DNA from: Lacticaseibacillus mingshuiensis
GTDB taxonomy: Bacteria > Bacillota > Bacilli > Lactobacillales > Lactobacillaceae
Direction of reading: 5' to 3'
Assembly: GCF_016861785.1 (NCBI RefSeq)
Contig: NZ_BOLS01000001.1
Span: forward strand, 186,001-250,000
Length of the DNA stretch: 64,000 bases
In this document: in pieces, positions 1 through 64,000 of the stretch
Layout of the letters: each line of letters begins with the position of its first letter
Numbering within the stretch: position 1 is the stretch's first letter
Translations under genes and position numbers: made by a program
Notes under the pieces: model-generated
What the model was told of the DNA's origin: nothing
Database searches by the model: none
What the model saw: only the letters and a program-made list of their open reading frames with translations

Positions 1-185
1 AGCTCGCGCTCATAGCGACTGCGATATTGCAGGTCCAGCGCAGCGGTGGCGGCTTCGTCTTGGCGGCGCCGGTACGTGGCTAATAATTTTTGGGCGCCGA
101 CGCGGCTGTCGCGCGCCACTTCCTCGAGAAACGTGTCATCGACCGGATCTGCGGCCAATTTTTCCCGGATCTCACTCAGCTTCAT
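1..185 (-). CDS. rnhB: Ribonuclease HII, N-terminal part (runs off the window)
   Basis: RNase HII cleaves the RNA strand of RNA/DNA hybrids and removes misincorporated ribonucleotides. Only the first ~61 codons are present, starting MKLSEIREKLAADPVDD; the catalytic core lies outside the window. The N-terminus matches the extension typical of lactobacillar RnhB, with a basic YRRRQDE stretch and a closing YERE just before the RNase H fold. The ATG overlaps the end of rbgA by 14 bp, so the two are translationally coupled. The identification rests on this short N-terminus plus the usual rbgA-rnhB pairing. Confidence 0.8.
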   Translation of the reverse strand, partial: MKLSEIREKLAADPVDDTFLEEVARDSRVGAQKLLATYRRRQDEAATAALDLQYRSRYERE

Positions 186-1020
186 TCGGCACCTCGAGGG
201 TGAAGCGGCCGAGCTTGCCCTGGCGCGCGTCGAAGATCACGCGCTCGGCCATGCGGTTGTATTCGTCGCCGAAGCCGTTGGTCTTGGCGAGGTGCACCAT
301 GAGGTCAGGCGTAGGCAGCGCGATGTCAGCCGCCGTCGCATGATAGGCTTTGCGCAAAGCGTCGGGGTGGCGCTGTTGAAAATAATGCAGGCCAAATAGC
401 CCAACATCGTCAGGATTGACAACGTTATCGGCGATGGCGCCGGTAAATGCAAGCTTGAGGCCGACTTGCTCATCGTCAAACTTCGGCCACAGAATGCCCG
501 GGGTGTCCAGCAACATAAAACTGTTGTCAGCCTTGAGCCACTGCTGATTCTTGGTGACGCCAGGCCGGTTTCCGGTGACGGCGATATTCTTGCTGATGAG
601 GCGGTTGAGAACCGTTGATTTGCCGACATTGGGGATGCCGATGCACATCGCCTTGATCATCGGGTCACGAATCCCGCGGGCCTGCTGCCGCGCGATCTTC
701 TCGTGTAGCAGTTTCTTCGCAAGTTGCGGAATCTGCTTGAGCTGGCGCGCGTGCTGGGCATCGATCGCGATCGCCGCCGTCCCTTGGCTTTCGTAAAAAC
801 GAATCCATTGCGCCGTCACATTGGGGTCCGCCAGATCCTGCTTGTTGAGCACCATGATCTTGGGTTTATCCCCCACAAGCTCGTTCATCATCGGATTGCG
901 GCTGGCCTCGGGCGTCCGCGCATCCGTGATCTCAAGCACAAGATCAACCTGTTTAAGTTTTGCCTGGACCTCATTGCGCGCTTTCGCCATGTGCCCCGGG
1001 AACCATTGAATCGTTGCCAT
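172..1020 (-). CDS. rbgA: Ribosome biogenesis GTPase RbgA (YlqF)
   Basis: Circularly permuted GTPase needed for late assembly of the 50S subunit. The permuted motif order is visible in 282 residues: G4 NKQD (59-62), then G1 GIPNVGKS (128-135), then G3 DTPG (172-175). The N-terminus IQWFPGHMAKA is the YlqF hallmark. Length is normal for the family. AGGAGA lies 6 bp before the ATG. It overlaps rnhB downstream. An extended -10 (TGC TACACT) sits just upstream, so the gene has its own promoter despite the accessory locus next to it. Confidence 0.97.
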   Translation of the reverse strand: MATIQWFPGHMAKARNEVQAKLKQVDLVLEITDARTPEASRNPMMNELVGDKPKIMVLNKQDLADPNVTAQWIRFYESQGTAAIAIDAQHARQLKQIPQLAKKLLHEKIARQQARGIRDPMIKAMCIGIPNVGKSTVLNRLISKNIAVTGNRPGVTKNQQWLKADNSFMLLDTPGILWPKFDDEQVGLKLAFTGAIADNVVNPDDVGLFGLHYFQQRHPDALRKAYHATAADIALPTPDLMVHLAKTNGFGDEYNRMAERVIFDARQGKLGRFTLEVPNEAE

Positions 1021-1050
1021 TGTTGTCTCCTTTGTGAATCTCTTCCGTAC

Positions 1051-1059
1051 AGTGTAGCA
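1051..1059 (-). promoter_or_regulatory. Extended -10 promoter of rbgA-rnhB
   Basis: On the minus strand TGCTACACT reads as an extended -10 about 31 bp before the rbgA ATG. No good -35 is seen; the position falls in the terminator hairpin of the neighbouring operon. Confidence 0.45.
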
Positions 1060-1083
1060 AAAAAGCCCGTGGGTTGCACGGGC
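1058..1083 (-). terminator. Terminator of the McrBC-like operon
   Basis: GCCCGTG (1065-1071) pairs with CACGGGC (1077-1083). On the minus strand the stem is followed directly by six T. It ends the operon whose last gene stops at 1198 and separates it from rbgA. Confidence 0.8.
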
Positions 1084-1197
1084 AAAGGTTTTTTTATCAG
1101 TTATTCGAGGACACCTTTACATATGGGAATTTTTGGTAAACGAATTTGACTGTAACAAGAAGCACGAAGGCAACTAAATACGAGAACGTGGAAAAAT

Positions 1198-2994
1198 CTA
1201 TAGCGTTTCAAGATAATTCGAGCGTCCAAAAACATTAGTGATGTGTTGCTCTAAAATTCTAGATAAATTGGAATCCCCGACTCCTGGTTTCAACTGCATA
1301 TACGTCACTGAATTCTGTCTATTTATAATTGCCTCCTCCTTGTCCGGTTTGTCTGGGTAAAGGACAATGACCGCATCAACAGGTTTTGGTTTAATGGCTT
1401 GTGGTATATGAAGTAATGGTGAGTCAGGATCATTACGATAGGCTCGAAACTGTTCAGCTACCCCCGCAAATCCTTCATTTCGTTCTCGCATAAGCGCTTT
1501 AAGATTTTTATACTTTGCATCAAGAATTATCGAGCCTAAATATAAGTCCTCCTTAATAAAGATATCCAATCGAATATCAGGTTTGTTCTTTCTCGCGTAT
1601 ATCATGAGAGGCATTTGCTTAGTTACTTTTTTTTCATCATGTGGAATAGCTTGATTGAAAGCTAGCTGTAGAGTAACATCATCTCCTTTAAGAATAACAG
1701 TGGTTTCATCGTCGAGAAAAGGAAGGACCGTGGCAGAATCGTAAATCCAACCGGAAATGGGCCTATAACCAGAATTAATTAGACTATCTAAAACCTTGAT
1801 GTAGGTCCAGATCTCATAAAGTTTTGCCGTCTTTTTCCAATAACGAGAGTAGTAGGCATCGGTAGTATAATGTTTGTCCTGATGTCTAAGCCCGTAGTAT
1901 ATTTTGTACAGCAGGTTATATTGAGGATTAAGCATAAGCCCCTTAGGAAAGATTCGATTCGCAGGAAGATCTACCGAAGCGAGAAATTCATCTTGTAGGA
2001 CAATAGAGAGATATCGTGACAATTTAAGAAGAGCCTGCATATTTGAGACTATTTGACTGTGAGTTGATTCATACGAATTTTTTGTAAAAGCAATCTCCGA
2101 GTCGGTTCTGTTACCCTTGAACCTTTCTTCTTCAGCGTATTGAATATCTAGTTCAGCTTGAACCGAGGCAAGATAGGCACTCTGTGATTCACAAGTTTTA
2201 GTAATAGTATTGATGATCAATTTAAGCCATTGGTTAATGGCTATATTGTACTCGAGATATCGGATGGGAGAGTATAGCTGGTTTTGTTTGTCCGGACGTT
2301 CTCCAATTTTTCTAATTGTTAGTTGGTCAGTATCATTACTGGATCCAGACGGTACCCATGAATATCGCTTACTAATTCTGAACTTCGCTTCGTTTCGCAA
2401 TTTTTCTACTGCAAAACGTATCCTTGAGCTTTGAGCTATTAAAAAAGTTGTGTCGTCATCTAGATACAGCTCGAATTTTCCACCTCGAAGACGACGTACT
2501 TGAGTACGTTTACGCGTTGTATAGTCCATTGCCAGCCCTCGGACCTTGGCTTCCACGTCATCTCGAATTGCCTGCCACTCTTCCTGGCTAAGGTCCTTAG
2601 GGATGATTCGCCAGTATGCAAAGAACCATTGGTCATTCGTATAGAGGCGTATAGTATAATACCCTGGCGTGAGTGGAACTGTCTGGATGATTTCGGGATT
2701 ACGTCCTTGTGAGAACCCAAAAATTTTGTATCTGACGTTTGGAAGATAAATCAGCTCATCTGATATTGCTTCATTTGAAATACGCTGTGGAATATCATAA
2801 TCGTCTACCTCTGGTATACAGAAATATGCATCAGAATTTTCTGATTTTAAGAGGATGGTGAATGCTTGGTACTCTCTAATCTCAACAATATCAGCATCAC
2901 TCAGAGTTTCCAATTCATCAGACGTATATAGTTTCAGGACCGTCTCGCTATCGGGTTTTTCCATCTGCAGAATCAAGCTACATGGTGAAACCAT
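1198..2994 (-). CDS. McrC-like DUF2357 / PD-(D/E)XK nuclease subunit
   Basis: Predicted nuclease partner of the McrB-like motor encoded just upstream; in McrBC systems this subunit stimulates GTP hydrolysis and cuts modified or foreign DNA. The 598 residues show an N-terminal beta-rich region (~1-240), a helical middle, and a C-terminal nuclease core. The core contains KLYEIWTYIKV (391-401), RLDIFI (D477) and ILDAKYKN, giving the D...DxK signature with D492 and K494. The ATG lies inside the end of the McrB gene (17 bp overlap) with GAGGGAG 10 bp upstream, so coupling is likely; an internal ATG at 2964 has no ribosome site. The gene is AT-rich unlike the flanking core genes. Assignment to McrC/DUF2357 is by motif and context; the DNA target is unknown. 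Confidence 0.85.
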   Translation of the reverse strand: MVSPCSLILQMEKPDSETVLKLYTSDELETLSDADIVEIREYQAFTILLKSENSDAYFCIPEVDDYDIPQRISNEAISDELIYLPNVRYKIFGFSQGRNPEIIQTVPLTPGYYTIRLYTNDQWFFAYWRIIPKDLSQEEWQAIRDDVEAKVRGLAMDYTTRKRTQVRRLRGGKFELYLDDDTTFLIAQSSRIRFAVEKLRNEAKFRISKRYSWVPSGSSNDTDQLTIRKIGERPDKQNQLYSPIRYLEYNIAINQWLKLIINTITKTCESQSAYLASVQAELDIQYAEEERFKGNRTDSEIAFTKNSYESTHSQIVSNMQALLKLSRYLSIVLQDEFLASVDLPANRIFPKGLMLNPQYNLLYKIYYGLRHQDKHYTTDAYYSRYWKKTAKLYEIWTYIKVLDSLINSGYRPISGWIYDSATVLPFLDDETTVILKGDDVTLQLAFNQAIPHDEKKVTKQMPLMIYARKNKPDIRLDIFIKEDLYLGSIILDAKYKNLKALMRERNEGFAGVAEQFRAYRNDPDSPLLHIPQAIKPKPVDAVIVLYPDKPDKEEAIINRQNSVTYMQLKPGVGDSNLSRILEQHITNVFGRSNYLETL

Positions 2995-5008
2995 ATAATT
3001 TCAACTCCCTCGCTTTTTGCTCAAGCAACTCTCGGGATGCTGTAAATTTATACAAGCCGCTATATTTGTCGAGTACCTCCGCTAATGATCCGGTTGTGGT
3101 GTCGTCGCCAAGCAACTCCTTCAATTGTTCTTCTGACCCTCTGACCTTTGTTAAGACTCGTTGGACAATCTGAAGATCGAGAGCTTCTTCACGGCTGACG
3201 CCATCAGGAAAACTCGGCAAATTTTTGACAAAGCTATCAATCTGAGCAACGATACGCCATCCGATACCATAGTTGCGATCTTGCTTATTCAGAGCTTGAT
3301 GAAGATCCCAAAGAAGTGACTTTTCCTGATCAGTAAGGGGCATCTGCAAATCTTTACTGGATAGATTTCTATAAATGAGTGATGTGATCTCGCTGTCGCC
3401 ATTTTCATCTGTGTCTGGCTTAGAAGATTGACTGACTTTTGCATAATGTTGATTGAAAGGTAAAATGTGTAGAGAGATAACATTTGACCGATCCAGAACT
3501 TTGTCAGAAAATTGGAAAGTAGATTCATCAGTATTTACTGTTCCCACAAATAGGACATTATTATGAATTTGAACTTGTGCAGGATAGCTTTCACTGTTAT
3601 ACAGTCGGCTCGCAAGCTTTGGATTGTACAGGCTAATATAGCGACTTTGTGGGGACATCTCAAGCACAGAAAGAAACTGGGAAAAATAGTGTTCTACTCG
3701 CGCGAGATTCATCTCATCAAAAACAACGATATACATGCGCCCTTGGTTTTTTGAGGCATCAATCAATACATCGACTAGTCCACTGTCAGCAGGCCGATAA
3801 ACGTTATTTGCCATATCTGCATACCCGAGAAGATCGGAATCGTCAGCCCAGAAAGGTCTTACCGGAACAAAGCATAATTGCTTGGACGAATGTCCTGAAT
3901 GGACAATTCCTAACGCTTGGGCATATGCGTTAACCAATTTTGATTTGCCGGTCCCGCTCAACCCTGAGAGAATCACCAGACCATCACTTTCCATTGCAGT
4001 ATGAAAGTTTATCAGGTCTTTCAAAGCGTAGTGAAGTCCGCTCCGCTCAGTTTCCAACATTAAGTGATGGATAAATTTCTCCTGTTGGTCCTTTTTGTAG
4101 GTCATATCACGCAGGGCATCGGCTGTACTTGGTACTGTGTTTTCAATCGGTTCGGAATTGGTTGAAGGCCCACCACTGGTATTGTCAGAGACTATATGAG
4201 TTTCCTCGTTTTCCGGGTCGCCACTTAAGGAAATAGGGGAAAAATCTTCGGAAAGATGTTCATATTTCTCATAGATATCTACAGGGATATACCCGATTGG
4301 GCTATTCTGAAATTCTAAAAAGTTCGGAAACCACTCGTTATCATCCAGCGTCAGATGGACACTCTGTATCGTCTTCCCATTTTTGGGGAAGAAAGATAAC
4401 CCAGCACTGTGCACTGCTTGTGATTCAATACCGGTATAGAGAGTGATTTCATCAGCTGATTCTCGCCAAATAATGCCATGGGGAGCCTCATCCGCATCAG
4501 CAGGCCAGGGTATTATATTTCCGACAACCTTGCCTTTTAACAACGCATCTTCAAACTCATGTCGATTTTTTGGTCGATTATAAGTGTTCATCGGGTGGAA
4601 AATTGGCAACCTCCAAAATTTTACCTGCTCAGGTGCAACCCCTTCATTTCGACCAATTTCTTGAACATCATATGCAACAACATAGTATTTTCCTGTTTCG
4701 TCGTTATAAGTAAAGTTGGGCGTAGTCACAAACCATTTATCGCCAAAGGCTTCATAAGCCTTTTCAAGTCTGTCTTGAAAATCTAGATCTTTATCATCTT
4801 TAAAGGAAAGCCCTGGGTTATTCTTCACAAAGACATTAATTTGTGGAGGTAACACTGTGAAATCCACACTGTCGGGATAGTCTGTTCTTGGTGTAATCTT
4901 TAGCATAAGATCACTGTCTCGCGTAATAATGATGTCAGAACTGCTTGCAAGATAGCCAATCATCGTGAAACTTTGTTTCCCTAACACAATCGCGTCCTGT
5001 TCGTTCAA
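2978..5008 (-). CDS. McrB-like AAA+ GTPase/ATPase subunit
   Basis: Motor subunit of an McrBC-type restriction system. Counting from the upstream in-frame TTG at 5026, Walker A GLSGTGKS is at 355-362, Walker B VVFDEMNLARVEHYFS begins at 434, and an NTDES element at 498-502 stands where McrB proteins carry the MNTxDRS-type signature, followed by DKVLDRSNVI. Residues 1-300 are an unrecognised region, presumably for target recognition. The preferred start is the TTG at 5008, because AAAGAGGTG lies 6 bp before it; the 5026 TTG would put that site inside the coding region. It begins 20 bp after the coiled-coil gene and overlaps the McrC-like gene. Confidence 0.88.
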   Translation of the reverse strand: MNEQDAIVLGKQSFTMIGYLASSSDIIITRDSDLMLKITPRTDYPDSVDFTVLPPQINVFVKNNPGLSFKDDKDLDFQDRLEKAYEAFGDKWFVTTPNFTYNDETGKYYVVAYDVQEIGRNEGVAPEQVKFWRLPIFHPMNTYNRPKNRHEFEDALLKGKVVGNIIPWPADADEAPHGIIWRESADEITLYTGIESQAVHSAGLSFFPKNGKTIQSVHLTLDDNEWFPNFLEFQNSPIGYIPVDIYEKYEHLSEDFSPISLSGDPENEETHIVSDNTSGGPSTNSEPIENTVPSTADALRDMTYKKDQQEKFIHHLMLETERSGLHYALKDLINFHTAMESDGLVILSGLSGTGKSKLVNAYAQALGIVHSGHSSKQLCFVPVRPFWADDSDLLGYADMANNVYRPADSGLVDVLIDASKNQGRMYIVVFDEMNLARVEHYFSQFLSVLEMSPQSRYISLYNPKLASRLYNSESYPAQVQIHNNVLFVGTVNTDESTFQFSDKVLDRSNVISLHILPFNQHYAKVSQSSKPDTDENGDSEITSLIYRNLSSKDLQMPLTDQEKSLLWDLHQALNKQDRNYGIGWRIVAQIDSFVKNLPSFPDGVSREEALDLQIVQRVLTKVRGSEEQLKELLGDDTTTGSLAEVLDKYSGLYKFTASRELLEQKARELKLYGFTM

Positions 5009-5028
5009 AATGAGCACCTCTTTCAATT

Positions 5029-6204
5029 TTATTTGTATAAGTAGTGGTTTTTTGAAACAATGAGCACAGATGTAGTAACTGCCTTGTGCTTTAGCAAGCG
5101 TCTGAGTAGATATTGGAACTGTGTGTTAATTTCTTCTTGAATAAGAAATACCTTGTCAGGCCGGATTAACTGTATAAGGTTTGCGACGACCTCAACAGAT
5201 AATCCACGACCCAAAAAGATGCCTTGCTGATCAGGCATTTCAGAATGATCAGTGACATAGGCGGTTATTGGCTTGTCAAGCTGCAGACAAATTTGTTCAA
5301 GTAATGCTGTTATTGCACTAGGTAGTTCCATGCCTAAATCGGTTTGATTCGCATTAGTGTCTGAATGATATTTGTTATTTTGCTTTTCTAGTATGGAAAC
5401 CTTAATATTAAGCGATTGTATCTCTTCGGTATACCTTTCAGCATCAGCCTGAAGAGTCTTCAACTTATCCAATCGCTTATTAAATTCCACAGTGATTGAA
5501 CTTTGTTCTTTGGAAAGCTTTTGTTTTTCTGTCTTTAATCTTTCCTCATAAATAGAGCCCATTTTGGATTTTGCCTGCGCGAGTTCGAAGTCAGCCTCCT
5601 TCTTCAGCTTTTTAATAGTTTCAATATTGCGAATTTCTTGCTGTTCTTCCTTGCTTTTTAATTTCTCATTTGCTCTGGTTAATCTCCTGATCTCGACTTT
5701 GAGTTTTTCATATTCAGAATTCGACGCCCCCGTTGAATTCTGGGATACCGACCCGTGCAGTGAATTCCATTCGATTTGATACCATTGGTCAATCCATTTC
5801 GTTTGCTCAATAAAGTCTTTATCAAAGATTTTAGTGATAATATCGTTATCTTCATTCTTTATACGGTATAAGAGCCAAGCGCCGGCCGAAGGACTTTTTT
5901 GTTTTAGACTAGCCAGAAAATAATCTACGTTCTGGTTATCAACATCGGAAAATTTAAAAAAGCGAGTATAGAAGTTATCTAGCCTTCCGTTTTTAACATT
6001 TTCAAACAAATACTGCAGATTTGGATTCTTAAGTGTTGTAATAAGAAGCGAAATTATTCTCTTTTTTTGTTTTTGATTTCGAATCACCGCCGAAGTTCCT
6101 TTTGTCTTCTTTGGAGCGTTTTTATATAGACTCTCAAGAACTTTTGAATCGATTGGCTCCAGAAGAACTCCTAAGCCCAAACTGAACTGGTCAATATATT
6201 TCAT
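5029..6204 (-). CDS. Coiled-coil protein, first gene of the McrBC-like operon
   Basis: I do not recognise this 391-residue family. Residues 1-160 are lysine-rich and mostly helical. Residues ~165-290 are a long charged heptad-like coiled coil (LTRANEKLKSKEEQQE, then LNIKVSILEKQNNKY). The last ~95 residues form a compact alpha/beta-looking domain with the strands ITAYV, VFLIQEE and SVLIVSK. It is the promoter-proximal gene of a three-gene operon with McrB- and McrC-like subunits. By position and shape it could be a sensor or scaffold that recruits the motor to its target, but that is inference. A GGGGGG run precedes the ATG by about 10 bp. The gene is very AT-rich. Confidence 0.8.
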   Translation of the reverse strand: MKYIDQFSLGLGVLLEPIDSKVLESLYKNAPKKTKGTSAVIRNQKQKKRIISLLITTLKNPNLQYLFENVKNGRLDNFYTRFFKFSDVDNQNVDYFLASLKQKSPSAGAWLLYRIKNEDNDIITKIFDKDFIEQTKWIDQWYQIEWNSLHGSVSQNSTGASNSEYEKLKVEIRRLTRANEKLKSKEEQQEIRNIETIKKLKKEADFELAQAKSKMGSIYEERLKTEKQKLSKEQSSITVEFNKRLDKLKTLQADAERYTEEIQSLNIKVSILEKQNNKYHSDTNANQTDLGMELPSAITALLEQICLQLDKPITAYVTDHSEMPDQQGIFLGRGLSVEVVANLIQLIRPDKVFLIQEEINTQFQYLLRRLLKHKAVTTSVLIVSKNHYLYK

Positions 6205-6914
6205 TTTGAAAAATCCCCCCCTTTTTCCACATTCTATGCTGCGATAGCGTCAGCTTATGTTTTCTGTTCAGCACCACAACCTTGGGACAACACGACAGGT
6301 ATTCAAAGAAGCTGGCAATCTTGGGCCCTGTCGTCGGATAACTCGGTGCCCCTCAGTTTTCATTGTGGCCACAATCTCACTTCGAGAATAAAACGGGATT
6401 AGAAACTAGAATTGAATCGCGCGAAGTTTTTTGAGCTGCAACCCTGATAGCATATACTCTTGCAATTACCTCGGTCCATAAAGTTGACCAATGTGGATAT
6501 GACTATTGTACCAATCCCCTGTGCCTAATAGTAGCTGAAATAGCCCTTCCTTATCAGTCTATACGCAGGTCTGTTCTGTGCCATAATCAGCTATTCGATT
6601 TCTTAGGCCGTCCAATCTTTCCGTTTATCCCTTCACACACCCTGATTATCTGAATTTCGTTTTAAAACGCGTTGAATTGCCATACACACTGGCCTCAAAG
6701 ACTCGCCTAAGTCGTTATCTCGGCCCAGCAAACGATTCCGTTAGACTTGGTCACCCTCTACCCAAAAGCTCACTAGCTCAAAATAGCGTTCAGGCAACAT
6801 CGCCAAACTCTCGATTTCCCGATGCACCAATGTCTCATACTACTTCATAGCAGAAAACCAAATTCTTACTGTAAAATGCTACAATCAACATAAACGCTTT
6901 GGGGGGCATAAACG
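6205..6914. other. 710-bp intergenic gap between two defence loci
   Basis: No intact gene is visible. The stretch is AT-rich with many stops. On the minus strand ~6680-6850 reads open for roughly 55 codons, then breaks at repeated stops, as expected of decayed coding sequence; I could not assign it to a family. The right end carries the promoter of the GmrSD-like gene, and the left end must carry that of the McrBC-like operon. Confidence 0.5.
6877..6906 (+). promoter_or_regulatory. Extended -10 and ribosome site of the GmrSD-like gene
   Basis: TGCTACAAT at 6877-6885 is a near-consensus extended -10. A GGGGGG run (6901-6906) sits 8 bp before the ATG. The coiled-coil gene of the neighbouring locus has a similar all-G ribosome site. 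Confidence 0.55.
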
Positions 6915-9062
6915 ATGCAGGGAAGTCCGCAGTCACTGGTCAAACAGGTCTTGTACAGTTCCAACAGTTACATTATTCCAATCTATCAGCGTCGGTACAG
7001 CTGGGGGCAAACGCAGATCAAACGGCTGATCAGCGATCTTTTGACAGCGCATGAGAAGCAGATGGAGAACTATTTTCTCGGCAGTATGATTCTCGATACG
7101 ACGTACGGTCTCAATCAGTCTGCTGTGATCGATGGTCAGCAGCGACTCACCACGATGTCGCTGTTCATGATTGCCATCCGTGATCTGTGTCCTGGCGATG
7201 ACCAGGCATTGATGCGCGAGATGATCAGTGACCAATACCTCATCAACAAGTACGACAAGGATTCCGTTGCGAAAAATCGGCTCAAGCCGGTACCTGGGGA
7301 TGATATTCCATATGTGGATGTCTTGACCAACGGCGACGAGGCGAAACCTTCTCTGTTCAAAGAGAACTACGAACTTCTCAAACGGTTGATCACGGATAGC
7401 CCACTGTCCCCTTCCGAGTGGCTGGAACTCGTCACGAATCACGTTCAAGTCATGACGATCATCGTTCAGCAAGGCGATGACGCGCAGATGATTTTTGAGA
7501 GCCTCAACTCGACTGGCCTGGATCTGACGGAATCTGATAAGATCAGGAATTATCTGTTGATGAGCCTGCCCAAGGAACAACAGCTTCAGGCGTTTACTTA
7601 TTGGCAAGAGATCGAGGCGCTGATTGGGACGGAAAATCTCTCCCATTTTTATCGCGACTACCTGACTTCACTGGAAAAGAGTTCCAAACCGACCAAGGCG
7701 GATCAAGTTTATAACGACTATCGCCGGGAGATCGGTGAAGGCCGAGGATTTGACCGGATCGATCAACTGAAGCAAGAAACCGCTGTGGCCAATCTTTACG
7801 CGCGGTTCACGCAGCCTGAAGAGGATAATATTGATGATCCAATCACATTCAACCTGCTGAAGCGGCTCGGTCATCTGCATATCGATGTCATTAATCCCTT
7901 CCTGATTCAGGTCTTCAGCCAAGCACACGCGGGCGAGATCAATGCTGATGCTCTCAATAACGTCCTTCGCATTTTGCTCGCTTACTTGGCACGGCGCTTG
8001 ACGGTCGGGACGCCTACGACTGGCTTGAATGGCCTTTTTGCAACAATGAATCGCACCGTACTTCGTTACTCGCACAAGGTGGGTCTCGAATATGACGTGG
8101 CTTTCGCCTATGTGCTGATGAAGAAGGTCCAACCCAACAAAGTTTTCCCATCAGACCAGGACGTTCAAGCGGCCCTGCAAACAAAAGACTTCTATCACAT
8201 TTATTCGAATTCGTTTTGGTTCATCATTGATGAGCTAAATAACGTGCACGGCGAGCATCAGAATCTTTTTGAACGCGCGGCCCAAAGTAAATATTCCATT
8301 GAGCACATCATGCCGCGGAACCTGTCAAACGACTGGAAAAACTCGCTCGGCTCAGATTGGAAAAACATCCATGCTACTTGGATCAACCGGTTAGCAAATT
8401 TGACGCTTACGGGTTTCAACGTGCAGATGAGTAATCGCGCGTTTCTCGTCAAGCGGGATATGTCGGATGGTTATCATGATTCAGCGCTGAAGCTCAATCA
8501 GTGGCTCACTCAATGGGACCGCTGGGATGAGCGATCCTTACAGGCGCGCGAAGATGATCTGTTCGCCCGGGCATTGAAAGCATGGCCAATGCCGACTCTT
8601 CCCGAGATCGACGACCCTGATGTACAAGAGGATTGGCAGACGCTGACTACTGGCGAGGACTATACGGGCTGGAAAATCAATGCGTATCGTCTGAATGAGG
8701 ATGCAATCACCGAAGTCGGCAATTGGAAGGATATGTATGAGGCGCTCGTCTCTCAATTGTGGGCTGAGAATCCTAGTTCGTTCTACCAGGCGGCGCTTGA
8801 TGGCAATAATCTGGTCGTGGACACAAGCAAAAAGACACTCTCAAATGAGCTTCGCTGGCTTCAGTTGCCAAATTCAACACTCGCCGTGAATTCTGGTTGG
8901 GTGAATAACTCCCTCCGCCTGAAGCAGATCGAGAACGTTTTGACTATTAGCGATCACGATCTCAGTGAGATCGAAATTCGCGTGACGAAAAAAGTCCAAA
9001 ATACTGAAGACACTGGAATCGATGAGGACGATGGCCAAGAAAACGACGGCCTACAAGAATAA
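6915..9062 (+). CDS. GmrSD-type type IV restriction protein (DUF262-DUF1524)
   Basis: Single-chain protein of the GmrSD/BrxU class, which in characterised members cleaves DNA carrying modified bases. The N-terminal DUF262 part is clear: IPIYQRRYSW (21-30), FLGSMIL (54-60) and the nucleotide-binding IDGQQR (72-77). A later QGDDAQMIFESLNSTGLDLTESD block is also typical. A DUF1524-like HNH nuclease signature, SIEHIMPRN, lies near 460-468. The last ~180 residues, rich in Trp, form a further domain I cannot name. 715 residues suits a fused S+D protein. Monocistronic, with its own promoter and terminator. Which modification it recognises is unknown. Confidence 0.92.
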   Translation: MQGSPQSLVKQVLYSSNSYIIPIYQRRYSWGQTQIKRLISDLLTAHEKQMENYFLGSMILDTTYGLNQSAVIDGQQRLTTMSLFMIAIRDLCPGDDQALMREMISDQYLINKYDKDSVAKNRLKPVPGDDIPYVDVLTNGDEAKPSLFKENYELLKRLITDSPLSPSEWLELVTNHVQVMTIIVQQGDDAQMIFESLNSTGLDLTESDKIRNYLLMSLPKEQQLQAFTYWQEIEALIGTENLSHFYRDYLTSLEKSSKPTKADQVYNDYRREIGEGRGFDRIDQLKQETAVANLYARFTQPEEDNIDDPITFNLLKRLGHLHIDVINPFLIQVFSQAHAGEINADALNNVLRILLAYLARRLTVGTPTTGLNGLFATMNRTVLRYSHKVGLEYDVAFAYVLMKKVQPNKVFPSDQDVQAALQTKDFYHIYSNSFWFIIDELNNVHGEHQNLFERAAQSKYSIEHIMPRNLSNDWKNSLGSDWKNIHATWINRLANLTLTGFNVQMSNRAFLVKRDMSDGYHDSALKLNQWLTQWDRWDERSLQAREDDLFARALKAWPMPTLPEIDDPDVQEDWQTLTTGEDYTGWKINAYRLNEDAITEVGNWKDMYEALVSQLWAENPSSFYQAALDGNNLVVDTSKKTLSNELRWLQLPNSTLAVNSGWVNNSLRLKQIENVLTISDHDLSEIEIRVTKKVQNTEDTGIDEDDGQENDGLQE

Positions 9063-9075
9063 CCAATATTCACAA

Positions 9076-9118
9076 CGAAGAGCTCTCCCACAAAAATCTG
9101 GGAGAGCTCTTCGTTTTT
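9076..9118 (+). terminator. Strong terminator after the GmrSD-like gene
   Basis: A perfect 15-bp stem (9076-9090 with 9099-9113) and an 8-nt loop are followed by five T. Confidence 0.95.
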
Positions 9119-9138
9119 GGGTTATCGTTTCCTACCCC

Positions 9139-9426
9139 TTACTCATCAAAGAACGCGATGGTATCATACTGGATCGACAGTTCATCCAGCGCATCCTCAA
9201 ATGCCAGGGAATTCCCATGCGCCTTGTAATTGCTAAGGAAGAAAGCCTTCACATCCTGATCAGGCAATGACGCGACGAAGCGCTGCCAGTCTTCCGGGGT
9301 GAGCGAGACGTGGAAGTCGTCCGCGTACTCGAAGTCGAGCGTCACCATTTCCTTGCCGTGGTCCTTGCTGAAGCCTTGAGACCGGTAGACCAACGTTGGG
9401 ACCAGTTCCTCTTTTTCCAATGTCAT
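9139..9426 (-). CDS. Small conserved acidic protein, 95 aa
   Basis: I do not recognise the family. It is acidic and soluble, has no signal peptide or membrane segment, and contains the motif LDFEYADDFHVSLTPEDWQRF. GAAGGGAA lies ~9 bp upstream of the ATG. A textbook promoter (TTGTGA, 17 bp, TATAAT) lies about 45 bp upstream, which argues that it is a real expressed gene. Convergent with the GmrSD-like gene. Confidence 0.7.
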   Translation of the reverse strand: MTLEKEELVPTLVYRSQGFSKDHGKEMVTLDFEYADDFHVSLTPEDWQRFVASLPDQDVKAFFLSNYKAHGNSLAFEDALDELSIQYDTIAFFDE

Positions 9427-9467
9427 CGCTGCGCTTCCCTTCTGTGTATCAAATTATCGATAACTAA

Positions 9468-9496
9468 ATTATACTTTCTCGAAATAAATGTCACAA
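9468..9496 (-). promoter_or_regulatory. Promoter of the 95-aa protein gene
   Basis: Minus strand: -35 TTGTGA (9491-9496), 17-bp spacer, -10 TATAAT (9468-9473). Confidence 0.75.
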
Positions 9497-9629
9497 GAGA
9501 CACCTAGCCCTGCGCTGAAGCCTCGCCTTGCGACAAAAATCCCAGCCCCTCGCCTGCCGAGTTGTCTGCGACGTCTTTTTGCTAAAACGGGTGTATCATC
9601 CTAAGCAAACAGAGCGAGGAGGCTTAAAA

Positions 9630-10256
9630 ATGTTGGAGTTTGATTGGCAACAATTCGAGACGCGCGAATATTCGCGTCGGCAAGAAACAAGTTTCGTGAC
9701 CCTGACGACCCGCGGTTATTTGACGGTGGAAGGCGAGGCCCCGCTGCGCACGCATGATCCGGCGTTTCTGACGCAGGCGCTGCTGCTGGAGACGATCGCC
9801 GCGCGCATCAGCGAAGGCCCCGACGCCGGCATCCCGATCTCGGGGTTTCGCAGCTACCGGCCGTATCCGGTGCAGGCGGTCTGGTCGGGCGGCCCGACGA
9901 TCGCCAGCCGCCAGCACTTTCAGTTGTGGCTCAAGCAGCCGCTGTTTGTGACAAAAAAGGCAGTCGGCGCGGCCATCACGGCGCTTGAAATGGGACCGGA
10001 GGCGAAACCGATTCAATTCAAGCAGCTAGAGGAAGGCACCGAGATCCAGATCTCCAGTCCAGAAACGCTCACGGACGCCAGCCCCGCTTGGCAGACGCTC
10101 ACGGCGGCGGTTCAGGCGAAAAATCTGGACCTGCGCCTGCCCAATACGCATCGCGAGGTCTATCTGGATGGCGTCCGCAAAGAAAATGTGCTGGTGCGGC
10201 TGGCCATCGAGTCGGTGCCGGGGCCGATCGATGCGCGGATGATCACGGTGAACTGA
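9630..10256 (+). CDS. GyrI-like small-molecule-binding domain protein
   Basis: Stand-alone GyrI/SOUL-type effector-binding domain of 208 residues. Relatives bind hydrophobic small molecules, and some are hydrolases; no DNA-binding domain is present. The start at 9630 is chosen because GAGGAGG lies 8 bp before it; in-frame sequence further upstream lacks a ribosome site. Recognisable blocks are LEFDWQQFETREY at the N-terminus, VTLTTRGYLTVEGEAP, and YRPYPVQAVW. Ligand unknown. Confidence 0.75.
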   Translation: MLEFDWQQFETREYSRRQETSFVTLTTRGYLTVEGEAPLRTHDPAFLTQALLLETIAARISEGPDAGIPISGFRSYRPYPVQAVWSGGPTIASRQHFQLWLKQPLFVTKKAVGAAITALEMGPEAKPIQFKQLEEGTEIQISSPETLTDASPAWQTLTAAVQAKNLDLRLPNTHREVYLDGVRKENVLVRLAIESVPGPIDARMITVN

Positions 10257-10283
10257 AAACGGTCGGCGCGCCTATATAAAAAT

Positions 10284-10316
10284 CGCAATTTCCACGGGTT
10301 GGGAATTGCGTTTTTT
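10284..10316 (+). terminator. Terminator after the GyrI-like gene
   Basis: CGCAATTTCC pairs with GGGAATTGCG (one G-U pair), followed by six T. Confidence 0.9.
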
Positions 10317-10382
10317 GTTTACTGCGATCCGCAAATTAAATAGCCAGCCACCAAACTTTTTTCCCTGCGTCGTCCCTCGTGC

Positions 10383-10396
10383 CATATTATGTCGCG
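10383..10396 (+). promoter_or_regulatory. Shared 14-bp promoter motif, copy 1
   Basis: CATATTATGTCGCG recurs exactly on the minus strand at 12329-12342, upstream of another small membrane protein gene. Similarity continues downstream (TATG, then a -10-like TATTCT). An inverted ATGTCGC/GCGACAT pair (10389-10419) also lies here. Probably a common regulator site or promoter. Confidence 0.6.
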
Positions 10397-10452
10397 CCGC
10401 TATGTTATTCTTGCGACATCAATTGTTGGCACCATAGAAAGGAAGTTAAAAA

Positions 10453-10923
10453 ATGGGTTATCAACGCGACCAAAATTATGCGAATCGAAATGTCAGTCAG
10501 GGCAAAGGCTTCAAATGTCCGGTGTGCGGGTCGTTTGTCCGGGCCGGCTATGATTACTGCCCAAATTGCGGTGAAGTGATCACCGGCTCAAGCACGAGCG
10601 GCGGACTGAGCGACGATGAAGTCGAATATATTTACTCTGTGTCGGACTGGAAAATCGGCGAAATGATCATGCTCTTTTGGGCCCTTGTTGCGTCGGCGGC
10701 TGGCCTTTGGTGCAGCACCAATCTCCCGTTTCTGGCATTTTTCGGGTTTATTATTTTGTTCATCACACTGATCTTCGGCGCAGCCATGTTGCGCAACCGG
10801 ATTCGAGATCATGCCGACACGTATCGCGGCTGGTTCTCGCGCTGGTTCCGCTATGTGACCCCGAGCCTGATCATCATTTTATCGATCAAGGCGATGATCA
10901 ATTTTGCCATCAACAACCACTAA
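10453..10923 (+). CDS. Zinc-ribbon membrane protein
   Basis: 156 residues with an N-terminal zinc ribbon (CPVC at 22-25, CPNC at 36-39), a short linker, and about three hydrophobic helices (around 73-90, 92-112 and 134-152). Such zinc-ribbon/membrane proteins are common in Firmicutes but mostly uncharacterised. AAAGGAAG precedes the ATG by 7 bp. It shares a promoter motif with the membrane gene at 11997-12287; the WYL regulator lies between them, so co-regulation is plausible. Confidence 0.85.
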   Translation: MGYQRDQNYANRNVSQGKGFKCPVCGSFVRAGYDYCPNCGEVITGSSTSGGLSDDEVEYIYSVSDWKIGEMIMLFWALVASAAGLWCSTNLPFLAFFGFIILFITLIFGAAMLRNRIRDHADTYRGWFSRWFRYVTPSLIIILSIKAMINFAINNH

Positions 10924-10950
10924 AAAAGGCGGCCGCGTGCCGCCTTTTTT
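10922..10950. terminator. Bidirectional terminator
   Basis: AAAAAAGGCGGC and GCCGCCTTTTTT are perfect inverted repeats with a 5-nt loop. It serves the convergent zinc-ribbon and WYL genes. Confidence 0.95.
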
Positions 10951-11908
10951 AGTCCCGTTCATACTGCGCAACGGCCTGCCGCAGCTGATCTTTGAGCTGC
11001 GCGACCAGCGATGGCGGCGAGATCAGCTGCACCTGCGCGCCTTCGCTGAGCAGCCACATCAACGCGCCCGCCGCGTATGCCCGCGCCTCGATCACCACCC
11101 CGCCGCGTTCGCACGGTCGAATGATTTTCGACTCCGGAAAGCGGTCCAGCGCGGTCTGCGGGTAGATCCAGCACTTGAATTGCAGGGTGGTCAGCTCGCC
11201 TTTGCGCTGCAGGTACGTATTTTTCCGGTAGTCTTGCAGGGAAAATCGGTTGGCGGGGTCCGGCATCGCGGCGGACGCAATATCACCGATCGCGAGGATG
11301 CGGTCGACGCGATACGTCCAGTAGCCGTGATGTTCGCGGCTTTGCATCGCCACATAAAAATAGTAGTTATCAAAAAATAAACTTTCGGGACGGCCGTGCT
11401 GAATAGTCTGCGGCCCGCCATCACTGCCCGTGTAACTGAAGGCGATCTCCTGGTGGCGCAAGATCAATGGGGCCAGTTCCAGCAATCGCGGCAACAGCGC
11501 CTTTGCATTGGGCAGCGGCACGTAACTGGCCTTGGCCATCTGAAGATAATCGTGGCCGAGTTCTCGATGGCGCGGCGACAGCTGATCCTCCAGCATCGCA
11601 AGCGTCGCCATCATCTCATCTTTGGGCAGGCCGCGGCTCGCGAGCAAAATGTGGGCGCACGCGATCACCGCCGAAAATGTCTCGGTGGAGGAGTTTTTAT
11701 TCAGCGTGACGACCTCGCCATCTCGCTCGAGCGTCGCGGGGAAATCATATTCCAGCAACGTATTTTTGATAACGGCGAGGTCGCGCTGAAAGGTGCGCCT
11801 CGCCGCTTCTTTGTGATAGCGGCGACACCAGTCTTCGTAAGTCAGCGCGTCGCCTTGCATTAGGCGAACCAACATGTCAACGGTGCGTTCCGGACTACTT
11901 TGGCGCAT
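10949..11908 (-). CDS. WYL-domain transcriptional regulator
   Basis: Helix-turn-helix plus WYL-domain regulator of 319 residues; WYL domains bind small ligands or nucleic acids and often control defence or stress genes. The N-terminus (SSPERTVDMLVRLMQG...FQRDLAVIKNTL) is the winged HTH. The WYL part is around YFYVAMQSREHHGYWTYRVDRI. A conserved C-terminal extension (GALMWLLSEGAQVQLISP) follows. The start at 11908 is used because GGGAGG lies 8 bp upstream; the longer frame reads through the operator. The gene start is embedded in a long inverted repeat (11914-11958), pointing to autoregulation. Confidence 0.88.
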   Translation of the reverse strand: MRQSSPERTVDMLVRLMQGDALTYEDWCRRYHKEAARRTFQRDLAVIKNTLLEYDFPATLERDGEVVTLNKNSSTETFSAVIACAHILLASRGLPKDEMMATLAMLEDQLSPRHRELGHDYLQMAKASYVPLPNAKALLPRLLELAPLILRHQEIAFSYTGSDGGPQTIQHGRPESLFFDNYYFYVAMQSREHHGYWTYRVDRILAIGDIASAAMPDPANRFSLQDYRKNTYLQRKGELTTLQFKCWIYPQTALDRFPESKIIRPCERGGVVIEARAYAAGALMWLLSEGAQVQLISPPSLVAQLKDQLRQAVAQYERD

Positions 11909-11913
11909 CAAAA

Positions 11914-11958
11914 CGCCTCCCATCATTTTCCCTAGTATGACGGAAATGATGAGAGGCG
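11914..11958 (-). promoter_or_regulatory. Promoter and inverted-repeat operator of the WYL regulator
   Basis: Arms CGCCTCCCATCATTTTCC and GGAAATGATGAGAGGCG pair over ~17 bp with one or two mismatches. On the minus strand -35 TTGCCG and -10 CATACT, 17 bp apart, lie in and after the left arm, so a protein bound here would block the promoter. The right arm includes the ribosome site. Confidence 0.75.
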
Positions 11959-11996
11959 GCAAGTTATAATAACATTTTCAAATTAATTTTTCGTGC

Positions 11997-12287
11997 TCAA
12001 TATCGGTCGCGCCACCAAATATAGACGACCCCTGCGAGAAGTGCTAGGACGATGTAGCCGATCCACTTGCCGAAATCCAAGGCGCCAAGCAGTGCGGAGC
12101 CGTGCATCATGCTGAAGAACAGCCAGATGTACATCGCGGCCCAAAAGACCGGCAAGGCGACGACGAGAAACACTAAAAATAGGTGCTCGGTCTCGCCAAA
12201 CCACCACAGTGACCCCACGATCACCCCGATTGCCAAGATCAGCATCAACACGGCCTTCACACCAAAGACAAGCGTCATTCCAAACAT
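11997..12287 (-). CDS. Small three-helix membrane protein
   Basis: 96 residues, almost entirely hydrophobic, with about three transmembrane helices (roughly 5-30, 36-58 and 72-92) and a WWRDRY tail. The start at 12287 is chosen for AAGGGGCGG 3 bp upstream. No family recognised. It shares the CATATTATGTCGCG promoter motif with the zinc-ribbon membrane protein on the other side of the WYL regulator. Confidence 0.75.
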   Translation of the reverse strand: MFGMTLVFGVKAVLMLILAIGVIVGSLWWFGETEHLFLVFLVVALPVFWAAMYIWLFFSMMHGSALLGALDFGKWIGYIVLALLAGVVYIWWRDRY

Positions 12288-12328
12288 AACCGCCCCTTCT
12301 TTCTTATTGGAGCAGTGTAGCATATCAC

Positions 12329-12342
12329 CGCGACATAATATG
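12329..12342 (-). promoter_or_regulatory. Shared 14-bp promoter motif, copy 2
   Basis: Minus-strand CATATTATGTCGCG, identical to 10383-10396, followed by TATGC and a -10-like TACACT about 35 bp before the ATG at 12287. Confidence 0.6.
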
Positions 12343-12465
12343 ACGGTTACGCGAAGGCAGGCGAAAAATCTTGGGCACGGAAAGCCGCAACCGCGTGACG
12401 CTTGGTCTAGGCGACAGTCACCCGTCAATTACTGAACATGTGTCTGCCATTGTCCCTCGGCACAA

Positions 12466-12503
12466 AAATAAACATCTGTCTTTCAATCGACAGATGTTTA
12501 TTT
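12466..12503 (-). terminator. Terminator of the helicase-NUDIX operon
   Basis: A perfect 15-bp stem (12466-12480 with 12489-12503) with loop TTTCAATC, ending in a T-rich tract on the minus strand. Confidence 0.9.
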
Positions 12504-12531
12504 AACACCAGACGTTCATTTCGGCCATCGC

Positions 12532-15435
12532 TCAATAATCAAAGTCATTCAAGGACCGATACAGCCCCGCTGGCACCGAATGCGCGAGCTTCAGCTTGAA
12601 GTTGACGAGCTTGGTCGCTTTCCCATCCGAGTTATGCTTGACCTCGTTCGTGGCGTCGATCACCTTCGCCGGGCCGAGATAATAGAAGTCGGTACCTTCA
12701 CCCTTGTCATGGTCGGATTTCTTGACGAACAACTGGATCATGCCGAAGTCGCGTTCCCCGATCAACACGCTTTCCACGGCGCTGGTCGTGGTGCGCCCGC
12801 TTTTGGAATACCAGCGCATGGTACTGCGATCGATAAATTGGTCGTCATAAGCCATTTTATTTTGAAACTTCTCCGTTTTTTCTAGCGCGATAAACACGGG
12901 CACAAACCGGTGGTCGCGGCGCATCATGTAGCCGCCGACATTTTGCCCGTTTTTCTCCTGGTCCCAGTTCAGCAGGCGAATCACGTCGCTGCGATAATAT
13001 TTCTCGCCCGGCGAGAAGCGCTCCGCCAGGTCGAGCACACCATTTTGCAGCTCATACTGGTTGACCGCGATCGCATCGGCAGCGTATTGGCGAAAATTCG
13101 GGTCAGCCAGCGCGGCGGCAAAGGCCGGCGCCAGGGTCCACTCACCATCGCGAATGACCACCAGCGGCTCAGTCCCATAGCGCTGTACACTGCTTTTCAG
13201 CTGAAAATACTGCCCGGTCAGCCCGCGCGCCACCGACGCCACGGTCTCCGCATCGCAAAACCAGTTTCGTGCCTGCATCGCCGCCAGAATGCCGGCGTCG
13301 GTCACCTCGTTGCCGGCCAGCAGCTGCCCCAGCACCCAAGAGTCTACCGGGCGCTTGGCCACGGCGATCTCCCGGGAAAGAAAGATCAGAAATTGATATT
13401 GCTGTTTTGATAAGGGCACCGGCGGATCATCCGGCGTCACTTTCGCCCGTAGATCATAAACCGTTTTATGCGCGCGAATAATATCTTCGACTGCCACATT
13501 CCCGAACTTCGCAAAATCCAGCAGAAGCGGCGGCCGCCCCACCTTCGCTTGGAGGCTCTGATACGCCTGCTTGAATCGCAACGCGCTGCGCATATTCGCG
13601 CGGTTGACCGCCTGCAAAATATTTTTGCGCGCGACTTCCTCAAACCTGATCGTGGAGACACCGGAGATCGTCGGCGAGATCACTTTGCGACGAAGGGTAT
13701 CCTTGCTGCTGCTTTGCTTGCGCTCAAACGCCAGCGGGATCAAATAATTTTCTTTGTAATTGCCGATAAAGTCCAACACCGTCAAAAATTCCTTACCCGC
13801 CGCGCGTCGAAGCCCGCGGCCGAGTTGTTGCAGGAAGATGATGCTGGACTGGGTCGGACGCATCATGACCACTTGGTTTAAGGATGGAATATCAATGCCT
13901 TCGTTAAAAACATCGACGGTCACGATATACTGAATCTCACTATTTTCCAGGCGGCGGACGGCTTCTTCGCGAGTCGCAACGGAATCGCTGCCACTGACAA
14001 ATTCGGCGCCAATGCCCCGGGCCGTCAGTTTCTTCGCCAGTTGCGCGCCTTCCTCCAGACGGCTGACGAAGATCAATCCGTGCACGCCACCCTCGCGCGG
14101 TCCGTAATAAAAAGTCTTTGATATCAGATAATCGACGCGCTCATCGGAGACCAGGTCCTTGAGCTGCGTGGTGTCGCTAATAATTTGACCGTCTAGCTGA
14201 AAATCGGGCACACCAATATAGTGGAACGGCACCAGCATCTGATCGTCGAGCGCATCGAGCAGCGAGATCTCATAAGCCAGGTTATAATCGAAAAATTCAT
14301 AGACATTGCGCCCATCCATCCGATCTGGTGTCGCGGTCATGCCCAGCATAAAAGCGGGCTGATAATCACGTAACAGGCGCTGGTACATGGTCTCTTTTTC
14401 GCCAGCCGCATTTTCGCTGACGCGGTGGGCCTCGTCGATCAAAATATAATCGAAGGCGTCCGGGCCTAATTGCGCATAAATCTCAGGTTTGATGATCATA
14501 TTGATGGTCGCAAATAAGTACTTCGCCGAGGTGTCGCGCGACGACCCGCTGAGAATTCCGTAATCACTGTCCGGCCCGCCCAAGACCGCCTTGAAACTTT
14601 CCAGTGACTTGCGCAGAATCTGTTCGCGGTGGACCACGTACAGCAATTTACGCGGCTGGACCCGCTGCACATCAAGCGCCGCGAGAATTGTTTTGCCTGT
14701 CCCGGTCGCCGCCACGATCAGGGCTTTGCGGGCGTGTTCCTGCTCGCGCAATTCCTGAATCGCGGCGAGCGCATCCAGCTGCATGCGATTTGGCTTGATC
14801 ACCGCATAGTCGACCGGACTTTCGGCCACAGTCGCAGGCGTCGCGCTCGGCTGCGGCTGCCAGGTGCTGGTGTATTGCGCGATCCACGCGGGAGTCAGCG
14901 GCACCGCCTTTTGCCACAGGGTCGCCAGCTGGTGGGACACGTTTTTCACCACGTCGCCGCGGGCCGTCGATGTGACGCGCAGGTTCCATTCGAAATTCAC
15001 CTTCAACGCATTTTGTGTCAGGTTGGCGCTGCCGATAATCACGCTTTGAAAATCGCGGTGCTGGAAATAATAGGCCTTGGTGTGAAAACCTTCCGCCTCA
15101 ACGATGCGCACATCGAGATTGGGAATGTGCAGCAGGTCGGCGAACACCCGCGGATCGTTGAAGCCCAGATACGTCGAGGTGATCAGGCGGCCGCGAATGC
15201 CGTGCGCGGCGAGGTCCGCCAGCACGGGCTTCAGGTCCAGCAAGCCGCCGAGCGTCACAAACGCCACGGCGATCGTGAACGTCTGACTTTCGCGCAGCTC
15301 ATCTTCCAGCGCGCTGAGCACGTTTTCGTCCTTCTGATTGGTCACCAGCATCGGCTGATAAACCTCCAGTGCCTCGGTCTGGTCATCGATGAAGCCAAAA
15401 TCGGCGGCGCGGCGCAGTTCTTCTTCAGTATTCAT
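12532..15435 (-). CDS. PLD-nuclease / superfamily 2 helicase with DUF3427
   Basis: Large 967-residue protein combining an N-terminal phospholipase-D-like nuclease domain (HTKAYYF and later IIGSANLT make one HKD motif), an SF2 helicase core (Walker A AATGTGKT, DEAH box IDEAHR, motif VI QQLGRGLRR), and a long C-terminal DUF3427 region. Relatives are widespread in bacterial accessory regions and are suspected DNA-processing or defence factors; no activity is established to my knowledge. The start at 15435 overlaps the NUDIX stop codon (ATGA), implying coupled translation; the longer frame would run through the NUDIX gene. Confidence 0.9.
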   Translation of the reverse strand: MNTEEELRRAADFGFIDDQTEALEVYQPMLVTNQKDENVLSALEDELRESQTFTIAVAFVTLGGLLDLKPVLADLAAHGIRGRLITSTYLGFNDPRVFADLLHIPNLDVRIVEAEGFHTKAYYFQHRDFQSVIIGSANLTQNALKVNFEWNLRVTSTARGDVVKNVSHQLATLWQKAVPLTPAWIAQYTSTWQPQPSATPATVAESPVDYAVIKPNRMQLDALAAIQELREQEHARKALIVAATGTGKTILAALDVQRVQPRKLLYVVHREQILRKSLESFKAVLGGPDSDYGILSGSSRDTSAKYLFATINMIIKPEIYAQLGPDAFDYILIDEAHRVSENAAGEKETMYQRLLRDYQPAFMLGMTATPDRMDGRNVYEFFDYNLAYEISLLDALDDQMLVPFHYIGVPDFQLDGQIISDTTQLKDLVSDERVDYLISKTFYYGPREGGVHGLIFVSRLEEGAQLAKKLTARGIGAEFVSGSDSVATREEAVRRLENSEIQYIVTVDVFNEGIDIPSLNQVVMMRPTQSSIIFLQQLGRGLRRAAGKEFLTVLDFIGNYKENYLIPLAFERKQSSSKDTLRRKVISPTISGVSTIRFEEVARKNILQAVNRANMRSALRFKQAYQSLQAKVGRPPLLLDFAKFGNVAVEDIIRAHKTVYDLRAKVTPDDPPVPLSKQQYQFLIFLSREIAVAKRPVDSWVLGQLLAGNEVTDAGILAAMQARNWFCDAETVASVARGLTGQYFQLKSSVQRYGTEPLVVIRDGEWTLAPAFAAALADPNFRQYAADAIAVNQYELQNGVLDLAERFSPGEKYYRSDVIRLLNWDQEKNGQNVGGYMMRRDHRFVPVFIALEKTEKFQNKMAYDDQFIDRSTMRWYSKSGRTTTSAVESVLIGERDFGMIQLFVKKSDHDKGEGTDFYYLGPAKVIDATNEVKHNSDGKATKLVNFKLKLAHSVPAGLYRSLNDFDY

Positions 15436-15833
15436 TGAGGCAACCCATCTTTCGATAATTGCGGGAGGACGGGGCGATCGGTCGGCGCCCAGGTCAAGGC
15501 GCGTGCCTGATTCGCGGTGAGCCAGCGCAGCTCGTCGTGGGCAACGGTTTTGGTGATCGGCGTTTCGAATTGCGCATAAAAACAATCCAGCACGACTTCG
15601 CCAAACTCATATTCTTGATCGCCCGCCTGTTCAAAGCGGCCCAAGATCGTGGCGTCGGCGCCAAATTCTTCCTCCAGTTCGCGGCGCAGGGCCGATTGCG
15701 GCGTCTCGCCGGGCTCGATCTTGCCACCGGGAAATTCCCAGTAGCCGCCCAGATGCCGCCCGGCCGCCCGTTTACCAGCAAATAATTTGCCGTCCATAAT
15801 TATAATTGCACCCACAACTTTGATGATCGCCAT
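15432..15833 (-). CDS. NUDIX hydrolase (MutT-like)
   Basis: 133-residue NUDIX pyrophosphohydrolase with a complete box: GGKIEPGETPQSALRRELEE followed by EFGA. The opening IKVVGAIIIMDGKLFAGKR is MutT-like, so 8-oxo-dGTP or another nucleotide is a likely substrate, though NUDIX specificity cannot be read from sequence. TGGAGGCGG precedes the ATG and a -10-like TATGAT lies upstream. It overlaps the helicase by 4 bp; this pairing suggests a nucleotide-handling role beside the helicase-nuclease rather than general sanitation. Confidence 0.92.
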   Translation of the reverse strand: MAIIKVVGAIIIMDGKLFAGKRAAGRHLGGYWEFPGGKIEPGETPQSALRRELEEEFGADATILGRFEQAGDQEYEFGEVVLDCFYAQFETPITKTVAHDELRWLTANQARALTWAPTDRPVLPQLSKDGLPQ

Positions 15834-16282
15834 ATTTACCGCCTCCAGTAGCTACTTGTTGATCATACCGTAACCCCCAGGCGGAATGGAAGATCTGGCA
15901 GGCGGGAAAATGCGGTGCGGCAGGCCATCATGGGGAAAATAGGTCCCCGGGCACATTCAGAATAAAGACGAGGCGACGATTCAAAGTGCCAGTCTTTGCA
16001 CGACACAGAAACGTCGAACGCCTTGTCCCTCAAGGCCTACAGCGATTTCCCAGGCGAAAAACAAACGCGTTTCTTCTATTACATAGCACACCTTTGGACC
16101 ACCACGCCCGGCCGCCGCGCGAGGCGTCTGCACTGCATTGCTCGTGACAATATGGTACACTTCCTACTGGACAAATTTCGCAGGGCCGTGGCCTGCTGCA
16201 CAAGCAAAGGGCCGAGGCGGCGCCGGCGAAATTAGCGCGTCACTATTTTTCCCAAAGCCTGAAAAATACAAGGAGGATCATA
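15834..16282. other. Divergent intergenic region, NUDIX / dsdA
   Basis: No convincing gene. The left end holds the NUDIX promoter. Before dsdA, TGGTACACT around 16150-16158 is a candidate extended -10, and AAGGAGG lies ~6 bp before the dsdA ATG. Confidence 0.5.
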
Positions 16283-17587
16283 ATGAATATTGATGAGTTA
16301 GCCGCGTCTACGCCGATCGTTGCGGATCTGGCGGCTGGGCGCGAGGTCGTGTGGGCCAATCCGGATTATGGCAAGGCGGCGACGCTTCGGCAAACGCGCG
16401 CGGATCTGTTCGATGCGGCAGCGCGGCTGGATCGCTTCGCGCCGTATTTCGTGCACGCGTTTCCGGAAACGGCGGTGAGCGGCGGGATTCTGGAGTCGCC
16501 GGTGTTGCCGCTGCCCGCGATGAAGGCGGCGATCACGGCGCGCGAGCATTACGACTTGCCGGGCGCGCTGTATCTGAAGGCGGACAATCAACTGCCGATC
16601 AGTGGGTCGATCAAGAGTCGCGGGGGGATCTACCAGGTGTTGAAAATTGCGGAGCAGCTGGCCGTTGATGCGGGCCTGATCACTTATATGGATGATTATG
16701 CAGCGTTTGATACCCCGGCGTTCCACGATCTGTTCAGCCATTACGGCATTTCCGTGGCGTCGACCGGCAATCTCGGGCTGTCGATCGGCATCGTCGCAGC
16801 CAAACTCGGCTTCAAGGCGACGGTCCACATGTCGCACGACGCGAAGCAATGGAAAAAGGACCTCCTGCGTGAAAAAGGCGCCACGGTGGTCGAGCACGAC
16901 ACCGATTTTTCCTCGGCGATCACGGCGGGCCGACTTGCGGCTGATCAGGACCCCACCGTCTTTTTCATCGACGACGAAGGGAGCGTTGACCTGTACCTCG
17001 GCTACGCGGTCGCGGGCATTCGCCTGCAAAAGCAGCTGCGGGACGCCGGCATTCCGGTCGACGCCACGCATCCGCTGTTCGTGTACCTGCCGGCTGGCGT
17101 GGGTGGCTCCCCAAGCGGCGTCACGTTCGGGCTGAAAATGATTTTCGGCGACGCGGTCCACGCGATCTTCGCCGAGCCGACCCACGTCCCATCCGTCGTG
17201 CTGGGCATGGCGACGACGCTCAACGAGCAGATCTCGGTCTACGACATCGGGCTGGACGGCCTGACGGAAGCGGATGGACTGGCGGTCGGTCGCCCGAGCC
17301 GCCTCGCCGGCCATGAAATGCGCACCCTGCTGGACGCCATCACGACGTTCAAAGACGACCGCGTGATGGCGTACACCGCGGAGCTCATGGACACCGAGCA
17401 CATCCGCGTCGAGCCAAGCGCGACGGCCGGGTTCGCCGCCCTCCACGACGCCCAGCCGCTCCTTGCCAGCAAGTACCCCATGGCCAACGCGACCCACCTC
17501 GTTTGGGCGACCGGCGGCATGCTGGTGCCAGATGACGAATATGAGCGCGATTATACAATTGGCGAAGCGTTACTGAAAAACAAGTGA
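16283..17587 (+). CDS. dsdA: D-serine dehydratase
   Basis: PLP enzyme that deaminates D-serine to pyruvate and ammonia, both for detoxification and for carbon and nitrogen use. 434 residues, as usual for DsdA. The PLP lysine is K111 in the block PISGSIKSRGGIYQVLK. Other typical blocks are STGNLGLSIG, DDEGSVDLYLGYAVAG and the glycine loop AGVGGSPSGVTFG. Strong AAGGAGG ribosome site and a good terminator, so monocistronic. The divergent TetR-type gene downstream could regulate it, but no operator is evident. Confidence 0.96.
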   Translation: MNIDELAASTPIVADLAAGREVVWANPDYGKAATLRQTRADLFDAAARLDRFAPYFVHAFPETAVSGGILESPVLPLPAMKAAITAREHYDLPGALYLKADNQLPISGSIKSRGGIYQVLKIAEQLAVDAGLITYMDDYAAFDTPAFHDLFSHYGISVASTGNLGLSIGIVAAKLGFKATVHMSHDAKQWKKDLLREKGATVVEHDTDFSSAITAGRLAADQDPTVFFIDDEGSVDLYLGYAVAGIRLQKQLRDAGIPVDATHPLFVYLPAGVGGSPSGVTFGLKMIFGDAVHAIFAEPTHVPSVVLGMATTLNEQISVYDIGLDGLTEADGLAVGRPSRLAGHEMRTLLDAITTFKDDRVMAYTAELMDTEHIRVEPSATAGFAALHDAQPLLASKYPMANATHLVWATGGMLVPDDEYERDYTIGEALLKNK

Positions 17588-17638
17588 GCGCAATTTAGCC
17601 GCAGATTCCACGAGCGTTTTTGTTTGTGAGATAAAAAT

Positions 17639-17675
17639 AGTTCGCAGGGGAATTTTTCTCCTGCGAACTTTTTTT
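17639..17675 (+). terminator. Terminator of dsdA
   Basis: AGTTCGCAGG pairs with CCTGCGAACT, followed by seven T. Confidence 0.93.
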
Positions 17676-17723
17676 ACAACCTATCTGCCTGTTAATATTG
17701 CGCGGGCCACCACGCCGCATGAG

Positions 17724-18371
17724 TCAACTCGGACGCCGCGGCTGCCGCAACCCATTTGGCGCCGAGCCACCATACGCGCGATTCACATAAACGCGCGACT
17801 GCGCCCACACCGCATCGGCCGCACGCAGCGGCGTTTGATCATACCGCGTGTCATCGCACGCATCCACCAACAGCACCAACGCCAGCCGCACCAATTGCGC
17901 GGTTTCATTTTCGTGCATAAACCCCTGCTTGGCCTTCAGCTGCGCGGCGATCTGTTGGTACTGCTTCACCAACCCAGCATGAAACGCCGCCAGATCGGCC
18001 GCGGGCATATCTTTTTCCGTCAGGTTCCGCGCCAGCGATAAGCTCTTGAGTAGCGGCAACTGCCGGGTGACCTGGTCCGCGAAAAATTTCTGGAGCACCT
18101 GGTTATTCGTGGCACCCAACGCATTCACCAGCGTCGGTCCGAATGCCTCAAGATCCCGCAGGACTAGGGCCGTGACCAGGTTGGCCTTGGTTGGGAAACT
18201 ACGGAAGATCATTGTTTTGCCAATATTCAGATGCGTGGCCAGAGCGCTAATATTTATATCGCGATAATCTTGGAGCCGCATCTCTGTTTCAAACTCATCT
18301 AGGATCATTTTTCGCCGGGTGGCCGTGCCCATGCTCGCCCAATTCGAAGCGTGCTTCTTTGCGTTATCCAT
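17724..18371 (-). CDS. TetR-family regulator
   Basis: 215 residues: an N-terminal HTH (MILDEFETEMRLQDYRDINIS, then ALATHLNIGKTMIFRSFPTK) followed by a helical ligand domain of no recognised subfamily. The start at 18371 follows GGGGGAA by ~6 bp. Ligand unknown; the neighbours are dsdA and the 52-bp palindrome array that begins 89 bp upstream of this start. Confidence 0.85.
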   Translation of the reverse strand: MDNAKKHASNWASMGTATRRKMILDEFETEMRLQDYRDINISALATHLNIGKTMIFRSFPTKANLVTALVLRDLEAFGPTLVNALGATNNQVLQKFFADQVTRQLPLLKSLSLARNLTEKDMPAADLAAFHAGLVKQYQQIAAQLKAKQGFMHENETAQLVRLALVLLVDACDDTRYDQTPLRAADAVWAQSRVYVNRAYGGSAPNGLRQPRRPS

Positions 18372-18459
18372 CAATGATTCCCCCTTTACCCTCATTGACA
18401 GTCACTTTTCTTTGCGGTCAATTTACACCCAAACAATTTGGAAAGCAATAAATATGCTC

Positions 18460-19672
18460 AGCCTCTGAGTCCACTATGCTTGAATACAACAACGTTCAAC
18501 GCGCAATTCATGGACTCCCAGTCCGCCAGTTTTGTGCTTTGAGGGAAAAACTTCGAAATCAGCGGACCCGGAGTCCACTGATTTATGCGACTACACACTT
18601 CCACGCGCAATCCATGGACTCTCGGTCCGCGAATTTGCCTGTTTGGGGCTCGAAACTTTGTAATTGGCGGACCCGGAGTCCGAGATTTGGTCCGCGCCAC
18701 AGTTCAATAATCAAATTCATGGACTCCCGGTCCACAAGTTGTGTGCTCTGACGCCCAAATTTCGAGATTCGCAGACCCTGAGTCCACAGATATAAGCTGT
18801 TCCACGTTTCAACGCTCAATCCACGGACTCCCGGTCCACGAATTGCCCGCATGCACCTCGACGCTTCGAAATCGGCGGACCAGGAGTCTGCGGATTTATG
18901 CAACGTCACATTACATCAATCAAGTCTATGGACTCCCGGTCCGCGAATTGTATGCTTTGATGCCAAATTTTCAAGATCCGCAGACCCTGAGTCCGCAGAT
19001 ATAAGCTATTCCACGTTTCAACGCTCAATCCACGGACTCCCGGTCCACGAGTTGCCAGCATGGGGCTCGAAACTTTGTAATTGGCGGAACCGGAGTCCGA
19101 GATTTGGTCCGCGCTACAGTTCAACAATCAAATTCATGGACTCCCGGTCCGCGAGTTTCGCACTAGGACCTCGAAACTTAAAAATCCATGGACTCCGAGT
19201 CCGCCAATGAATTCTGTGCCAAGGCTCAAAGATTGAGTCTATGGACTGCCAGTCCGCGAATTGCGTGCTTTGACGACGAATCTTCGAGATCCGCAGACCC
19301 TGAGTCCGCAGATATGTGCCGTTCAACGTTTCAACGGTCAATCCACGGACTCCCGGTCCACAACTTGCTAGCTCGCACCTCGTATATTTGGAATCGATGG
19401 ACTCCTGGTCCTCGAATTGTATGCTTGGACGCCAAATTTTCAAGATCCGCAGACCCTGAGTCCGCAGATTTAAGCCGTTCCACGTTTCAGTGCTCAATCC
19501 ACGAACTCCCAGTCCGCGAGTTGCGCGCTGTGACCTCGAAACCTTGAGATCCATGGAACGGGAGTCCACGGATCTAAGCCACGCCGCAGTTCAACGCTGA
19601 AAACTATGGACCACCAGTCCGCGAATTATGCCTGTTGACGTCAAAACCTCGACATCGACGGACCCCGAGTCC
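18460..19672. repeat. Array of 24 palindromes with a 52-bp period
   Basis: 24 imperfect 13-bp palindromes start at 18460, 18512, 18564, 18616, 18669, 18721, 18773, 18825, 18877, 18930, 18982, 19034, 19086, 19138, 19190, 19243, 19295, 19347, 19399, 19451, 19503, 19555, 19608 and 19660: steps of 52 or 53 bp, mean ~52.2. Two types largely alternate: GGACTCCCGGTCC, and GGACCCGGAGTCC or AGACCCTGAGTCC, near reverse complements of each other. Intervening ~39 bp are related but diverged; near-identical segments recur eight units apart (units 3-4 and 11-12, counting from 18512). The period is not a multiple of three, so it is not coding. Function unknown. Confidence 0.95.
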
Positions 19673-19700
19673 GGAGAAAGGGGCAGCCCTAACTCAATAG

Positions 19701-19734
19701 AAAAAGGCCCAAGCCATCTACACGACCCGAGCCT
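19701..19734 (-). terminator. Terminator of the 19.7-22.1 kb gene pair
   Basis: AGGCCCAAG (19705-19713) pairs with CCCGAGCCT (19726-19734), including G-U pairs; on the minus strand it is followed by five T. Confidence 0.65.
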
Positions 19735-19740
19735 CACTGA

Positions 19741-21243
19741 TCAGCTCAAGAAATACTGATCCGTTTCACTTATTTGGTGCCTAATCATCTTCTCAGAAAC
19801 CCCCGCGGCTCTGGCCAAATCAATGGAGGCGTCAAATCGTAGCTGGATGTTCCGCTCAAGATCAAAGGCAGAATCCTGCAAGCGGCCAAGTGAAGCGAAT
19901 TGCGTCCTCAGCGTGGCAAGTGAAACTTGCGCGTCGGCAGACATTCCTGCGATTGCGGCATCAACGCGTTGTTTCATTTGTTCCACCAGTGCATTTTCCC
20001 TATCTGCGAAAATGCCTTCGCCCATTTGCATCACAGACGAGGCAGCAATCGAGCCAATCAGCGCGCCCAGCACTGGCACAGGGATGAGCGTTTGCCCAAG
20101 CACCGCACCCACCGCTACGCCGGTCGCCTCGATCGCGTTGAGCAGAACCAGATCGGAAAACTCGTCAGCATCGATGGTTCCCTGCCTGAGCTGGAGTGTT
20201 GCGCTTGCCAGCCCAAATGTGCCAGACACGACAGCACCAGCGCTTGGCGCAGCAAGTTTCGTGACGTTGGTGAGGCCATAGATCGATGCCCCAGAGATGC
20301 CGCCTTTGAGCGATTCGGTTCCTGTTTTTACACCGGCCGCAGCCCAATCATCCGCCTCGAATTGCCAAACTTCCTTGCCATTGCGGTGCTTCTGATAGAT
20401 AAAGCCAGCGAGGCCGAGGCCCCCTTGAAGCGCGGCCCCGACACCCGCGGATTTGGCGCCTTCCGCCATGCTCGGTCGGGCGGTCTGCTGCGCGGTGGCA
20501 CGCGCCTTTTTGGCATCGTTGCGGACCGCCTTTTTCCCGGCAGTCGCGGTGTCGTGCAGACTTGCGGATTCATTTTGCAGGGTCCCATCGACCGTTTTGA
20601 CCTGCACACCGGCGTAATCGTCTACAGACGGGCGCAACCACTGCTTATATGGTAGGCCGCGGATCTCACTTTCGCGGGTGACGGTGCTGCGAATCTCTGT
20701 GATCGTCGAAAGCCGCAGGGAGTTATCGCCCAGCTCGACATTCTTTTCACCGGTCATGATGGCTTCGATCGCGGAAAAATGGTCCCGCGGAATCATCATC
20801 TGGAGGTCTGGATAGTTTCGAGCCTGGGAAATTTCACGGCTAAGGTCTTGGTAAAATTTCATTTGCACGCCACGCCCGCCAATCATCAGGTCCGCGTAGC
20901 CGTTATTGTTCAGCCAAGCTGTCCCTGGGTCAAGGTCCGCTATAAGATCACGGGCGTTGCGAATGCCGACTTCGGCGCGTTCGGCGATGAATCCGTGAAC
21001 GCCTTTTAGCCCGCCGCGATGGCTGGAAATAAGGCCTGCGATGTCCGTTTGAGTCGCACCCATTTCCGTCAGTGCGGCTTTTTCCTGGGCGGCCCACTGA
21101 CTCAGGTCATGAGATTCATTTTCTAAAATGGCGGTCAGCGATTTTTGCAGCTCGCTGAGGCGCAGGTAATTCAAGAAGCCGACATAAGAGGCCACGCCCT
21201 GGGATGCATCATGCGCAAGCGGCGATTGTTTAGTCTTCTTCAT
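19741..21243 (-). CDS. Unknown protein with nuclease-like motif and glycine-rich hydrophobic segments
   Basis: 500 residues, family not recognised. The N-terminal third is helical and charged. Around GYADLMIGGRGVQMKF there is a D...QxK pattern of the kind seen in PD-(D/E)XK nucleases; this is suggestive only. The centre (GAALQGGLGLAGFIY, then GAVLGQTLIPVPVLGALIG) is glycine/alanine-rich and hydrophobic, compatible with membrane insertion; a helical C-terminus follows. AAGGAGG lies 9 bp before the ATG at 21243. It overlaps the end of the upstream gene by 14 bp, so the pair is one operon. It sits in a defence-rich island beside the palindrome array. A membrane-damaging effector or toxin is possible but unproven. 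Confidence 0.75.
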   Translation of the reverse strand: MKKTKQSPLAHDASQGVASYVGFLNYLRLSELQKSLTAILENESHDLSQWAAQEKAALTEMGATQTDIAGLISSHRGGLKGVHGFIAERAEVGIRNARDLIADLDPGTAWLNNNGYADLMIGGRGVQMKFYQDLSREISQARNYPDLQMMIPRDHFSAIEAIMTGEKNVELGDNSLRLSTITEIRSTVTRESEIRGLPYKQWLRPSVDDYAGVQVKTVDGTLQNESASLHDTATAGKKAVRNDAKKARATAQQTARPSMAEGAKSAGVGAALQGGLGLAGFIYQKHRNGKEVWQFEADDWAAAGVKTGTESLKGGISGASIYGLTNVTKLAAPSAGAVVSGTFGLASATLQLRQGTIDADEFSDLVLLNAIEATGVAVGAVLGQTLIPVPVLGALIGSIAASSVMQMGEGIFADRENALVEQMKQRVDAAIAGMSADAQVSLATLRTQFASLGRLQDSAFDLERNIQLRFDASIDLARAAGVSEKMIRHQISETDQYFLS

Positions 21244-22096
21244 GGAGGGCCACCTCCTTGTTGACGAGTTGCGCAAGTGTCAAGGTCGCGTTGACGAGCA
21301 GGCCGGCCTGTGCCTTTTCGTCAAGCGAAAATGCGGTGTAGTCGGTGCCGGTCACCGCCTTGTTCGCCTCACGAACTGCGGTGCGCTGGCGCTCGGTCGC
21401 CACATTCAGGTAGGTGACCTCTTCAATCAGGCGGGCGATATTGACGCTAGCCTTTTCCAGGTCGAGGCGTTGGGCGACCAACTTGCCCGCTTCACTTTTA
21501 TTTTTCCGAGCGGTTAAAACGCCGGTGACGACGCTGGCCGTCCCAGCGATGCCCGCGACTGTCCAGCCGACTGGACCGGCGAGCGCTAAGAGCGCGGTAC
21601 CGCCTACCATGCCACCGCCGCCAGCGGCAACGGTGCCCATGCCAAGCCAGGCCAGGGCGGCACTGTTTGCTGCCGCCCCGGACAGGGAAGCAATCGCGGT
21701 GCCGGTTGAGGCCACGCCAAAGGTCGTCGCGATGCCCATGGCCGCAGTTGGCCCCATCGTCGCGACCGCCACGCCCAGCGCAGCGAGGGTCGTGCCGGTC
21801 GCCGCAGCCCCGGCACCGAGCGTCGTTTGATGGCCTGCGCGTTTTACTGTTTCTTCTTTCAAATCAAATGCCTCGATCTCGAGCGTGATCTGGTGTTGGG
21901 TCACCTGAAAGTCTTTTGGGGTCTTTGCCAATTTGGAGACATGCGCTTGGACTTTTTTGATCAGCGCGATGCTGGTGATGCGAAGTTGGTAGAGGGCCTT
22001 GACTTGATCTGCGAGAATGTTGCCTTGCTCCTGGTAGTGTTCATCTGCCAGCTTCAGATCTTCATTGGCCTGATTGAAAAGCTTCCTATTAAACAT
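21230..22096 (-). CDS. Unknown glycine-zipper protein, first gene of pair
   Basis: 288 residues, family not recognised. Residues 1-90 are a helical amphipathic bundle (DEHYQEQGNILADQVKALYQ). Residues ~90-190 are a long alanine/glycine-rich hydrophobic stretch with GxxxG-type repeats (TTLGAGAAATGTTLAALGVA, GGGGMVGGTALLALAGPVGW). A charged helical tail follows (ARKNKSEAGKLVAQRLDLEK onwards). This layout resembles pore-forming or membrane-remodelling proteins in outline only. It is translated ahead of, and overlaps, the 500-residue protein, so the two probably act together. Confidence 0.75.
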   Translation of the reverse strand: MFNRKLFNQANEDLKLADEHYQEQGNILADQVKALYQLRITSIALIKKVQAHVSKLAKTPKDFQVTQHQITLEIEAFDLKEETVKRAGHQTTLGAGAAATGTTLAALGVAVATMGPTAAMGIATTFGVASTGTAIASLSGAAANSAALAWLGMGTVAAGGGGMVGGTALLALAGPVGWTVAGIAGTASVVTGVLTARKNKSEAGKLVAQRLDLEKASVNIARLIEEVTYLNVATERQRTAVREANKAVTGTDYTAFSLDEKAQAGLLVNATLTLAQLVNKEVALHEED

Positions 22097-22196
22097 GTTG
22101 GGTCCTCCCTGATCGAGTCGTCTTAATTTAAATTTACCGCGTTGCGCATCAGATAGAAAGTATCACGCCTGTTATAACGCGCGGACTGTCTCAACA

Positions 22197-22247
22197 GAAA
22201 AACGCCCTCAGACTCCTGCGTCAAATCGACCGCAAAAGTCTGAGGGC
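22197..22247 (-). terminator. Terminator of the peptide-binding protein gene
   Basis: GCCCTCAGACT (22204-22214) and AGTCTGAGGGC (22237-22247) form an 11-bp stem, with a T-run on the minus strand. Confidence 0.85.
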
Positions 22248-22365
22248 ATCCCCCTTGTTGCTATTTCCTACCGCCGCGGCCCGGATCCCCACGATCACGG
22301 GCAACGACGCCTTGATGAATCCCCCACTGACTCATTTTCCCCAAAAGCTTGGACGCCCCAACGCC

Positions 22366-24009
22366 TTACTTCACTTTGGCCCCCACGTAGTTGTACATGT
22401 TATTTGCGCCGTAATTCAGGCCGCTGACTTTGGCGTTGACGAGGTGGGACTGGACTTGCTGGTACAGCGGGATGACGCCGGCGTCCTGGTTGAGGATCGT
22501 CTGGGCGGTCAGGAGGTCCTGGTACCGTTTGGTGGCGTTGTTGGCGTCGGTGGTCTCGCTGAGTTTGACGGCTTTGTCGTAGGCGGCGTTGCTCCAGCTG
22601 CCGTTGTTGCCGTCCGCGCCGGTGGTGAAGAGGTTCAGGTAATTGATCGGGTCCGGGAAGTCGGCGAACCAGCCGGAGACGGTGATGTCGAAGTCGCCGT
22701 TTTGACTCTTGGTCAGCGCGGCTTTGTCAGGCACGGACTGGATGGCAACGGTCAGGCCTGGCAGGTTTTGCTCAAGCGCGTTTTGCAGGTACTGGCCGAG
22801 GCTCTTGTCGGCGCTGGTGTCGCTGGTGAGCAAGGTGATGCTGAGCTTGCTTTCACCGACTTCTTTCAGCCCCTCGGCAAAAAGTGTTGCGGCTTTCTTC
22901 TTATTATAAGTGGTCACCGCTTTGGTGGTTTTGGTCGATTCGGTGGCAAAATCCTCGCTCGGCTTGTCCGGGTTGGCGAACAGGCCAACTGGGGTGACGA
23001 CGCTGGCGGGCATGGAGCCGTCGTTCAACACTTTTTTGATAAATTGCTGACGATCGATAGCCATGGAGATCGCCTGGCGGATCTTGGTGTTCTTGAAGGC
23101 CGGGACCTTCTTTTCATTCAGCTGCAGGTATTGGATGTAGGACACTTTCAGTGGATCGTAATCTTTATTGGTCTTGGCTTGGGCGGCTTGCTGGCCGGAC
23201 AAAACGGCGTCGTCGAGCTTGCCGGTATTGTAAAGGTTGAGCGCGGTCTGGCTGTCTTTGACCACGCGCGTCTTCAGGGTCTTGATGTGAACATCTTTGG
23301 CGTCCCAGTAGTTGGTGTTTTTCACTTCGGTCCAGGAGTCGCCGGTGCCGCTCCAGTCCTTCAAGATGTATGGGCCGTTTGAGAGATACGCGGAAGCGGA
23401 ATGGCCGTACTTGCTGCCTTGGGCTTCAACGAACTTCTGATTTTGCGGGGCAAAGACGGGGTTGGCCTGCATGGTATTAAAATACGGAATCGCATGCTCG
23501 AGCGTGACGACCAGCGTGTAATCATCGGTGGCCTTTACGCCGAGGGTCGAGGGATCCTTCTTGCCAGCCATGATCGCATCCGCATTTTTAATGCCGGAAT
23601 AAAGATAATTGTATTGAGATTTCGTTGCGGGGTCGACGGTCCGCTGCCAGCCGTAGACAAAATCCTTGGCGGTGACGGCCTCGCCGTTTGCCCACTTGGA
23701 ATGACGCAGGTGATAGGTATAGGTCAGGCCATTATTGGTCGCGGTCGGCACGCTGGTCGCAACGCCTTCTTTGAGGACGGCGCCATCATATCGAAGCAGG
23801 GTCTCGGTGGTGTCGGTCAAAACTTGCCCGGAAACCAGATCCAGCGCAACGCTTGGATCCATGGACTGGATGCCGTCCCCGACCATCGTGGTCCAGGTGC
23901 TGGTGGATGTGGTGTCGGCGGCTTTGGCGCTGTTAGAGCCACATGCGGCTAAAAGTGTGCTTGCGGCGAGGACCATGGTGCCGGCGATAATTGCTTTTGT
24001 ATTTTTCAT
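22366..24009 (-). CDS. Oligopeptide-binding lipoprotein (OppA/DtpA family)
   Basis: Extracellular substrate-binding protein of peptide ABC transporters (SBP_bac_5), 547 residues from the ATG at 24009. The signal peptide ends in lipobox LAAC (lipidated C23). Family blocks include GDGIQSMDPS, GVATSVPTATNNGLTYTYHL, WANGEAVTAKDFVYGWQRTVD, and SGWFADFPDPINYLNLF. AGGGGG lies 8 bp upstream of the start. No permease or ATPase genes are adjacent, so it is an orphan that probably feeds an Opp transporter elsewhere. It has a palindromic operator in its promoter. Confidence 0.93.
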   Translation of the reverse strand: MKNTKAIIAGTMVLAASTLLAACGSNSAKAADTTSTSTWTTMVGDGIQSMDPSVALDLVSGQVLTDTTETLLRYDGAVLKEGVATSVPTATNNGLTYTYHLRHSKWANGEAVTAKDFVYGWQRTVDPATKSQYNYLYSGIKNADAIMAGKKDPSTLGVKATDDYTLVVTLEHAIPYFNTMQANPVFAPQNQKFVEAQGSKYGHSASAYLSNGPYILKDWSGTGDSWTEVKNTNYWDAKDVHIKTLKTRVVKDSQTALNLYNTGKLDDAVLSGQQAAQAKTNKDYDPLKVSYIQYLQLNEKKVPAFKNTKIRQAISMAIDRQQFIKKVLNDGSMPASVVTPVGLFANPDKPSEDFATESTKTTKAVTTYNKKKAATLFAEGLKEVGESKLSITLLTSDTSADKSLGQYLQNALEQNLPGLTVAIQSVPDKAALTKSQNGDFDITVSGWFADFPDPINYLNLFTTGADGNNGSWSNAAYDKAVKLSETTDANNATKRYQDLLTAQTILNQDAGVIPLYQQVQSHLVNAKVSGLNYGANNMYNYVGAKVK

Positions 24010-24046
24010 GAGTGTTGCCCCCTGCTTGTTCTTGTTTATGAGAATG

Positions 24047-24075
24047 ATGATAACCGTTGCACGAATGTTGTGCAA
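24047..24075 (-). promoter_or_regulatory. Promoter with palindromic operator, peptide-binding gene
   Basis: Minus strand: -35 TTGCAC, 17-bp spacer, -10 TATCAT. The -35 is one half of the dyad TTGCAC-N7-GTGCAA (24057-24075), so a dimeric regulator here would occlude RNA polymerase. Confidence 0.7.
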
Positions 24076-24317
24076 GTATTTATTCACATTTTATTCGGAT
24101 TATTTTCATGGGTTTGTCGCTGATTGCGCGGTTGTGCGGTTTATACGGATATTTTTAATTTGATCTCGGTTTGGCAGTTCGTGAATATATTCATTTCGTT
24201 GTGAATATTTGTGCTTGGCGGCGGGCAACCTGGCTTGGGATAATTCTCCTTGAGTTGCGCGGTAAGTTGTTATGAATGGACTCATTTTGCGATGTGTTTC
24301 TCTTCATCTTGGAGATG

Positions 24318-24382
24318 CAAAAAGCCTTTCAGCAGGTGTTCAGCGGCCGAGGCGGCATGCCGATCAAGCTGGAAGGCTTTTG
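24318..24382 (-). terminator. Terminator of the WxL cluster
   Basis: AAAAGCCTTTCAGC and GCTGGAAGGCTTTT form a long-looped stem with T-runs; on the minus strand it lies ~35 bp after the stop codon at 24416. Confidence 0.7.
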
Positions 24383-24415
24383 GGTGGTGCTTGGTTCTGA
24401 AGATGGTATCTGTCG

Positions 24416-26563
24416 CTAAGGGTTTGGGGTATCTTCCAAGGTCCAGGTCACGTCTGCGGAGTAACTACCCAGCGAGGCGTCGCTTGAGGGTTCCGTTGAG
24501 AGGTAAGCCTGGAGCTGTTTTTCAAACGTGCCCCCGGTGGCGACTTGGCTTGGGTAAAGCTCAGTAGATGCGCCGGTCTCGATAAGCGGCAATAGCGTGC
24601 CTCCATCGACCAGTTGCAAGGACGCATTCACTGCGGTCATGCCGTTGGTGAAGGTGGACAGGCCGACCGTGAGCTTCCACGGCTGGGTCGTCGAGCGCGT
24701 GTCCGCGATCTTCAGCGTGCCGCTCGTCGTGTCCGTCATCCAAGTCGCATCCCCCACTGTGCCAGCGCCGGAAAATCCGGTCATCATATCCTCGATTGTC
24801 GGGCTGATCATGGTGGCTGAAGTTGAGCCCATTTTGCCAAACTGGAAGGCTGGGGCTTCTTCTAGGGACAGCGCACCGGGTTCGGTGACGTGGAGGGTGA
24901 AGACGTTGGAGCCATAAGTAGTCACACTTGGCGGTTGTCCTGGCGTTGTGACATTGTAACGAACTCTAAACTTCGTCCCTTCCTGCCCGAGCTGAACATT
25001 AGTCAATTGATATGTTGAAGCATTGGTGCCAGTGATCGCTGTCATATCACCATCCGGAATCTGCATATACCATTGATATGCTACAGTTTGTCCGGTTGCT
25101 AGTGTCAATGTCGGAACTGTCAAAGTCGCCGTGGATCCAGCCTCGAATGTCTGATCTGGCACAGAGAGAATCTGAAGTGTGATCACCCCAGTTACGGTGC
25201 CGTCGCTTCCTGAATATTCAGCCACGACATCAATTGATCCAGTCCCAGAGTTTGTTGTTTGCACTAATCCGGTATCTGAAACTGTGGCAAGTGGTGACTC
25301 GATCTGTGTCCCAGGCTGGTACACGTGCCAAGTCAGCGGGGTCCCCTCAGGAAGATTGGTTAAGACTTGGGTCTCATTTGTTGTGACAGCTACAGCTTCA
25401 CCGGAAAACAGATATGGATCTGCTGACAATTGGATTTCTGTTGGACCGGTGACTGTTAATTGCGCGGTATTACTTGTCACAACAATTTCTGTCGATCCGC
25501 TCGCACCAGTCTTGGCGGTCACAGTTGCCTGGATCACAGCATCGGCTTGCGCATTCGGCAACTCCATTGTATTTCCACTGATGTCTGCATCTTCTGGCGG
25601 CGGGGCACCATCAACGGTCCAAGAGACTGATTCGACGTCTACTGCTGGCGGCATTTCAACCGTAAACGTTGCGGATTCCCCGAGGCTGACAGATTGATCT
25701 TGTAATCGCCCTGTGTAAATGTAGGTGGTACTACTCGTATAGGTTTTGTCCGGATCAAGGCTTTCACCTCCTACAGAGATATCTGAAAGACCAAACGTGG
25801 CATGTTGGCTGGTTGCACCTGGACCATTCGTTGCTGTCAGTATGGACTCGTTTCCACTCACACTCTGAGTCACATATGAACCAGTAGGGGTCGTGTATGA
25901 CGGGATGATTGATTGATCAAGGTTGGTCGGCATGATTGTCCCCGATTGACCTTCGAAAAGAATCAGCACACTTGGTGAGAGATTTATCTGATAGTTAGCC
26001 GGCATGACCAAGACGCGGAAGAATTGGGAGTATTCCTCCGACTGGGTTATTCCCAACAAGTTAGTATTAACCAAGACCACCTGATAATAGTTCCAAGTGG
26101 GTACTGTAACAGTTTGAAAAGTAAGGTCATACCAAAATCTCAAGTTTTGATCATTAAAGTTATTCGGTCCAAAAGTGGCGGTTGAATTGGTGTTTACTCG
26201 AACTGGCGTACTGGAGCCAAGCTGGTACACAATCTCAATTCTCTTGTAATCATTGCTGCCCGACGTACCACCATACATTCGAAGCGTATCGCCCGACTGA
26301 ACGGCGACACTTGTCATACTATTCGATGGATCCAGACCAGGCAAAGTGCTGCTTGATGTATTTGGCTGGGTCTGAATCGCAGTTGTTGCCGGATCAGTCG
26401 GCTCATGAAATGCCGTCCCCGCAATCAACGGTGGCTCAGTAGGAATATTGATAGCGGCAGCGGTATCCGCCTTGGTCACGCGCACCTGGCTCGTTTGAAA
26501 CACGCCGATCAATGCCATGAGGAACAGGCCCAGCAGAATGAGTTTCACTTTATTTTTTTTCAT
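24416..26563 (-). CDS. Large WxL-domain surface protein
   Basis: Secreted protein (715 residues) held on the cell wall non-covalently by a C-terminal WxL domain. The signal peptide is at the N-terminus (MKKNKVKLILLGLFLMALIG). A long region of beta-sandwich, Ig-like repeats follows. The WxL domain has both motifs: WKLTVGLSTF and, near the end, ADVTWTLEDTP. The start at 26563 follows GGAGG by 9 bp; the longer frame overlaps the upstream gene. It is the last gene of a three-gene WxL cluster with a DUF916/DUF3324 protein. Likely role: adhesion or matrix binding. Confidence 0.9.
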   Translation of the reverse strand: MKKNKVKLILLGLFLMALIGVFQTSQVRVTKADTAAAINIPTEPPLIAGTAFHEPTDPATTAIQTQPNTSSSTLPGLDPSNSMTSVAVQSGDTLRMYGGTSGSNDYKRIEIVYQLGSSTPVRVNTNSTATFGPNNFNDQNLRFWYDLTFQTVTVPTWNYYQVVLVNTNLLGITQSEEYSQFFRVLVMPANYQINLSPSVLILFEGQSGTIMPTNLDQSIIPSYTTPTGSYVTQSVSGNESILTATNGPGATSQHATFGLSDISVGGESLDPDKTYTSSTTYIYTGRLQDQSVSLGESATFTVEMPPAVDVESVSWTVDGAPPPEDADISGNTMELPNAQADAVIQATVTAKTGASGSTEIVVTSNTAQLTVTGPTEIQLSADPYLFSGEAVAVTTNETQVLTNLPEGTPLTWHVYQPGTQIESPLATVSDTGLVQTTNSGTGSIDVVAEYSGSDGTVTGVITLQILSVPDQTFEAGSTATLTVPTLTLATGQTVAYQWYMQIPDGDMTAITGTNASTYQLTNVQLGQEGTKFRVRYNVTTPGQPPSVTTYGSNVFTLHVTEPGALSLEEAPAFQFGKMGSTSATMISPTIEDMMTGFSGAGTVGDATWMTDTTSGTLKIADTRSTTQPWKLTVGLSTFTNGMTAVNASLQLVDGGTLLPLIETGASTELYPSQVATGGTFEKQLQAYLSTEPSSDASLGSYSADVTWTLEDTPNP

Positions 26564-26582
26564 ACGCAACGGCCTCCTTTCC

Positions 26583-27599
26583 TCAGGCAGCGTCATTCTC
26601 TTGACGTTTCTTGCGGCGCCACAACAGGAACCAGATCAGCCCGCCCAGCAGAAGCGCGGCAATCACGCTGACCACGACGATCCACCACGGGAAGCGGCTG
26701 ACGTCATGGCCGAGCTCTTTTTCGACCTTGTCAGCTTTAGCCTGGCTGATCGTAAAGGTTTTGCGGAAATGCCACTCGTCATTCTCGGTCGTGATCAAGA
26801 GGTCCTGCACGTATTTTCCAGGCTTGAGGGGCTCCTTTGAATAAGTGGCGAAATCGACATTGGTATTCGGGGCAAAATCAAAATTCTTGACCGTCCGTTC
26901 GAGCACGACTTCTTCGGATCCGGAACGGGTGATCGTGCTCACGACTTCCGCTTGGCCGAACAGGCGCGGGGTCGGATTTTGCAGGTTGGCGATCACCGCC
27001 GCCTTGTTCGTCTGTGCGCCGGGGTAGACCTCGTTCAATTTCAGGTCCGGGTCAACTTTTTTCTTGCTAGTCTGCAGGTTCACGGCCACGACCATCGCGT
27101 ATTTGTTATTGATGGTCATGCCCTTGCCGCTACCTTTATCCACGTGCTTTTCGTCAGTCACGTAAAGGCCGCCAAGAATCTGGCCTTTGAATCCTTCTTT
27201 GGGGATGGTCAGGGTGAAATCAACGGTCAGGGTTTCGCCGGCCTTCAGCTTCACCGTCTGTTTATTTCCCAACAAGTCGTTGAGCTGGTATTCCGCCGAC
27301 TCGTCCTTCGCCGAATTTGGCGCGTAACTCACCACGCCATTGGTCTGGGTGAACGCATTGGTCGGCGTCACCGTCAACGTTTTTTCCTTATCGGTCAGGT
27401 TGGTGAGCGCGAGGCGCAAATGCTGAGTGCTGTCGGGCTTCACCAGCAGGTCAAAATACGAGGCGTCAGACATTTGGTTCGTGGGCAGCGCGGGGGCAAC
27501 GGTGAACCCGGCGCCATCCGCGGCCTGCGCCGGGTGCGGAACGGAAAATAGGATGCCTAAGAATGCGAGCAACGCGATGATCAGATGTCTGCGTTTCAA
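26583..27599 (-). CDS. WxL-interacting protein (DUF916-DUF3324)
   Basis: 338 residues: signal peptide (1-26), DUF916 (GFTVAPALPTNQMSDASYFD onward), DUF3324 (NNKYAMVVAVNLQTSKKK onward), and a C-terminal membrane helix (WWIVVVSVIAALLLGGLIWF) with a basic tail. Characterised homologues bind WxL proteins and peptidoglycan, anchoring the WxL complex at the membrane-wall interface. It stands between the two WxL genes, the standard cluster layout. An attenuator-like hairpin just upstream may set its level relative to the first gene. Confidence 0.95.
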   Translation of the reverse strand: MKRRHLIIALLAFLGILFSVPHPAQAADGAGFTVAPALPTNQMSDASYFDLLVKPDSTQHLRLALTNLTDKEKTLTVTPTNAFTQTNGVVSYAPNSAKDESAEYQLNDLLGNKQTVKLKAGETLTVDFTLTIPKEGFKGQILGGLYVTDEKHVDKGSGKGMTINNKYAMVVAVNLQTSKKKVDPDLKLNEVYPGAQTNKAAVIANLQNPTPRLFGQAEVVSTITRSGSEEVVLERTVKNFDFAPNTNVDFATYSKEPLKPGKYVQDLLITTENDEWHFRKTFTISQAKADKVEKELGHDVSRFPWWIVVVSVIAALLLGGLIWFLLWRRKKRQENDAA

Positions 27600-27621
27600 T
27601 GTGTTCCCCCCTTTTTTTCGG

Positions 27622-27653
27622 AAAAAGAAGGACCAGGGTCGGCTGGTCCTTTC
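27622..27653 (-). terminator. Attenuator-like hairpin between WxL genes
   Basis: AGGACCAG and CTGGTCCT form an 8-bp stem followed on the minus strand by CTTTTTC. Lying inside the cluster, it probably gives partial termination so the small WxL protein is made in excess. Confidence 0.7.
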
Positions 27654-27668
27654 TCTAGTGCATTAACG

Positions 27669-28283
27669 TCAAGGCTCCGCAGCTGGTACTGCAGCCAAAG
27701 TCCAAGTCACATCTGAGTCATATTGGCCGGCAACGGCATCGGCTTTCTGATTCAGCGTGACATAATTAGCTGCCCCTGCTGAAATGAAGTCAGTATTAAC
27801 GCCCATCCCAGTGTCTTCATCTGCGGTCCAGATAATTACATCCTCACTATTTGTGTCGATTGTTTGGCCAAATGTGCCTGGCGCAACAGTAGTGCTGGTC
27901 GAGCCATCACCAAGAAGTGTCATCGAGCCATTAAGCTCGGAACCATCAGCATCAGCGACGAATGGCGTCATCTGCGCCGACAAGATCCAACCGTCGTTTG
28001 ACCCACGGTAATCTGATACCTGTACATCCCCCGTTTGGTTAGCATTCGCACCTTCATCCTCGTTGTCGTAATCTACGAGTTGCGAGGTGGTTGTCGCATT
28101 ATCCATCAGGCTTGCGATTGGTACTGTTCCAAAGTTCAGGTCAGGTACTGTATCAAGTGTCAATTCGCCGGGCGTTACGATAAACTCAGCTGTAGTTGCG
28201 GCCGCGCCTACCGGAGAAACCGGGATCGTTGCGGCGCCTAGACTTAATACAAGGGCGGCGGTCAACAATAGTTTTTTCTTCAT
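27669..28283 (-). CDS. Small WxL-domain surface protein
   Basis: 204 residues that are essentially a signal peptide (ending VGAAA) plus one WxL domain: FTVTPG-like opening (EFIVTPGELTLDTVPDL), first motif GWILSAQM, second motif SDVTWTLAAVP at the end. First gene of the cluster; ACGGAGG 8 bp upstream of the ATG and a -10-like TATACT upstream. Secreted, wall-associated; probably the most abundant component. Confidence 0.93.
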   Translation of the reverse strand: MKKKLLLTAALVLSLGAATIPVSPVGAAATTAEFIVTPGELTLDTVPDLNFGTVPIASLMDNATTTSQLVDYDNEDEGANANQTGDVQVSDYRGSNDGWILSAQMTPFVADADGSELNGSMTLLGDGSTSTTVAPGTFGQTIDTNSEDVIIWTADEDTGMGVNTDFISAGAANYVTLNQKADAVAGQYDSDVTWTLAAVPAAEP

Positions 28284-28473
28284 AGAAATAACCTCCGTTT
28301 CTCATACGACTGTCCTTATCAACATCTTAAGTATATCATGAATACGCATACAATTGGCAGTTATAGGCCTTCAATCGGGTTAATTGAGCCGGTTAGATAT
28401 TTTGATATTGCGGGCTGTTCCACCCAATATAATTGAGTGAGTTACATGAAATATTTATCGCGAGAGGCCCACA

Positions 28474-28517
28474 TAAAAACGCCCCGCCTACCTGAATCTC
28501 AGGCGGTGCGGGGCGTT
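28474..28517 (-). terminator. Terminator of the first adhesin
   Basis: ACGCCCCGC and GCGGGGCGT pair, enclosing an inner CCTGA/TCAGG stem, with a T-run on the minus strand. Confidence 0.9.
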
Positions 28518-28536
28518 TCGTTAACACGTTAAATTA

Positions 28537-29748
28537 TTATTTTTCTTTACGCGTCGGGCGAATTCCGACAAGCGCGAGGCTCGCCAGCATCAACGCGCCC
28601 ATCGCTGCCAACAATCCATTCTGGCTGTCGCCGGTCTGCGGCAACGATTTTTCAGCTGGCTTGGTCGCAGTTTGGTTCGTCGTAGTTGGCTTAGCCACTG
28701 GTTTGGCTTCCGGCTTGGCTGGGGTCGTCGGCTTGGTCTCCGGTTTCGCCGGCGTGATCGGCTTGGATGGCTCGACCGGCGCCTGGTTCGGCAGATAGAC
28801 CAGGGTCAATTCCTGAGCGTCCGCGGTCATTGTTCCGATCGTCGTCCGGTTCCGGCTTTCCGTGCCATCTGGCAAAATCGCGTGATCAAACGTGTACCCG
28901 GTGAGCGCCGGGGCGACGAAGGTGTAGCCGTTGCCGACCGCCCGGGTCAAAACCGTGTCCTGCTGGATGGTATGGCCTGCGCCGTCAACAAAATGGATGG
29001 TCAGCGTCGCGGGTTGCGGGGTCGGCGTCACGCCTTCGTTCATCTTGTAGACGAAGGTGAGCACAGCATTCGAAGTCGTGATCTGACCCGACGCAACGCC
29101 TTCCGAGAGCGAACCCCCAGCCGGCAATTTCGCGGTCTCAAGATGATACCCGCTGATCGCCGGTGCAGCATATTCGTAGCCACTCCCAATCGTGAAGGCT
29201 TTGCGTTCAGATGGAAGTAGCGTCTTCCCATTCTCATCGACAAACTGCACGGTCAGGGTCGCCGCTTCTTCCGGTGGGACCACGCCGTCATTCATCTTGT
29301 AGACGAAGGTCAGGACATCATTTGAAGTCGTGATCTGACCCGACGCCACGCCGTCCGAGAGCGAACCCCCGGCCGGCAATTCCGCTGTCTCCAGATGATA
29401 CCCATTGATCTCCGGTGCGGTGTATTCATAGCCGCTCCCAATCGTGAAGGCTTTGCGCTCAGATGGCCGAAGCGTCTTCCCATTCTCATCGACAAACTGC
29501 ACGGTCAGGGTCGCCGCTTCTTCCGGCGGGACCACGCCGTCATTCAGCTTGTAGACGAAGGTCAGGACATCATTTGAAGTCGTGATCTGCCCCGACGCCA
29601 CGCCGTCCGAGAGCGAACCCCCGGCCGGCAATTCCGCTGTCTCCAGATGATACCCGCTGATCTCCGGCGCGGTGTATTCATACCCGCTCCCAATGGTGAA
29701 GGCTTTGCGTTCAGATGGACGCAGCCGTCTTCCCATTTTCATCGACAA
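28537..29748 (-). pseudogene. C-terminal half of frameshifted MucBP-LPXTG adhesin
   Basis: Out-of-frame continuation of the gene at 29711-33385. It carries the remaining MucBP repeats, a Pro/Lys/Thr-rich wall-spanning region (KPETKPTTPAKPE) and a sortase anchor, LPQTGD plus hydrophobic helix plus basic tail RPTRKEK. It has no ribosome site of its own. Repeat landmarks lie 252, 252 and then 253 bp apart (29192, 29444, 29696, 29949), which pinpoints one inserted base near 29725. Restoring the frame would give one ~1,615-residue protein. Confidence 0.9.
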
Positions 29749-30047
29749 ACTCCACGGTCAGGGTCGCCGCTTCTTCCGGCGGGACCACGCCGTCATTCAT
29801 CTTGTAGACAAAGGTCAGGACATCATTTGAAGTCGTGATCTGCCCCGACGCCACGCCGTCCGAGAGCGAACCCCCGGCTGGCAATTCGGCCGTCTCAAGA
29901 TGGTACCCGCTGATCTCCGGTGCGGTGCATTCGTAGCCGCTTCCAATGGTGAAGGCTTTGCGTTCAGATGGCAGTAGGCTCTTCCCATTTTCATCAACAA
30001 ACTGCACGGTCAGGGTCGCTGCTTCTTCTGGCGGGACCACGCCCTCT
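29032..30047 (-). repeat. Four tandem MucBP repeats (252 bp each)
   Basis: 84-residue units of the form VVPPEEAATLTVQFVDENGK ... ASGQITTSNDVLTFVYKMN. The four copies are close to identical at DNA level, so recombination and copy-number change are expected. The frameshift lies inside the second unit. Confidence 0.9.
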
Positions 30048-33000
30048 GTATAGTCATAGGTGACGGTATAATTCTGGGTTGCGTCGCCTGTCACGGGCTG
30101 GGCTGTGATGCGCGTGAGGTCACCGGCCGGATCCGTGGTCGAAACGACGTGCATCCCCGCGATGGTCGGGTTGATGACTGGGGCAAACATTGGCGTCTCC
30201 CCTGCCGGTACCTGAGTCCAATCACCAGTTGTCGGCACGCCATTCTCGTCGAGTGTCGGCTGATCCGTCACGTCGCCCTCCGCAACAAATGTGGTGGTGC
30301 CGCCTTGGCCATTGGAAACGGTCAAAACGGTCTTGGTCGCAGTCGCCGGTTCATGAATGCTATCGCCATATTTATTTTGATAAGTGATGGTCTGGGTGAC
30401 CGTCGACATATCAGAAATTTCATACGCGCGCACATACAGAACTGTGATCTCCGAATCGGTGGTCGTCGGGGTCACTGCTGTTTCGTCGACTTGGGTCAGG
30501 CCGGTCTGGGCCGGGGTAATCGAGTCAACGCGCCAGCCTGGCACATCCGGATTGGCGGTGGCGGTGAATGACGGTTTCGCATCGTCTCCGTAGACCGTCC
30601 AACCCGTGGAATCGAACAGCTGGGTGGTCGCATCCAGCGCCGGCGTATTTTCCCCAAGCTTGAAATACACGGTGCCCGGGTCATTTGCGATGGTGTTGTC
30701 AACGACGGTGGTGAAGGTCACTTGCTGGGTCGCGTCCGGGGCGAGCGGGTTGGTGCCGTCGGTGTAGTGGATGGTCTGGGCGACGGTCGTGGTGTCCTTG
30801 AGCGACTGGGTGTGCGCGAGGGTGATGGTGAAGGTCGGCGTTTCGGCCAGCGGGTCAAGCGGAAAATCGTACCCGCTGGTGGTGTCATTGCTGACGAGAC
30901 GATACCCGGCGGCTTCATAGGCGGCGATCTTGGCGGCCGGGTCATAGGTGATCGCGGCGCCGAGCTCGCCTTGCAGCGCGGAATCAGTGGTGTAATCAAG
31001 CGTCTCCAGGACAGTCGGGTCGCCGTTTGCGTCAAGCGTATCGGCGTCGACGAATTGGACTTTGGCCTGCTGGACGGCGTGGTAGATCACGCGCACTTCT
31101 TGGTCGTTGTCCTGGAACGGCAAGGTCGTCGCGTCGGCTGGAAGCGTGGTCCAATTGATGCCTTCGGGGCTGGTGTCGACGCGGTCGAAGGCGTATTTGT
31201 CTGCGCTGAGGTCCGGGACAATATCCGTGATCAGGACCGGCGTGTTCAGATTGGTGGCCGTGGTCTTGCTTGGCGCGATGTCCGCCGGCAATTCGGTGAG
31301 CACCTCGTCCCCATTTTCATCCGTGGTCTTGGCGTAATAGTGCACGGTCAGATCCCAGTCTTGCAAAAAGAGGATGGTGAAATTCTGCGGCTCTTCCGTG
31401 AAGGTCACGGCGTCGCTGGCCAGAAAATGGGCGAGCCCATTATTGGCCATGGCGTCGGAAAACAGGCCGGTGCCATCGATCAGGCGGCCGGCAAAGGTGA
31501 AGCCCTGCTCGTTGACGAGATTGGTGATGCGATTGACCACGGTGGTCGTACTGAGCAGGTTGGCCGTATCGTCGACTTCAGCGGACAGCACGGTCGATGG
31601 CGCGAGGGTGAGCTGGGTGCCATCCGCCTTCAGGAGCTGATAGTTGACGACGATATTGCTGGCGTTGGCATCAAGGGCGTAAGGCTGGATGAACCAGCCT
31701 TCAAACCCGGTCGCCGCGTCATTCCATGTTGTGGAAAATGCGCCGTAATTCGTCGAGGTATCCGGCAACATACCATACCAGGTCAGCGTCTGCGGATCGA
31801 TGTTGCCACCGTTGGATGAACTTGGGTAGAGACCGGGATACCCGCTTTGGCCGCTGCCGTCATATCCTTTGACCGGAACGTTGGTGTCAGTCAGATCCTT
31901 GACGATAAAGGACGGGGTCGTATAAGAAGCGGTGCCTTCTCGGATCGTGATCGGGTCGAGCAGGACGTGCTGAAAACCCAGCGCGGTACTGCCATTGAGC
32001 CCAGAGTCGCTGGCCAGTGGCGAAATGTCCGTGATCATATTATAGGAAAGCGACAGATTGGTCAGGCTCGGTTTATCGCCCAGCGCGGTGACATCGGTGA
32101 TCGAGAACATGACCATCTGAACGCCTTGAAGCTGCGTGAGGTTGGTCAGGGCTTTGATGTCCCAGAGATTCCCATTCTTGGTCGGCGTGCCATAGACATT
32201 TTCACTGACAATGATGTTCGGGGACAAATTGATCGTCTTGAGATTGGTCGCGTATTGCAGGCCTTCCAGACTTTGCATACTCATCAACGCCTGATAGTAG
32301 TTCGTCGGCGCGCCTTGAGTCTGGCTATTGCCATGCGTATTTTGCGCAGCCTGGTCCGTTGAAAAATTGGTCAGCGTGGCCAGATCATTTTTCGTGAAGT
32401 TGGCGCGAAAATCATTGATCGTCGCGTACTGGCTGGAGAAGGCTGATTGCCACAAAACATACTGGAGCGCGTAATCAGGCATCCAGAGGTCGATATTGTA
32501 GACGGTCGTGTTTTGATAGTACCCAGAGGCGTCCATCGGAATTGCATCTGCAAAGGCCTGCGACTGCCACATCTTCGCCCCGCTCATGTTTTTGAGCGAG
32601 GCATCCCGATCCAGATGCGAATACGTGTACTGAAGCGCATTTGTTTTCGAGACATTGAACGTATTCGTGGCGGCGATCACATCGGCCAGATCTGCGCCAT
32701 CGACTTCATTGTTGCTTAGGCCTAAAAGCGGGGCCGTCTGTTGGTCATTGGCAGGATCAGTTTCGTCGTTGGCTGGCGTTTCTTCTCCGTCCTCGGCTGT
32801 CGGCGTCTCGGCTGGATCACTGCCATCTTCCCCTTCGCTGAGGGCGCGGGCGGACCGAGCCTCGGGACGGGTTTGCTGGGACTGGTCGGTGGCGGGCGTC
32901 TCGATGGAGGCGTCCTCGTCATTGGCGTTGTTGGAATCGGCGACGTCCGAGTCCGCGCCATTTGGGTTTGCGGCATCCGAGTTCGGGACATCTGAGTTCA

Positions 33001-33385
33001 CACCGTCTTGGGTCGTGCCGTTTGAGGCCGTGCCATCAGCTACCGAAGCCGGGGCCGTTCCTTCGCCTGGCTGGGCGGATTCGGCAGCCGGCTGCGCGTT
33101 GTCCGTGGTCGGGGTTGCCTCTTCAGCCGTTGGTGTTTGACCCGCATCCCCATTTGCCTTGCTCGGTGTCTGGGCGGCTGGCGTCACGTCGCCTGAATCG
33201 TTGTTGGTGGCCTGTTGCCCGGCAGTATTTTCAGCTGAAATGACCGGGGTCCCCTCATCGGCCCACACCGCGTGGCTGGTGCCGAATGCGCCGCCGACGA
33301 CCAGCGAAAATGCCGTCACACCGGCCACGAGCCACTGCTTGTGCGCCTTGTACATCTTAAAATGCGTCTTACGCTGTTGATCCAT
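29711..33385 (-). CDS. MucBP adhesin, N-terminal part (KxYKxGKxW signal), frameshifted
   Basis: 1,224 residues before the frameshift. The N-terminus KMYKAHKQWLVAG is a KxYKxGKxW-type signal used by large serine-rich and mucin-binding adhesins. A low-complexity Asp/Ala/Thr-rich region (45-215) follows, then a leucine-rich-repeat-like region (TNLTQLQGVQ, PSLTNLSLSYNMITDISPL), then Mub-B2/MucBP-like modules and the first nearly identical 84-residue MucBP repeat. Without its C-terminal half the product lacks the LPQTG anchor and would be released or degraded. AGGAGG lies 8 bp before the ATG. Divergent from a related adhesin. The frameshift may be real (phase variation or loss) or an assembly error in near-identical repeats. 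Confidence 0.9.
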   Translation of the reverse strand: MDQQRKTHFKMYKAHKQWLVAGVTAFSLVVGGAFGTSHAVWADEGTPVISAENTAGQQATNNDSGDVTPAAQTPSKANGDAGQTPTAEEATPTTDNAQPAAESAQPGEGTAPASVADGTASNGTTQDGVNSDVPNSDAANPNGADSDVADSNNANDEDASIETPATDQSQQTRPEARSARALSEGEDGSDPAETPTAEDGEETPANDETDPANDQQTAPLLGLSNNEVDGADLADVIAATNTFNVSKTNALQYTYSHLDRDASLKNMSGAKMWQSQAFADAIPMDASGYYQNTTVYNIDLWMPDYALQYVLWQSAFSSQYATINDFRANFTKNDLATLTNFSTDQAAQNTHGNSQTQGAPTNYYQALMSMQSLEGLQYATNLKTINLSPNIIVSENVYGTPTKNGNLWDIKALTNLTQLQGVQMVMFSITDVTALGDKPSLTNLSLSYNMITDISPLASDSGLNGSTALGFQHVLLDPITIREGTASYTTPSFIVKDLTDTNVPVKGYDGSGQSGYPGLYPSSSNGGNIDPQTLTWYGMLPDTSTNYGAFSTTWNDAATGFEGWFIQPYALDANASNIVVNYQLLKADGTQLTLAPSTVLSAEVDDTANLLSTTTVVNRITNLVNEQGFTFAGRLIDGTGLFSDAMANNGLAHFLASDAVTFTEEPQNFTILFLQDWDLTVHYYAKTTDENGDEVLTELPADIAPSKTTATNLNTPVLITDIVPDLSADKYAFDRVDTSPEGINWTTLPADATTLPFQDNDQEVRVIYHAVQQAKVQFVDADTLDANGDPTVLETLDYTTDSALQGELGAAITYDPAAKIAAYEAAGYRLVSNDTTSGYDFPLDPLAETPTFTITLAHTQSLKDTTTVAQTIHYTDGTNPLAPDATQQVTFTTVVDNTIANDPGTVYFKLGENTPALDATTQLFDSTGWTVYGDDAKPSFTATANPDVPGWRVDSITPAQTGLTQVDETAVTPTTTDSEITVLYVRAYEISDMSTVTQTITYQNKYGDSIHEPATATKTVLTVSNGQGGTTTFVAEGDVTDQPTLDENGVPTTGDWTQVPAGETPMFAPVINPTIAGMHVVSTTDPAGDLTRITAQPVTGDATQNYTVTYDYTEGVVPPEEAATLTVQFVDENGKSLLPSERKAFTIGSGYECTAPEISGYHLETAELPAGGSLSDGVASGQITTSNDVLTFVYKMNDGVVPPEEAATLTVEFVDENGKTAASI

Positions 33386-33628
33386 GATCCATTCCTCCTC
33401 AATGGTTGATGATCAGTCAGTGTAACCCCCACATTACGAGGTGATTGTATCTTGCAACCGGTCTCAGCTGATACAAATGATGCAGATATGCAACACTTTT
33501 TCGGGCAAAAAAGTGCGGGGTGCGCGCCGGAATATGTGCATATCTGCAACATTTTCGTCTTTGGCGAAACGAAGCCCGCAAAATGTGTGTTATCAATGGT
33601 CAGGGGGAGGCCTAAAGGAGGAGAAATC
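33386..33628. promoter_or_regulatory. Divergent control region of the two adhesins
   Basis: It holds GCAGATATGCA (33482-33492) and its exact reverse complement TGCATATCTGC (33537-33547), 55 bp apart. Also present are a CACTTTTT-cgggc-AAAAAAGTG hairpin and TTCGT/ACGAA arms near 33555-33574. The fuller motif TGCAGATATGCAAC recurs at 40137-40150. Ribosome sites AGGAGG on each side define the two starts. Probably an operator pair controlling both genes. Confidence 0.6.
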
Positions 33629-36600
33629 ATGTCCAGCGAACCAAAGACGCATCCAAAGTTATATAAGGCCGGCCGCCGCTGGGTCACCGCGCTGATCACA
33701 GTCGGTGGCCTCAGCCTCGGCGCTGCCCAACTCACCCCTGTCCATGCCGCGGCAAGCGATGCGGCGCCAAGTGGTGACGTGACAAGTCCCGCAACTGAGG
33801 GGCAAGACGCACAGGCGTTGCCAACGGATTCAGATCAGGGCGATTCGAGCCAAGCTGGGTCGGAGCAGATCGAGCCCGGCCAAGTCGCGTCCGACCAGAC
33901 CGAGACCGCCCCTGCTTCATCGGATGAAACAAGCGACACACCGGCGACTTCGAGCACAACTGAGACGGCGGATGCCCAGGAGATCGTGAAGATCACAGGG
34001 AATGACGCAGCGGCGGAGGCCGAGGTCATTGCCAATTCGGAGACCTCTGCGCAGACTGGGAGCCAAGCTCAGACCAGCGATGGCGATGCAACCGAGGCCG
34101 ATCAATCTCAAGATGATTTGGCTTCAGAGGCGTCGCAGACTTCGCCAGATTCCGAGACGCAACCAGCCGCTTCCGAAAATACTGACGAGGCCACGCCAAC
34201 CGAGCCGGCCGCTCAAGCTGCCCCTGCTGCCCGGGCATTGCAGGCGCAGGACGGTGATTTTGACCTCAACACGGTGATGCCTGATGTCCATCTTCAGGCT
34301 GCGGTTCTTGCGCAGTTGCAGGCGGATCATGTGACCACATCGGACGGGACGGCGCTGACCAGTGTCGATCAGATCACCGAAGAAATGATCGCCGGATTGA
34401 CCACGCTGACGACCGACAATTTGCCGGCGGATGGCAACAATACGGCCAACACAGACCGGGTGAATATCACGTCACTCAAGGGCTTGGAACTCGCGACGGG
34501 GCTGACCACGCTGAAAATTTCATCGGATGGCTACTATGGTGGGCTGAGCGATATCTCGGCGCTGGCCGATCTGTCGCAGCTGACCAGTGTCAATTTTTCC
34601 TATCAACCGCATCTGAGTGACATTTTCGCGCTTGCGAATAAGCAGCTCACGTCCTTACTCATTCCGCAAAACGCGGTGACCGACCTCAGTATGATCACGT
34701 TCGCCCCGGGTGGCACCATGAATGCGACCGGGCAAGGCAGCGTGCTCAAGGCGATCGGCGTCACGCCCGATGCTTCCGGCCAGATCACGTATGCGACGCC
34801 GGTGGTTGGGTTGAATGGCGCGTCGGTTGCGACGATCTCGTTCACCTCGGCCGACCCCAATCAGGTAGCGACCGTGAACGGCGTCACCTATGCCCCGACT
34901 GTGGTGCCGGATGACAGCGCCAATTGGCAGACCAGCCAAAATTACACGCTGGCAAGCACGGCGAGCGTCGCCAAAGGTCAGATCGTGATGTATTTTGACA
35001 ACGGCAACGGCTTTAGCGGGTATGTCGTCACGCCTTACACGGTTTTAAATGACGCCGCAAATGTGACGGTGCGTTACATCGACGGCGATACGGGCGAGGA
35101 GATCTCCCCCGCTGTCACCCTGGCGGAAGGCAAAATTGGCGGCCAGTTTGTCCAAACGGCCCCGACGATCGACGGCTACACGCTCGCAACATCGCAAAGT
35201 GAAAGTTCGCAGACCGGCATTTTTTCCGCGGATGAGCAAACGATGACCTTCGTTTATCTGAAAAATAGCACGCTGGCCGCCAGTTCCGGCAGTCATATCG
35301 GCGACCATTATATTACCGGCCTCAACTCAGCTTGGACCAGTCAGGCGGCCGCGGCGGCGATCGCCAGCGATGCGACTGGGGTCGATGCGGCCACGGGCAA
35401 CAATTATATTGATGAATGGATGCCAAATACGTATCTCCAGCAACTGGTTTTGCATAATCTCCAAAAACAGGATCCGACCGGCAATTGGACTTCCGTGGAT
35501 CAGATCTCAAAAGACAGCCTCTTGAAGCTCACCAAGCTCGCTGTCGATTATCGCGCTGGGAACCAGTTCGGCACATATATCGATCCGACGACGATCTATT
35601 TGCTCGATGGTATTCAGTATGCGACGAATCTGACGAACATTCAGATGGATACGGATCTCAATTATGGCCAGAAGACCTGGGATGGTGGCCTCGTTGATCT
35701 GTGGCCATTGCAGAATCTGACGAGCCTAACGACCATCGACATGAGTGGGCAGTGCATTGGTGAAGTGGATGCCCTGGCTGGCCTGACAAACGTGACTGAC
35801 CTTGGGCTGCAGTACAATAACATCCTCGATTTTAGTTCGTTGAATGCCGCGCAATACACAAGCAAATTCGCGATTTTTCAACAACAAGTCGTTCTGCCTG
35901 TTGTGAAGAGCGATGATGGCACGTATACCTACACCATGAGTGGCAAGCTGCCGCAGGGGATGGCGCTGACATCCGAGCTGCGGTATGGGACTGGCGCACA
36001 GTTCGGCTTTGATGTGGACATGGGAAAGTCCGAGCGCGTTTATTATAACGGCGCCACTTCCAGTAATATTAGCCACCCCGCTGGCGACAATTTGTCGGTG
36101 CAATATGCGAACTTGAAAGATCAAGTGATGCCGGGGCCGTTGACAAATCCATATGGCGACGGTGAGACAATTATTCAGAATCCGTATCAGTACTATATGC
36201 TCCTCACCTATAAAGACGCTTCTTATAATTCGGCTTATAACATCTGGTCGATCATGATTCCATATGTCACCGACGCCACAGATTACGGTTATGTCAGCAA
36301 TAAGTCCGACATGCCAACGCCGCCGCAAGCCGCCACGGTCACCGTCAGCTATCAGGACGAAGCGACCCACGCGACTTTGCGCGACGAGACCGTCCGCGTG
36401 GTCCAAGTCGGCAATACCTATCAGATCGAAACGCCTGACATCGCGGGCTACCACTATGTTGGCACTGCCGACAATGCCGCGTTAACGGGCACACTGACTG
36501 GCCCGACCGCCGTCACCTTGCTTTACGCAAAGGACGAGGCGACCCTGACCGTCAATATTGAGGATGAAAATGGCGATGTGATCGCCGCACCGATCGAGGT

Positions 36601-38272
36601 CTCCGTCCCCATTGGCGAGACGCACACCATCACGCCGCCCGATGTGCCGGGCTATATTTACCAAGGCGCCGACCACGATCTGACCTTCGATGTCACTGGG
36701 CCGGAAACCATCAGCCTGCGCTACACCAAGGAAGACACCGCGCCAGTCGCAGGTCAGGTCACGGTGAAGTATGTCGACGAAAACGGCGACAGTTTGCAGG
36801 CAGACACTGTTTTGACCGATACGGTTGGCCCAGACTTCACCGTCTCTGTGCCTGAGATCGCGGGTTACACTTACCTCGGCGCGGACCACGCGCTGACTGG
36901 CACATTCGGCGAGCCGCAGACCATCACTTTGCGCTATACCAAGGAAGATACCGCCCCAGTTGCGGGGCAAGTCACCGTGAAGTATGTCGACGAAAACGGC
37001 GACAGCTTGCAGGCAGACACTGTTTTGACTAATACAGTTGGGCAAGACTTCACCGTCTCCGTGCCTGAGATCGCGGGCTACACCTACCTCGGCGCGGACC
37101 ACGCGCTGACCGGCACATTCGGGGATCCACAGACGATCACCTTGCGCTATACCAAAGAAGACACAGCCTCAGTCGCCGGCCAAGTCACAGTCAAGTATGT
37201 CGACGAAAACGGGAACACGCTTCAGCCGGATACAATTTTGACCGATACAGTTGGGAAAGCCTTCACTGTTTCGGTGCCTGAGATTGCTGGCTGCACCTAC
37301 GCAGGGGCGGACCACGCGTTGACTGGCACATTCGGCGATCCGCAGACGATCACCCTTCGCTACATCAAGGATGACGTCGCGCCGATCGCGGGCCAGGTCA
37401 CTGTGAAGTATATCGACGATGATGGGAACACCCTTCAGCCCGATACGATTTTGACTGATACAGTCGGCAAGGAGTTCACCGTCTCCGTTCCTGAAATCGC
37501 CGGCTACACCTATCTCGGCGCGGACCACGCGCTCACCGGTGCATTCGGGTATCCACAAACCATCACCTTGCGCTACACGAAAGAAGATGTCGCCCCGGTC
37601 GCCGGCCAAGTCACGGTCAAATATGTCGACGACAACGGCAACAAGATTCAAGCGGACACGATTTTGACCGATACTGTGGGCAAAGCCTTCAATGTTTCGG
37701 TTCCTGAGATCGACGGTTACACTTACCTCGGGGCGGACCACGCCCTCACTGGCACATTCGGCGATCCGCAGACCATCACCCTTCGCTACACGAAAGCCGA
37801 TGTGCCGCCTGTCGCAGGCCAGGTCACCGTTTCGTTCATCGATCAGGCGACCGGCAACACGCTGCGCGAAGATCTGGTCCTGATCGGCGAGGCGGGCAAT
37901 CCATTTACGATCACACCGCCGACTTTGCCGGGCTATGATTTTGTTGGGAGCGATGGCCCGCTGACCGGCGTCTTCGGCGATCCGCAACGCCTCGTCCTCA
38001 CGTATGCGAATACGCCGGCGCCTGAAACGAAGCCGACAAAGCCGACCACGCCAACCAAACCGACGACGCCGAATCAACCGGTTCCGGATGTGAAGCCGGA
38101 GACCAAGCCGATCGCGCCGGTGTCGCCAAAACCCGCGGCAAAGGCCACAAAAGCGGAGACCCTGCCGCAAACTGGTGAGGGGCAGACAATGTTGTGGACG
38201 GCACTGGGCGCCTTACTGCTTGGCGGGTTGGGCATCGGTGTGCTCGACTCGACTCGGCGGAAACGCTCGTAA
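33629..38272 (+). CDS. MucBP-LPXTG adhesin (KxYKxGKxW signal), intact
   Basis: 1,547 residues from the ATG at 33629, chosen because AAAGGAGGAG lies just upstream; the frame extends further up without a ribosome site. Order: KxYKxGKxW-type signal (KLYKAGRRWVTALI); Ser/Ala/Glu-rich low-complexity region (~40-205); two leucine-rich-repeat-like blocks separated by a MucBP-like module; MucBP domains; six tandem 71-residue MucBP repeats; Pro/Lys/Thr wall linker; LPQTGE anchor with hydrophobic helix and RRKRS tail. Expected to be exported and sortase-linked to peptidoglycan and to bind mucus or host glycans. Paralogue of the divergent frameshifted adhesin. Confidence 0.95.
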   Translation: MSSEPKTHPKLYKAGRRWVTALITVGGLSLGAAQLTPVHAAASDAAPSGDVTSPATEGQDAQALPTDSDQGDSSQAGSEQIEPGQVASDQTETAPASSDETSDTPATSSTTETADAQEIVKITGNDAAAEAEVIANSETSAQTGSQAQTSDGDATEADQSQDDLASEASQTSPDSETQPAASENTDEATPTEPAAQAAPAARALQAQDGDFDLNTVMPDVHLQAAVLAQLQADHVTTSDGTALTSVDQITEEMIAGLTTLTTDNLPADGNNTANTDRVNITSLKGLELATGLTTLKISSDGYYGGLSDISALADLSQLTSVNFSYQPHLSDIFALANKQLTSLLIPQNAVTDLSMITFAPGGTMNATGQGSVLKAIGVTPDASGQITYATPVVGLNGASVATISFTSADPNQVATVNGVTYAPTVVPDDSANWQTSQNYTLASTASVAKGQIVMYFDNGNGFSGYVVTPYTVLNDAANVTVRYIDGDTGEEISPAVTLAEGKIGGQFVQTAPTIDGYTLATSQSESSQTGIFSADEQTMTFVYLKNSTLAASSGSHIGDHYITGLNSAWTSQAAAAAIASDATGVDAATGNNYIDEWMPNTYLQQLVLHNLQKQDPTGNWTSVDQISKDSLLKLTKLAVDYRAGNQFGTYIDPTTIYLLDGIQYATNLTNIQMDTDLNYGQKTWDGGLVDLWPLQNLTSLTTIDMSGQCIGEVDALAGLTNVTDLGLQYNNILDFSSLNAAQYTSKFAIFQQQVVLPVVKSDDGTYTYTMSGKLPQGMALTSELRYGTGAQFGFDVDMGKSERVYYNGATSSNISHPAGDNLSVQYANLKDQVMPGPLTNPYGDGETIIQNPYQYYMLLTYKDASYNSAYNIWSIMIPYVTDATDYGYVSNKSDMPTPPQAATVTVSYQDEATHATLRDETVRVVQVGNTYQIETPDIAGYHYVGTADNAALTGTLTGPTAVTLLYAKDEATLTVNIEDENGDVIAAPIEVSVPIGETHTITPPDVPGYIYQGADHDLTFDVTGPETISLRYTKEDTAPVAGQVTVKYVDENGDSLQADTVLTDTVGPDFTVSVPEIAGYTYLGADHALTGTFGEPQTITLRYTKEDTAPVAGQVTVKYVDENGDSLQADTVLTNTVGQDFTVSVPEIAGYTYLGADHALTGTFGDPQTITLRYTKEDTASVAGQVTVKYVDENGNTLQPDTILTDTVGKAFTVSVPEIAGCTYAGADHALTGTFGDPQTITLRYIKDDVAPIAGQVTVKYIDDDGNTLQPDTILTDTVGKEFTVSVPEIAGYTYLGADHALTGAFGYPQTITLRYTKEDVAPVAGQVTVKYVDDNGNKIQADTILTDTVGKAFNVSVPEIDGYTYLGADHALTGTFGDPQTITLRYTKADVPPVAGQVTVSFIDQATGNTLREDLVLIGEAGNPFTITPPTLPGYDFVGSDGPLTGVFGDPQRLVLTYANTPAPETKPTKPTTPTKPTTPNQPVPDVKPETKPIAPVSPKPAAKATKAETLPQTGEGQTMLWTALGALLLGGLGIGVLDSTRRKRS
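36738..38015 (+). repeat. Six tandem MucBP repeats (213 bp each)
   Basis: A shared gTCGAC/aTCGAC landmark recurs at 36773, 36986, 37199, 37412, 37625 and 37838, exactly 213 bp apart. Units 1-5 are nearly identical (VAGQVTVKYVDENG ... DPQTITLRYTK); unit 6 has diverged. Confidence 0.92.
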
Positions 38273-38279
38273 GGGCTTC

Positions 38280-38370
38280 GCATTCGCGCTTCGTATTCGC
38301 GCTGCGTTTTCGCGCTCCGTATTCGATCTGTGTATGAGCCCTGTGTATTAACTCTGCGCATTAGCCCCTC
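38280..38370 (+). repeat. Seven degenerate 13-bp tandem repeats
   Basis: Units GCATTCGCGCTTC, GTATTCGCGCTGC, GTTTTCGCGCTCC, GTATTCGATCTGT, GTATGAGCCCTGT, GTATTAACTCTGC and GCATTAGCCCCTC directly follow the adhesin stop codon. 13 is not a multiple of three, and the tract is non-coding. Confidence 0.85.
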
Positions 38371-38423
38371 GCATCGCGCACCCAACCGGAAGTGATGCGC
38401 ACGCTGATTCCAAAACGCAACGC

Positions 38424-38484
38424 AAACGAAACAGGCGCGACCCTCCAGTTGAAGAACTGGGGCGTCGCGCCTGTTTTCGTTTTG
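38424..38484. terminator. Bidirectional terminator, adhesin / Rgg
   Basis: CGAAACAGGCGCGAC pairs with GTCGCGCCTGTTTTCG around an inner CCAGTT/AACTGG stem; T-rich tract on the plus strand. Confidence 0.9.
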
Positions 38485-38497
38485 TGCAGAATGATTG

Positions 38498-39412
38498 TCA
38501 GTCAGCCGGATCGCAGAATTTCACGTTCGGGGCGAGCCACGCTTGAAGCCGGGCGATGTCTTGCCGCAGTTGGGCGCCATTCACCGGAATCTGAAGCGTG
38601 CTGACGAGCATCAATAACGGATCAATTTTCCCCTGAAGCGCCGCCGCATTCTGGTCCTGCGTGTAGGCGGCGAAGGCATCGAAGGCCTGGCGGAAAAGAT
38701 GCGGAAACAGGAGGCGCTCTTGAAGGTGCTGGGCGTCAAACAGTGCAAGCAGCGATTGGTAGATCTCAAAATCTCGATTATTGATCGCCACCTCAAACGC
38801 CTGCACCAGCACCTCGCCCACACTGGCCACGCCGGGATCGACTTGGGTCAGCTTGGAGACGCGCTGCATGTAGATGCGCAGATAGACCAGCAGCTGGTCA
38901 GGCGTCATCATGGGCATCAGATTGTTGAGAAGCGACACCTCATAGGAGTACCACGTCTCGTTTTTTTCCAAATACGTGAGCAACTGCTGAAGCAGCGGTG
39001 CCGCCTGGACCACGTGGCCGTCATTTGCCATGTAATCCGCGTAGATCTGCAGGGTCAGCTGGGTGTGGTGATCGGCGATGTAGTGCGAGTCCTCGTATTG
39101 CGTCGCCATCAGCGCGGCCGCCTTCAAAAACGGCTCGGGGCGCTGCTCGGTCATGCCCTGATTGACCAGCGAAAGGGCCTGCTGCTGAACGGCGATCACG
39201 GTGTCCGTGTCGCCGTCGTAAAGATTGGCGAATTCTGTCATCAACAGATTCAGCCGCTTGAGCATCTCCATCAGGTTCGTGGCAGACGAATCGATCTGCC
39301 CGTCCTCAAACCGCGCATAATTTGTCCGCGACATGACGCCGTCGTAGATTTTGACCTGCGTGAGGCCCTTATTTTCCCGGATGCGCTTGATCGCCGGCCC
39401 AATTTGCTTCAT
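38498..39412 (-). CDS. Rgg/GadR/MutR-family regulator
   Basis: 304 residues with an N-terminal Cro/C1-type HTH (IGPAIKRIRENKGLTQVKIYDGVMSRTNYARFEDGQ) and an all-helical, TPR-like C-terminal domain; this is the Rgg plan. Rgg proteins often bind short secreted peptides and activate nearby genes. No obvious short peptide gene is visible beside it. It lies between the adhesins and the AP2-type gene, both of which carry a TGCAGATATGCAAC motif, making it a candidate regulator of them. GGAGGGG lies 5 bp before the ATG. Confidence 0.85.
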   Translation of the reverse strand: MKQIGPAIKRIRENKGLTQVKIYDGVMSRTNYARFEDGQIDSSATNLMEMLKRLNLLMTEFANLYDGDTDTVIAVQQQALSLVNQGMTEQRPEPFLKAAALMATQYEDSHYIADHHTQLTLQIYADYMANDGHVVQAAPLLQQLLTYLEKNETWYSYEVSLLNNLMPMMTPDQLLVYLRIYMQRVSKLTQVDPGVASVGEVLVQAFEVAINNRDFEIYQSLLALFDAQHLQERLLFPHLFRQAFDAFAAYTQDQNAAALQGKIDPLLMLVSTLQIPVNGAQLRQDIARLQAWLAPNVKFCDPAD

Positions 39413-39559
39413 CTTCGCCCCTCCATTTCGTCATATGAGCTATCCTCATCGTATCAGAGTTGCAGGAGATGTCACGGACACTTCTGTCATGTTTTACAAA
39501 GATATTTGTGCATATTAGAAAAATAATGGGTGCCAGCCTGTTATTGCAGCGCCCCGCCA

Positions 39560-40069
39560 TTATTGTGTGCCCCACTGCTTCACCAGCGGTTCGTAGCGCT
39601 CAAGAAGTGGCGTCACGTAATGTTTTTCAGCTAGGCGCCTGGCCTGGACCGCCTCATCGAAACGCCAAAAGCTCTTGTTCAACACCAGCCGGCCGCGAAA
39701 ATACAACCGGGCGATCCACTTACCGCTAGTGTTGTCATACGAAACGCCCGTCACGCCGGAGCGATTGGTGGCGCGCATCGAGACAAAGGTGCGCAGATTG
39801 GTGCCAGCCACGGTGCCCCACAGCGCCGCATTGCCCACGTTCGCCAGGAATGCCGGATTGGTGCGAGCGGTCTGCTTGCTGGCATCGCGGCGCAGGCACC
39901 CACAACTTTTGACCGAACCCACACGCAGCGCATAGCCATCCACCGTGACCTCATTGCCGCAATCGCAACGGCACAGCCAGCGCCGATTGCCATTTTTCAT
40001 CCGGCCGGCTGCGGCCAACACCGTCAAACGGCCGATGCGGCGGCCCGTCATGTCGATCTGTTTTGTCAT
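39560..40069 (-). CDS. AP2-domain DNA-binding protein with zinc-binding N-terminus
   Basis: 169 residues from the ATG at 40069. The N-terminal half has a Cys-rich unit (WLCRCDCGN ... SCGCLRR) that often precedes AP2 domains in phage-related proteins. The C-terminal half resembles an AP2/integrase-type DNA-binding fold (SGVTGVSYDNTSGKWIARLYFRGR ... FDEAVQARRLAEKHYV). No HNH nuclease motif follows, so it is a DNA-binding protein rather than a homing nuclease. Such genes are typical of phages and mobile elements. The start is not certain: ATGs at 40096 and 40102 lack a ribosome site, and 40069 has only a weak one. Confidence 0.8.
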   Translation of the reverse strand: MTKQIDMTGRRIGRLTVLAAAGRMKNGNRRWLCRCDCGNEVTVDGYALRVGSVKSCGCLRRDASKQTARTNPAFLANVGNAALWGTVAGTNLRTFVSMRATNRSGVTGVSYDNTSGKWIARLYFRGRLVLNKSFWRFDEAVQARRLAEKHYVTPLLERYEPLVKQWGTQ

Positions 40070-40136
40070 TGCTTTCTCGCTTTCCGTTCCCCCCATGGTC
40101 ATTATGCCAGCGGCCAGGTACAAAAGCGGAAAACGA

Positions 40137-40150
40137 TGCAGATATGCAAC
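40137..40150 (-). promoter_or_regulatory. Motif shared with the adhesin control region
   Basis: TGCAGATATGCAAC, identical to 33481-33494, about 70 bp upstream of the AP2-type gene. Confidence 0.55.
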
Positions 40151-40183
40151 CCGAAAAGATTGGGTGGGGTGTTCGGCGAATCA

Positions 40184-40236
40184 AAAAAGATCCAGTCAAG
40201 CTGCGGCGCTCGCAGGTGTGACTGAATCTTTTTCCT
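40184..40236 (-). terminator. Terminator after the 40.25-41.26 kb gene
   Basis: AAAAAGATCCAGTC and GACTGAATCTTTTT arms (one mismatch), with a T-run on the minus strand. Confidence 0.8.
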
Positions 40237-40250
40237 GATGCCGCCCCGCC

Positions 40251-41255
40251 TTACCGCTCGGGCCGCACCAGCATGAATGGATAAACTGTTTTGCCTTTGT
40301 CCGGGCCATCAGGAAGCGTATACTCGCTGCGCTCAACCTTGTATGGCGCGGTCTTGTTGGTCAAAAATTGGCGTTTGACCTGATCGCGGAACACATCCCC
40401 ATAGATCGCGCGGCGCTGCCCAGTCGTCAACGCCGCAAAAGAAGTCGCGGTGATATTGTTGGTTGGATGATAGACCGCATATTGCTGAATCCGAAACGAC
40501 GAAAAACGCTGGGCTTGTGAGAGATCCGCTTCCTGACGCTTAGCGTACTCAGTATAAAGTTTCGACAGGGAGAGTTTTTGGAGCTTTGCATCGGTCGCAA
40601 ATGCCTTCGTGACCTCATCCGCAACAATCGCAAACCATTTGCTGTAATCGCTCAACACCGGATAATACTGTGCCCCTTCCGCCGAGGTCTGGAATACCTT
40701 CTTTTTCGCGGCGAGCGAGCATAGCGCCTCCGCGAATTGGGTCAGATAGGTGCGAACCAGCTCCTTTTGATTTTGAAGATGGTCATAACTGCCCTCAGTC
40801 AGGTCGGAGATCAGCACGCTCAACGCCTGCATCACGTTGGTCGAATTGTTGAGCACCGTCAACGTCTCCGTATCCGTCCGGTGGAAAAAGACCTGGCTGG
40901 CGTCCAGCGTCGACCAAAGCTCATTCAAGATCGTCCGAAACTCTTCGCGGAACCGTTTGACGTCCTCGACCATGTCAGCCCAATTCGGCTCTTGCGCCTG
41001 GCCGAGTCGATCATCCCCGTGCTGGCTCTGACTTTCTTTATATTTGAAACGCTCCGCATCGTTGACCAGGAGCGGAAACTCATCCAGCAGGTTGAGCATC
41101 TGAATCAATGCAAGTCGAGCCTTACTGCGCTTGCCTTGAAAATAGCGAATTGCCCCAAAGCCGATTGACAGGATAACGACTAATGCCTGAATCGCATCCG
41201 CCACCGCCTGAATATTTTGATTAGCGCCATTGAGCCAGCCAACAAATCCACCCAT
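40251..41255 (-). CDS. Unknown protein with one N-terminal membrane helix
   Basis: 334 residues, family not recognised. One transmembrane helix (IQALVVILSIGFGAIRYF) near residues 20-37 is followed by a large, charged, helical cytoplasmic part ending in a basic region (FRDQVKRQFLTNKTAPYKVERSEYTLPDG). The start at 41255 follows AAAGGAG by 8 bp. Monocistronic with its own terminator. It stands between the AP2-type gene and the second palindrome array. Confidence 0.75.
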   Translation of the reverse strand: MGGFVGWLNGANQNIQAVADAIQALVVILSIGFGAIRYFQGKRSKARLALIQMLNLLDEFPLLVNDAERFKYKESQSQHGDDRLGQAQEPNWADMVEDVKRFREEFRTILNELWSTLDASQVFFHRTDTETLTVLNNSTNVMQALSVLISDLTEGSYDHLQNQKELVRTYLTQFAEALCSLAAKKKVFQTSAEGAQYYPVLSDYSKWFAIVADEVTKAFATDAKLQKLSLSKLYTEYAKRQEADLSQAQRFSSFRIQQYAVYHPTNNITATSFAALTTGQRRAIYGDVFRDQVKRQFLTNKTAPYKVERSEYTLPDGPDKGKTVYPFMLVRPER

Positions 41256-41373
41256 GAGAGCGTCTCCTTTATCACCGTTTAGTTTTAGAATAGCGCGCGT
41301 TGTTTTATAAAGCAATTTATTGATTCGGCGCGCCGGCATCTGATTAGTCTGAACCTCGGCCTGAGCGTCCCGC

Positions 41374-42266
41374 GATCTCTGAGACCGGAAATATCGACAA
41401 TCTCCCCCAGGAAAAACAAATTAGCAGTCTCAGGAATTGCGAGATGATGTTCGCAGCACTTTGGCTGGACTCACGGTCCGCGAATTGGCCTCTTTTAGGC
41501 CAGAAAGCAAACATCCGCGGTCTCGTGGTCCGCACGCCCCAGACGTCTGGTAGAAAATAGTGGGATGGCATCACACTAATGTGGCGGTCACCAGAGGGAA
41601 TCACGGATACGCAATCTCTGAGATTGGAAATATCGAAGTTCTGACCCGGAAGCAGTAAACTGACGATCTCAGAGATTGCGGGATTGTGACCGCGTCCAAT
41701 CGGTTGGACTCACGGTCCACAAATTTGTCTCTTTTAGTCCAGAAACCAAACATCCGCGGTCCCGTGGTCCGCACGCCCCCAGATATCTGGTGGAAAATAG
41801 TGTGACGGCATCACACTGATGTGGTGGTCTCAAGCTGGAATCGCGGATACGGCGATCTCTGAAATCGGAAATATCGAAGTTCTGACCCGGAAGCAGTAAA
41901 CTGACGATCTCAGAGATTGCGGGAGCATAATCGTGCCGGAGCTTCCAGACTCACGGTCCACAAATTTGTCTCTTTTAGTCCAGAAACCAAACATCCGCGG
42001 TCCCGTGGTCCGCACGCCCCCGGGGCGTCTTCGACTTGTGTGATGCTGTCACATTTTATCTCCGCACGCCCCAGTAATCGAAATCCGCATCCTCCCTCCA
42101 GTACGCGAATTTCGAGCCGCCCCACCTGGCAAGCCCCAGTTAAGTGTGACCCCATCACATTACTTTTCCTCACACGCCCCCATGGGAATCGACACGCGCA
42201 TACCCCGGCTACGCCAATTCTTACCTTTCACCAAAAAATATCGACATTCGCATACCGAGAGTACGC
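41374..42266. repeat. Second phased palindrome array
   Basis: About 19 palindromes with centres near 41380, 41432, 41473, 41525, 41568, 41619, 41671, 41712, 41764, 41808, 41860, 41912, 41953, 42005, 42046, 42098, 42152, 42206 and 42258. Steps are 51-54 bp or 41-44 bp, about five and four helical turns. Several sequence classes occur: GGACTCACGGTCC; GGTCCCGTGGTCC; AATCTCTGAGATT and GATCTCAGAGATT; TGTGA-N5-TCACA; GCATACC...GTACGC. A ~240-bp higher-order unit repeats about 2.6 times. No coding sequence. It fills the gap between the membrane protein gene and jetD. Confidence 0.88.
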
Positions 42267-42292
42267 GGCAATTGAGTGGCCTACCTGCCCGT

Positions 42293-43099
42293 TCAGTCCT
42301 TCAGCCAGTCCCCAATCAGCCCCTCGTACTCACTGAGCAGCTGTTCCTGCTCCACGAATTTGCCGCTAAACCGAATCGTCGCCAGCTCAGTTTGCAAAGT
42401 CGGATCGCTGATGCGTCGGTCCCCGGTCCGCCCGGCATCTACCCGGCCGCGATCCGTGATCCACTGCAGGACCCGCTGCGGCGTCTGCAGGCTGAGAAAA
42501 TCGGGCCCCGAATCACGCGGCAACGCGCCCAGCAAGGTGTCCGCGATGCGAATCCCCTCGCTGTCGAGGTCGCCGAGATACGCCAAGCGCAAGCCCCGCG
42601 CAACCAATTGTTGCATCAGGGCCACATACGCTTTTTGAAAATCGTTCCCGCCTTGATCGATCAGCGGCCAGGTGGGGTGCAGCGTGTGCAACAACACAAA
42701 CACCCCATTGTTTTCCACGACCACAGCCTTGGTCGTCGCCAGCGGATAATTCGCCATTGCCGCGATCTGCCAAGGGTTGAGCGTCAAGGGCTGGGGCAAT
42801 TCAGTTTGAAAAATATTTGCGGCCGTGAATGCCATGCCGATCAGTTTCGCCGACAGTTCGTTGAGTTGGCCATCCGCAAAATAATGCGCAAGCACCCACT
42901 GATAATAGTGGAAAACGGCCGGCGCCTCTTTTGCGTCGTTCAGTGAATGCGCGGTCAAACCGGCATCGACTGCCTGCTGGCCCCGCGGCGGCAAGGGCTC
43001 GCCGGCACTGATCTTGGCAAAAAGCACGTCCAACCCGGCTGCTTCGGGCGGGACCGGATGGCCGGTTGCGGCTTCGTACGCGGCCCGATAATCAGTCAT
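42293..43099 (-). CDS. jetD: Wadjet-like JetD (TOPRIM nuclease)
   Basis: 268 residues. Nuclease subunit of Wadjet systems, which recognise and cut small circular DNA such as plasmids. The C-terminal TOPRIM core is visible: VVVENNGV with E129, then LAYLGDLDSEGIRIAD with D177 and D179, matching the E...DxD pattern of DUF2220/DUF2399 proteins. Shorter than many JetD proteins, mainly because the N-terminal arm is reduced. Its ATG overlaps jetC by 8 bp. Last gene of the operon. Confidence 0.82.
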   Translation of the reverse strand: MTDYRAAYEAATGHPVPPEAAGLDVLFAKISAGEPLPPRGQQAVDAGLTAHSLNDAKEAPAVFHYYQWVLAHYFADGQLNELSAKLIGMAFTAANIFQTELPQPLTLNPWQIAAMANYPLATTKAVVVENNGVFVLLHTLHPTWPLIDQGGNDFQKAYVALMQQLVARGLRLAYLGDLDSEGIRIADTLLGALPRDSGPDFLSLQTPQRVLQWITDRGRVDAGRTGDRRISDPTLQTELATIRFSGKFVEQEQLLSEYEGLIGDWLKD

Positions 43100-46000
43100 C
43101 TTGGCGCTCCTTCCATGTTGCGACCTTCAGCAGTTGATTGGGATGGAACTCGTTTTTGCGCTTGTGCGGCGATGACAACACCTCATAGGCCCCGTTGGTC
43201 ACGCCGTCTGCGAGAATCTTGTTTTGCCCGCCGGTTGGCATCGTGGCGATGAAATTGAAGCCAAACCGCGCGATTGTTTTCGTGAAAACACGCGCCGTTT
43301 CCGGATCCAGTTTGTCGGCAAATTCATCGAACATCACGAGATGCGGGGCATCGGGCTTGCTGGCGCGGGCCAGGCGAATCTTCGGCACCAAAAGCAGTGG
43401 CAAGACCATCGCCTGCGCCTTTTCCGCACCGGAGCCGCCCGATTGCACGAAGGCGTCATCCACGAGCTCCGGCGTGTCGCTGTCTTTGCGGAAGATCTCG
43501 ACCTGAAACCGCGACCAGTAGCGCGTATCCAGCAATTCGCTGGCTTTGGCAAAATAAGCCGCCTCATCGCCGCTTCCGATCGTGGTGTCATGGACCAGAT
43601 TGTCGATCAAGGTCCGCACGAATTTTCGCAGTTCGGGCAAGTCATCATTTTCGGCGCCTTGAACTTCCTTGATCGCCTCGCTGGCCGAGCCGAGCTGGGG
43701 CACAAGCGAGATCATCAGCCGAATGCCGTCTGCGGTCTGGACTTCCTCTAGCATCTTGTTATAAGTCTGCACATCTTCATATTGGTGATCGACGCTTGTG
43801 ATGGCCGCATTCAAATAATTTTCAAATGCCATTTCATTGCCGGTGGTCAATTGCGCCAGCGCCTCATCGATGCCGGCCAGGTCGTCCGTCAAAAGCTGAA
43901 TCGTTTTCGCCAGGTCGATCGGCATGGTGATCAGGACGCCTTGGTACACAACGGTCTCGCGATGCAGGCGCGTCGCCAGATCCTGGTACCCGCGCAACTC
44001 AAAGAGCGTGTCGAGCGCGGTCTCCTCGTCGTGGCCCTGCTTGTTCGTGCCATCGATGGCGGTGCGAATTTTCAGCGGCAGGTCCTGACTGCGATTGGTG
44101 TCGATGCGCTTCTTGAAGCGGTGCGCGACCTCAAGCAACGCGGGGATATCCGCGATCGGCAAGTCTGCCGGGGAAAAATGGGCCAGCATCTTGATGGCCG
44201 CATTGAGCGTTTCGGTCAGGGCCGTCAACGCGTCTTTTGCCTCGGCCAAAGCTTTTGTCTGAAAATCGAGTTCGCTTTGCGCGCGGGTGCGCCGATTCTG
44301 AAAATCAACTTGTTGGGCCTGCGTCTGATCGAGTGCTTGTTGTGCCGCGGCAAACTGCCCGGGCAAGGTTTCATCTAGGGCCAGCGCCGCCAGTTCCGCC
44401 TCGGCCGCCTCAAGTTGGGTCTGCAGAGCCTCAGCCGTGTCGGCAGGTGGATTCTTGGTCAACGTTTCCAGGCTGGCCTGCTTGGCGGTCAGCTGATTGG
44501 CCAGCTGCGCGTCTTGGCGCGTCAGGTCGGCGAGCTGATCAAGTAGCGCATGCAAGTCTTTCGCCTGGATCTCCAACATAGACAGATGGTTGGGCGCCGC
44601 CAGCATCGCTTTGAGATCAGGATGCTGATCATGCAGCGTCTTTTGCGCCGCGATGATCGTCGCTGCGTCCTGGTTCATTTCGGCCACGCCGCGCTCGTGG
44701 ATCTCGTTGTTGTCTTGATGCAGCCCTTCCTTGGCGCGACTGGCAAACCCAACGGCGCGCTTGTCGATCGCCAGCCCCATCGCCCCCTGCATCCCCTGGA
44801 CCAGGCCAACGTCTTTGGTGGTCTGCGAAAGAGTCTGTTCGAGGTGTTGCGCGTCGCTCACCGCCAGCCGGTAGCGTTCCAGATAGGCGGAAAACGCCGC
44901 CGCCAACGCCGCGCGATCCGTTTGCGCCAGGGCATCGGTCAGGTCGTGTTGGCCAGCCGAGGCCGCATGGAGCTTGGCGGTCAATTCGGCAAGCGGGCCT
45001 GCCTCGATGGTCTGGCGCTGCTCGGCCAATTCGGTGCGTTGGGCCTTCAGCGCAGCAATTGCCTGATCCAGCTCGCTGATCTGCGCTTGCCGCGTTTCCA
45101 GTTCAGCCAGTGATTGGCGCAGGCGGGCAATCAACTGTTGTTTTTCGTGACGCGAGCGGGCAATCTGCTTTTGCGCGGCGAGCGCATCACGCAGAGCCTC
45201 CACCTGCGCTTTTTGCTGCGCGACTTGCGCGTTGACCAATGCCAACTGGGTCGTCAACGCCTCGATCTCCGCCTGCGCATGACCCATGGCGCTTGCCGCT
45301 TGGTCGCGCTGATTGATGGCCTTCGCGTAATCGCTGAGGGTCGGCGACTTGAGCGCATTCAGGTTGCCCCAAAACAGATCCTCACGCATTTTCACCAGGC
45401 GCTGCTTGGCGTCGGCCATCCGTGCGCGCATCGCATGCATCTGGTTGAGGTCGCGGTGACTTTCGGCAAGCGGGCGAATGATCTGGTCAAAATCGATCGG
45501 CTCTTGGGCCTCACGCAAGGCGTTTGGAATCGGCGCAAACCGGGCATTGCCACCGGTCAAGATCGGCGATGCCAGCAAGCGGTACGCGTTTGCCAGCCGG
45601 CCCAGCGCCTCGCCCGACTCAAAGCCATAGACCTCGCGCGCCGAAAAACTGCGGTAGGCCTCCCAGTCTTTGAAAACTTTCAGCTCATCGCCAAACGCCA
45701 TGTTCTCGATCTCAAACGCATCGCGGTCCAGGCCCCGGCCGGCCACATCGGTCGTCACCAGCGTCAGCGGCGCATTTGGATCATCCTGAATCAAGATGAA
45801 CCACCATGTCTGGCCGCGGCGCCCGTCCGCCTGCCGATGTGCCCCGATGCCCAGCGTCACCACGCGCTGGCTGGACCGCAGCCGCATGTAGGCATACCCG
45901 GTGCGAATCTGCTGGGCGCCTTTGCCCCACCCCAGCAGCATCGAGTTGAACGTCCGCTTATCGCGCGCGGTACTGTGCGGGGTGTCGCTTCGGCCCACAC

Positions 46001-46220
46001 TGTCGGTATCTTTCGCCGAATTAAAAGATGGCGTGGCGATCGAGCCATCCACCAGCACGGGGAAAAAGGCGTTCGCAAGTGTCGTCTTCCCCACCGCATT
46101 TTCACCCAGCAGCGTGACGTTACCAGTCTCCGAAGCGGCAAAATCCAGCTTCACATATTGGCCAAAGTCGCGCAGGTGAAAATCCCAAGGGTGCAAAAAA
46201 TCAGTTGCCGTTTCAGTCAT
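43092..46220 (-). CDS. jetC: Wadjet-like JetC (SMC-type ATPase)
   Basis: 1,042-residue SMC/MukB-like ATPase, the DNA-extruding motor of Wadjet. The N-terminal head has Walker A GENAVGKTT (39-47). A long Ala/Gln/Glu-rich coiled coil occupies about 280-700 (EIEALTTQLALVNAQVAQQK, LADLTRQDAQLANQLTAKQ). The C-terminal head has a signature-like SGGSGAEKAQAM and Walker B HLVMFDEFADKLD. CAGGAG lies 7 bp before the ATG, which overlaps jetB by 8 bp. GC content matches the host core, so it is not a very recent arrival. Confidence 0.88.
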   Translation of the reverse strand: MTETATDFLHPWDFHLRDFGQYVKLDFAASETGNVTLLGENAVGKTTLANAFFPVLVDGSIATPSFNSAKDTDSVGRSDTPHSTARDKRTFNSMLLGWGKGAQQIRTGYAYMRLRSSQRVVTLGIGAHRQADGRRGQTWWFILIQDDPNAPLTLVTTDVAGRGLDRDAFEIENMAFGDELKVFKDWEAYRSFSAREVYGFESGEALGRLANAYRLLASPILTGGNARFAPIPNALREAQEPIDFDQIIRPLAESHRDLNQMHAMRARMADAKQRLVKMREDLFWGNLNALKSPTLSDYAKAINQRDQAASAMGHAQAEIEALTTQLALVNAQVAQQKAQVEALRDALAAQKQIARSRHEKQQLIARLRQSLAELETRQAQISELDQAIAALKAQRTELAEQRQTIEAGPLAELTAKLHAASAGQHDLTDALAQTDRAALAAAFSAYLERYRLAVSDAQHLEQTLSQTTKDVGLVQGMQGAMGLAIDKRAVGFASRAKEGLHQDNNEIHERGVAEMNQDAATIIAAQKTLHDQHPDLKAMLAAPNHLSMLEIQAKDLHALLDQLADLTRQDAQLANQLTAKQASLETLTKNPPADTAEALQTQLEAAEAELAALALDETLPGQFAAAQQALDQTQAQQVDFQNRRTRAQSELDFQTKALAEAKDALTALTETLNAAIKMLAHFSPADLPIADIPALLEVAHRFKKRIDTNRSQDLPLKIRTAIDGTNKQGHDEETALDTLFELRGYQDLATRLHRETVVYQGVLITMPIDLAKTIQLLTDDLAGIDEALAQLTTGNEMAFENYLNAAITSVDHQYEDVQTYNKMLEEVQTADGIRLMISLVPQLGSASEAIKEVQGAENDDLPELRKFVRTLIDNLVHDTTIGSGDEAAYFAKASELLDTRYWSRFQVEIFRKDSDTPELVDDAFVQSGGSGAEKAQAMVLPLLLVPKIRLARASKPDAPHLVMFDEFADKLDPETARVFTKTIARFGFNFIATMPTGGQNKILADGVTNGAYEVLSSPHKRKNEFHPNQLLKVATWKERQDD

Positions 46221-47226
46221 CGAAATTCTCCTGCTCGTCTAAGACCAATTTCAACCGCCCAGCCAGCGGGGTCGCCAGCCAAAAATCATCGCGTTGATAG
46301 GCAAATGCGTTCTCGCCCAGTGCCTGGCGTACTAGAATCGCGGCGACCTCGGCGCGCGGATACAGCTGCTTGCCGATCGACCGGATCCGCCCATTCAGCG
46401 CCGCATCAGGCAGCCCCTGCCCCAGCGTCTGCGCCACCTTCGCCGCAATGAAATAAGGCCGCGACCGCAATGGCGTCCGGTTCGCGTCTAAGAGCAGCGC
46501 GTAATCGTCGCCGATCTCCAGGTAAAATCGATCCAGCTGGCGCCACTGCGCTTCGATCTGAATTTTATTGGCCAGCAGCGTTTGCCACAGCTCAGGCTGG
46601 GCGGCGGCCGCCAGATACGCGTGCTTCAGCAAAAAAAGATTCACACGTTGGCTCGCCGTGACTGGGGCCGGGTCCTCTTGCGCTTGTAAAAATAGGACCA
46701 GGTTCTGCGCCTCCGCTAGAAAGTCCGGCGAGACATCCCAATACTCCTCGATCTCCGTTTCCGCCTCGCCCGCATCCATTTCCGGGCGATCCGGCACAAA
46801 AAGTGGAAAGCGCGTGACGAACAGGTCATCGATGCATTTTCTGACCTCGCGCGCCGTGTGCTCGGGCAGCTGACTCTGCACGGTGGTGACGATGGCGAGG
46901 CAATCCACCACGCCATCGCCAGTGACATCTTGCATCTCAGGCGAATTAATCACCGCCTTGAGCGTCGCCAAAAGAACCTGCACCTCAAATTGCGACAGCC
47001 GGCCCGGCCCCGTCAAAAGCAGGAGGTCGTCTTGAAAATTCAGTGGGGTCGTCCCGATCAAGTCCCGCAGAAAATAATTGATGCGCCGCTGGGTCTCTGG
47101 GCGCTTGTACGCCTCGCGCGCATTTTTGGCCGCCGCGGTCTCATGGTCGGCCGGGGTGCTGGTGAACATCTCCTGATCAAATAATTGGTTGATGATCGTT
47201 TTTTCCGTGTTCCGTAAACCAGGCAT
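46213..47226 (-). CDS. jetB: Wadjet-like JetB (MukE/kite-like subunit)
   Basis: 337 residues, acidic and helical; assigned mainly from its place between jetA and jetC. MukE/kite-like subunits of SMC complexes are of this kind. Visible stretches include RINYFLRDLIGTTPLNFQDD and LKHAYLAAAAQPELWQTLL. The start at 47226 is supported by AAGGGGTGA upstream and gives a 4-bp gap to jetA. Exact Wadjet type cannot be decided by eye. Confidence 0.72.
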   Translation of the reverse strand: MPGLRNTEKTIINQLFDQEMFTSTPADHETAAAKNAREAYKRPETQRRINYFLRDLIGTTPLNFQDDLLLLTGPGRLSQFEVQVLLATLKAVINSPEMQDVTGDGVVDCLAIVTTVQSQLPEHTAREVRKCIDDLFVTRFPLFVPDRPEMDAGEAETEIEEYWDVSPDFLAEAQNLVLFLQAQEDPAPVTASQRVNLFLLKHAYLAAAAQPELWQTLLANKIQIEAQWRQLDRFYLEIGDDYALLLDANRTPLRSRPYFIAAKVAQTLGQGLPDAALNGRIRSIGKQLYPRAEVAAILVRQALGENAFAYQRDDFWLATPLAGRLKLVLDEQENFDD

Positions 47227-47230
47227 GTGG

Positions 47231-48802
47231 TCACCCCTTTTCAAATGTGAACGCGAAGCCATGTGGCAACTCGACGGCAAAGGCTTCACCGGCCACTTGA
47301 AGCTGGACGGGGCCGCTGTCGGGAAGTGGCGTCGCCTCGGTCAGCTGGCGGCCATCCACCGCAAAGGCGAGCGGGTCCGCATAATTCGTCGCGCTGTATA
47401 AAAACACGGTCTGGTCCCGGGCCCATTTAGTCTGGAAAATCAGTGGCCGGCTGACCTCACCATGTGCGTCATCGACCATCACCAAGTCGCGGAATTCCGC
47501 CTGGCCGGCTTCGATGCCCGATGCAAGATCTTCACCATCGACCAATTGCGGGTTGTCCGCCTCGGTGTACGTCTTCACCTCGGCGTCTTGAAGCGCGCGC
47601 CGAATTGCCGGCATCGCCCCTGCCTCAAGTAGATCCGTGCGTAGGGCCGTCGCCATTTCCGCCGTGGCGGCCGCCTGTTCACTCGGTGGCAGAACCGCGA
47701 TCGCGTTTTTCTGGTCCTCGGTCAGCCGGTCCAGCGGCAGATGACGGGGCAGCTGTCCAGGCATCACAAGATGCGCGCTTTTTGCCAGCAACGCGTCGAT
47801 CGAGGTGGTCAAGGTCTTGATATCGACTGTTTGGCGCTGGACGTGGTCGTATTCGGCCGTCAACAATTTGATCATTTCCCACAGCGTATTGAAAAGCAGG
47901 TAGATGGAATCCATGCTGCTTTGAATGGCCGTCGTGGTGCCTTCAAAACTCTGAGCCATGCCCTGCAGCTGACGCTTGATCGCGGATTCAAGCTCACGGC
48001 GCGCAACGAGTTTCGCCTCTTCGTCACTGGTCGCCTCATGAACATCGATGCTCCCAAGGCCTTTTGAACTGAGCGCCAAAGCCGCCACCAGCGCCTCGTC
48101 GCGTCCCATGCGCACGATCGCCGGAGCCAACTGTTGCAATTTTTGATAAGCCGGCACCGCCTGTTCGTGGAGCATGGCCTGCAGATGTTTGGCGACGTCG
48201 CCCGCATGACTGAAGGATAGGTCCGTCGCGATCTCGCGCAGGTCGATGTCGAGTTTGCGCATCCCGTTCATCACGTCATGATAGGCTTCCATCATCGTGC
48301 CAAAGCGGGTGTAAAACGCTTCGGTGCTGGTCTCCCACTGCACCCGATCGCGCATCAAATGCACATCGGCGACAAACTCGTCGATGCGCTTGGTTGAAGC
48401 GACCACGGTGGTCTCGGCATCGATGACGCGCTGCATCGCGGTCAAAAAGGCGATGCCGGCGCTGGTGATGCGGTAGACCGCGGTCTGACTGATGCGAAAA
48501 CGCCCATTGGCCAGCCGTTTGCGAATCATCCGCGAGGTCGATTCCACGAGCTGGACCTCGTCGATCAAGACGGCCAAGATGCCGCGCAAGCCGTCAAGCG
48601 AGATCACTTCCTCGTCTGGTTGGCGATATTCGTTGTTGTAGGTGCGCAGCAGATACCGCAGCGTGATGGCCTCCTCTGCGCTGGCACCATCGTGGTACAG
48701 GATCGTCAGGACTTGCCAGCCGGCCAGCGGATGTTTGGAACTGCGGCCAAGCGCCATGGCGTTGACCAGGGCGTAGAGTTGATCTGAAAGTGCATGCGCC
48801 AA
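47231..48802 (-). CDS. jetA: Wadjet-like JetA (kleisin/MukF-like subunit)
   Basis: First gene of the jet operon; kleisin-type subunit that would bridge the JetC heads. 523 residues from a TTG start at 48802: AGGAGG sits 8 bp before it, and no ATG has a comparable site. The N-terminus resembles a winged-helix region (GWQVLTILYHDGASAEEAIT ... QTAVYRITSAGIAFLTAM). A long helical middle and a beta-rich end follow (FQTKWARDQTVFLYSATNY). The identification leans on operon order and sizes (JetA-B-C-D). Confidence 0.75.
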   Translation of the reverse strand: MAHALSDQLYALVNAMALGRSSKHPLAGWQVLTILYHDGASAEEAITLRYLLRTYNNEYRQPDEEVISLDGLRGILAVLIDEVQLVESTSRMIRKRLANGRFRISQTAVYRITSAGIAFLTAMQRVIDAETTVVASTKRIDEFVADVHLMRDRVQWETSTEAFYTRFGTMMEAYHDVMNGMRKLDIDLREIATDLSFSHAGDVAKHLQAMLHEQAVPAYQKLQQLAPAIVRMGRDEALVAALALSSKGLGSIDVHEATSDEEAKLVARRELESAIKRQLQGMAQSFEGTTTAIQSSMDSIYLLFNTLWEMIKLLTAEYDHVQRQTVDIKTLTTSIDALLAKSAHLVMPGQLPRHLPLDRLTEDQKNAIAVLPPSEQAAATAEMATALRTDLLEAGAMPAIRRALQDAEVKTYTEADNPQLVDGEDLASGIEAGQAEFRDLVMVDDAHGEVSRPLIFQTKWARDQTVFLYSATNYADPLAFAVDGRQLTEATPLPDSGPVQLQVAGEAFAVELPHGFAFTFEKG

Positions 48803-48839
48803 TGTGGATTCCTCCTGTTTGTTTCTATTAGTATCATAC

Positions 48840-48859
48840 GCAATCTGCGCGGAGATTGC
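48840..48859. other. Isolated 20-bp palindrome upstream of jetA
   Basis: GCAATCT-GCGCGG-AGATTGC, with perfect 7-bp arms, about 38 bp upstream of the jetA TTG. It resembles the AATCTC...GAGATT class of the phased arrays and could be an operator for the jet operon. Confidence 0.55.
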
Positions 48860-48916
48860 AGGATGGATGGCAAATTGTTTGCGTGGCATCGCGGTTCAAA
48901 CGGATTCGTGAAAACG

Positions 48917-49070
48917 CCCGGGTGGGCTCCGGCCAGAAATTGGCTGGAACGCTCCCAAGCAACTTTATGCCCGCATAGTTCGCGGTCATAAAGCTTGCTT
49001 TCGGCGTAAGCGGCACAGCCGCTAACGCCGACGAGGGGGCTGAGCCGTTTCTGGCCGGAGCCCCCCTCAG
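48917..49070. repeat. Structured intergenic repeat, copy 1
   Basis: Inverted ends (GGGCTCCGGCCAGAAA on the left, TTTCTGGCCGGAGCCC on the right) enclose two hairpins. The first is at 48957-49000 (AAGCAACTTTATG with CATAAAGCTTGCTT, inner CCGC/GCGG). The second is at 49002-49030 (CGGCGT...ACGCCG, inner AGCGGC/GCCGCT). Together they could form a three-way junction. A related copy is at 58987-59196. Confidence 0.85.
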
Positions 49071-49261
49071 TTTGAGTCTTTGAAGAGATGATCGAGCATC
49101 TAGCAACTCAGTCAATGCAATTCCGAACGCCGATGGATGCTAATGGTATCAGGGATGATTAAAAATCTCGAGACCGCAATCTCTTCAGGCCTCATCGGTC
49201 ACGGTTGCTTCAAGCATCCACTCTCCCATCGCATCGTGCTGAGAGTTTTTCTTCCCCACCC

Positions 49262-49293
49262 AAAAAAGATCCGGCCGCACGCAGCCAGATCTT
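49262..49293 (-). terminator. Terminator of the ctpA operon
   Basis: AAGATCCGGC and GCCAGATCTT pair (one mismatch), with a T-run on the minus strand. The rest of 49071-49366 shows no gene. Confidence 0.8.
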
Positions 49294-49366
49294 CTTGAGA
49301 AGCATATTCACTTTCAGCGCCCGTTCAACGTGCATTACGGTGCATCTGACTTATAGCAACCTTCCG

Positions 49367-50809
49367 CTATTCTTTTCCGGCCAGTTCCACTGCGGCCTTC
49401 ATCATTGGGTCGTCGCTTTGGAATTTGGCGGAGAGGCGGCCCATCAGTTGGGTGATGGTCTTTTGATCCGCGAGGCCGGTCTGGGTCAGGCCTTCCGCTT
49501 TCTGGAAGGCTTTGACTGCAGATTCGGTCGTTGGGCCGTAGAAACCGTTGGTGGTGCCTTTGAAGTAGCCGAGCGCGGTGAGAATCTGCTGCATGTTGCG
49601 CACGTCCGAGCTTTCGTCTTCCGGTTTCAGCGAGGTCGCGCTGATGGCGTTAATGGTCGCATAGGCCGGGTACGCTACTTTCTTGGTCGGGGTCAGGCCT
49701 TTTTTGTTGATCCAGTTGCCATCCGGCGTCAGCCATTTCGCAATGGTCAACTTGATCTCAGCGGACTTGCTGAGCGAGGCGACATTTTGCACGAGGCCTT
49801 TGCCGTAGCTCTGCTGGCCGATCAGCGGGACGCCGGCGGATTCGTTGAGCGCCGCCGACAGGATCTCGGACGCCGAGGCGGAGTTGCCATCGATCAAAAC
49901 AGCGAGTGGTTCGGTGACTTTGAAGCCGCCGTCCAATTTTTCACTGGCCTTGTCGATCTCTGGGTCCCCTTCGCGTTGCTGGATCTGGACGATGGTCTTG
50001 CCGTCCTTCAGGCACATCGAGGCGATCGACAGGGCAGCCGTCAGTTCGCCGCCTGGATTGCCGCGCAGGTCGATGACGAAGGATGTCGCGCCTTCCTTGC
50101 GCAGCTTCTTCACCGCCTCCTCGAATTGGTTGGCAGTCGGTTCGGAGAAGGTGGCGATGGTGATGACGCCGACTTTTTTGGTTTCCGGACTGAGGGCGGA
50201 CGCCACGGTGTCGGTGGTGATCTTCGCACGCGTCATTTCGATGGTCATGAGCTTGTTATGGCGCTTGATGGTCACCTTGACTTTGGTGCCGACCTTGCCA
50301 CGAATTTTCGCCACGGCTTCGCTGGACGACTTGCCCACCACCGAGGCGCCATCGACGGCCATCAGCTGGTCGCCGACTTGCAGGTCCGCTTTCTTCGCGG
50401 GGGTGTCCGGCATGATGCTTTCGATCAAGAGCTGCTTGCCGGTATCCTGAATCGTCGCGCCGATGCCGCCAAAGGTCGCAGACAGGGTCGAATCCAGGTC
50501 GGCCTTGTCGTCGGTGACCAGCAGCTCGGACCACGGATCGTTGAGACTGCTGAGCATGCCGGAGATCGCGCCATTGGCCAGGGTCGAGCCTTTGACATTT
50601 TTATAATAGCTGGCCTGAATCGTCGCGTACGTGGTGACGACGGACTGGAGCTCTTTTGGCACGCCGGTCACAACGGTCGCGGCCTGCTGCTGCGTGACTG
50701 GGGCAACGGCGTAACCGATGACGCCGCCTGCCGCAAGTCCGCCTGCCAAGCCGACGCCAAGGAGCCACGCCGGAATCTGGATACTGCGATGTTTTTTCTT
50801 ATCAGCCAT
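49367..50809 (-). CDS. ctpA: C-terminal processing protease, S41 family
   Basis: 480-residue membrane-anchored serine protease. N-terminal membrane helix (AWLLGVGLAGGLAAGGVIGYAV), PDZ domain (~105-190, with FGGIGATI), S41 core with the SASASE segment (310-315) holding the catalytic serine and general-base lysine K337 in QSYGKGLV, and a C-terminal peptidoglycan-binding domain (~395-455). Acts outside the membrane on envelope proteins. Its start overlaps the yozE stop (TGATG), so it belongs to the msrA-yozE-ctpA operon. Confidence 0.95.
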   Translation of the reverse strand: MADKKKHRSIQIPAWLLGVGLAGGLAAGGVIGYAVAPVTQQQAATVVTGVPKELQSVVTTYATIQASYYKNVKGSTLANGAISGMLSSLNDPWSELLVTDDKADLDSTLSATFGGIGATIQDTGKQLLIESIMPDTPAKKADLQVGDQLMAVDGASVVGKSSSEAVAKIRGKVGTKVKVTIKRHNKLMTIEMTRAKITTDTVASALSPETKKVGVITIATFSEPTANQFEEAVKKLRKEGATSFVIDLRGNPGGELTAALSIASMCLKDGKTIVQIQQREGDPEIDKASEKLDGGFKVTEPLAVLIDGNSASASEILSAALNESAGVPLIGQQSYGKGLVQNVASLSKSAEIKLTIAKWLTPDGNWINKKGLTPTKKVAYPAYATINAISATSLKPEDESSDVRNMQQILTALGYFKGTTNGFYGPTTESAVKAFQKAEGLTQTGLADQKTITQLMGRLSAKFQSDDPMMKAAVELAGKE

Positions 50810-51045
50810 CAGCGGCCTCCTAATTCATGCTCGTCTGAGAGATAGTCGTGCCAAACGCTGTCGAAAATGTCCATGCTCGGCAGGTAATTGCCGTTGTATT
50901 CCAGATATGAGGAAAGCTCCTCGAAATCCGTCGCCTGTTTGGGAAAGGCCTGGTCCAAAAAGGCGTTCTGGGCAAAATTCGCGACCTCCCCATGGTCATT
51001 GGGGTTGCGTTTGGTCATCAGGTATTGATAAAAAGTCTGGCGCAT
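50809..51045 (-). CDS. yozE: YozE-family SAM-like protein
   Basis: 78 residues with the YozE pattern (TFYQYLMTKRNP at the start, FPKQATDFEELSSYLE). A small helical protein of unknown function conserved in Firmicutes. Start and stop overlap both neighbours (TAATG with msrA, TGATG with ctpA). Confidence 0.92.
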   Translation of the reverse strand: MRQTFYQYLMTKRNPNDHGEVANFAQNAFLDQAFPKQATDFEELSSYLEYNGNYLPSMDIFDSVWHDYLSDEHELGGR

Positions 51046-51563
51046 TAGTTCTCCTTCCAGTTCGCATCGATGAACGACTGGCGCTGGGCATGCTCTGCCG
51101 CATAACGCCGCGGATTGTGACGGTAGAATTCCTGGTGATAGTCCTCAGCCGGGTAAAATGGCTTGGCGTCTTCGATCGTGGTGACGATCGGGTCCGTGAA
51201 GCGGCCACTGGCGACCAGCGCGTTTTTGGACGCCTCGGCAATGGCGCGCTGGGCCGCATTTTGCACAAAGATCACCGGGCGATAGTTGTCGCCGCGATCT
51301 TGGAACTGGCCCATCGCATCGGTGGGGTCAGTTTGCTCCCAGTAGACTTCAACCAGCTGCGCGTAGCTGATGACGGCCGGGTCAAAGGTGATCTTGACCG
51401 CTTCGGTGTGGCCGGTGGTGTGACTTTTCACTTGTTCATAGGTCGGATCGGCCACATGCCCGCCCGTGTAGCCGGACAACACATTGATGATGCCTGGCTG
51501 GCTCTCAAAGGGCTCGACCATGCACCAGAAGCAACCACCGGCAAAAATCGCAGTTTCAGACAT
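51045..51563 (-). CDS. msrA: Peptide methionine sulfoxide reductase A
   Basis: 172 residues; reduces methionine-S-sulfoxide in proteins. The catalytic motif GCFWC is at 10-14 (C11 nucleophile), with GYTGG following and the usual [15 protein letters not shown] block. AGGAGAG precedes the start. First gene of a tightly overlapping operon with yozE and ctpA. Confidence 0.97.
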
Positions 51564-51668
51564 TTTTCTCTCTCCTCAGTATGGGTAGGCGCGTGTGTGC
51601 GGGACGACCGGGCCTGGGCCTCATCGGCGACCAGGCTGATTTAGCGACTGCGAAGACCCGAGACCCGC

Positions 51669-52370
51669 TTACTTTTTCGCCGGCAGGTACACGGCAAATT
51701 CGATCGCGTCATGCGTCAGATCCAGCTTGTTGGCCTTGATCTTCATGCCACTGGCCATCTCGAATTTACTCAATTCTAGCACGACCGTTTCCTTCTTGTT
51801 ATTCAGGCTGACCCATTTCGGCAATTTATACGTGCGGCCGACATAGCCGAGCACGTATTCCACCGGCACGGACAGCGAGCCAACGTTGAGCTGACGGGCC
51901 TTGAGCTCGACATCCCCGTTGGCTTTGACCAGCGGATCGAACAACAGCGAAAACTTCACGGTCGCCCCGAAAAACTTGAAGTTGCCGGCCAAAACGGCGT
52001 GGTCGCCAACGGTCAAGGTGTATTTGATCGTGCTGGATTTCAGATAATCCTTCAGATAGTAGCTGATGATCGAGTTGACCTGGCGCTTCGTCAGGTCAAC
52101 GGTGAAGGCGGGCTCGCTTTGTGTGGCCGTTTTCGCCGTGGTGGTCTGGCTGGTCGGCGTTTCATATGGCGCGGCGACCCGCACCGTGAACCAGATCGCG
52201 CTGCCGAGAATCAGGCCGATCAGCACGAGCGCCAGCCATTTCCACCAGCCGCCTGGACGCCGCGCGGGTTTGCCAGCGCCGGTACCAGCGGGCTGCGTCG
52301 CGTTTTGCTTCTTGTTTTGCTTTGCGGCCTGCGATTTATTTTGCTTGCGCGTTTGACGTGTTTCTTCCAT
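51669..52370 (-). CDS. ypmS: YpmS-family membrane protein (DUF2140)
   Basis: 233 residues: short basic cytoplasmic N-terminus rich in Lys/Gln, one membrane helix (WWKWLALVLIGLILGSAIWF), and an extracytoplasmic beta domain (FTVDLTKRQVNSIISYYLKDYL ... LNVGSLSVPVEYVLGYV) typical of YpmS. Conserved next to the GDSL lipase, suggesting a joint envelope role. The start at 52370 uses a GGGAG that overlaps the stop of the lipase gene. Confidence 0.9.
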   Translation of the reverse strand: MEETRQTRKQNKSQAAKQNKKQNATQPAGTGAGKPARRPGGWWKWLALVLIGLILGSAIWFTVRVAAPYETPTSQTTTAKTATQSEPAFTVDLTKRQVNSIISYYLKDYLKSSTIKYTLTVGDHAVLAGNFKFFGATVKFSLLFDPLVKANGDVELKARQLNVGSLSVPVEYVLGYVGRTYKLPKWVSLNNKKETVVLELSKFEMASGMKIKANKLDLTHDAIEFAVYLPAKK

Positions 52371-52378
52371 TGTAACTG

Positions 52379-53227
52379 TTACTCCCATTCCTTTGCGGTA
52401 TCCTGCATCACGGTCCACAGCTGCTTGGTCATGGCCGCATAGCCCGCGTTATTCGGATGAAAATGATCCTGGTCAAAGATCAGCGGATTGGCATCGTCAT
52501 CGCCTTCCGCCGCTTTTTCAAGACTCGGCTTGGCGGACTTGGTGGTGTCTTGCGTGCCGCCATCGGACAGGACGCTATCGATATCGACATAATGAATCTT
52601 TTTAAAGCCATCGATCGTCTGTTGGGTCGATTTATTCCACGACTTCACGCTGTCTTCCATCGCGGTGATCTGCGGAAAATAGACATAAAACGGATTATAG
52701 ATTCCGAACACATAGATCGGCGCATCGGCGTTGAGACTGCGCAGTTCCGTAAGCAGCTTTGCCAGCCGTTTTTGAAACGCGGTGTTACCGGTGGCGATAT
52801 CCTTGCTGGTGATATCAAAAAAATGATTTTGCAGCACATGCATCAGGTCGTTGCCACCCACCGTAACGGTGATGATATTGGCCTTTTTCATATCGGCACG
52901 CAGCTTTTTTTGTTCGACGACGCGCTTCATGATCTGGCTGGACGTGTCGCCGCTGTGCCCGTAATTCGTGGTGCTCACGTCGTAATCGCCGGCGCTGACC
53001 AGGTCCGCCTTCAGCAAGGCCACATACCCGCCGGATCCGGTCGCATCCCCGACCCCGTACGTCAGGGAGTCGCCGACTGCGGCCACCCGCATTTCTTTGA
53101 CGCTGCCAACTTGGCCGTGCAGTGTTTCCGTTTTCGCCCCGGGCCAGGTCAGCTGTAGCGCGACCGCCGCGACCAATGCGGCAACAACAAGCACCGCGAC
53201 TTCTTTCAGTGGTTTTCGCCAGTTCAA
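52379..53227 (-). CDS. SGNH/GDSL lipase-esterase (YpmR-like)
   Basis: 282 residues, N-terminal membrane anchor (8-28), then an SGNH hydrolase: block I VGDSLTYGVGD, block III VGGNDL, block V DHFHPNNAGY. Faces outside the membrane; substrate unknown, perhaps a lipid or lipoteichoic acid acyl chain. Forms an operon with ypmS, 8 nt apart. Confidence 0.93.
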   Translation of the reverse strand: MNWRKPLKEVAVLVVAALVAAVALQLTWPGAKTETLHGQVGSVKEMRVAAVGDSLTYGVGDATGSGGYVALLKADLVSAGDYDVSTTNYGHSGDTSSQIMKRVVEQKKLRADMKKANIITVTVGGNDLMHVLQNHFFDITSKDIATGNTAFQKRLAKLLTELRSLNADAPIYVFGIYNPFYVYFPQITAMEDSVKSWNKSTQQTIDGFKKIHYVDIDSVLSDGGTQDTTKSAKPSLEKAAEGDDDANPLIFDQDHFHPNNAGYAAMTKQLWTVMQDTAKEWE

Positions 53228-53392
53228 GATGGCAGACTTCCTTCCTATTAATATATCTACTTAGTGTAACGCAACTGGCGGGTCGGTGGGCAGACTGGAA
53301 GCGAGATTTATCCCTTTTGTGGGAAAAATCGGCAGAAACGGCCGGGCATGCGTGCGCTGTTGAGGCCTCGCCGTGGCCGAATTTTTCGCATA

Positions 53393-53437
53393 AAAATAGT
53401 CCGGAACAAAATTGTCTCTTGTCCCAGACTATTTATT
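53393..53437 (-). terminator. Terminator of degV
   Basis: A long imperfect stem with ATAGTC/GACTAT ends and inner ACAA/TTGT pairs; ATTTTTAT tail on the minus strand. The rest of 53228-53442 shows no gene. Confidence 0.8.
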
Positions 53438-53442
53438 GCGAA

Positions 53443-54285
53443 TCAGCCCACGTAATACATGATTGCAAAGGCGCCGTCACCGGTGTGCGTGGCGATCACG
53501 GGATCCGTTGGCCGAAGCATCGTTTCCACATAAGGCACCGCCGCGCGGAGCTTGGCCGCGATCTCCTCGGCCATCGCTTTGCCACCAGCGTATGAAACGC
53601 CGATCGCCTTCACGTCGGTCATTGTCTTGAGCTTGTCGGCGACGCTATCGACGAACTTCACCAGCGTCTTGGTTCCGCGGCCTTTTTGCAAGGCGTTGAG
53701 CTCCCCGTCTGCGACCTGCAGGATTACCTTGATGTTGAGCAGTGAGGACAACATCCCTGACACGCGACTGATGCGGCCGCCTTTGACCAGGTTGTCGAGG
53801 GTCGACACGCCGAGAACCAGGGTGGTGTGATCACGGATGGTGGCCATCGCCTTGAGAATGTCGGGCATCGTCTTGCCGTCTTTGATCAGGCGAGCAGCGG
53901 CCAGCACCTGAAAGGCCAGCGCGCGGTCCGTGAACGTGGAATCGATCACGGTGACGTTGCCCTTGCAGATCTCGGCTGCCTGGCGCGCGGAGTTGACCGT
54001 GCCCGAAATGGCTTCGAGCATGTGAACAGACAGGACTTCACTGCCATCTTCGGTCAGCTTATCGTACACATCAAGGAAGGTGCCGATCGGTGGCTGCGAG
54101 GTCTTCGGCAAAGCGGAAGCCGCCGCCATTTTGTCCATGAACTCATCGCGCGTGATGGTCTCCCCATCCACGTAAACGGTGCTGTCGATCATGATGGTCA
54201 GCGGCACCACGGTAATGTCCCAGGTCTCGATCTCCTCTGGCGTCAATTGAATGGACGAATCGGTCACAAGTTTGATTTTAGCCAT
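53443..54285 (-). CDS. DegV-family fatty-acid-binding protein
   Basis: 280 residues. DegV proteins bind fatty acids and act with the FakA kinase in fatty-acid phosphorylation. Typical blocks: IKLVTDSSIQLTPEE at the start, VPLTIMIDSTVYVDGETITRDEF, SQPPIGTFLDVYDKL, DSTFTDRALAFQVLAAARLI and GGRISRVSGMLSSLLNIKVIL. The start at 54285 lies ~40 bp downstream of a good promoter; the longer frame would cross it. Confidence 0.93.
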   Translation of the reverse strand: MAKIKLVTDSSIQLTPEEIETWDITVVPLTIMIDSTVYVDGETITRDEFMDKMAAASALPKTSQPPIGTFLDVYDKLTEDGSEVLSVHMLEAISGTVNSARQAAEICKGNVTVIDSTFTDRALAFQVLAAARLIKDGKTMPDILKAMATIRDHTTLVLGVSTLDNLVKGGRISRVSGMLSSLLNIKVILQVADGELNALQKGRGTKTLVKFVDSVADKLKTMTDVKAIGVSYAGGKAMAEEIAAKLRAAVPYVETMLRPTDPVIATHTGDGAFAIMYYVG

Positions 54286-54325
54286 ACAGTACCACGCTTT
54301 CTTTCCGGTTAAATAGCTTAACAAC

Positions 54326-54354
54326 AGTATAGCAAAATCGGTTCTCTTTGTCAG
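54326..54354 (-). promoter_or_regulatory. Promoter of degV
   Basis: Minus strand: -35 CTGACA, 17-bp spacer, -10 TATACT. Confidence 0.8.
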
Positions 54355-54368
54355 TATCAAATGATGTC

Positions 54369-54465
54369 GTTTTAAAAACCAGATGTAATTCTTATGAAAT
54401 GACACGACTCTTCCACATTGTCTTGGCACGTCGACTTAATATAGTTTTAAAGACTAGATGTAATT
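54369..54465. promoter_or_regulatory. Two direct repeats between degV and the hemolysin III gene
   Basis: GTTTTAAAAACCAGATGTAATT (in two parts: GTTTTAAAAACC then AGATGTAATT, 54369-54390) recurs with two changes at 54444-54465. The copies are 75 bp apart, about seven helical turns. The first lies just upstream of the degV -35; the second abuts the -35 of the divergent gene. Likely operators for a shared regulator. Confidence 0.65.
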
Positions 54466-54492
54466 GTCTAACCGTCATCTTCGTGGTATCAT
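54464..54492 (+). promoter_or_regulatory. Promoter of the hemolysin III gene
   Basis: -35 TTGTCT, 17-bp spacer, -10 TATCAT. Confidence 0.75.
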
Positions 54493-54532
54493 GAACTTGC
54501 AAAACAGAAACACGGTCAATGGAGGCAGGAAG

Positions 54533-55177
54533 ATGCAGATGAAGCTGAAATCGCATTCGCAATATTACACATTCAATGATCAGATGATGTCGGCCACGAC
54601 GCATGCGACGGCGCTGGGCATGTCGATCGTCGGCACCGTCGCGCTGGTCGCAAAGGCCGGCAGTGATCCGCTTCGCATCATCAGTTTTCTGGGCTTCGGC
54701 TTGGCGCTGATCACGCTTTATGCCGCCTCGACCGCGTTTCACGGGTTTTACTTCACCAAGGCGCGCCACATCCTGCAGGTAATGGACCACAGCGGTGTTT
54801 TCATCCTGATCGCCGGGTCGTATCTCCCCTATTGCCTGGTCGCGATCGGCGGGGGCCTGGGCATTGGCCTCTTGATCGCGATCTGGGCGTTGTGCCTGGC
54901 TGGCATCCTTTACAAATGCTTTTTCCTTGGTAAATTAAAAGGCTTTGAGACCGCGATCTATGTGATCCTTGGCTGGATGTGCTTGATCGGCATGCAGCCG
55001 CTGTGGGCGCACATGGGGCCATGGGGCTTTTGGCTGCTGGTCGCAGGCGGCGTCGCTTATACAGTCGGCGCGGTCGTTTACTCGCAGCGCCAAATTCCTT
55101 ACATCCACGTGATCTGGCACCTGTTCGTCATGATCGGCTCGGCGTGCATGTATGCGTCGATCTACCTGTTTGTTTGA
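54533..55177 (+). CDS. Hemolysin III / PAQR-family membrane protein
   Basis: 214 residues with seven hydrophobic helices. PAQR motifs are visible: TTHATALG in the first helix, ASTAFHGFYF, MDHSGVFILIAGSYLPYCL, and IWHLFVMIGSACMY near the end, containing the metal-binding histidines. Probable membrane hydrolase or lipid-homeostasis protein; the hemolysin name is historical. The start at 54533 follows GGAGG by 7 bp. Confidence 0.93.
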   Translation: MQMKLKSHSQYYTFNDQMMSATTHATALGMSIVGTVALVAKAGSDPLRIISFLGFGLALITLYAASTAFHGFYFTKARHILQVMDHSGVFILIAGSYLPYCLVAIGGGLGIGLLIAIWALCLAGILYKCFFLGKLKGFETAIYVILGWMCLIGMQPLWAHMGPWGFWLLVAGGVAYTVGAVVYSQRQIPYIHVIWHLFVMIGSACMYASIYLFV

Positions 55178-55223
55178 GGGCGTTGCACGGATCAGGACCA
55201 CGATAATTATCCGAATTCAAAAC

Positions 55224-55255
55224 GGCCAGCGACGATTTTGTTGCTGGCCTCTTTT
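55224..55255 (+). terminator. Terminator of the hemolysin III gene
   Basis: GGCCAGC pairs with GCTGGCC, followed by TCTTTT. Confidence 0.85.
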
Positions 55256-55295
55256 GTGTCTTCCTTGGAAACTCGGGCAGAGAATTGAGATAGCC

Positions 55296-55414
55296 AATCT
55301 CGGAGATTGCGAACACACTTGTGCCATTGTTGATCCAAGCAAATCGACGTACTCCCGGTATGCAGATCTGCGTTGCCCCCCTTTACAGTCAAAATCCGCA
55401 TACCGGAAGTACGC
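55296..55414. repeat. Third, short phased palindrome array
   Basis: Three palindromes: AATCTCGGAGATT (centre 55302), GTACTCCCGGTAT (55355) and GCATACCGGAAGTACGC (55406), i.e. 53 and 51 bp apart. They lie between the convergent terminators of the hemolysin III gene and dfrA. The second keeps the ACTCCCGGT core of array 1 with different outer bases. Confidence 0.82.
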
Positions 55415-55430
55415 CGACTTTTTTCCATTG

Positions 55431-55459
55431 AAAAAGCGGCCCCACAAACGAGGCCGCTT
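55431..55459 (-). terminator. Terminator of thyA-dfrA
   Basis: AAGCGGCC pairs with GGCCGCTT; T-run on the minus strand. Confidence 0.9.
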
Positions 55460-55481
55460 CATTCGCATCCAGCAATATCGA

Positions 55482-55973
55482 TCAGTGTTTCCGATCCCAC
55501 CGCTCAAAATCATGTGCCAAGGCGGGATCCGCGTTGGCGACATGGCGGCTGGAATTCAGCTCAAACTGCGCCCAGTCCAGCGACGGCATGCGCACGTCCC
55601 CCGTGAAGGTCCCGGCAATGCGGGTCACGAGCAGCGTGTCGACATCGTCTTTGAAAAGTGTGAAGATCTGCGCGCCACCGACGATCATCAAATTCAGCTC
55701 CGGGTGCGTGCTGGCATAGACCAAGACGTCCGCGCGCGAATGAAGGACCACCGCGCCTGGCGCCGAATAGTCGGCATCACGGGTCAGGATGATATTGGTG
55801 CGCGCCGGCAGTGGCCGCTTGGGCAGGCCTTCATACGTGCGCCGGCCCATCACGACCAACTGCCCCTTTGTCACCTGATGGAATAATTCGAGGTCGTCCT
55901 TTAAATGCCATGGCAAGTGACCCTCTTCGCCGATCAAGCCGGTGTGGTCCTGTGCCCAAACAAATGCGATCAT
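55482..55973 (-). CDS. dfrA: Dihydrofolate reductase
   Basis: 163 residues; makes tetrahydrofolate from dihydrofolate with NADPH. Very like the known L. casei enzyme: FVWAQDHTGLIGEEGHLPWHL at the start, VMGRRTYEGLPKRPLPARTN, and IVGGAQIFTLFKDDVDTLLV. The catalytic acid is the D of KDDLELF. AAAAGGGGG precedes the ATG at 55973. It follows thyA, the usual pairing because ThyA produces the dihydrofolate it recycles. Confidence 0.96.
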   Translation of the reverse strand: MIAFVWAQDHTGLIGEEGHLPWHLKDDLELFHQVTKGQLVVMGRRTYEGLPKRPLPARTNIILTRDADYSAPGAVVLHSRADVLVYASTHPELNLMIVGGAQIFTLFKDDVDTLLVTRIAGTFTGDVRMPSLDWAQFELNSSRHVANADPALAHDFERWDRKH

Positions 55974-56034
55974 TGCGATTCCCCCTTTTTCGTTCAGTAT
56001 ACCGCGCGGCTTGGAAAAATTGTGTGCAGACGAC

Positions 56035-56988
56035 TCACACCGCGACTGGCGCCTTGATCGCAGGATACGGATCGTAGCCAACGACCTTGAGATCCGCCAT
56101 CGTGAAATCCTCGAGGCGCGTGATCGCCGGGTTCAGCTGCAAGGTCGGCGCTTGGCGCGGGGTGCGGCTGAGCTGTTCTTCGATCTGCGCCAGATGATTT
56201 TTATAAATATGCGCATCGCCAAATGTGTGCACGAAGACGCCTGGCTTGAGGCCGCAGACTTGCGCGACCAGACTCAGCAGCAACGCATACGACGCGATAT
56301 TGAACGGCACGCCCAAAAACATGTCAGCGGAGCGCTGGTATAGCTGGAGGGAAAGCTTGCCGTCATTGACGTAAAACTGATACAACGTGTGGCACGGCGG
56401 CAGCGCCATTGTCGGCACATCTTCGGGATTCCATGCCGACACGATCAGGCGGCGGGAATGCGGATTCACTTTGATCTGCTCGACCACATCCCCGAGCTGA
56501 TCGATGGTTTCGCCGGTGCTGGTGCGCCAGGCCCGCCACTGACTGCCATAGACATTGCCGAGGTCGCCGAATTTTGCCGCGAACGCCTCATCGGTCAAGA
56601 TCAGGTCATCGAATCGTGCTTTTTGCGCCTGGTAGGCCTCGTTGAACGCCGGGTCGCTCAGGTGGCGGCGGCCAAAATCGGTCATATCTGGCCCATCGTA
56701 ACTGGGATCCGTCACCCATTTTTGAAACGCCCATTCATCCCAGATGTGGTTCTTATGTTGCAGCAAAAAGCGGATGTTGGTGTCGCCATGCAAAAACCAA
56801 AGGAGCTCACTTTTGATCAGACCAAACGCGACTTTTTTCGTTGTCAAAAGCGGAAAGCCTTCGCTCAGATCAAAGCGCAACTGCGCGCCGAATTGACTCA
56901 GCGTGCCGGTGCCGGTGCGGTCCTCCTTAAAGTCGCCGTGGTCAAGAATCTGGCGACACAGATCCAGATAAGGTTGTTCAAGCGCCAT
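56035..56988 (-). CDS. thyA: Thymidylate synthase
   Basis: Converts dUMP to dTMP using methylene-tetrahydrofolate. 317 residues, about 50 longer than the E. coli enzyme; the extra segment (~85-140, [20 protein letters not shown] onward) is the insertion known from L. casei thymidylate synthase. Catalytic C199 in [22 protein letters not shown] and FNIASYALL blocks intact. GGAGGGAT lies just before the ATG, which begins 18 bp after the ABC-F gene stop. Confidence 0.97.
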
Positions 56989-57006
56989 GGGGATCCCTCC
57001 TAAAAA

Positions 57007-58899
57007 TCAGTTCTCGTATTCATCCAGTGCGGCAAAGCGGTCAAACATCGCGTCGAGCGTCTCGTTGGCCGTATCGATCTGATGCTGCAAGTCGCCGAGG
57101 CGGACATAATCGCTGCCCGGGACTCCGGCCATTTCTTGTTTAAGCGCCGTGATCTGATCATCCAGCGCATCCATTTTTCCCTGCAGCTCATCATGCTCGA
57201 TCTTCTCGGCGTAAGTCAGCTTCGTCTTCACTTTCGGCGCGGCAGGCGCACTCGGGACAGGCTTGGCCTTGACCGGCGCGGCAACGGTTGCCGCCGCTTC
57301 CGCTTGTTTTTCCAGATAGGTGGAAAATTCGCCGACGTAGCGCTCGATCTGGCCGTTGCCTTCAAAGATCAGGAGCCGGTCCGCGGTCTTGTCGAGAAAA
57401 TAGCGGTCATGGGACACGGTGATGACGGTACCCGGAAATTGATCGAGATAATCTTCCAGCACGGTCAAGGTGGCCACATCCAAGTCGTTGGTCGGCTCAT
57501 CCAAGAGCAGGACGTTTGGTTTATGCATCAAGATGTTGAGCAAAAACAGGCGGCGTTTTTCCCCACCAGAAAGATTGCCGATCAGCTCGCCATGCATGCT
57601 GCGCGGAAACAGGAATTGCTCCAGCAGCTGAACCACCGCGATGCGCTCCCCGCTGGCCGTCACGAGCTCCGAGCCCGCGTCTTGCAGGTAATTGATCACG
57701 CGCTTGTCGTTGGGCAACTCCTGGGCGAGCTGGGTGTAATAGCCAAGCTGGACGGTCTCGCCGATGCTGATGGTGCCGCCATCCAACGGCAGCTTACCCG
57801 CGATGACGTTGAGCATGCTGGATTTGCCGGCGCCGTTGATGCCGGTGATGCCGATGCGCTGGCCGGGCTGGACCAGCCAGGAAAAATCGCGGAGGAGCAC
57901 ATGGTCGCCCAGATTCAGATCGGCATGGGCAAACTCGATGACTTTTTTGCCAAGCCGGGTGCCGGCCACCTGCATCGAGACCGTACCCAGTGCGCTCGGG
58001 CGCTCCTTGATGTCATCGGACAACTGTTCAAACCGGGCGATGCGCGCATTTTGCTTCGTCGAGCGGGCTTGGGCGCCGGCGTGCATCCAGGCCAACTCTT
58101 GTTGATACAGCTGGGCCTGTTTGTGCGCGGCCGCATCGTCGCGGGCATCCTGGTCCGCTTTTTTCTCGACATAGGCCTCATAGTTGCCCGTGTAGCGGAA
58201 AAGCCGGCCGCGGTCGAGCTCCCAGATATTGTTGGTGACGTGGTCCAGAAAATAGCGGTCATGGGTCACGATCATCAGCGCGCCCTTGTACTTGGCAAGG
58301 TACTGCTCCAGCCAGGCGATGGAGTCAAAATCCAGATGGTTGGTTGGCTCATCCAACAACAACAGGTCCGGCGCTTCGATCAAGACTTGCGCGAGACCCA
58401 CACGCTTTTGTTGCCCACCGGATAGCGAGCCAATAGTCTGCGTCAGGTCGGTGATGTGCAACTGGGTCAAGATCGTCTTGATGTCGACTTCCACCTGCCA
58501 GGCGTCCAGTTGGGTCATTTGGTCATCGGCTTTGCTGTAAGCATCCTGCAGCGCGGCGTCAGTCGGCGCAGCGGTATAGGCCGCCAGCGCTTGTTCATAG
58601 CGGCGAATCGCCGCAAAAACAGGCGCAGTCCCCCCGTACACGGCGTCCATGATCTGCTGGTCCGGCGCCAAGGCTGGGTGCTGAGCCAAGTAGGCGATGC
58701 GGTAGTTCTTCGGTGTGGTCACGGACCCGCTGTCGAATGGGTCGACGCCGGACAGGCCGTTGAGCAAGGTCGTTTTGCCTGTGCCGTTAACGCCGATGAG
58801 GCCGATGCGTTCGCCTTCCTCGATCAAAAAGTCTAGGTCACTGAATAATTTTTTTGCGCCATAGGATTTGCTGACGCCAGTCGCGGTCAATGTCTGCAT
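57007..58899 (-). CDS. ABC-F ATPase (Uup/YfmR type)
   Basis: 630-residue soluble ABC-F protein with two nucleotide-binding domains: Walker A GVNGTGKTT (37-45) and GINGAGKSS, signatures LSGGQQKR and LSGGEKRR, Walker B LLLLDEPTNHLD and VLLLDEPTNDLD. A linker and a C-terminal coiled coil (KTKLTYAEKIEHDELQGKMD onward) match Uup/YfmR rather than antibiotic-resistance members. Such proteins act in the ribosomal E site to relieve stalled translation. It starts a likely operon with thyA and dfrA. Confidence 0.93.
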   Translation of the reverse strand: MQTLTATGVSKSYGAKKLFSDLDFLIEEGERIGLIGVNGTGKTTLLNGLSGVDPFDSGSVTTPKNYRIAYLAQHPALAPDQQIMDAVYGGTAPVFAAIRRYEQALAAYTAAPTDAALQDAYSKADDQMTQLDAWQVEVDIKTILTQLHITDLTQTIGSLSGGQQKRVGLAQVLIEAPDLLLLDEPTNHLDFDSIAWLEQYLAKYKGALMIVTHDRYFLDHVTNNIWELDRGRLFRYTGNYEAYVEKKADQDARDDAAAHKQAQLYQQELAWMHAGAQARSTKQNARIARFEQLSDDIKERPSALGTVSMQVAGTRLGKKVIEFAHADLNLGDHVLLRDFSWLVQPGQRIGITGINGAGKSSMLNVIAGKLPLDGGTISIGETVQLGYYTQLAQELPNDKRVINYLQDAGSELVTASGERIAVVQLLEQFLFPRSMHGELIGNLSGGEKRRLFLLNILMHKPNVLLLDEPTNDLDVATLTVLEDYLDQFPGTVITVSHDRYFLDKTADRLLIFEGNGQIERYVGEFSTYLEKQAEAAATVAAPVKAKPVPSAPAAPKVKTKLTYAEKIEHDELQGKMDALDDQITALKQEMAGVPGSDYVRLGDLQHQIDTANETLDAMFDRFAALDEYEN

Positions 58900-58986
58900 A
58901 ATGCCCTCGTTTCCTGATGCTGGTTCTAGTGTACCATGAAATCGAGTGGCGCAACCGGGCGATAGGCGTGGTTGGGCTTATGCATG

Positions 58987-59196
58987 CCCCCGGGTGGTCG
59001 CCGGCCGAAACTGGCTGGCGACCGTAGTAGAGCGGACAAGTGACTTTAAGCCCGCAAAGTACGCGGTCTTAAAGCTCACTTTCGGTGTAAGCGCAACAGC
59101 CGCTAACACCGACGAGGGGGCTTGCTCTTGGCGTTAGGCATTTATGCCTTACGCCAAGACATGCGAAGCGAGCCGTTTCTGGCCGGCGCCCACCCT
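58987..59196. repeat. Structured intergenic repeat, copy 2
   Basis: Same plan as 48917-49070: left arm CGCCGGCCGAAACTGGCT and right arm GAGCCGTTTCTGGCCGGCGC, with hairpins at 59038-59081 (AAGTGACTTTAAG with CTTAAAGCTCACTT) and 59083-59111 (CGGTGT...ACACCG). An extra hairpin at 59127-59158 (CTTGGCGTTAGGCA with TGCCTTACGCCAAG) is inserted before the right arm. The left arm can also fold on itself (GGTCGCC/GGCGACC, 58996-59022), so two alternative foldings exist. Confidence 0.85.
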
Positions 59197-59745
59197 CACA
59201 TCCAGCCTTGAAGCACCCTAAATCCTCACACGCCAACCTTTGTGAGCTCGGGTCTTAATCAGCACACCAGCCTCTAAACGCTCATACTTGTTCTCCCCAC
59301 TTACATGCTTTTTACACCGTGCAAATGCGCGCCGAATTTTGAAGCATCCGAGCCTTTTCTAGCACCTTCCCCAAGAGCACCACCTTCATTTAGGGTGTCC
59401 CTTCCTTCCCCACAAAAAAATGATCAGTCCGGAGAGCCCCCCCGGACCCGAACTGACCATTTTGTACTCACACGGAAAACAAACGGCTGAGAAAATAAAG
59501 CCCCCAGGACGCCGGTCTCGACGAAACGCGGCTGAGATGCTGCAGACATCACAGGCGGTCGAAGCCGGCGCCGCTCGCATCGCTGCGGGCTGGTAAATTA
59601 CCTGAGAGCATTTTACCACGTCGTTATTTTTCTGACCACTATTTTTAACCAGAACGCTCGTTTCATTTTGCGGTTGTGGGAACGGGTGTCTATATAATAG
59701 AAGAAACACGTCGCATGCGGGTCAAAACGCCGTTGTTTTTACACG
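59197..59745 (-). other. Long non-coding stretch with possible small RNA
   Basis: No gene is supported. On the minus strand a hairpin at 59421-59460 (ATGGTCAG/CTGATCAT around TCCGG/CCGGA) runs into seven T, a good terminator. Upstream of it, ~59480-59630 contains several nested stems, including GGTAAA/TTTACC, GATG/CATC and GCCGG/CCGGC. A weak minus-strand promoter (TTGACC near 59720-59725, TATTAT near 59694-59699, spacer 20) could start a ~280-nt RNA. Plus-strand TTGCGG-19-TATAAT (59668-59698) is also present. No riboswitch class was recognised. Confidence 0.45.
59421..59460 (-). terminator. Terminator of the putative small RNA
   Basis: Minus-strand stem ATGGTCAG...CTGATCAT with inner TCCGG/CCGGA, then seven T. 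Confidence 0.75.
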
Positions 59746-59779
59746 AAAAAACGCCATCTACCGCGAAGGTAAATGGCGT
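59746..59779 (-). terminator. Terminator after the 154-aa protein gene
   Basis: ACGCCATCTACC pairs with GGTAAATGGCGT (one mismatch); T-run on the minus strand. Confidence 0.88.
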
Positions 59780-59785
59780 CTGGAA

Positions 59786-60247
59786 TTAGATCTCTGGGTA
59801 ATCATCGTCCACGGTGCGCTCGGCATCGATCACGATGTACAGGTGACCGTTGTGCTGGGACACTTTACTGCTTTGATAGGCATTGTCGAGGCCACTTGGG
59901 TCTTTTTGCTTGAATGGGAAGTAGATCTGAATCTGCTTGGTCTCCTCTTCATCGAAGATCAGATCCATTTTCTCGATGTCCTGGTACTTCGTGGCGCGGC
60001 CGAACATGCCCAGCTCCAAGGAACCGGTGTTGATGTCGGTCGATTTGACGTGGTCGGCTTCCGGCAGAATCTCGACTTTGAAACTCTTACATGGATGGAT
60101 CTCTTGAATGTTGCCGCCGTTGATGCGGCCATAGCTCGTCGTCACCCGGCTGATCCAGATGTCGGCCAACTCCTTGTGCGAGATCGTCCACTCGTCGCCA
60201 TTGCGAAAATGGAAAACTAATTGCTGGAACACGTGCTCTTCAGCCAT
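59786..60247 (-). CDS. Conserved protein of unknown function, 153 aa
   Basis: Soluble acidic protein without a signal peptide or recognised domain. Contains LVFHFRNGDEWTISHKELADIWISRVTTSYGRIN and ends with YIVIDAERTVDDDYPEI. The start at 60247 has AAAGG 9 bp upstream; an ATG three codons earlier is too close to that site. It lies downstream of cca on the same strand; cotranscription is possible. Confidence 0.8.
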   Translation of the reverse strand: MAEEHVFQQLVFHFRNGDEWTISHKELADIWISRVTTSYGRINGGNIQEIHPCKSFKVEILPEADHVKSTDINTGSLELGMFGRATKYQDIEKMDLIFDEEETKQIQIYFPFKQKDPSGLDNAYQSSKVSQHNGHLYIVIDAERTVDDDYPEI

Positions 60248-60313
60248 TGTCCTCATCCTTTCTGAATGTGCTTACATTGCTATCTTACCACACTCGGAAG
60301 GGCTTTCGGACAT

Positions 60314-61492
60314 CTACGCAAACGCCGCGTGTAACAAAATAGTCGGCTCATTTTCGATGGCGTCGGCCACGACTTGTTCCGTCAGGTGGCGCAACGTTTT
60401 GCCCAACAGCGGGCCGGGAGTCATGCCCGCCTTGATCAGGTCCTGGCCACTGATTGTCAGGTCCTTGGCGCTGTGAATCGGCAGGGCTTGGTAGCGCGCA
60501 AGCAGCCCGTCCGCATCAAAATCGGGCTGGCGATACGGCTGTACCACAGCGGCAGTCGCGACGGCTTCGGCGCCGGCGTCAAACAGCTGCAGCGAAGTGG
60601 CGTTCGGCAATGCCCCCACTAATGCGGTGGCATGCTGGACATGGCTGATCAGCGCGTTGGCCTGTTTCAGGTCGCGCAGCATTTTTCCCGCGTCCACTTG
60701 CAGGCAGGTCGCCAGCAAGGTCCACGCGCTTTCGGCATCCGGCAGCTGGGCGTCCGACAAGCTCGCAAAATGGCGCAGCCCCACCTCCTCTGTCGCCAGG
60801 TTCGGCACGTACTTGAACAGGCCGGTCTCAAGGAAGGTCGTGACGCCGGCTTTCCGCGCGATGCCCAGCAGGAGGCGGGTGAACTCGCTGGCGATGCGCT
60901 CGATGGAGATCTTTTCCAACAGGGGCGCATTTTCGGCAATGGCCGCTTCGGTCTGCGCCTCGATGGCAAAATCGAGCTGGCTTTCAAAGCGTACGGCGCG
61001 CATCATGCGCAATGCGTCTTCATGGAAGCGGTCATGGGCATTGCCGACAGCGACCAGCCGCCGCGCCGCCAAATCGTCGAGGCCGCCGAAGAGGTCGACC
61101 ACGGTGCCATCTTGTTTGACCGCCAGCGCATTGACCGTGAAGTCGCGGCGCTTGAGGTCCTCTTCCAGCGAGCGCACAAAGGTCACGTGGTCCGGCCGGC
61201 GAAAATCCTGGTAGGTCGATTCGGTGCGGAACGTGGTCACCTCGTAGCCAGTCCCATGATCGAGGACCATCACCGTGCCATGTTGAATGCCAGTATCCAC
61301 TGTTTTGCGGAAAATCTGCTTGATCTCCTCAGGATACGCCGAACTGGCTATGTCGACATCGTGAATCGGCAAGCCCAACAGCGCATCGCGGACGCTTCCG
61401 CCGACAAAATAGGCCTCAAACCCCGCGGCCTCGATCTGCCGCAACAGCGGCAGCGCGTTGTAAAAATCAGGATGACTCAGATCGATCTGCAT
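60314..61492 (-). CDS. cca: CCA tRNA nucleotidyltransferase
   Basis: Adds or repairs the 3'-CCA of tRNAs. 392 residues; class II signature [20 protein letters not shown] (31-50) with the catalytic DxD in [33 protein letters not shown] and the [11 protein letters not shown] helix follow as usual. Promoter TTGGAA, 18 bp, TATGAT upstream; GCGGGGAAG ribosome site. Confidence 0.97.
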
Positions 61493-61591
61493 ACTTCTTC
61501 CCCGCTTTCTGGTCTATCATAGCAAATCCAGCCCATTTGTTCCAAGAATGCCGGCAATTCTGGTATGATGAAGGGAATTGGAGGTGGGTGC
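61493..61591. promoter_or_regulatory. Divergent promoters of cca and the YitT-family gene
   Basis: Minus: TTGGAA-18-TATGAT with TGC before the -10. Plus: extended -10 TGGTATGAT at 61561-61569. A near-palindrome AGAATGCCGGCAATTCT (61545-61561) abuts the plus -10. Confidence 0.6.
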
Positions 61592-62470
61592 ATGCGCTGG
61601 ATCAAAAAACAGGAAGCGCTGGATCTTTTATTGATCGCGCTGGGTTGTGCGCTGTATGGATTTGGGTTGGTGACGGTCAATATCGCCAATCACCTGGCGG
61701 AAGGCGGCATCACGGGGATCACGTTGATCATTCGCTATTGGCTGCACATCGATCCGGCGTATTCGACCATCGTCTTGAATATTCCATTGATTCTGGTCGG
61801 CTACCGCTTCCTCGGGAAAAAGGCGCTTGCGTATACCATCTACGGCACGGTCATGTTGTCCTTTTGGCTTTGGCTTTGGCAGCGCGTTCCAGTCGCCCTT
61901 AACATTCACCACGACCTGTTCATCGCTGCGATCTTGGCCGGGCTGTTCGGCGGCATCGGCAGCGGGCTCATTTACCGCCGCGGCGGCACCACCGGCGGCT
62001 CCGATGTGATCGCCCGCATTTTGGAAAAACAGACCGGTATTCCGATGGGCCGGTCGCTCCTATTTTTCGACGTGGTGGTCTTAACCGCCAGCTTGTCCTA
62101 CCTCAATTTGGAATTGATGATGTACACGCTGGTCGCCTCTTACGTGTTTTCTCGCATCGTGGACTTTGTGCAGGAAGGCACCTATGCGGCCAAGGGCGTG
62201 CTGGTCGTGTCGGATCAGGCGCAGCCCATTGCCTCTGCGATCATGGCCGAGCTCGAACGCGGCGTCACCTTCTTGAATGCGGAAGGCGGCTTTGCGCATG
62301 ACCCGAAACACGTGGTTTACGCGGTTGTTGCGCAAACTGAGATTGCGGCGGTCAAACGGATCATCGACCGGTTCGATGACCAGGCGTTCGTCACCATCAT
62401 CGATGTGCACGAGGCGCTAGGCGAAGGCTTCACGTATAAACGCAAACCACGCAAACTTTTTCATTTATAA
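61592..62470 (+). CDS. YitT-family membrane protein (DUF161-DUF2179)
   Basis: 292 residues with five or six membrane helices followed by a cytoplasmic DUF2179 domain (GVLVVSDQAQPIASAIMAEL ... FVTIIDVHEALGEGF). Typical YitT block RRGGTTGGSDVIARIL. Function unresolved in most species. The start at 61592 has GGAGGTGG upstream. Confidence 0.92.
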   Translation: MRWIKKQEALDLLLIALGCALYGFGLVTVNIANHLAEGGITGITLIIRYWLHIDPAYSTIVLNIPLILVGYRFLGKKALAYTIYGTVMLSFWLWLWQRVPVALNIHHDLFIAAILAGLFGGIGSGLIYRRGGTTGGSDVIARILEKQTGIPMGRSLLFFDVVVLTASLSYLNLELMMYTLVASYVFSRIVDFVQEGTYAAKGVLVVSDQAQPIASAIMAELERGVTFLNAEGGFAHDPKHVVYAVVAQTEIAAVKRIIDRFDDQAFVTIIDVHEALGEGFTYKRKPRKLFHL

Positions 62471-62477
62471 TAAGACG

Positions 62478-62516
62478 CAAAAACGACCCGACGCAGACGC
62501 GCGCGGATCGTTTTTT
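62478..62516 (+). terminator. Terminator of the YitT-family gene
   Basis: AAAACGACCCG pairs with CGGATCGTTTT, followed by a T-run. Confidence 0.85.
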
Positions 62517-62543
62517 GATTCAGGGTGCGCAGGCGAGCGTTTA

Positions 62544-62624
62544 GGGGTGGACAGGTAGTTCAGCCCGGGCGGTTGATGGCGTCCTTGGCCATCGGGTGAC
62601 CTGGACGACTACATGTTCCACCCC
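62544..62624. other. 81-bp nested stem-loop
   Basis: Outer arms GGGGTGGA/TCCACCCC, then GTAGT/ACTAC, and an inner hairpin GATGGC-gtccttg-GCCATC (62575-62593). There is no T-run on either side, so it is not a simple terminator. It lies between the convergent YitT-family and TPR genes. Confidence 0.7.
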
Positions 62625-62664
62625 TGCTCGGCGAAGCCCGACTTGATTCGGTTTCAAAAGTAGG

Positions 62665-63933
62665 TCAGTCGGCTTCGTCGTTGAGTTCATCCAGCCGGGC
62701 CTGCATGTCATCATCATCCGGCACCAACGCGAGATAGCGCGTCAAAGCGGCCTTGAGTTCGGCGGTGGCCCCTGTCGACTGGAAGAAATCGATCAGGTCG
62801 TGCAAAAAGTCCGGCTGAGCCTGGAATGGGCGAAACGCCAGGAGATAATTCTCACGCGCCTTTTCCACCTGATCGAGGTGATCGTAACTCTTCGCCAAGT
62901 TCCAATAGATCTGCGGGTCGATGTCCCCGCTATTGTCGATTGCCGACAAGAAATCAATGTTGGCTTGATCCTCGCCTGTTTGCAGAAGAAGATTGCTCCA
63001 AGCGAGCATGATCGTCTGGTCTTCGGGGTCGATCTCGCGCGCATGTTGCAGATAGCGTTTCGCCAAGTCGGTATCGGCCGCGCGCAAGGCCAGCTGCGTC
63101 CCAAGGAGGTAGAGTTGCGGATTGGTGTCATCCACCGCCACCCCATTTTGCACGACGGTCAACGCCGCGTCTTCGCGCTGATCCTGCCGCAACGCCTGGG
63201 CCAGTGGCAAGTAGGCATTGGCATAACTGCTGTCCGCGTCGATCACATCCTGCAGAATTTTCGCCGCCTTCCCATATTCTTGAAGCTGAAGGTACAGGCT
63301 CCCGAGGGAAAATCGTTCGTCAATGGTCAGCGCGCCTTCCGCGACGGCTTCATAGGCGTCGATGGCCTCCTCGTACTGGCCGAGATTAGCCAACGTGGAT
63401 GCCTGCCGGGCGAGAATGTCGACGCCGGCAATCGTTTCCTCGCCTTCGCTGATCAGCTGGGAATATGCCGCATTCGCCTGTTCATCCTTCCCCCAGGCAA
63501 AATACAACTCGCCCAGCGCAAACGTGATGATCGGCTCATCAGGTGCCAAACGCGCCGCCGTCAGCAGTTTCTGTTCACTGACCTCATAAAGCCCCTGGGT
63601 CTGATAAACATCGGCAGCCGCGATCAGGGACTGGACATAGGCGTCGCTGTCGGGCGAGATCTCGCTCAAGTATTTCAGCGCCTTATCTGTGTCGCCATTA
63701 GATGTGGCAATGTCCGCCAGCGATGTGCGGATGTCGTCTTCGTCCGGGTATTTGCCCAGCAACTCTTCATAGAGCCGCTGCGCCTGGCCGGTGAAGCCAA
63801 GCGCGTAAAGCTCCCCGGCTAGATTATATTTTGTCTCGTCATCGTCATGTGCCAAGACTTGTTGAAAATCATCACGCGCCTTGGCCATGTCGCCGCTTTC
63901 GAGCGCATCAAGCATTTGTTCTGAATAACTCAT
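62665..63933 (-). CDS. Tetratricopeptide-repeat protein (YpiA-like)
   Basis: 422 residues made of about ten TPR units (LAGELYALGFTGQAQRLYEE, FALGELYFAWGKDEQANAAY, NLAKSYDHLDQVEKARENYL). Cytoplasmic scaffold; the YpiA family is conserved in Firmicutes with no defined role. The start at 63933 has GGAGG 8 bp upstream; a GTG three codons earlier is too close to it. Promoter TCGACA-17-TAAACT upstream. Confidence 0.9.
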   Translation of the reverse strand: MSYSEQMLDALESGDMAKARDDFQQVLAHDDDETKYNLAGELYALGFTGQAQRLYEELLGKYPDEDDIRTSLADIATSNGDTDKALKYLSEISPDSDAYVQSLIAAADVYQTQGLYEVSEQKLLTAARLAPDEPIITFALGELYFAWGKDEQANAAYSQLISEGEETIAGVDILARQASTLANLGQYEEAIDAYEAVAEGALTIDERFSLGSLYLQLQEYGKAAKILQDVIDADSSYANAYLPLAQALRQDQREDAALTVVQNGVAVDDTNPQLYLLGTQLALRAADTDLAKRYLQHAREIDPEDQTIMLAWSNLLLQTGEDQANIDFLSAIDNSGDIDPQIYWNLAKSYDHLDQVEKARENYLLAFRPFQAQPDFLHDLIDFFQSTGATAELKAALTRYLALVPDDDDMQARLDELNDEAD

Positions 63934-63955
63934 CGTCTGCACCTCCGCTCAAACT

Positions 63956-63984
63956 AGTTTACCCGTCTCTTGCGGCGCTGTCGA
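63956..63984 (-). promoter_or_regulatory. Promoter of the TPR protein gene
   Basis: Minus strand: -35 TCGACA, 17-bp spacer, -10 TAAACT. Confidence 0.7.
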
Positions 63985-64000
63985 CAATTGTGTTCTGCAA

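Follow-up and report, generated by a model that had tools for sequence, protein, structure and literature searches.

The question raised by this locus is what holds two dozen imperfect palindromes on an almost invariant pitch of 52 bp over 1.2 kb of the Lacticaseibacillus mingshuiensis genome: a dimeric protein that reads them on double-stranded DNA, the pairing of an RNA transcribed from them, or the manner in which the repeats were copied. We examined the array in its window (the whole 64-kb stretch of DNA that was analysed), in the genome at large (2.76 Mb, 56 contigs), and in related genomes.

Structure of the focal array

17724-18395, minus strand: TetR1, a protein of predicted TetR fold, 215 aa (ATG at 18371) or 223 aa (from 18395)
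18460-19672, no strand assigned: pure D1 array of 24 dyads (GGACTCNNGGTCC or its reverse complement) at 52-53 bp, orientation mostly alternating
19704-19735, minus strand: terminator-like hairpin between the PDC-M09B-like gene and the focal array (consensus match only)

The original prediction described 24 dyads stepping by 52 or 53 bp with a mean of ~52.2 bp. All 24 positions were verified (starts at 18460, 18512, 18564 ... 19660; 23 clear, one weak), and the 23 intervals comprise 19 of 52 bp and four of 53 bp, giving a mean of 52.17 bp, or 5 x 10.43. With up to 2 mismatches, GGACTCNNGGTCC or its reverse complement was recognised in 23 of the 24 dyads, the first (18460) being the weak one. 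Orientation flips in 19 of the 23 steps, in line with the two largely alternating, nearly reverse-complementary dyad types noted before; dyads 18460 and 19608 are ambiguous, scoring equally in both orientations. Across the whole window, 49 core matches were counted (both strands, up to 2 mismatches, some dyads counted twice), compared with 14.7 +/- 3.75 in 100 dinucleotide shuffles (shuffle maximum 25). Pairing within the array reaches 3.8 of 5 positions in the cores and 1.39 in the linker centres, where 1.25 is expected by chance. A decayed coding repeat seems an unlikely origin of the array: a period of 52 is not divisible by 3, and open frames of 73-151 aa are spread over several reading frames of both array strands.

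Several other features of the window were recorded. Two genes at 19741-22096 (minus strand) adjoin the focal array and hit two candidate defence models of PADLOC, PDC-M09B (E 1.2e-156) and PDC-M09A (E 2e-89), and a match to a Type IV methyl-directed restriction enzyme model lies at 12532-15585 (minus strand, E 1.2e-219). Tandem repeats at 29029-30043 (252 bp, 92% matches) and 36705-37830 (213/426 bp, 79-80%) are probably coding repeats, since their periods are multiples of three.

Four dyad classes form clusters across the genome

41380-42258, no strand assigned: second, mosaic array of D4, D1, D2, and D3 dyads, with same-class pairs at 52 bp
55302-55406, no strand assigned: third, small cluster of one D4 and two D3 dyads, with centres 53 and 51 bp apart

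Two observations go beyond the original prediction: the palindrome reaches ~29 bp in many focal copies (e.g., CAATCCAC-GGACTCCCGGTCC-ACGAATTG), and the architecture recurs at 41380-42258, at 55302-55406, and at many places in the genome. The dyad clusters of this genome are made up of four classes, D1-D4. When up to one mismatch is allowed, the whole genome contains 56 + 57 copies of the D1 core, compared with 23 + 15 for a reversed control, and 80 sites of D2, around TGTGATGNCATCACA (control 0); D3 (GCGTACTCNNGGTATGC) and D4 (GCGATCTCNGAGATTGC) have 33 + 37 and 75 + 92 genome matches, respectively, with 0 + 1 for the control of each. D2 (TGTGA-N6-TCACA; locus L016, 3729-4265) resembles the consensus of E. 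coli CRP.

The 14 genome stretches that were read contain 22 clusters of at least 6 dyads, all in intergenic DNA, and judging by their protein starts many of the adjacent genes look like housekeeping genes; array-like places also lie outside these stretches (e.g., single D2 or D4 matches on contig C18 and at C1:89845). Only two of the 22 clusters are of a single class, one pure D1 (the focal array) and one pure D2, while the other 20 are mixed and none is pure D3 or pure D4. The window holds two of the 22, namely the focal array and 41380-42258, which has a higher-order period of 241 bp, plus the smaller group at 55302-55406. Among the matches listed, 57 are exact D1, of which 56 lie within array clusters and the remaining one between two D2 dyads; with nearly all exact copies confined to array clusters, D1 looks unlike the operator of an ordinary single-promoter regulon. 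The second array is adjoined by Wadjet-like genes at 42293-46220 (minus strand), encoding JetD (268 aa, part of the model only) and JetC (1042 aa against a 1355-position model).

Spacing is kept while linkers diverge

Same-class neighbours no more than 75 bp apart (D2 left out, n = 141) are spaced at 52 bp in 131 cases, at 53 bp in eight, and at 51 and 50 bp in one each; the exact 52-bp spacing holds for 18 of 22 pairs in the focal array and 113 of 119 elsewhere. Dyads of D1, D3, and D4 all come in pairs of one class, and these pairs admit an inverted reading. The proposal that all dyads face the same side of the helix holds for same-class D1, D3, and D4 pairs but not for the D2 array adjoining TetR2, whose spacings (36-41, 74, and 84 bp) fall off the 52-bp pitch.

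The common symmetric consensus reads arm - cYCNNRGg - arm - GC(g/a)aAT.T.....TTTT.G.C.AAAA.....A.AT..GC - arm, with A/T-rich steps some 4.5 and 14.5 bp to either side of the unit centre, and the Fourier spectrum of the linker peaks at 9.5 bp, with a weaker peak at 10.4. The unit alignment, A1, comprises 82 of the 83 52-bp pairs outside the focal array; because only 52-bp pairs were fed into it, its gapless form is in itself no evidence for a fixed length. Among the 23 clear focal units, information content falls from 1.57 bits per position in the 13-mer to 1.03 in the flanks and 0.43 in the remaining linker, which, together with the 131 of 141 intervals at 52 bp, bears out the earlier claim that linkers have diverged while dyad and spacing persist. 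Unconserved linker columns show 26-32% identity between classes and 36-40% within a class; as judged from these sequences, such positions are near chance identity and their substitutions near saturation. Substitutions near saturation combined with a length that has hardly altered provide the strongest sign of constraint. In a Rayleigh test of between-class junctions, a broad maximum appeared around 10.5-11 bp (R ~0.5, collapsed n = 159); this maximum carries little weight because two preferred distances (~41 and 50-54 bp) would produce such a peak anyway.

Possible pairing of the palindromes as RNA or cruciform

The array might be transcribed into regularly spaced RNA hairpins, as one branch of the original prediction had it, or form DNA cruciforms, with the pairing itself under selection. 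The symmetry of the unit permits a long hairpin, and the segment 18500-19480 folds far better than its shuffles on both strands (z -9.1 and -11.1, 20 shuffles each), the minus strand folding somewhat better than the plus; good folding on both strands is how an inverted repeat behaves. However, when the letters of each column were permuted within class (D1, D3, and D4; 300 permutations), local dyad pairing in each class fell short of the mean of the permutations (D1 334 vs 353.1, D3 157 vs 166.5, D4 294 vs 304.7), and long-hairpin pairing was not above it (D1 610 vs 602.9, reached by 60 of the 300 permutations; D3 272 vs 275.6; D4 518 vs 545.3). A few column pairs exceed expectation in the column-pair counts, and one D1 pair of the long hairpin (columns 5 and 71) stands above permutation with 25 vs 16.3, whereas T-T, A-A, and A-C combinations are frequent at key positions, e.g., 17 T-T of 36 at one D1 position. 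Rfam covariance models at gathering score gave 0 matches in the 64-kb window. Column-pair counts, within-class column permutation, and folding of both strands led us to reject RNA or cruciform pairing as the main explanation, leaving it very improbable, and the suggestion of a regularly hairpinned RNA is not supported. Since pairing is kept no better than column composition predicts, a dimeric protein bound to double-stranded DNA is a better fit than RNA, and we consider it highly likely that the array is read by a protein in this form.

TetR1 and TetR2 adjoin the class-pure arrays

The focal array lies directly upstream of the start of TetR1, for which the predicted model is an all-helical TetR fold with an N-terminal HTH, although families other than those returned by the fold searches may still apply. 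Pfam TetR_N scores 19.6 bits on TetR1, under its cut-off of 24, and the sole NCBIfam match is SlmA (NF007015, PRK09480; E 0.0015, residues 17-87), which at 18.2 bits is so far under the cut-off of 120 that it serves as a hint only. TetR1 ends in a C-terminal tail, GLRQPRRP, common to the pair formed with TetR2, and this pair with its shared tail is found at full length only in two sister species. Among the 22 clusters read, TetR1 adjoins the only pure D1 cluster and TetR2 the only pure D2 cluster. In the search for D3 and D4 readers, neither a further TetR relative bearing the tail nor a pure D3 or D4 cluster was found. A Cro/C1-type HTH gene at locus L017 (10719-11573, minus strand) lies near a D2/D3/D4 group (8950-9212 of the same locus) and is a possible candidate reader of D3 or D4.

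We suggest that the focal array is a bank of binding sites for the dimeric TetR-family protein TetR1 encoded alongside, a reading that we rate at a probability of about 0.5. For the binding step as such, it is probable that TetR1 binds D1 and TetR2 binds D2. The dimeric-protein scaffold envisaged in the original prediction accordingly survives as a putative role, with which the fixed spacing, linkers at 26-40% identity, pairing at or below composition, and a clade-restricted TetR-fold gene adjoining the array are all consistent.

Small arrays next to distant relatives bear on how such a bank might have arisen. Among 13 distant TetR loci fetched (from 34 other genomes at E 1e-5), two have at least 3 phased palindromes upstream and 11 have two at most. 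The two (L119, 1239-1378, with four palindromes, and L120, 1240-1378, with three detected) belong to one other Lactobacillaceae genus and carry ATGGAACTATACTTCCAT on a 39-bp grid directly upstream of the TetR gene. Such loci resemble a small ancestral form from which a longer array could have grown if an ordinary operator for TetR autoregulation had expanded neutrally in tandem; a few sites near the promoter would be functional and the rest would be passive products of slippage or recombination, keeping their pitch by descent. The position of the focal array directly upstream of TetR1, its TRF periods of 104 and 209 bp, and a copy number of 24 against about 39 in the sister species (see below) all agree with this explanation. 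It leaves unexplained, however, why 20 mixed clusters at other sites contain 52-bp pairs of three dyad classes and why length has scarcely changed despite linker divergence, and we find it rather improbable.

Distribution in related genomes

A profile, R1, built from this genome's own units and hence favouring close relatives, gave 151 matches in this genome and 148 in L. yichunensis 33-1 (G027), with 150 candidates scored per genome. Weak matches appeared in two of the 28 other genomes of the genus (two in G021, best 5.8e-4, and one in G025, 0.0048) and were rejected as units, scoring -8.7 and -14.6 on the unit profile against a threshold of 17; one locus that was read (L051) has a single dyad and no array. 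At E 1e-4, under stricter filters and with 12 candidates scored per genome, R1 matched this genome and L. yichunensis alone among 397 Lactobacillaceae genomes (40 genera). A pattern scan of genome contigs returned 12 stretches, four from L. yichunensis and eight from other organisms with one match each; two of these eight were inspected (L020 and L022) and rejected as short tandem repeats of a different look. A mobile origin was likewise rejected: neither the array (blastn) nor TetR1 (tblastn) matched any of 72,556 records of plasmids and 50,697 of phages, and viral contigs contained neither a TetR relative nor a D1 pair.

The orthologous array of L. yichunensis, flanked by the same genes, has about 39 dyads. 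Random spacing in a relative had been named as what would speak against the original prediction, and the spacing found there is regular, with 29 of 38 intervals at 52 bp, seven at 53 bp, and one each at 51 and 50 bp (two intervals split by off-grid matches having been joined). Between the two species, identity is 95.8% for the TetR coding sequence, 90.9% for array dyads, 82.1% for flanks, and 81.7% for linker middles, in a first alignment that is partly between paralogous copies. Copy number at other loci differs strongly (17 vs 2 units; 21 vs 2 dyads, both D2; 21 vs 6), and a change this drastic between sister species indicates that array length is not tightly constrained. As the two species represent one lineage, the co-occurrence of arrays and the TetR pair counts as a single event.

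TetR2 was not found in the L. yichunensis genome; its gene may be missing or may have been lost in an assembly gap. D2 sites with at most one mismatch number 23 there vs 80 in this genome, and an unpaired comparison made D2 appear worse in L. yichunensis (3.32 vs 2.05 mismatches, n = 22 and 62, p = 0.007). Decay of D2 where TetR2 was not found was nevertheless rejected, as 32 aligned sites fail to support the unpaired result: with 1.62 vs 1.53 mismatches, D2 is not degraded in L. yichunensis, a poor fit to the loss of its reader. D3 sites were worse in L. yichunensis (n = 37, p = 0.0006), in a comparison biased that way because the sites were picked in this genome at a loose cut-off.

Comparison with REPIN/BIME-like repeats

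The arrays share with REP, BIME, and REPIN elements imperfect extragenic palindromes, inverted pairs, alternating orientation, mosaic tandem clusters, and several classes, and they could be mobile repeats of that kind, in which some transposase copies whole inverted dyad pairs, the spacing is inherited, and the TetR genes are bystanders. More than 100 imperfect palindrome copies lie outside genes as inverted doublets of fixed spacing, in tandem clusters of several classes, and mosaics and strong copy-number differences between sister species point the same way. In P. fluorescens SBW25, too, each REPIN group is reported to have a cluster next to the RAYT gene of that group (PMC3116915). This geography matches the class-pure clusters beside TetR genes, a class-specific cluster next to a cognate protein gene being common to both systems, with the cognate role putative here.

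The same clusters also tell against transposition, for the genes that they adjoin are TetR genes, and the cognate candidate is of TetR fold with no RAYT seen alongside. Y1_Tnp has three matches in the genome, and no unit is present at any of the three loci (L046-L048, read with 1.5 kb flanks or to the contig end; best unit-profile scores -26 to -30, where 17 was the threshold); the locus on contig C2 has, by eye, a TnpB-like ORF alongside. REP palindromes bear a GTAG (or CGTC) tag at one end (PMC3733652, PMC2817692), whereas the consensus here lacks this tag and has the flanks GC(G/A)AT and complement. Unlike in those families, the pitch is fixed almost to the base pair across classes, and linkers near chance identity make recent whole-unit copying unlikely for most pairs. 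REPIN-like copying is a serious rival in that it accounts for the inverted doublets, the mosaics, and the fast changes in copy number; failing on transposase and tag, it seems to us an unlikely one. A match to a described repeat family had been a further point at which the original prediction could fall, and for REP/BIME neither the tag nor a transposase flanked by the repeats was found. We class the arrays as interspersed mosaic palindromic repeats, set apart from REP/BIME and from SlmA. No description of a phased array of this type turned up in searches of open-access literature.

A possible architectural role of the arrays

TetR-family autoregulated operators usually consist of one or two sites. 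The focal array resembles them in that its palindromes lie directly upstream of the regulator's own gene, and differs in having 24 to about 39 sites and in that sites of its class recur in mosaic arrays at many other loci. Plasmid parC/parS iterons and ParB/Noc sites are arrays or scattered dimer sites on which nucleoprotein complexes form, and the dyad arrays, with putative dimer sites that are arrayed or scattered, are similar to such centromere-like systems; unlike these, they occupy many loci, and no partition gene stood out on visual inspection of the listed neighbours. They differ from CRISPR in that the dyads change orientation and related linkers recur, whereas CRISPR spacers are unrelated. 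Further parallels are SlmA (E. coli nucleoid occlusion) and RefZ (B. subtilis), which likewise combine a TetR-family protein with chromosomal palindromes outside a classical regulon. The RBMs of RefZ number five, with a pair of near-palindromes on each arm and a single one near oriC, and RefZ illustrates how a TetR-family protein bound to a handful of chromosomal palindromes can act on division (PMC6657595); instead of five near-palindromes, the genome studied here has phased arrays.

Returning to TetR1 and TetR2 as readers, a TetR1 dimer would sit on D1 and a TetR2 dimer on D2, and two dimers 52 bp (five turns) apart, with A/T-rich steps about one turn apart between them, would make up a bipartite complex that is bent and symmetric. 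Arrayed along the DNA, these complexes could build a genome-wide nucleoprotein scaffold with a part in anchoring, bridging, or the control of division, comparable to SlmA or RefZ, while also titrating and autoregulating the TetR proteins. An architectural, and not merely autoregulatory, role of the arrays is put forward tentatively. More speculative, and in our view doubtful, is a lineage-specific "address lattice" in which each paralogous TetR-derived protein would read one dyad class, dimers would lock five turns apart on a pre-bent 52-bp segment, some twenty mosaics drawn from the four classes would organise the chromosome, and a pure array of its own class would seed each known protein gene.

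If the TetR proteins do bind the arrays, this would be a compact case, confined to one lineage, in which a family of transcription factors has become a system for shaping or marking the whole genome, and one in which site arrays and protein genes are still adjacent. Such a system would open the question of how phased operator arrays arise, from three or four sites in relatives to dozens here, and would allow one to ask whether it is a protein complex or the copying process that keeps the spacing nearly exact, and by what course dyad classes diverge jointly with their readers. If the arrays are a mobile repeat instead, they would represent a REP-like family in a Gram-positive genus without a transposase of the kind thought to make such families.
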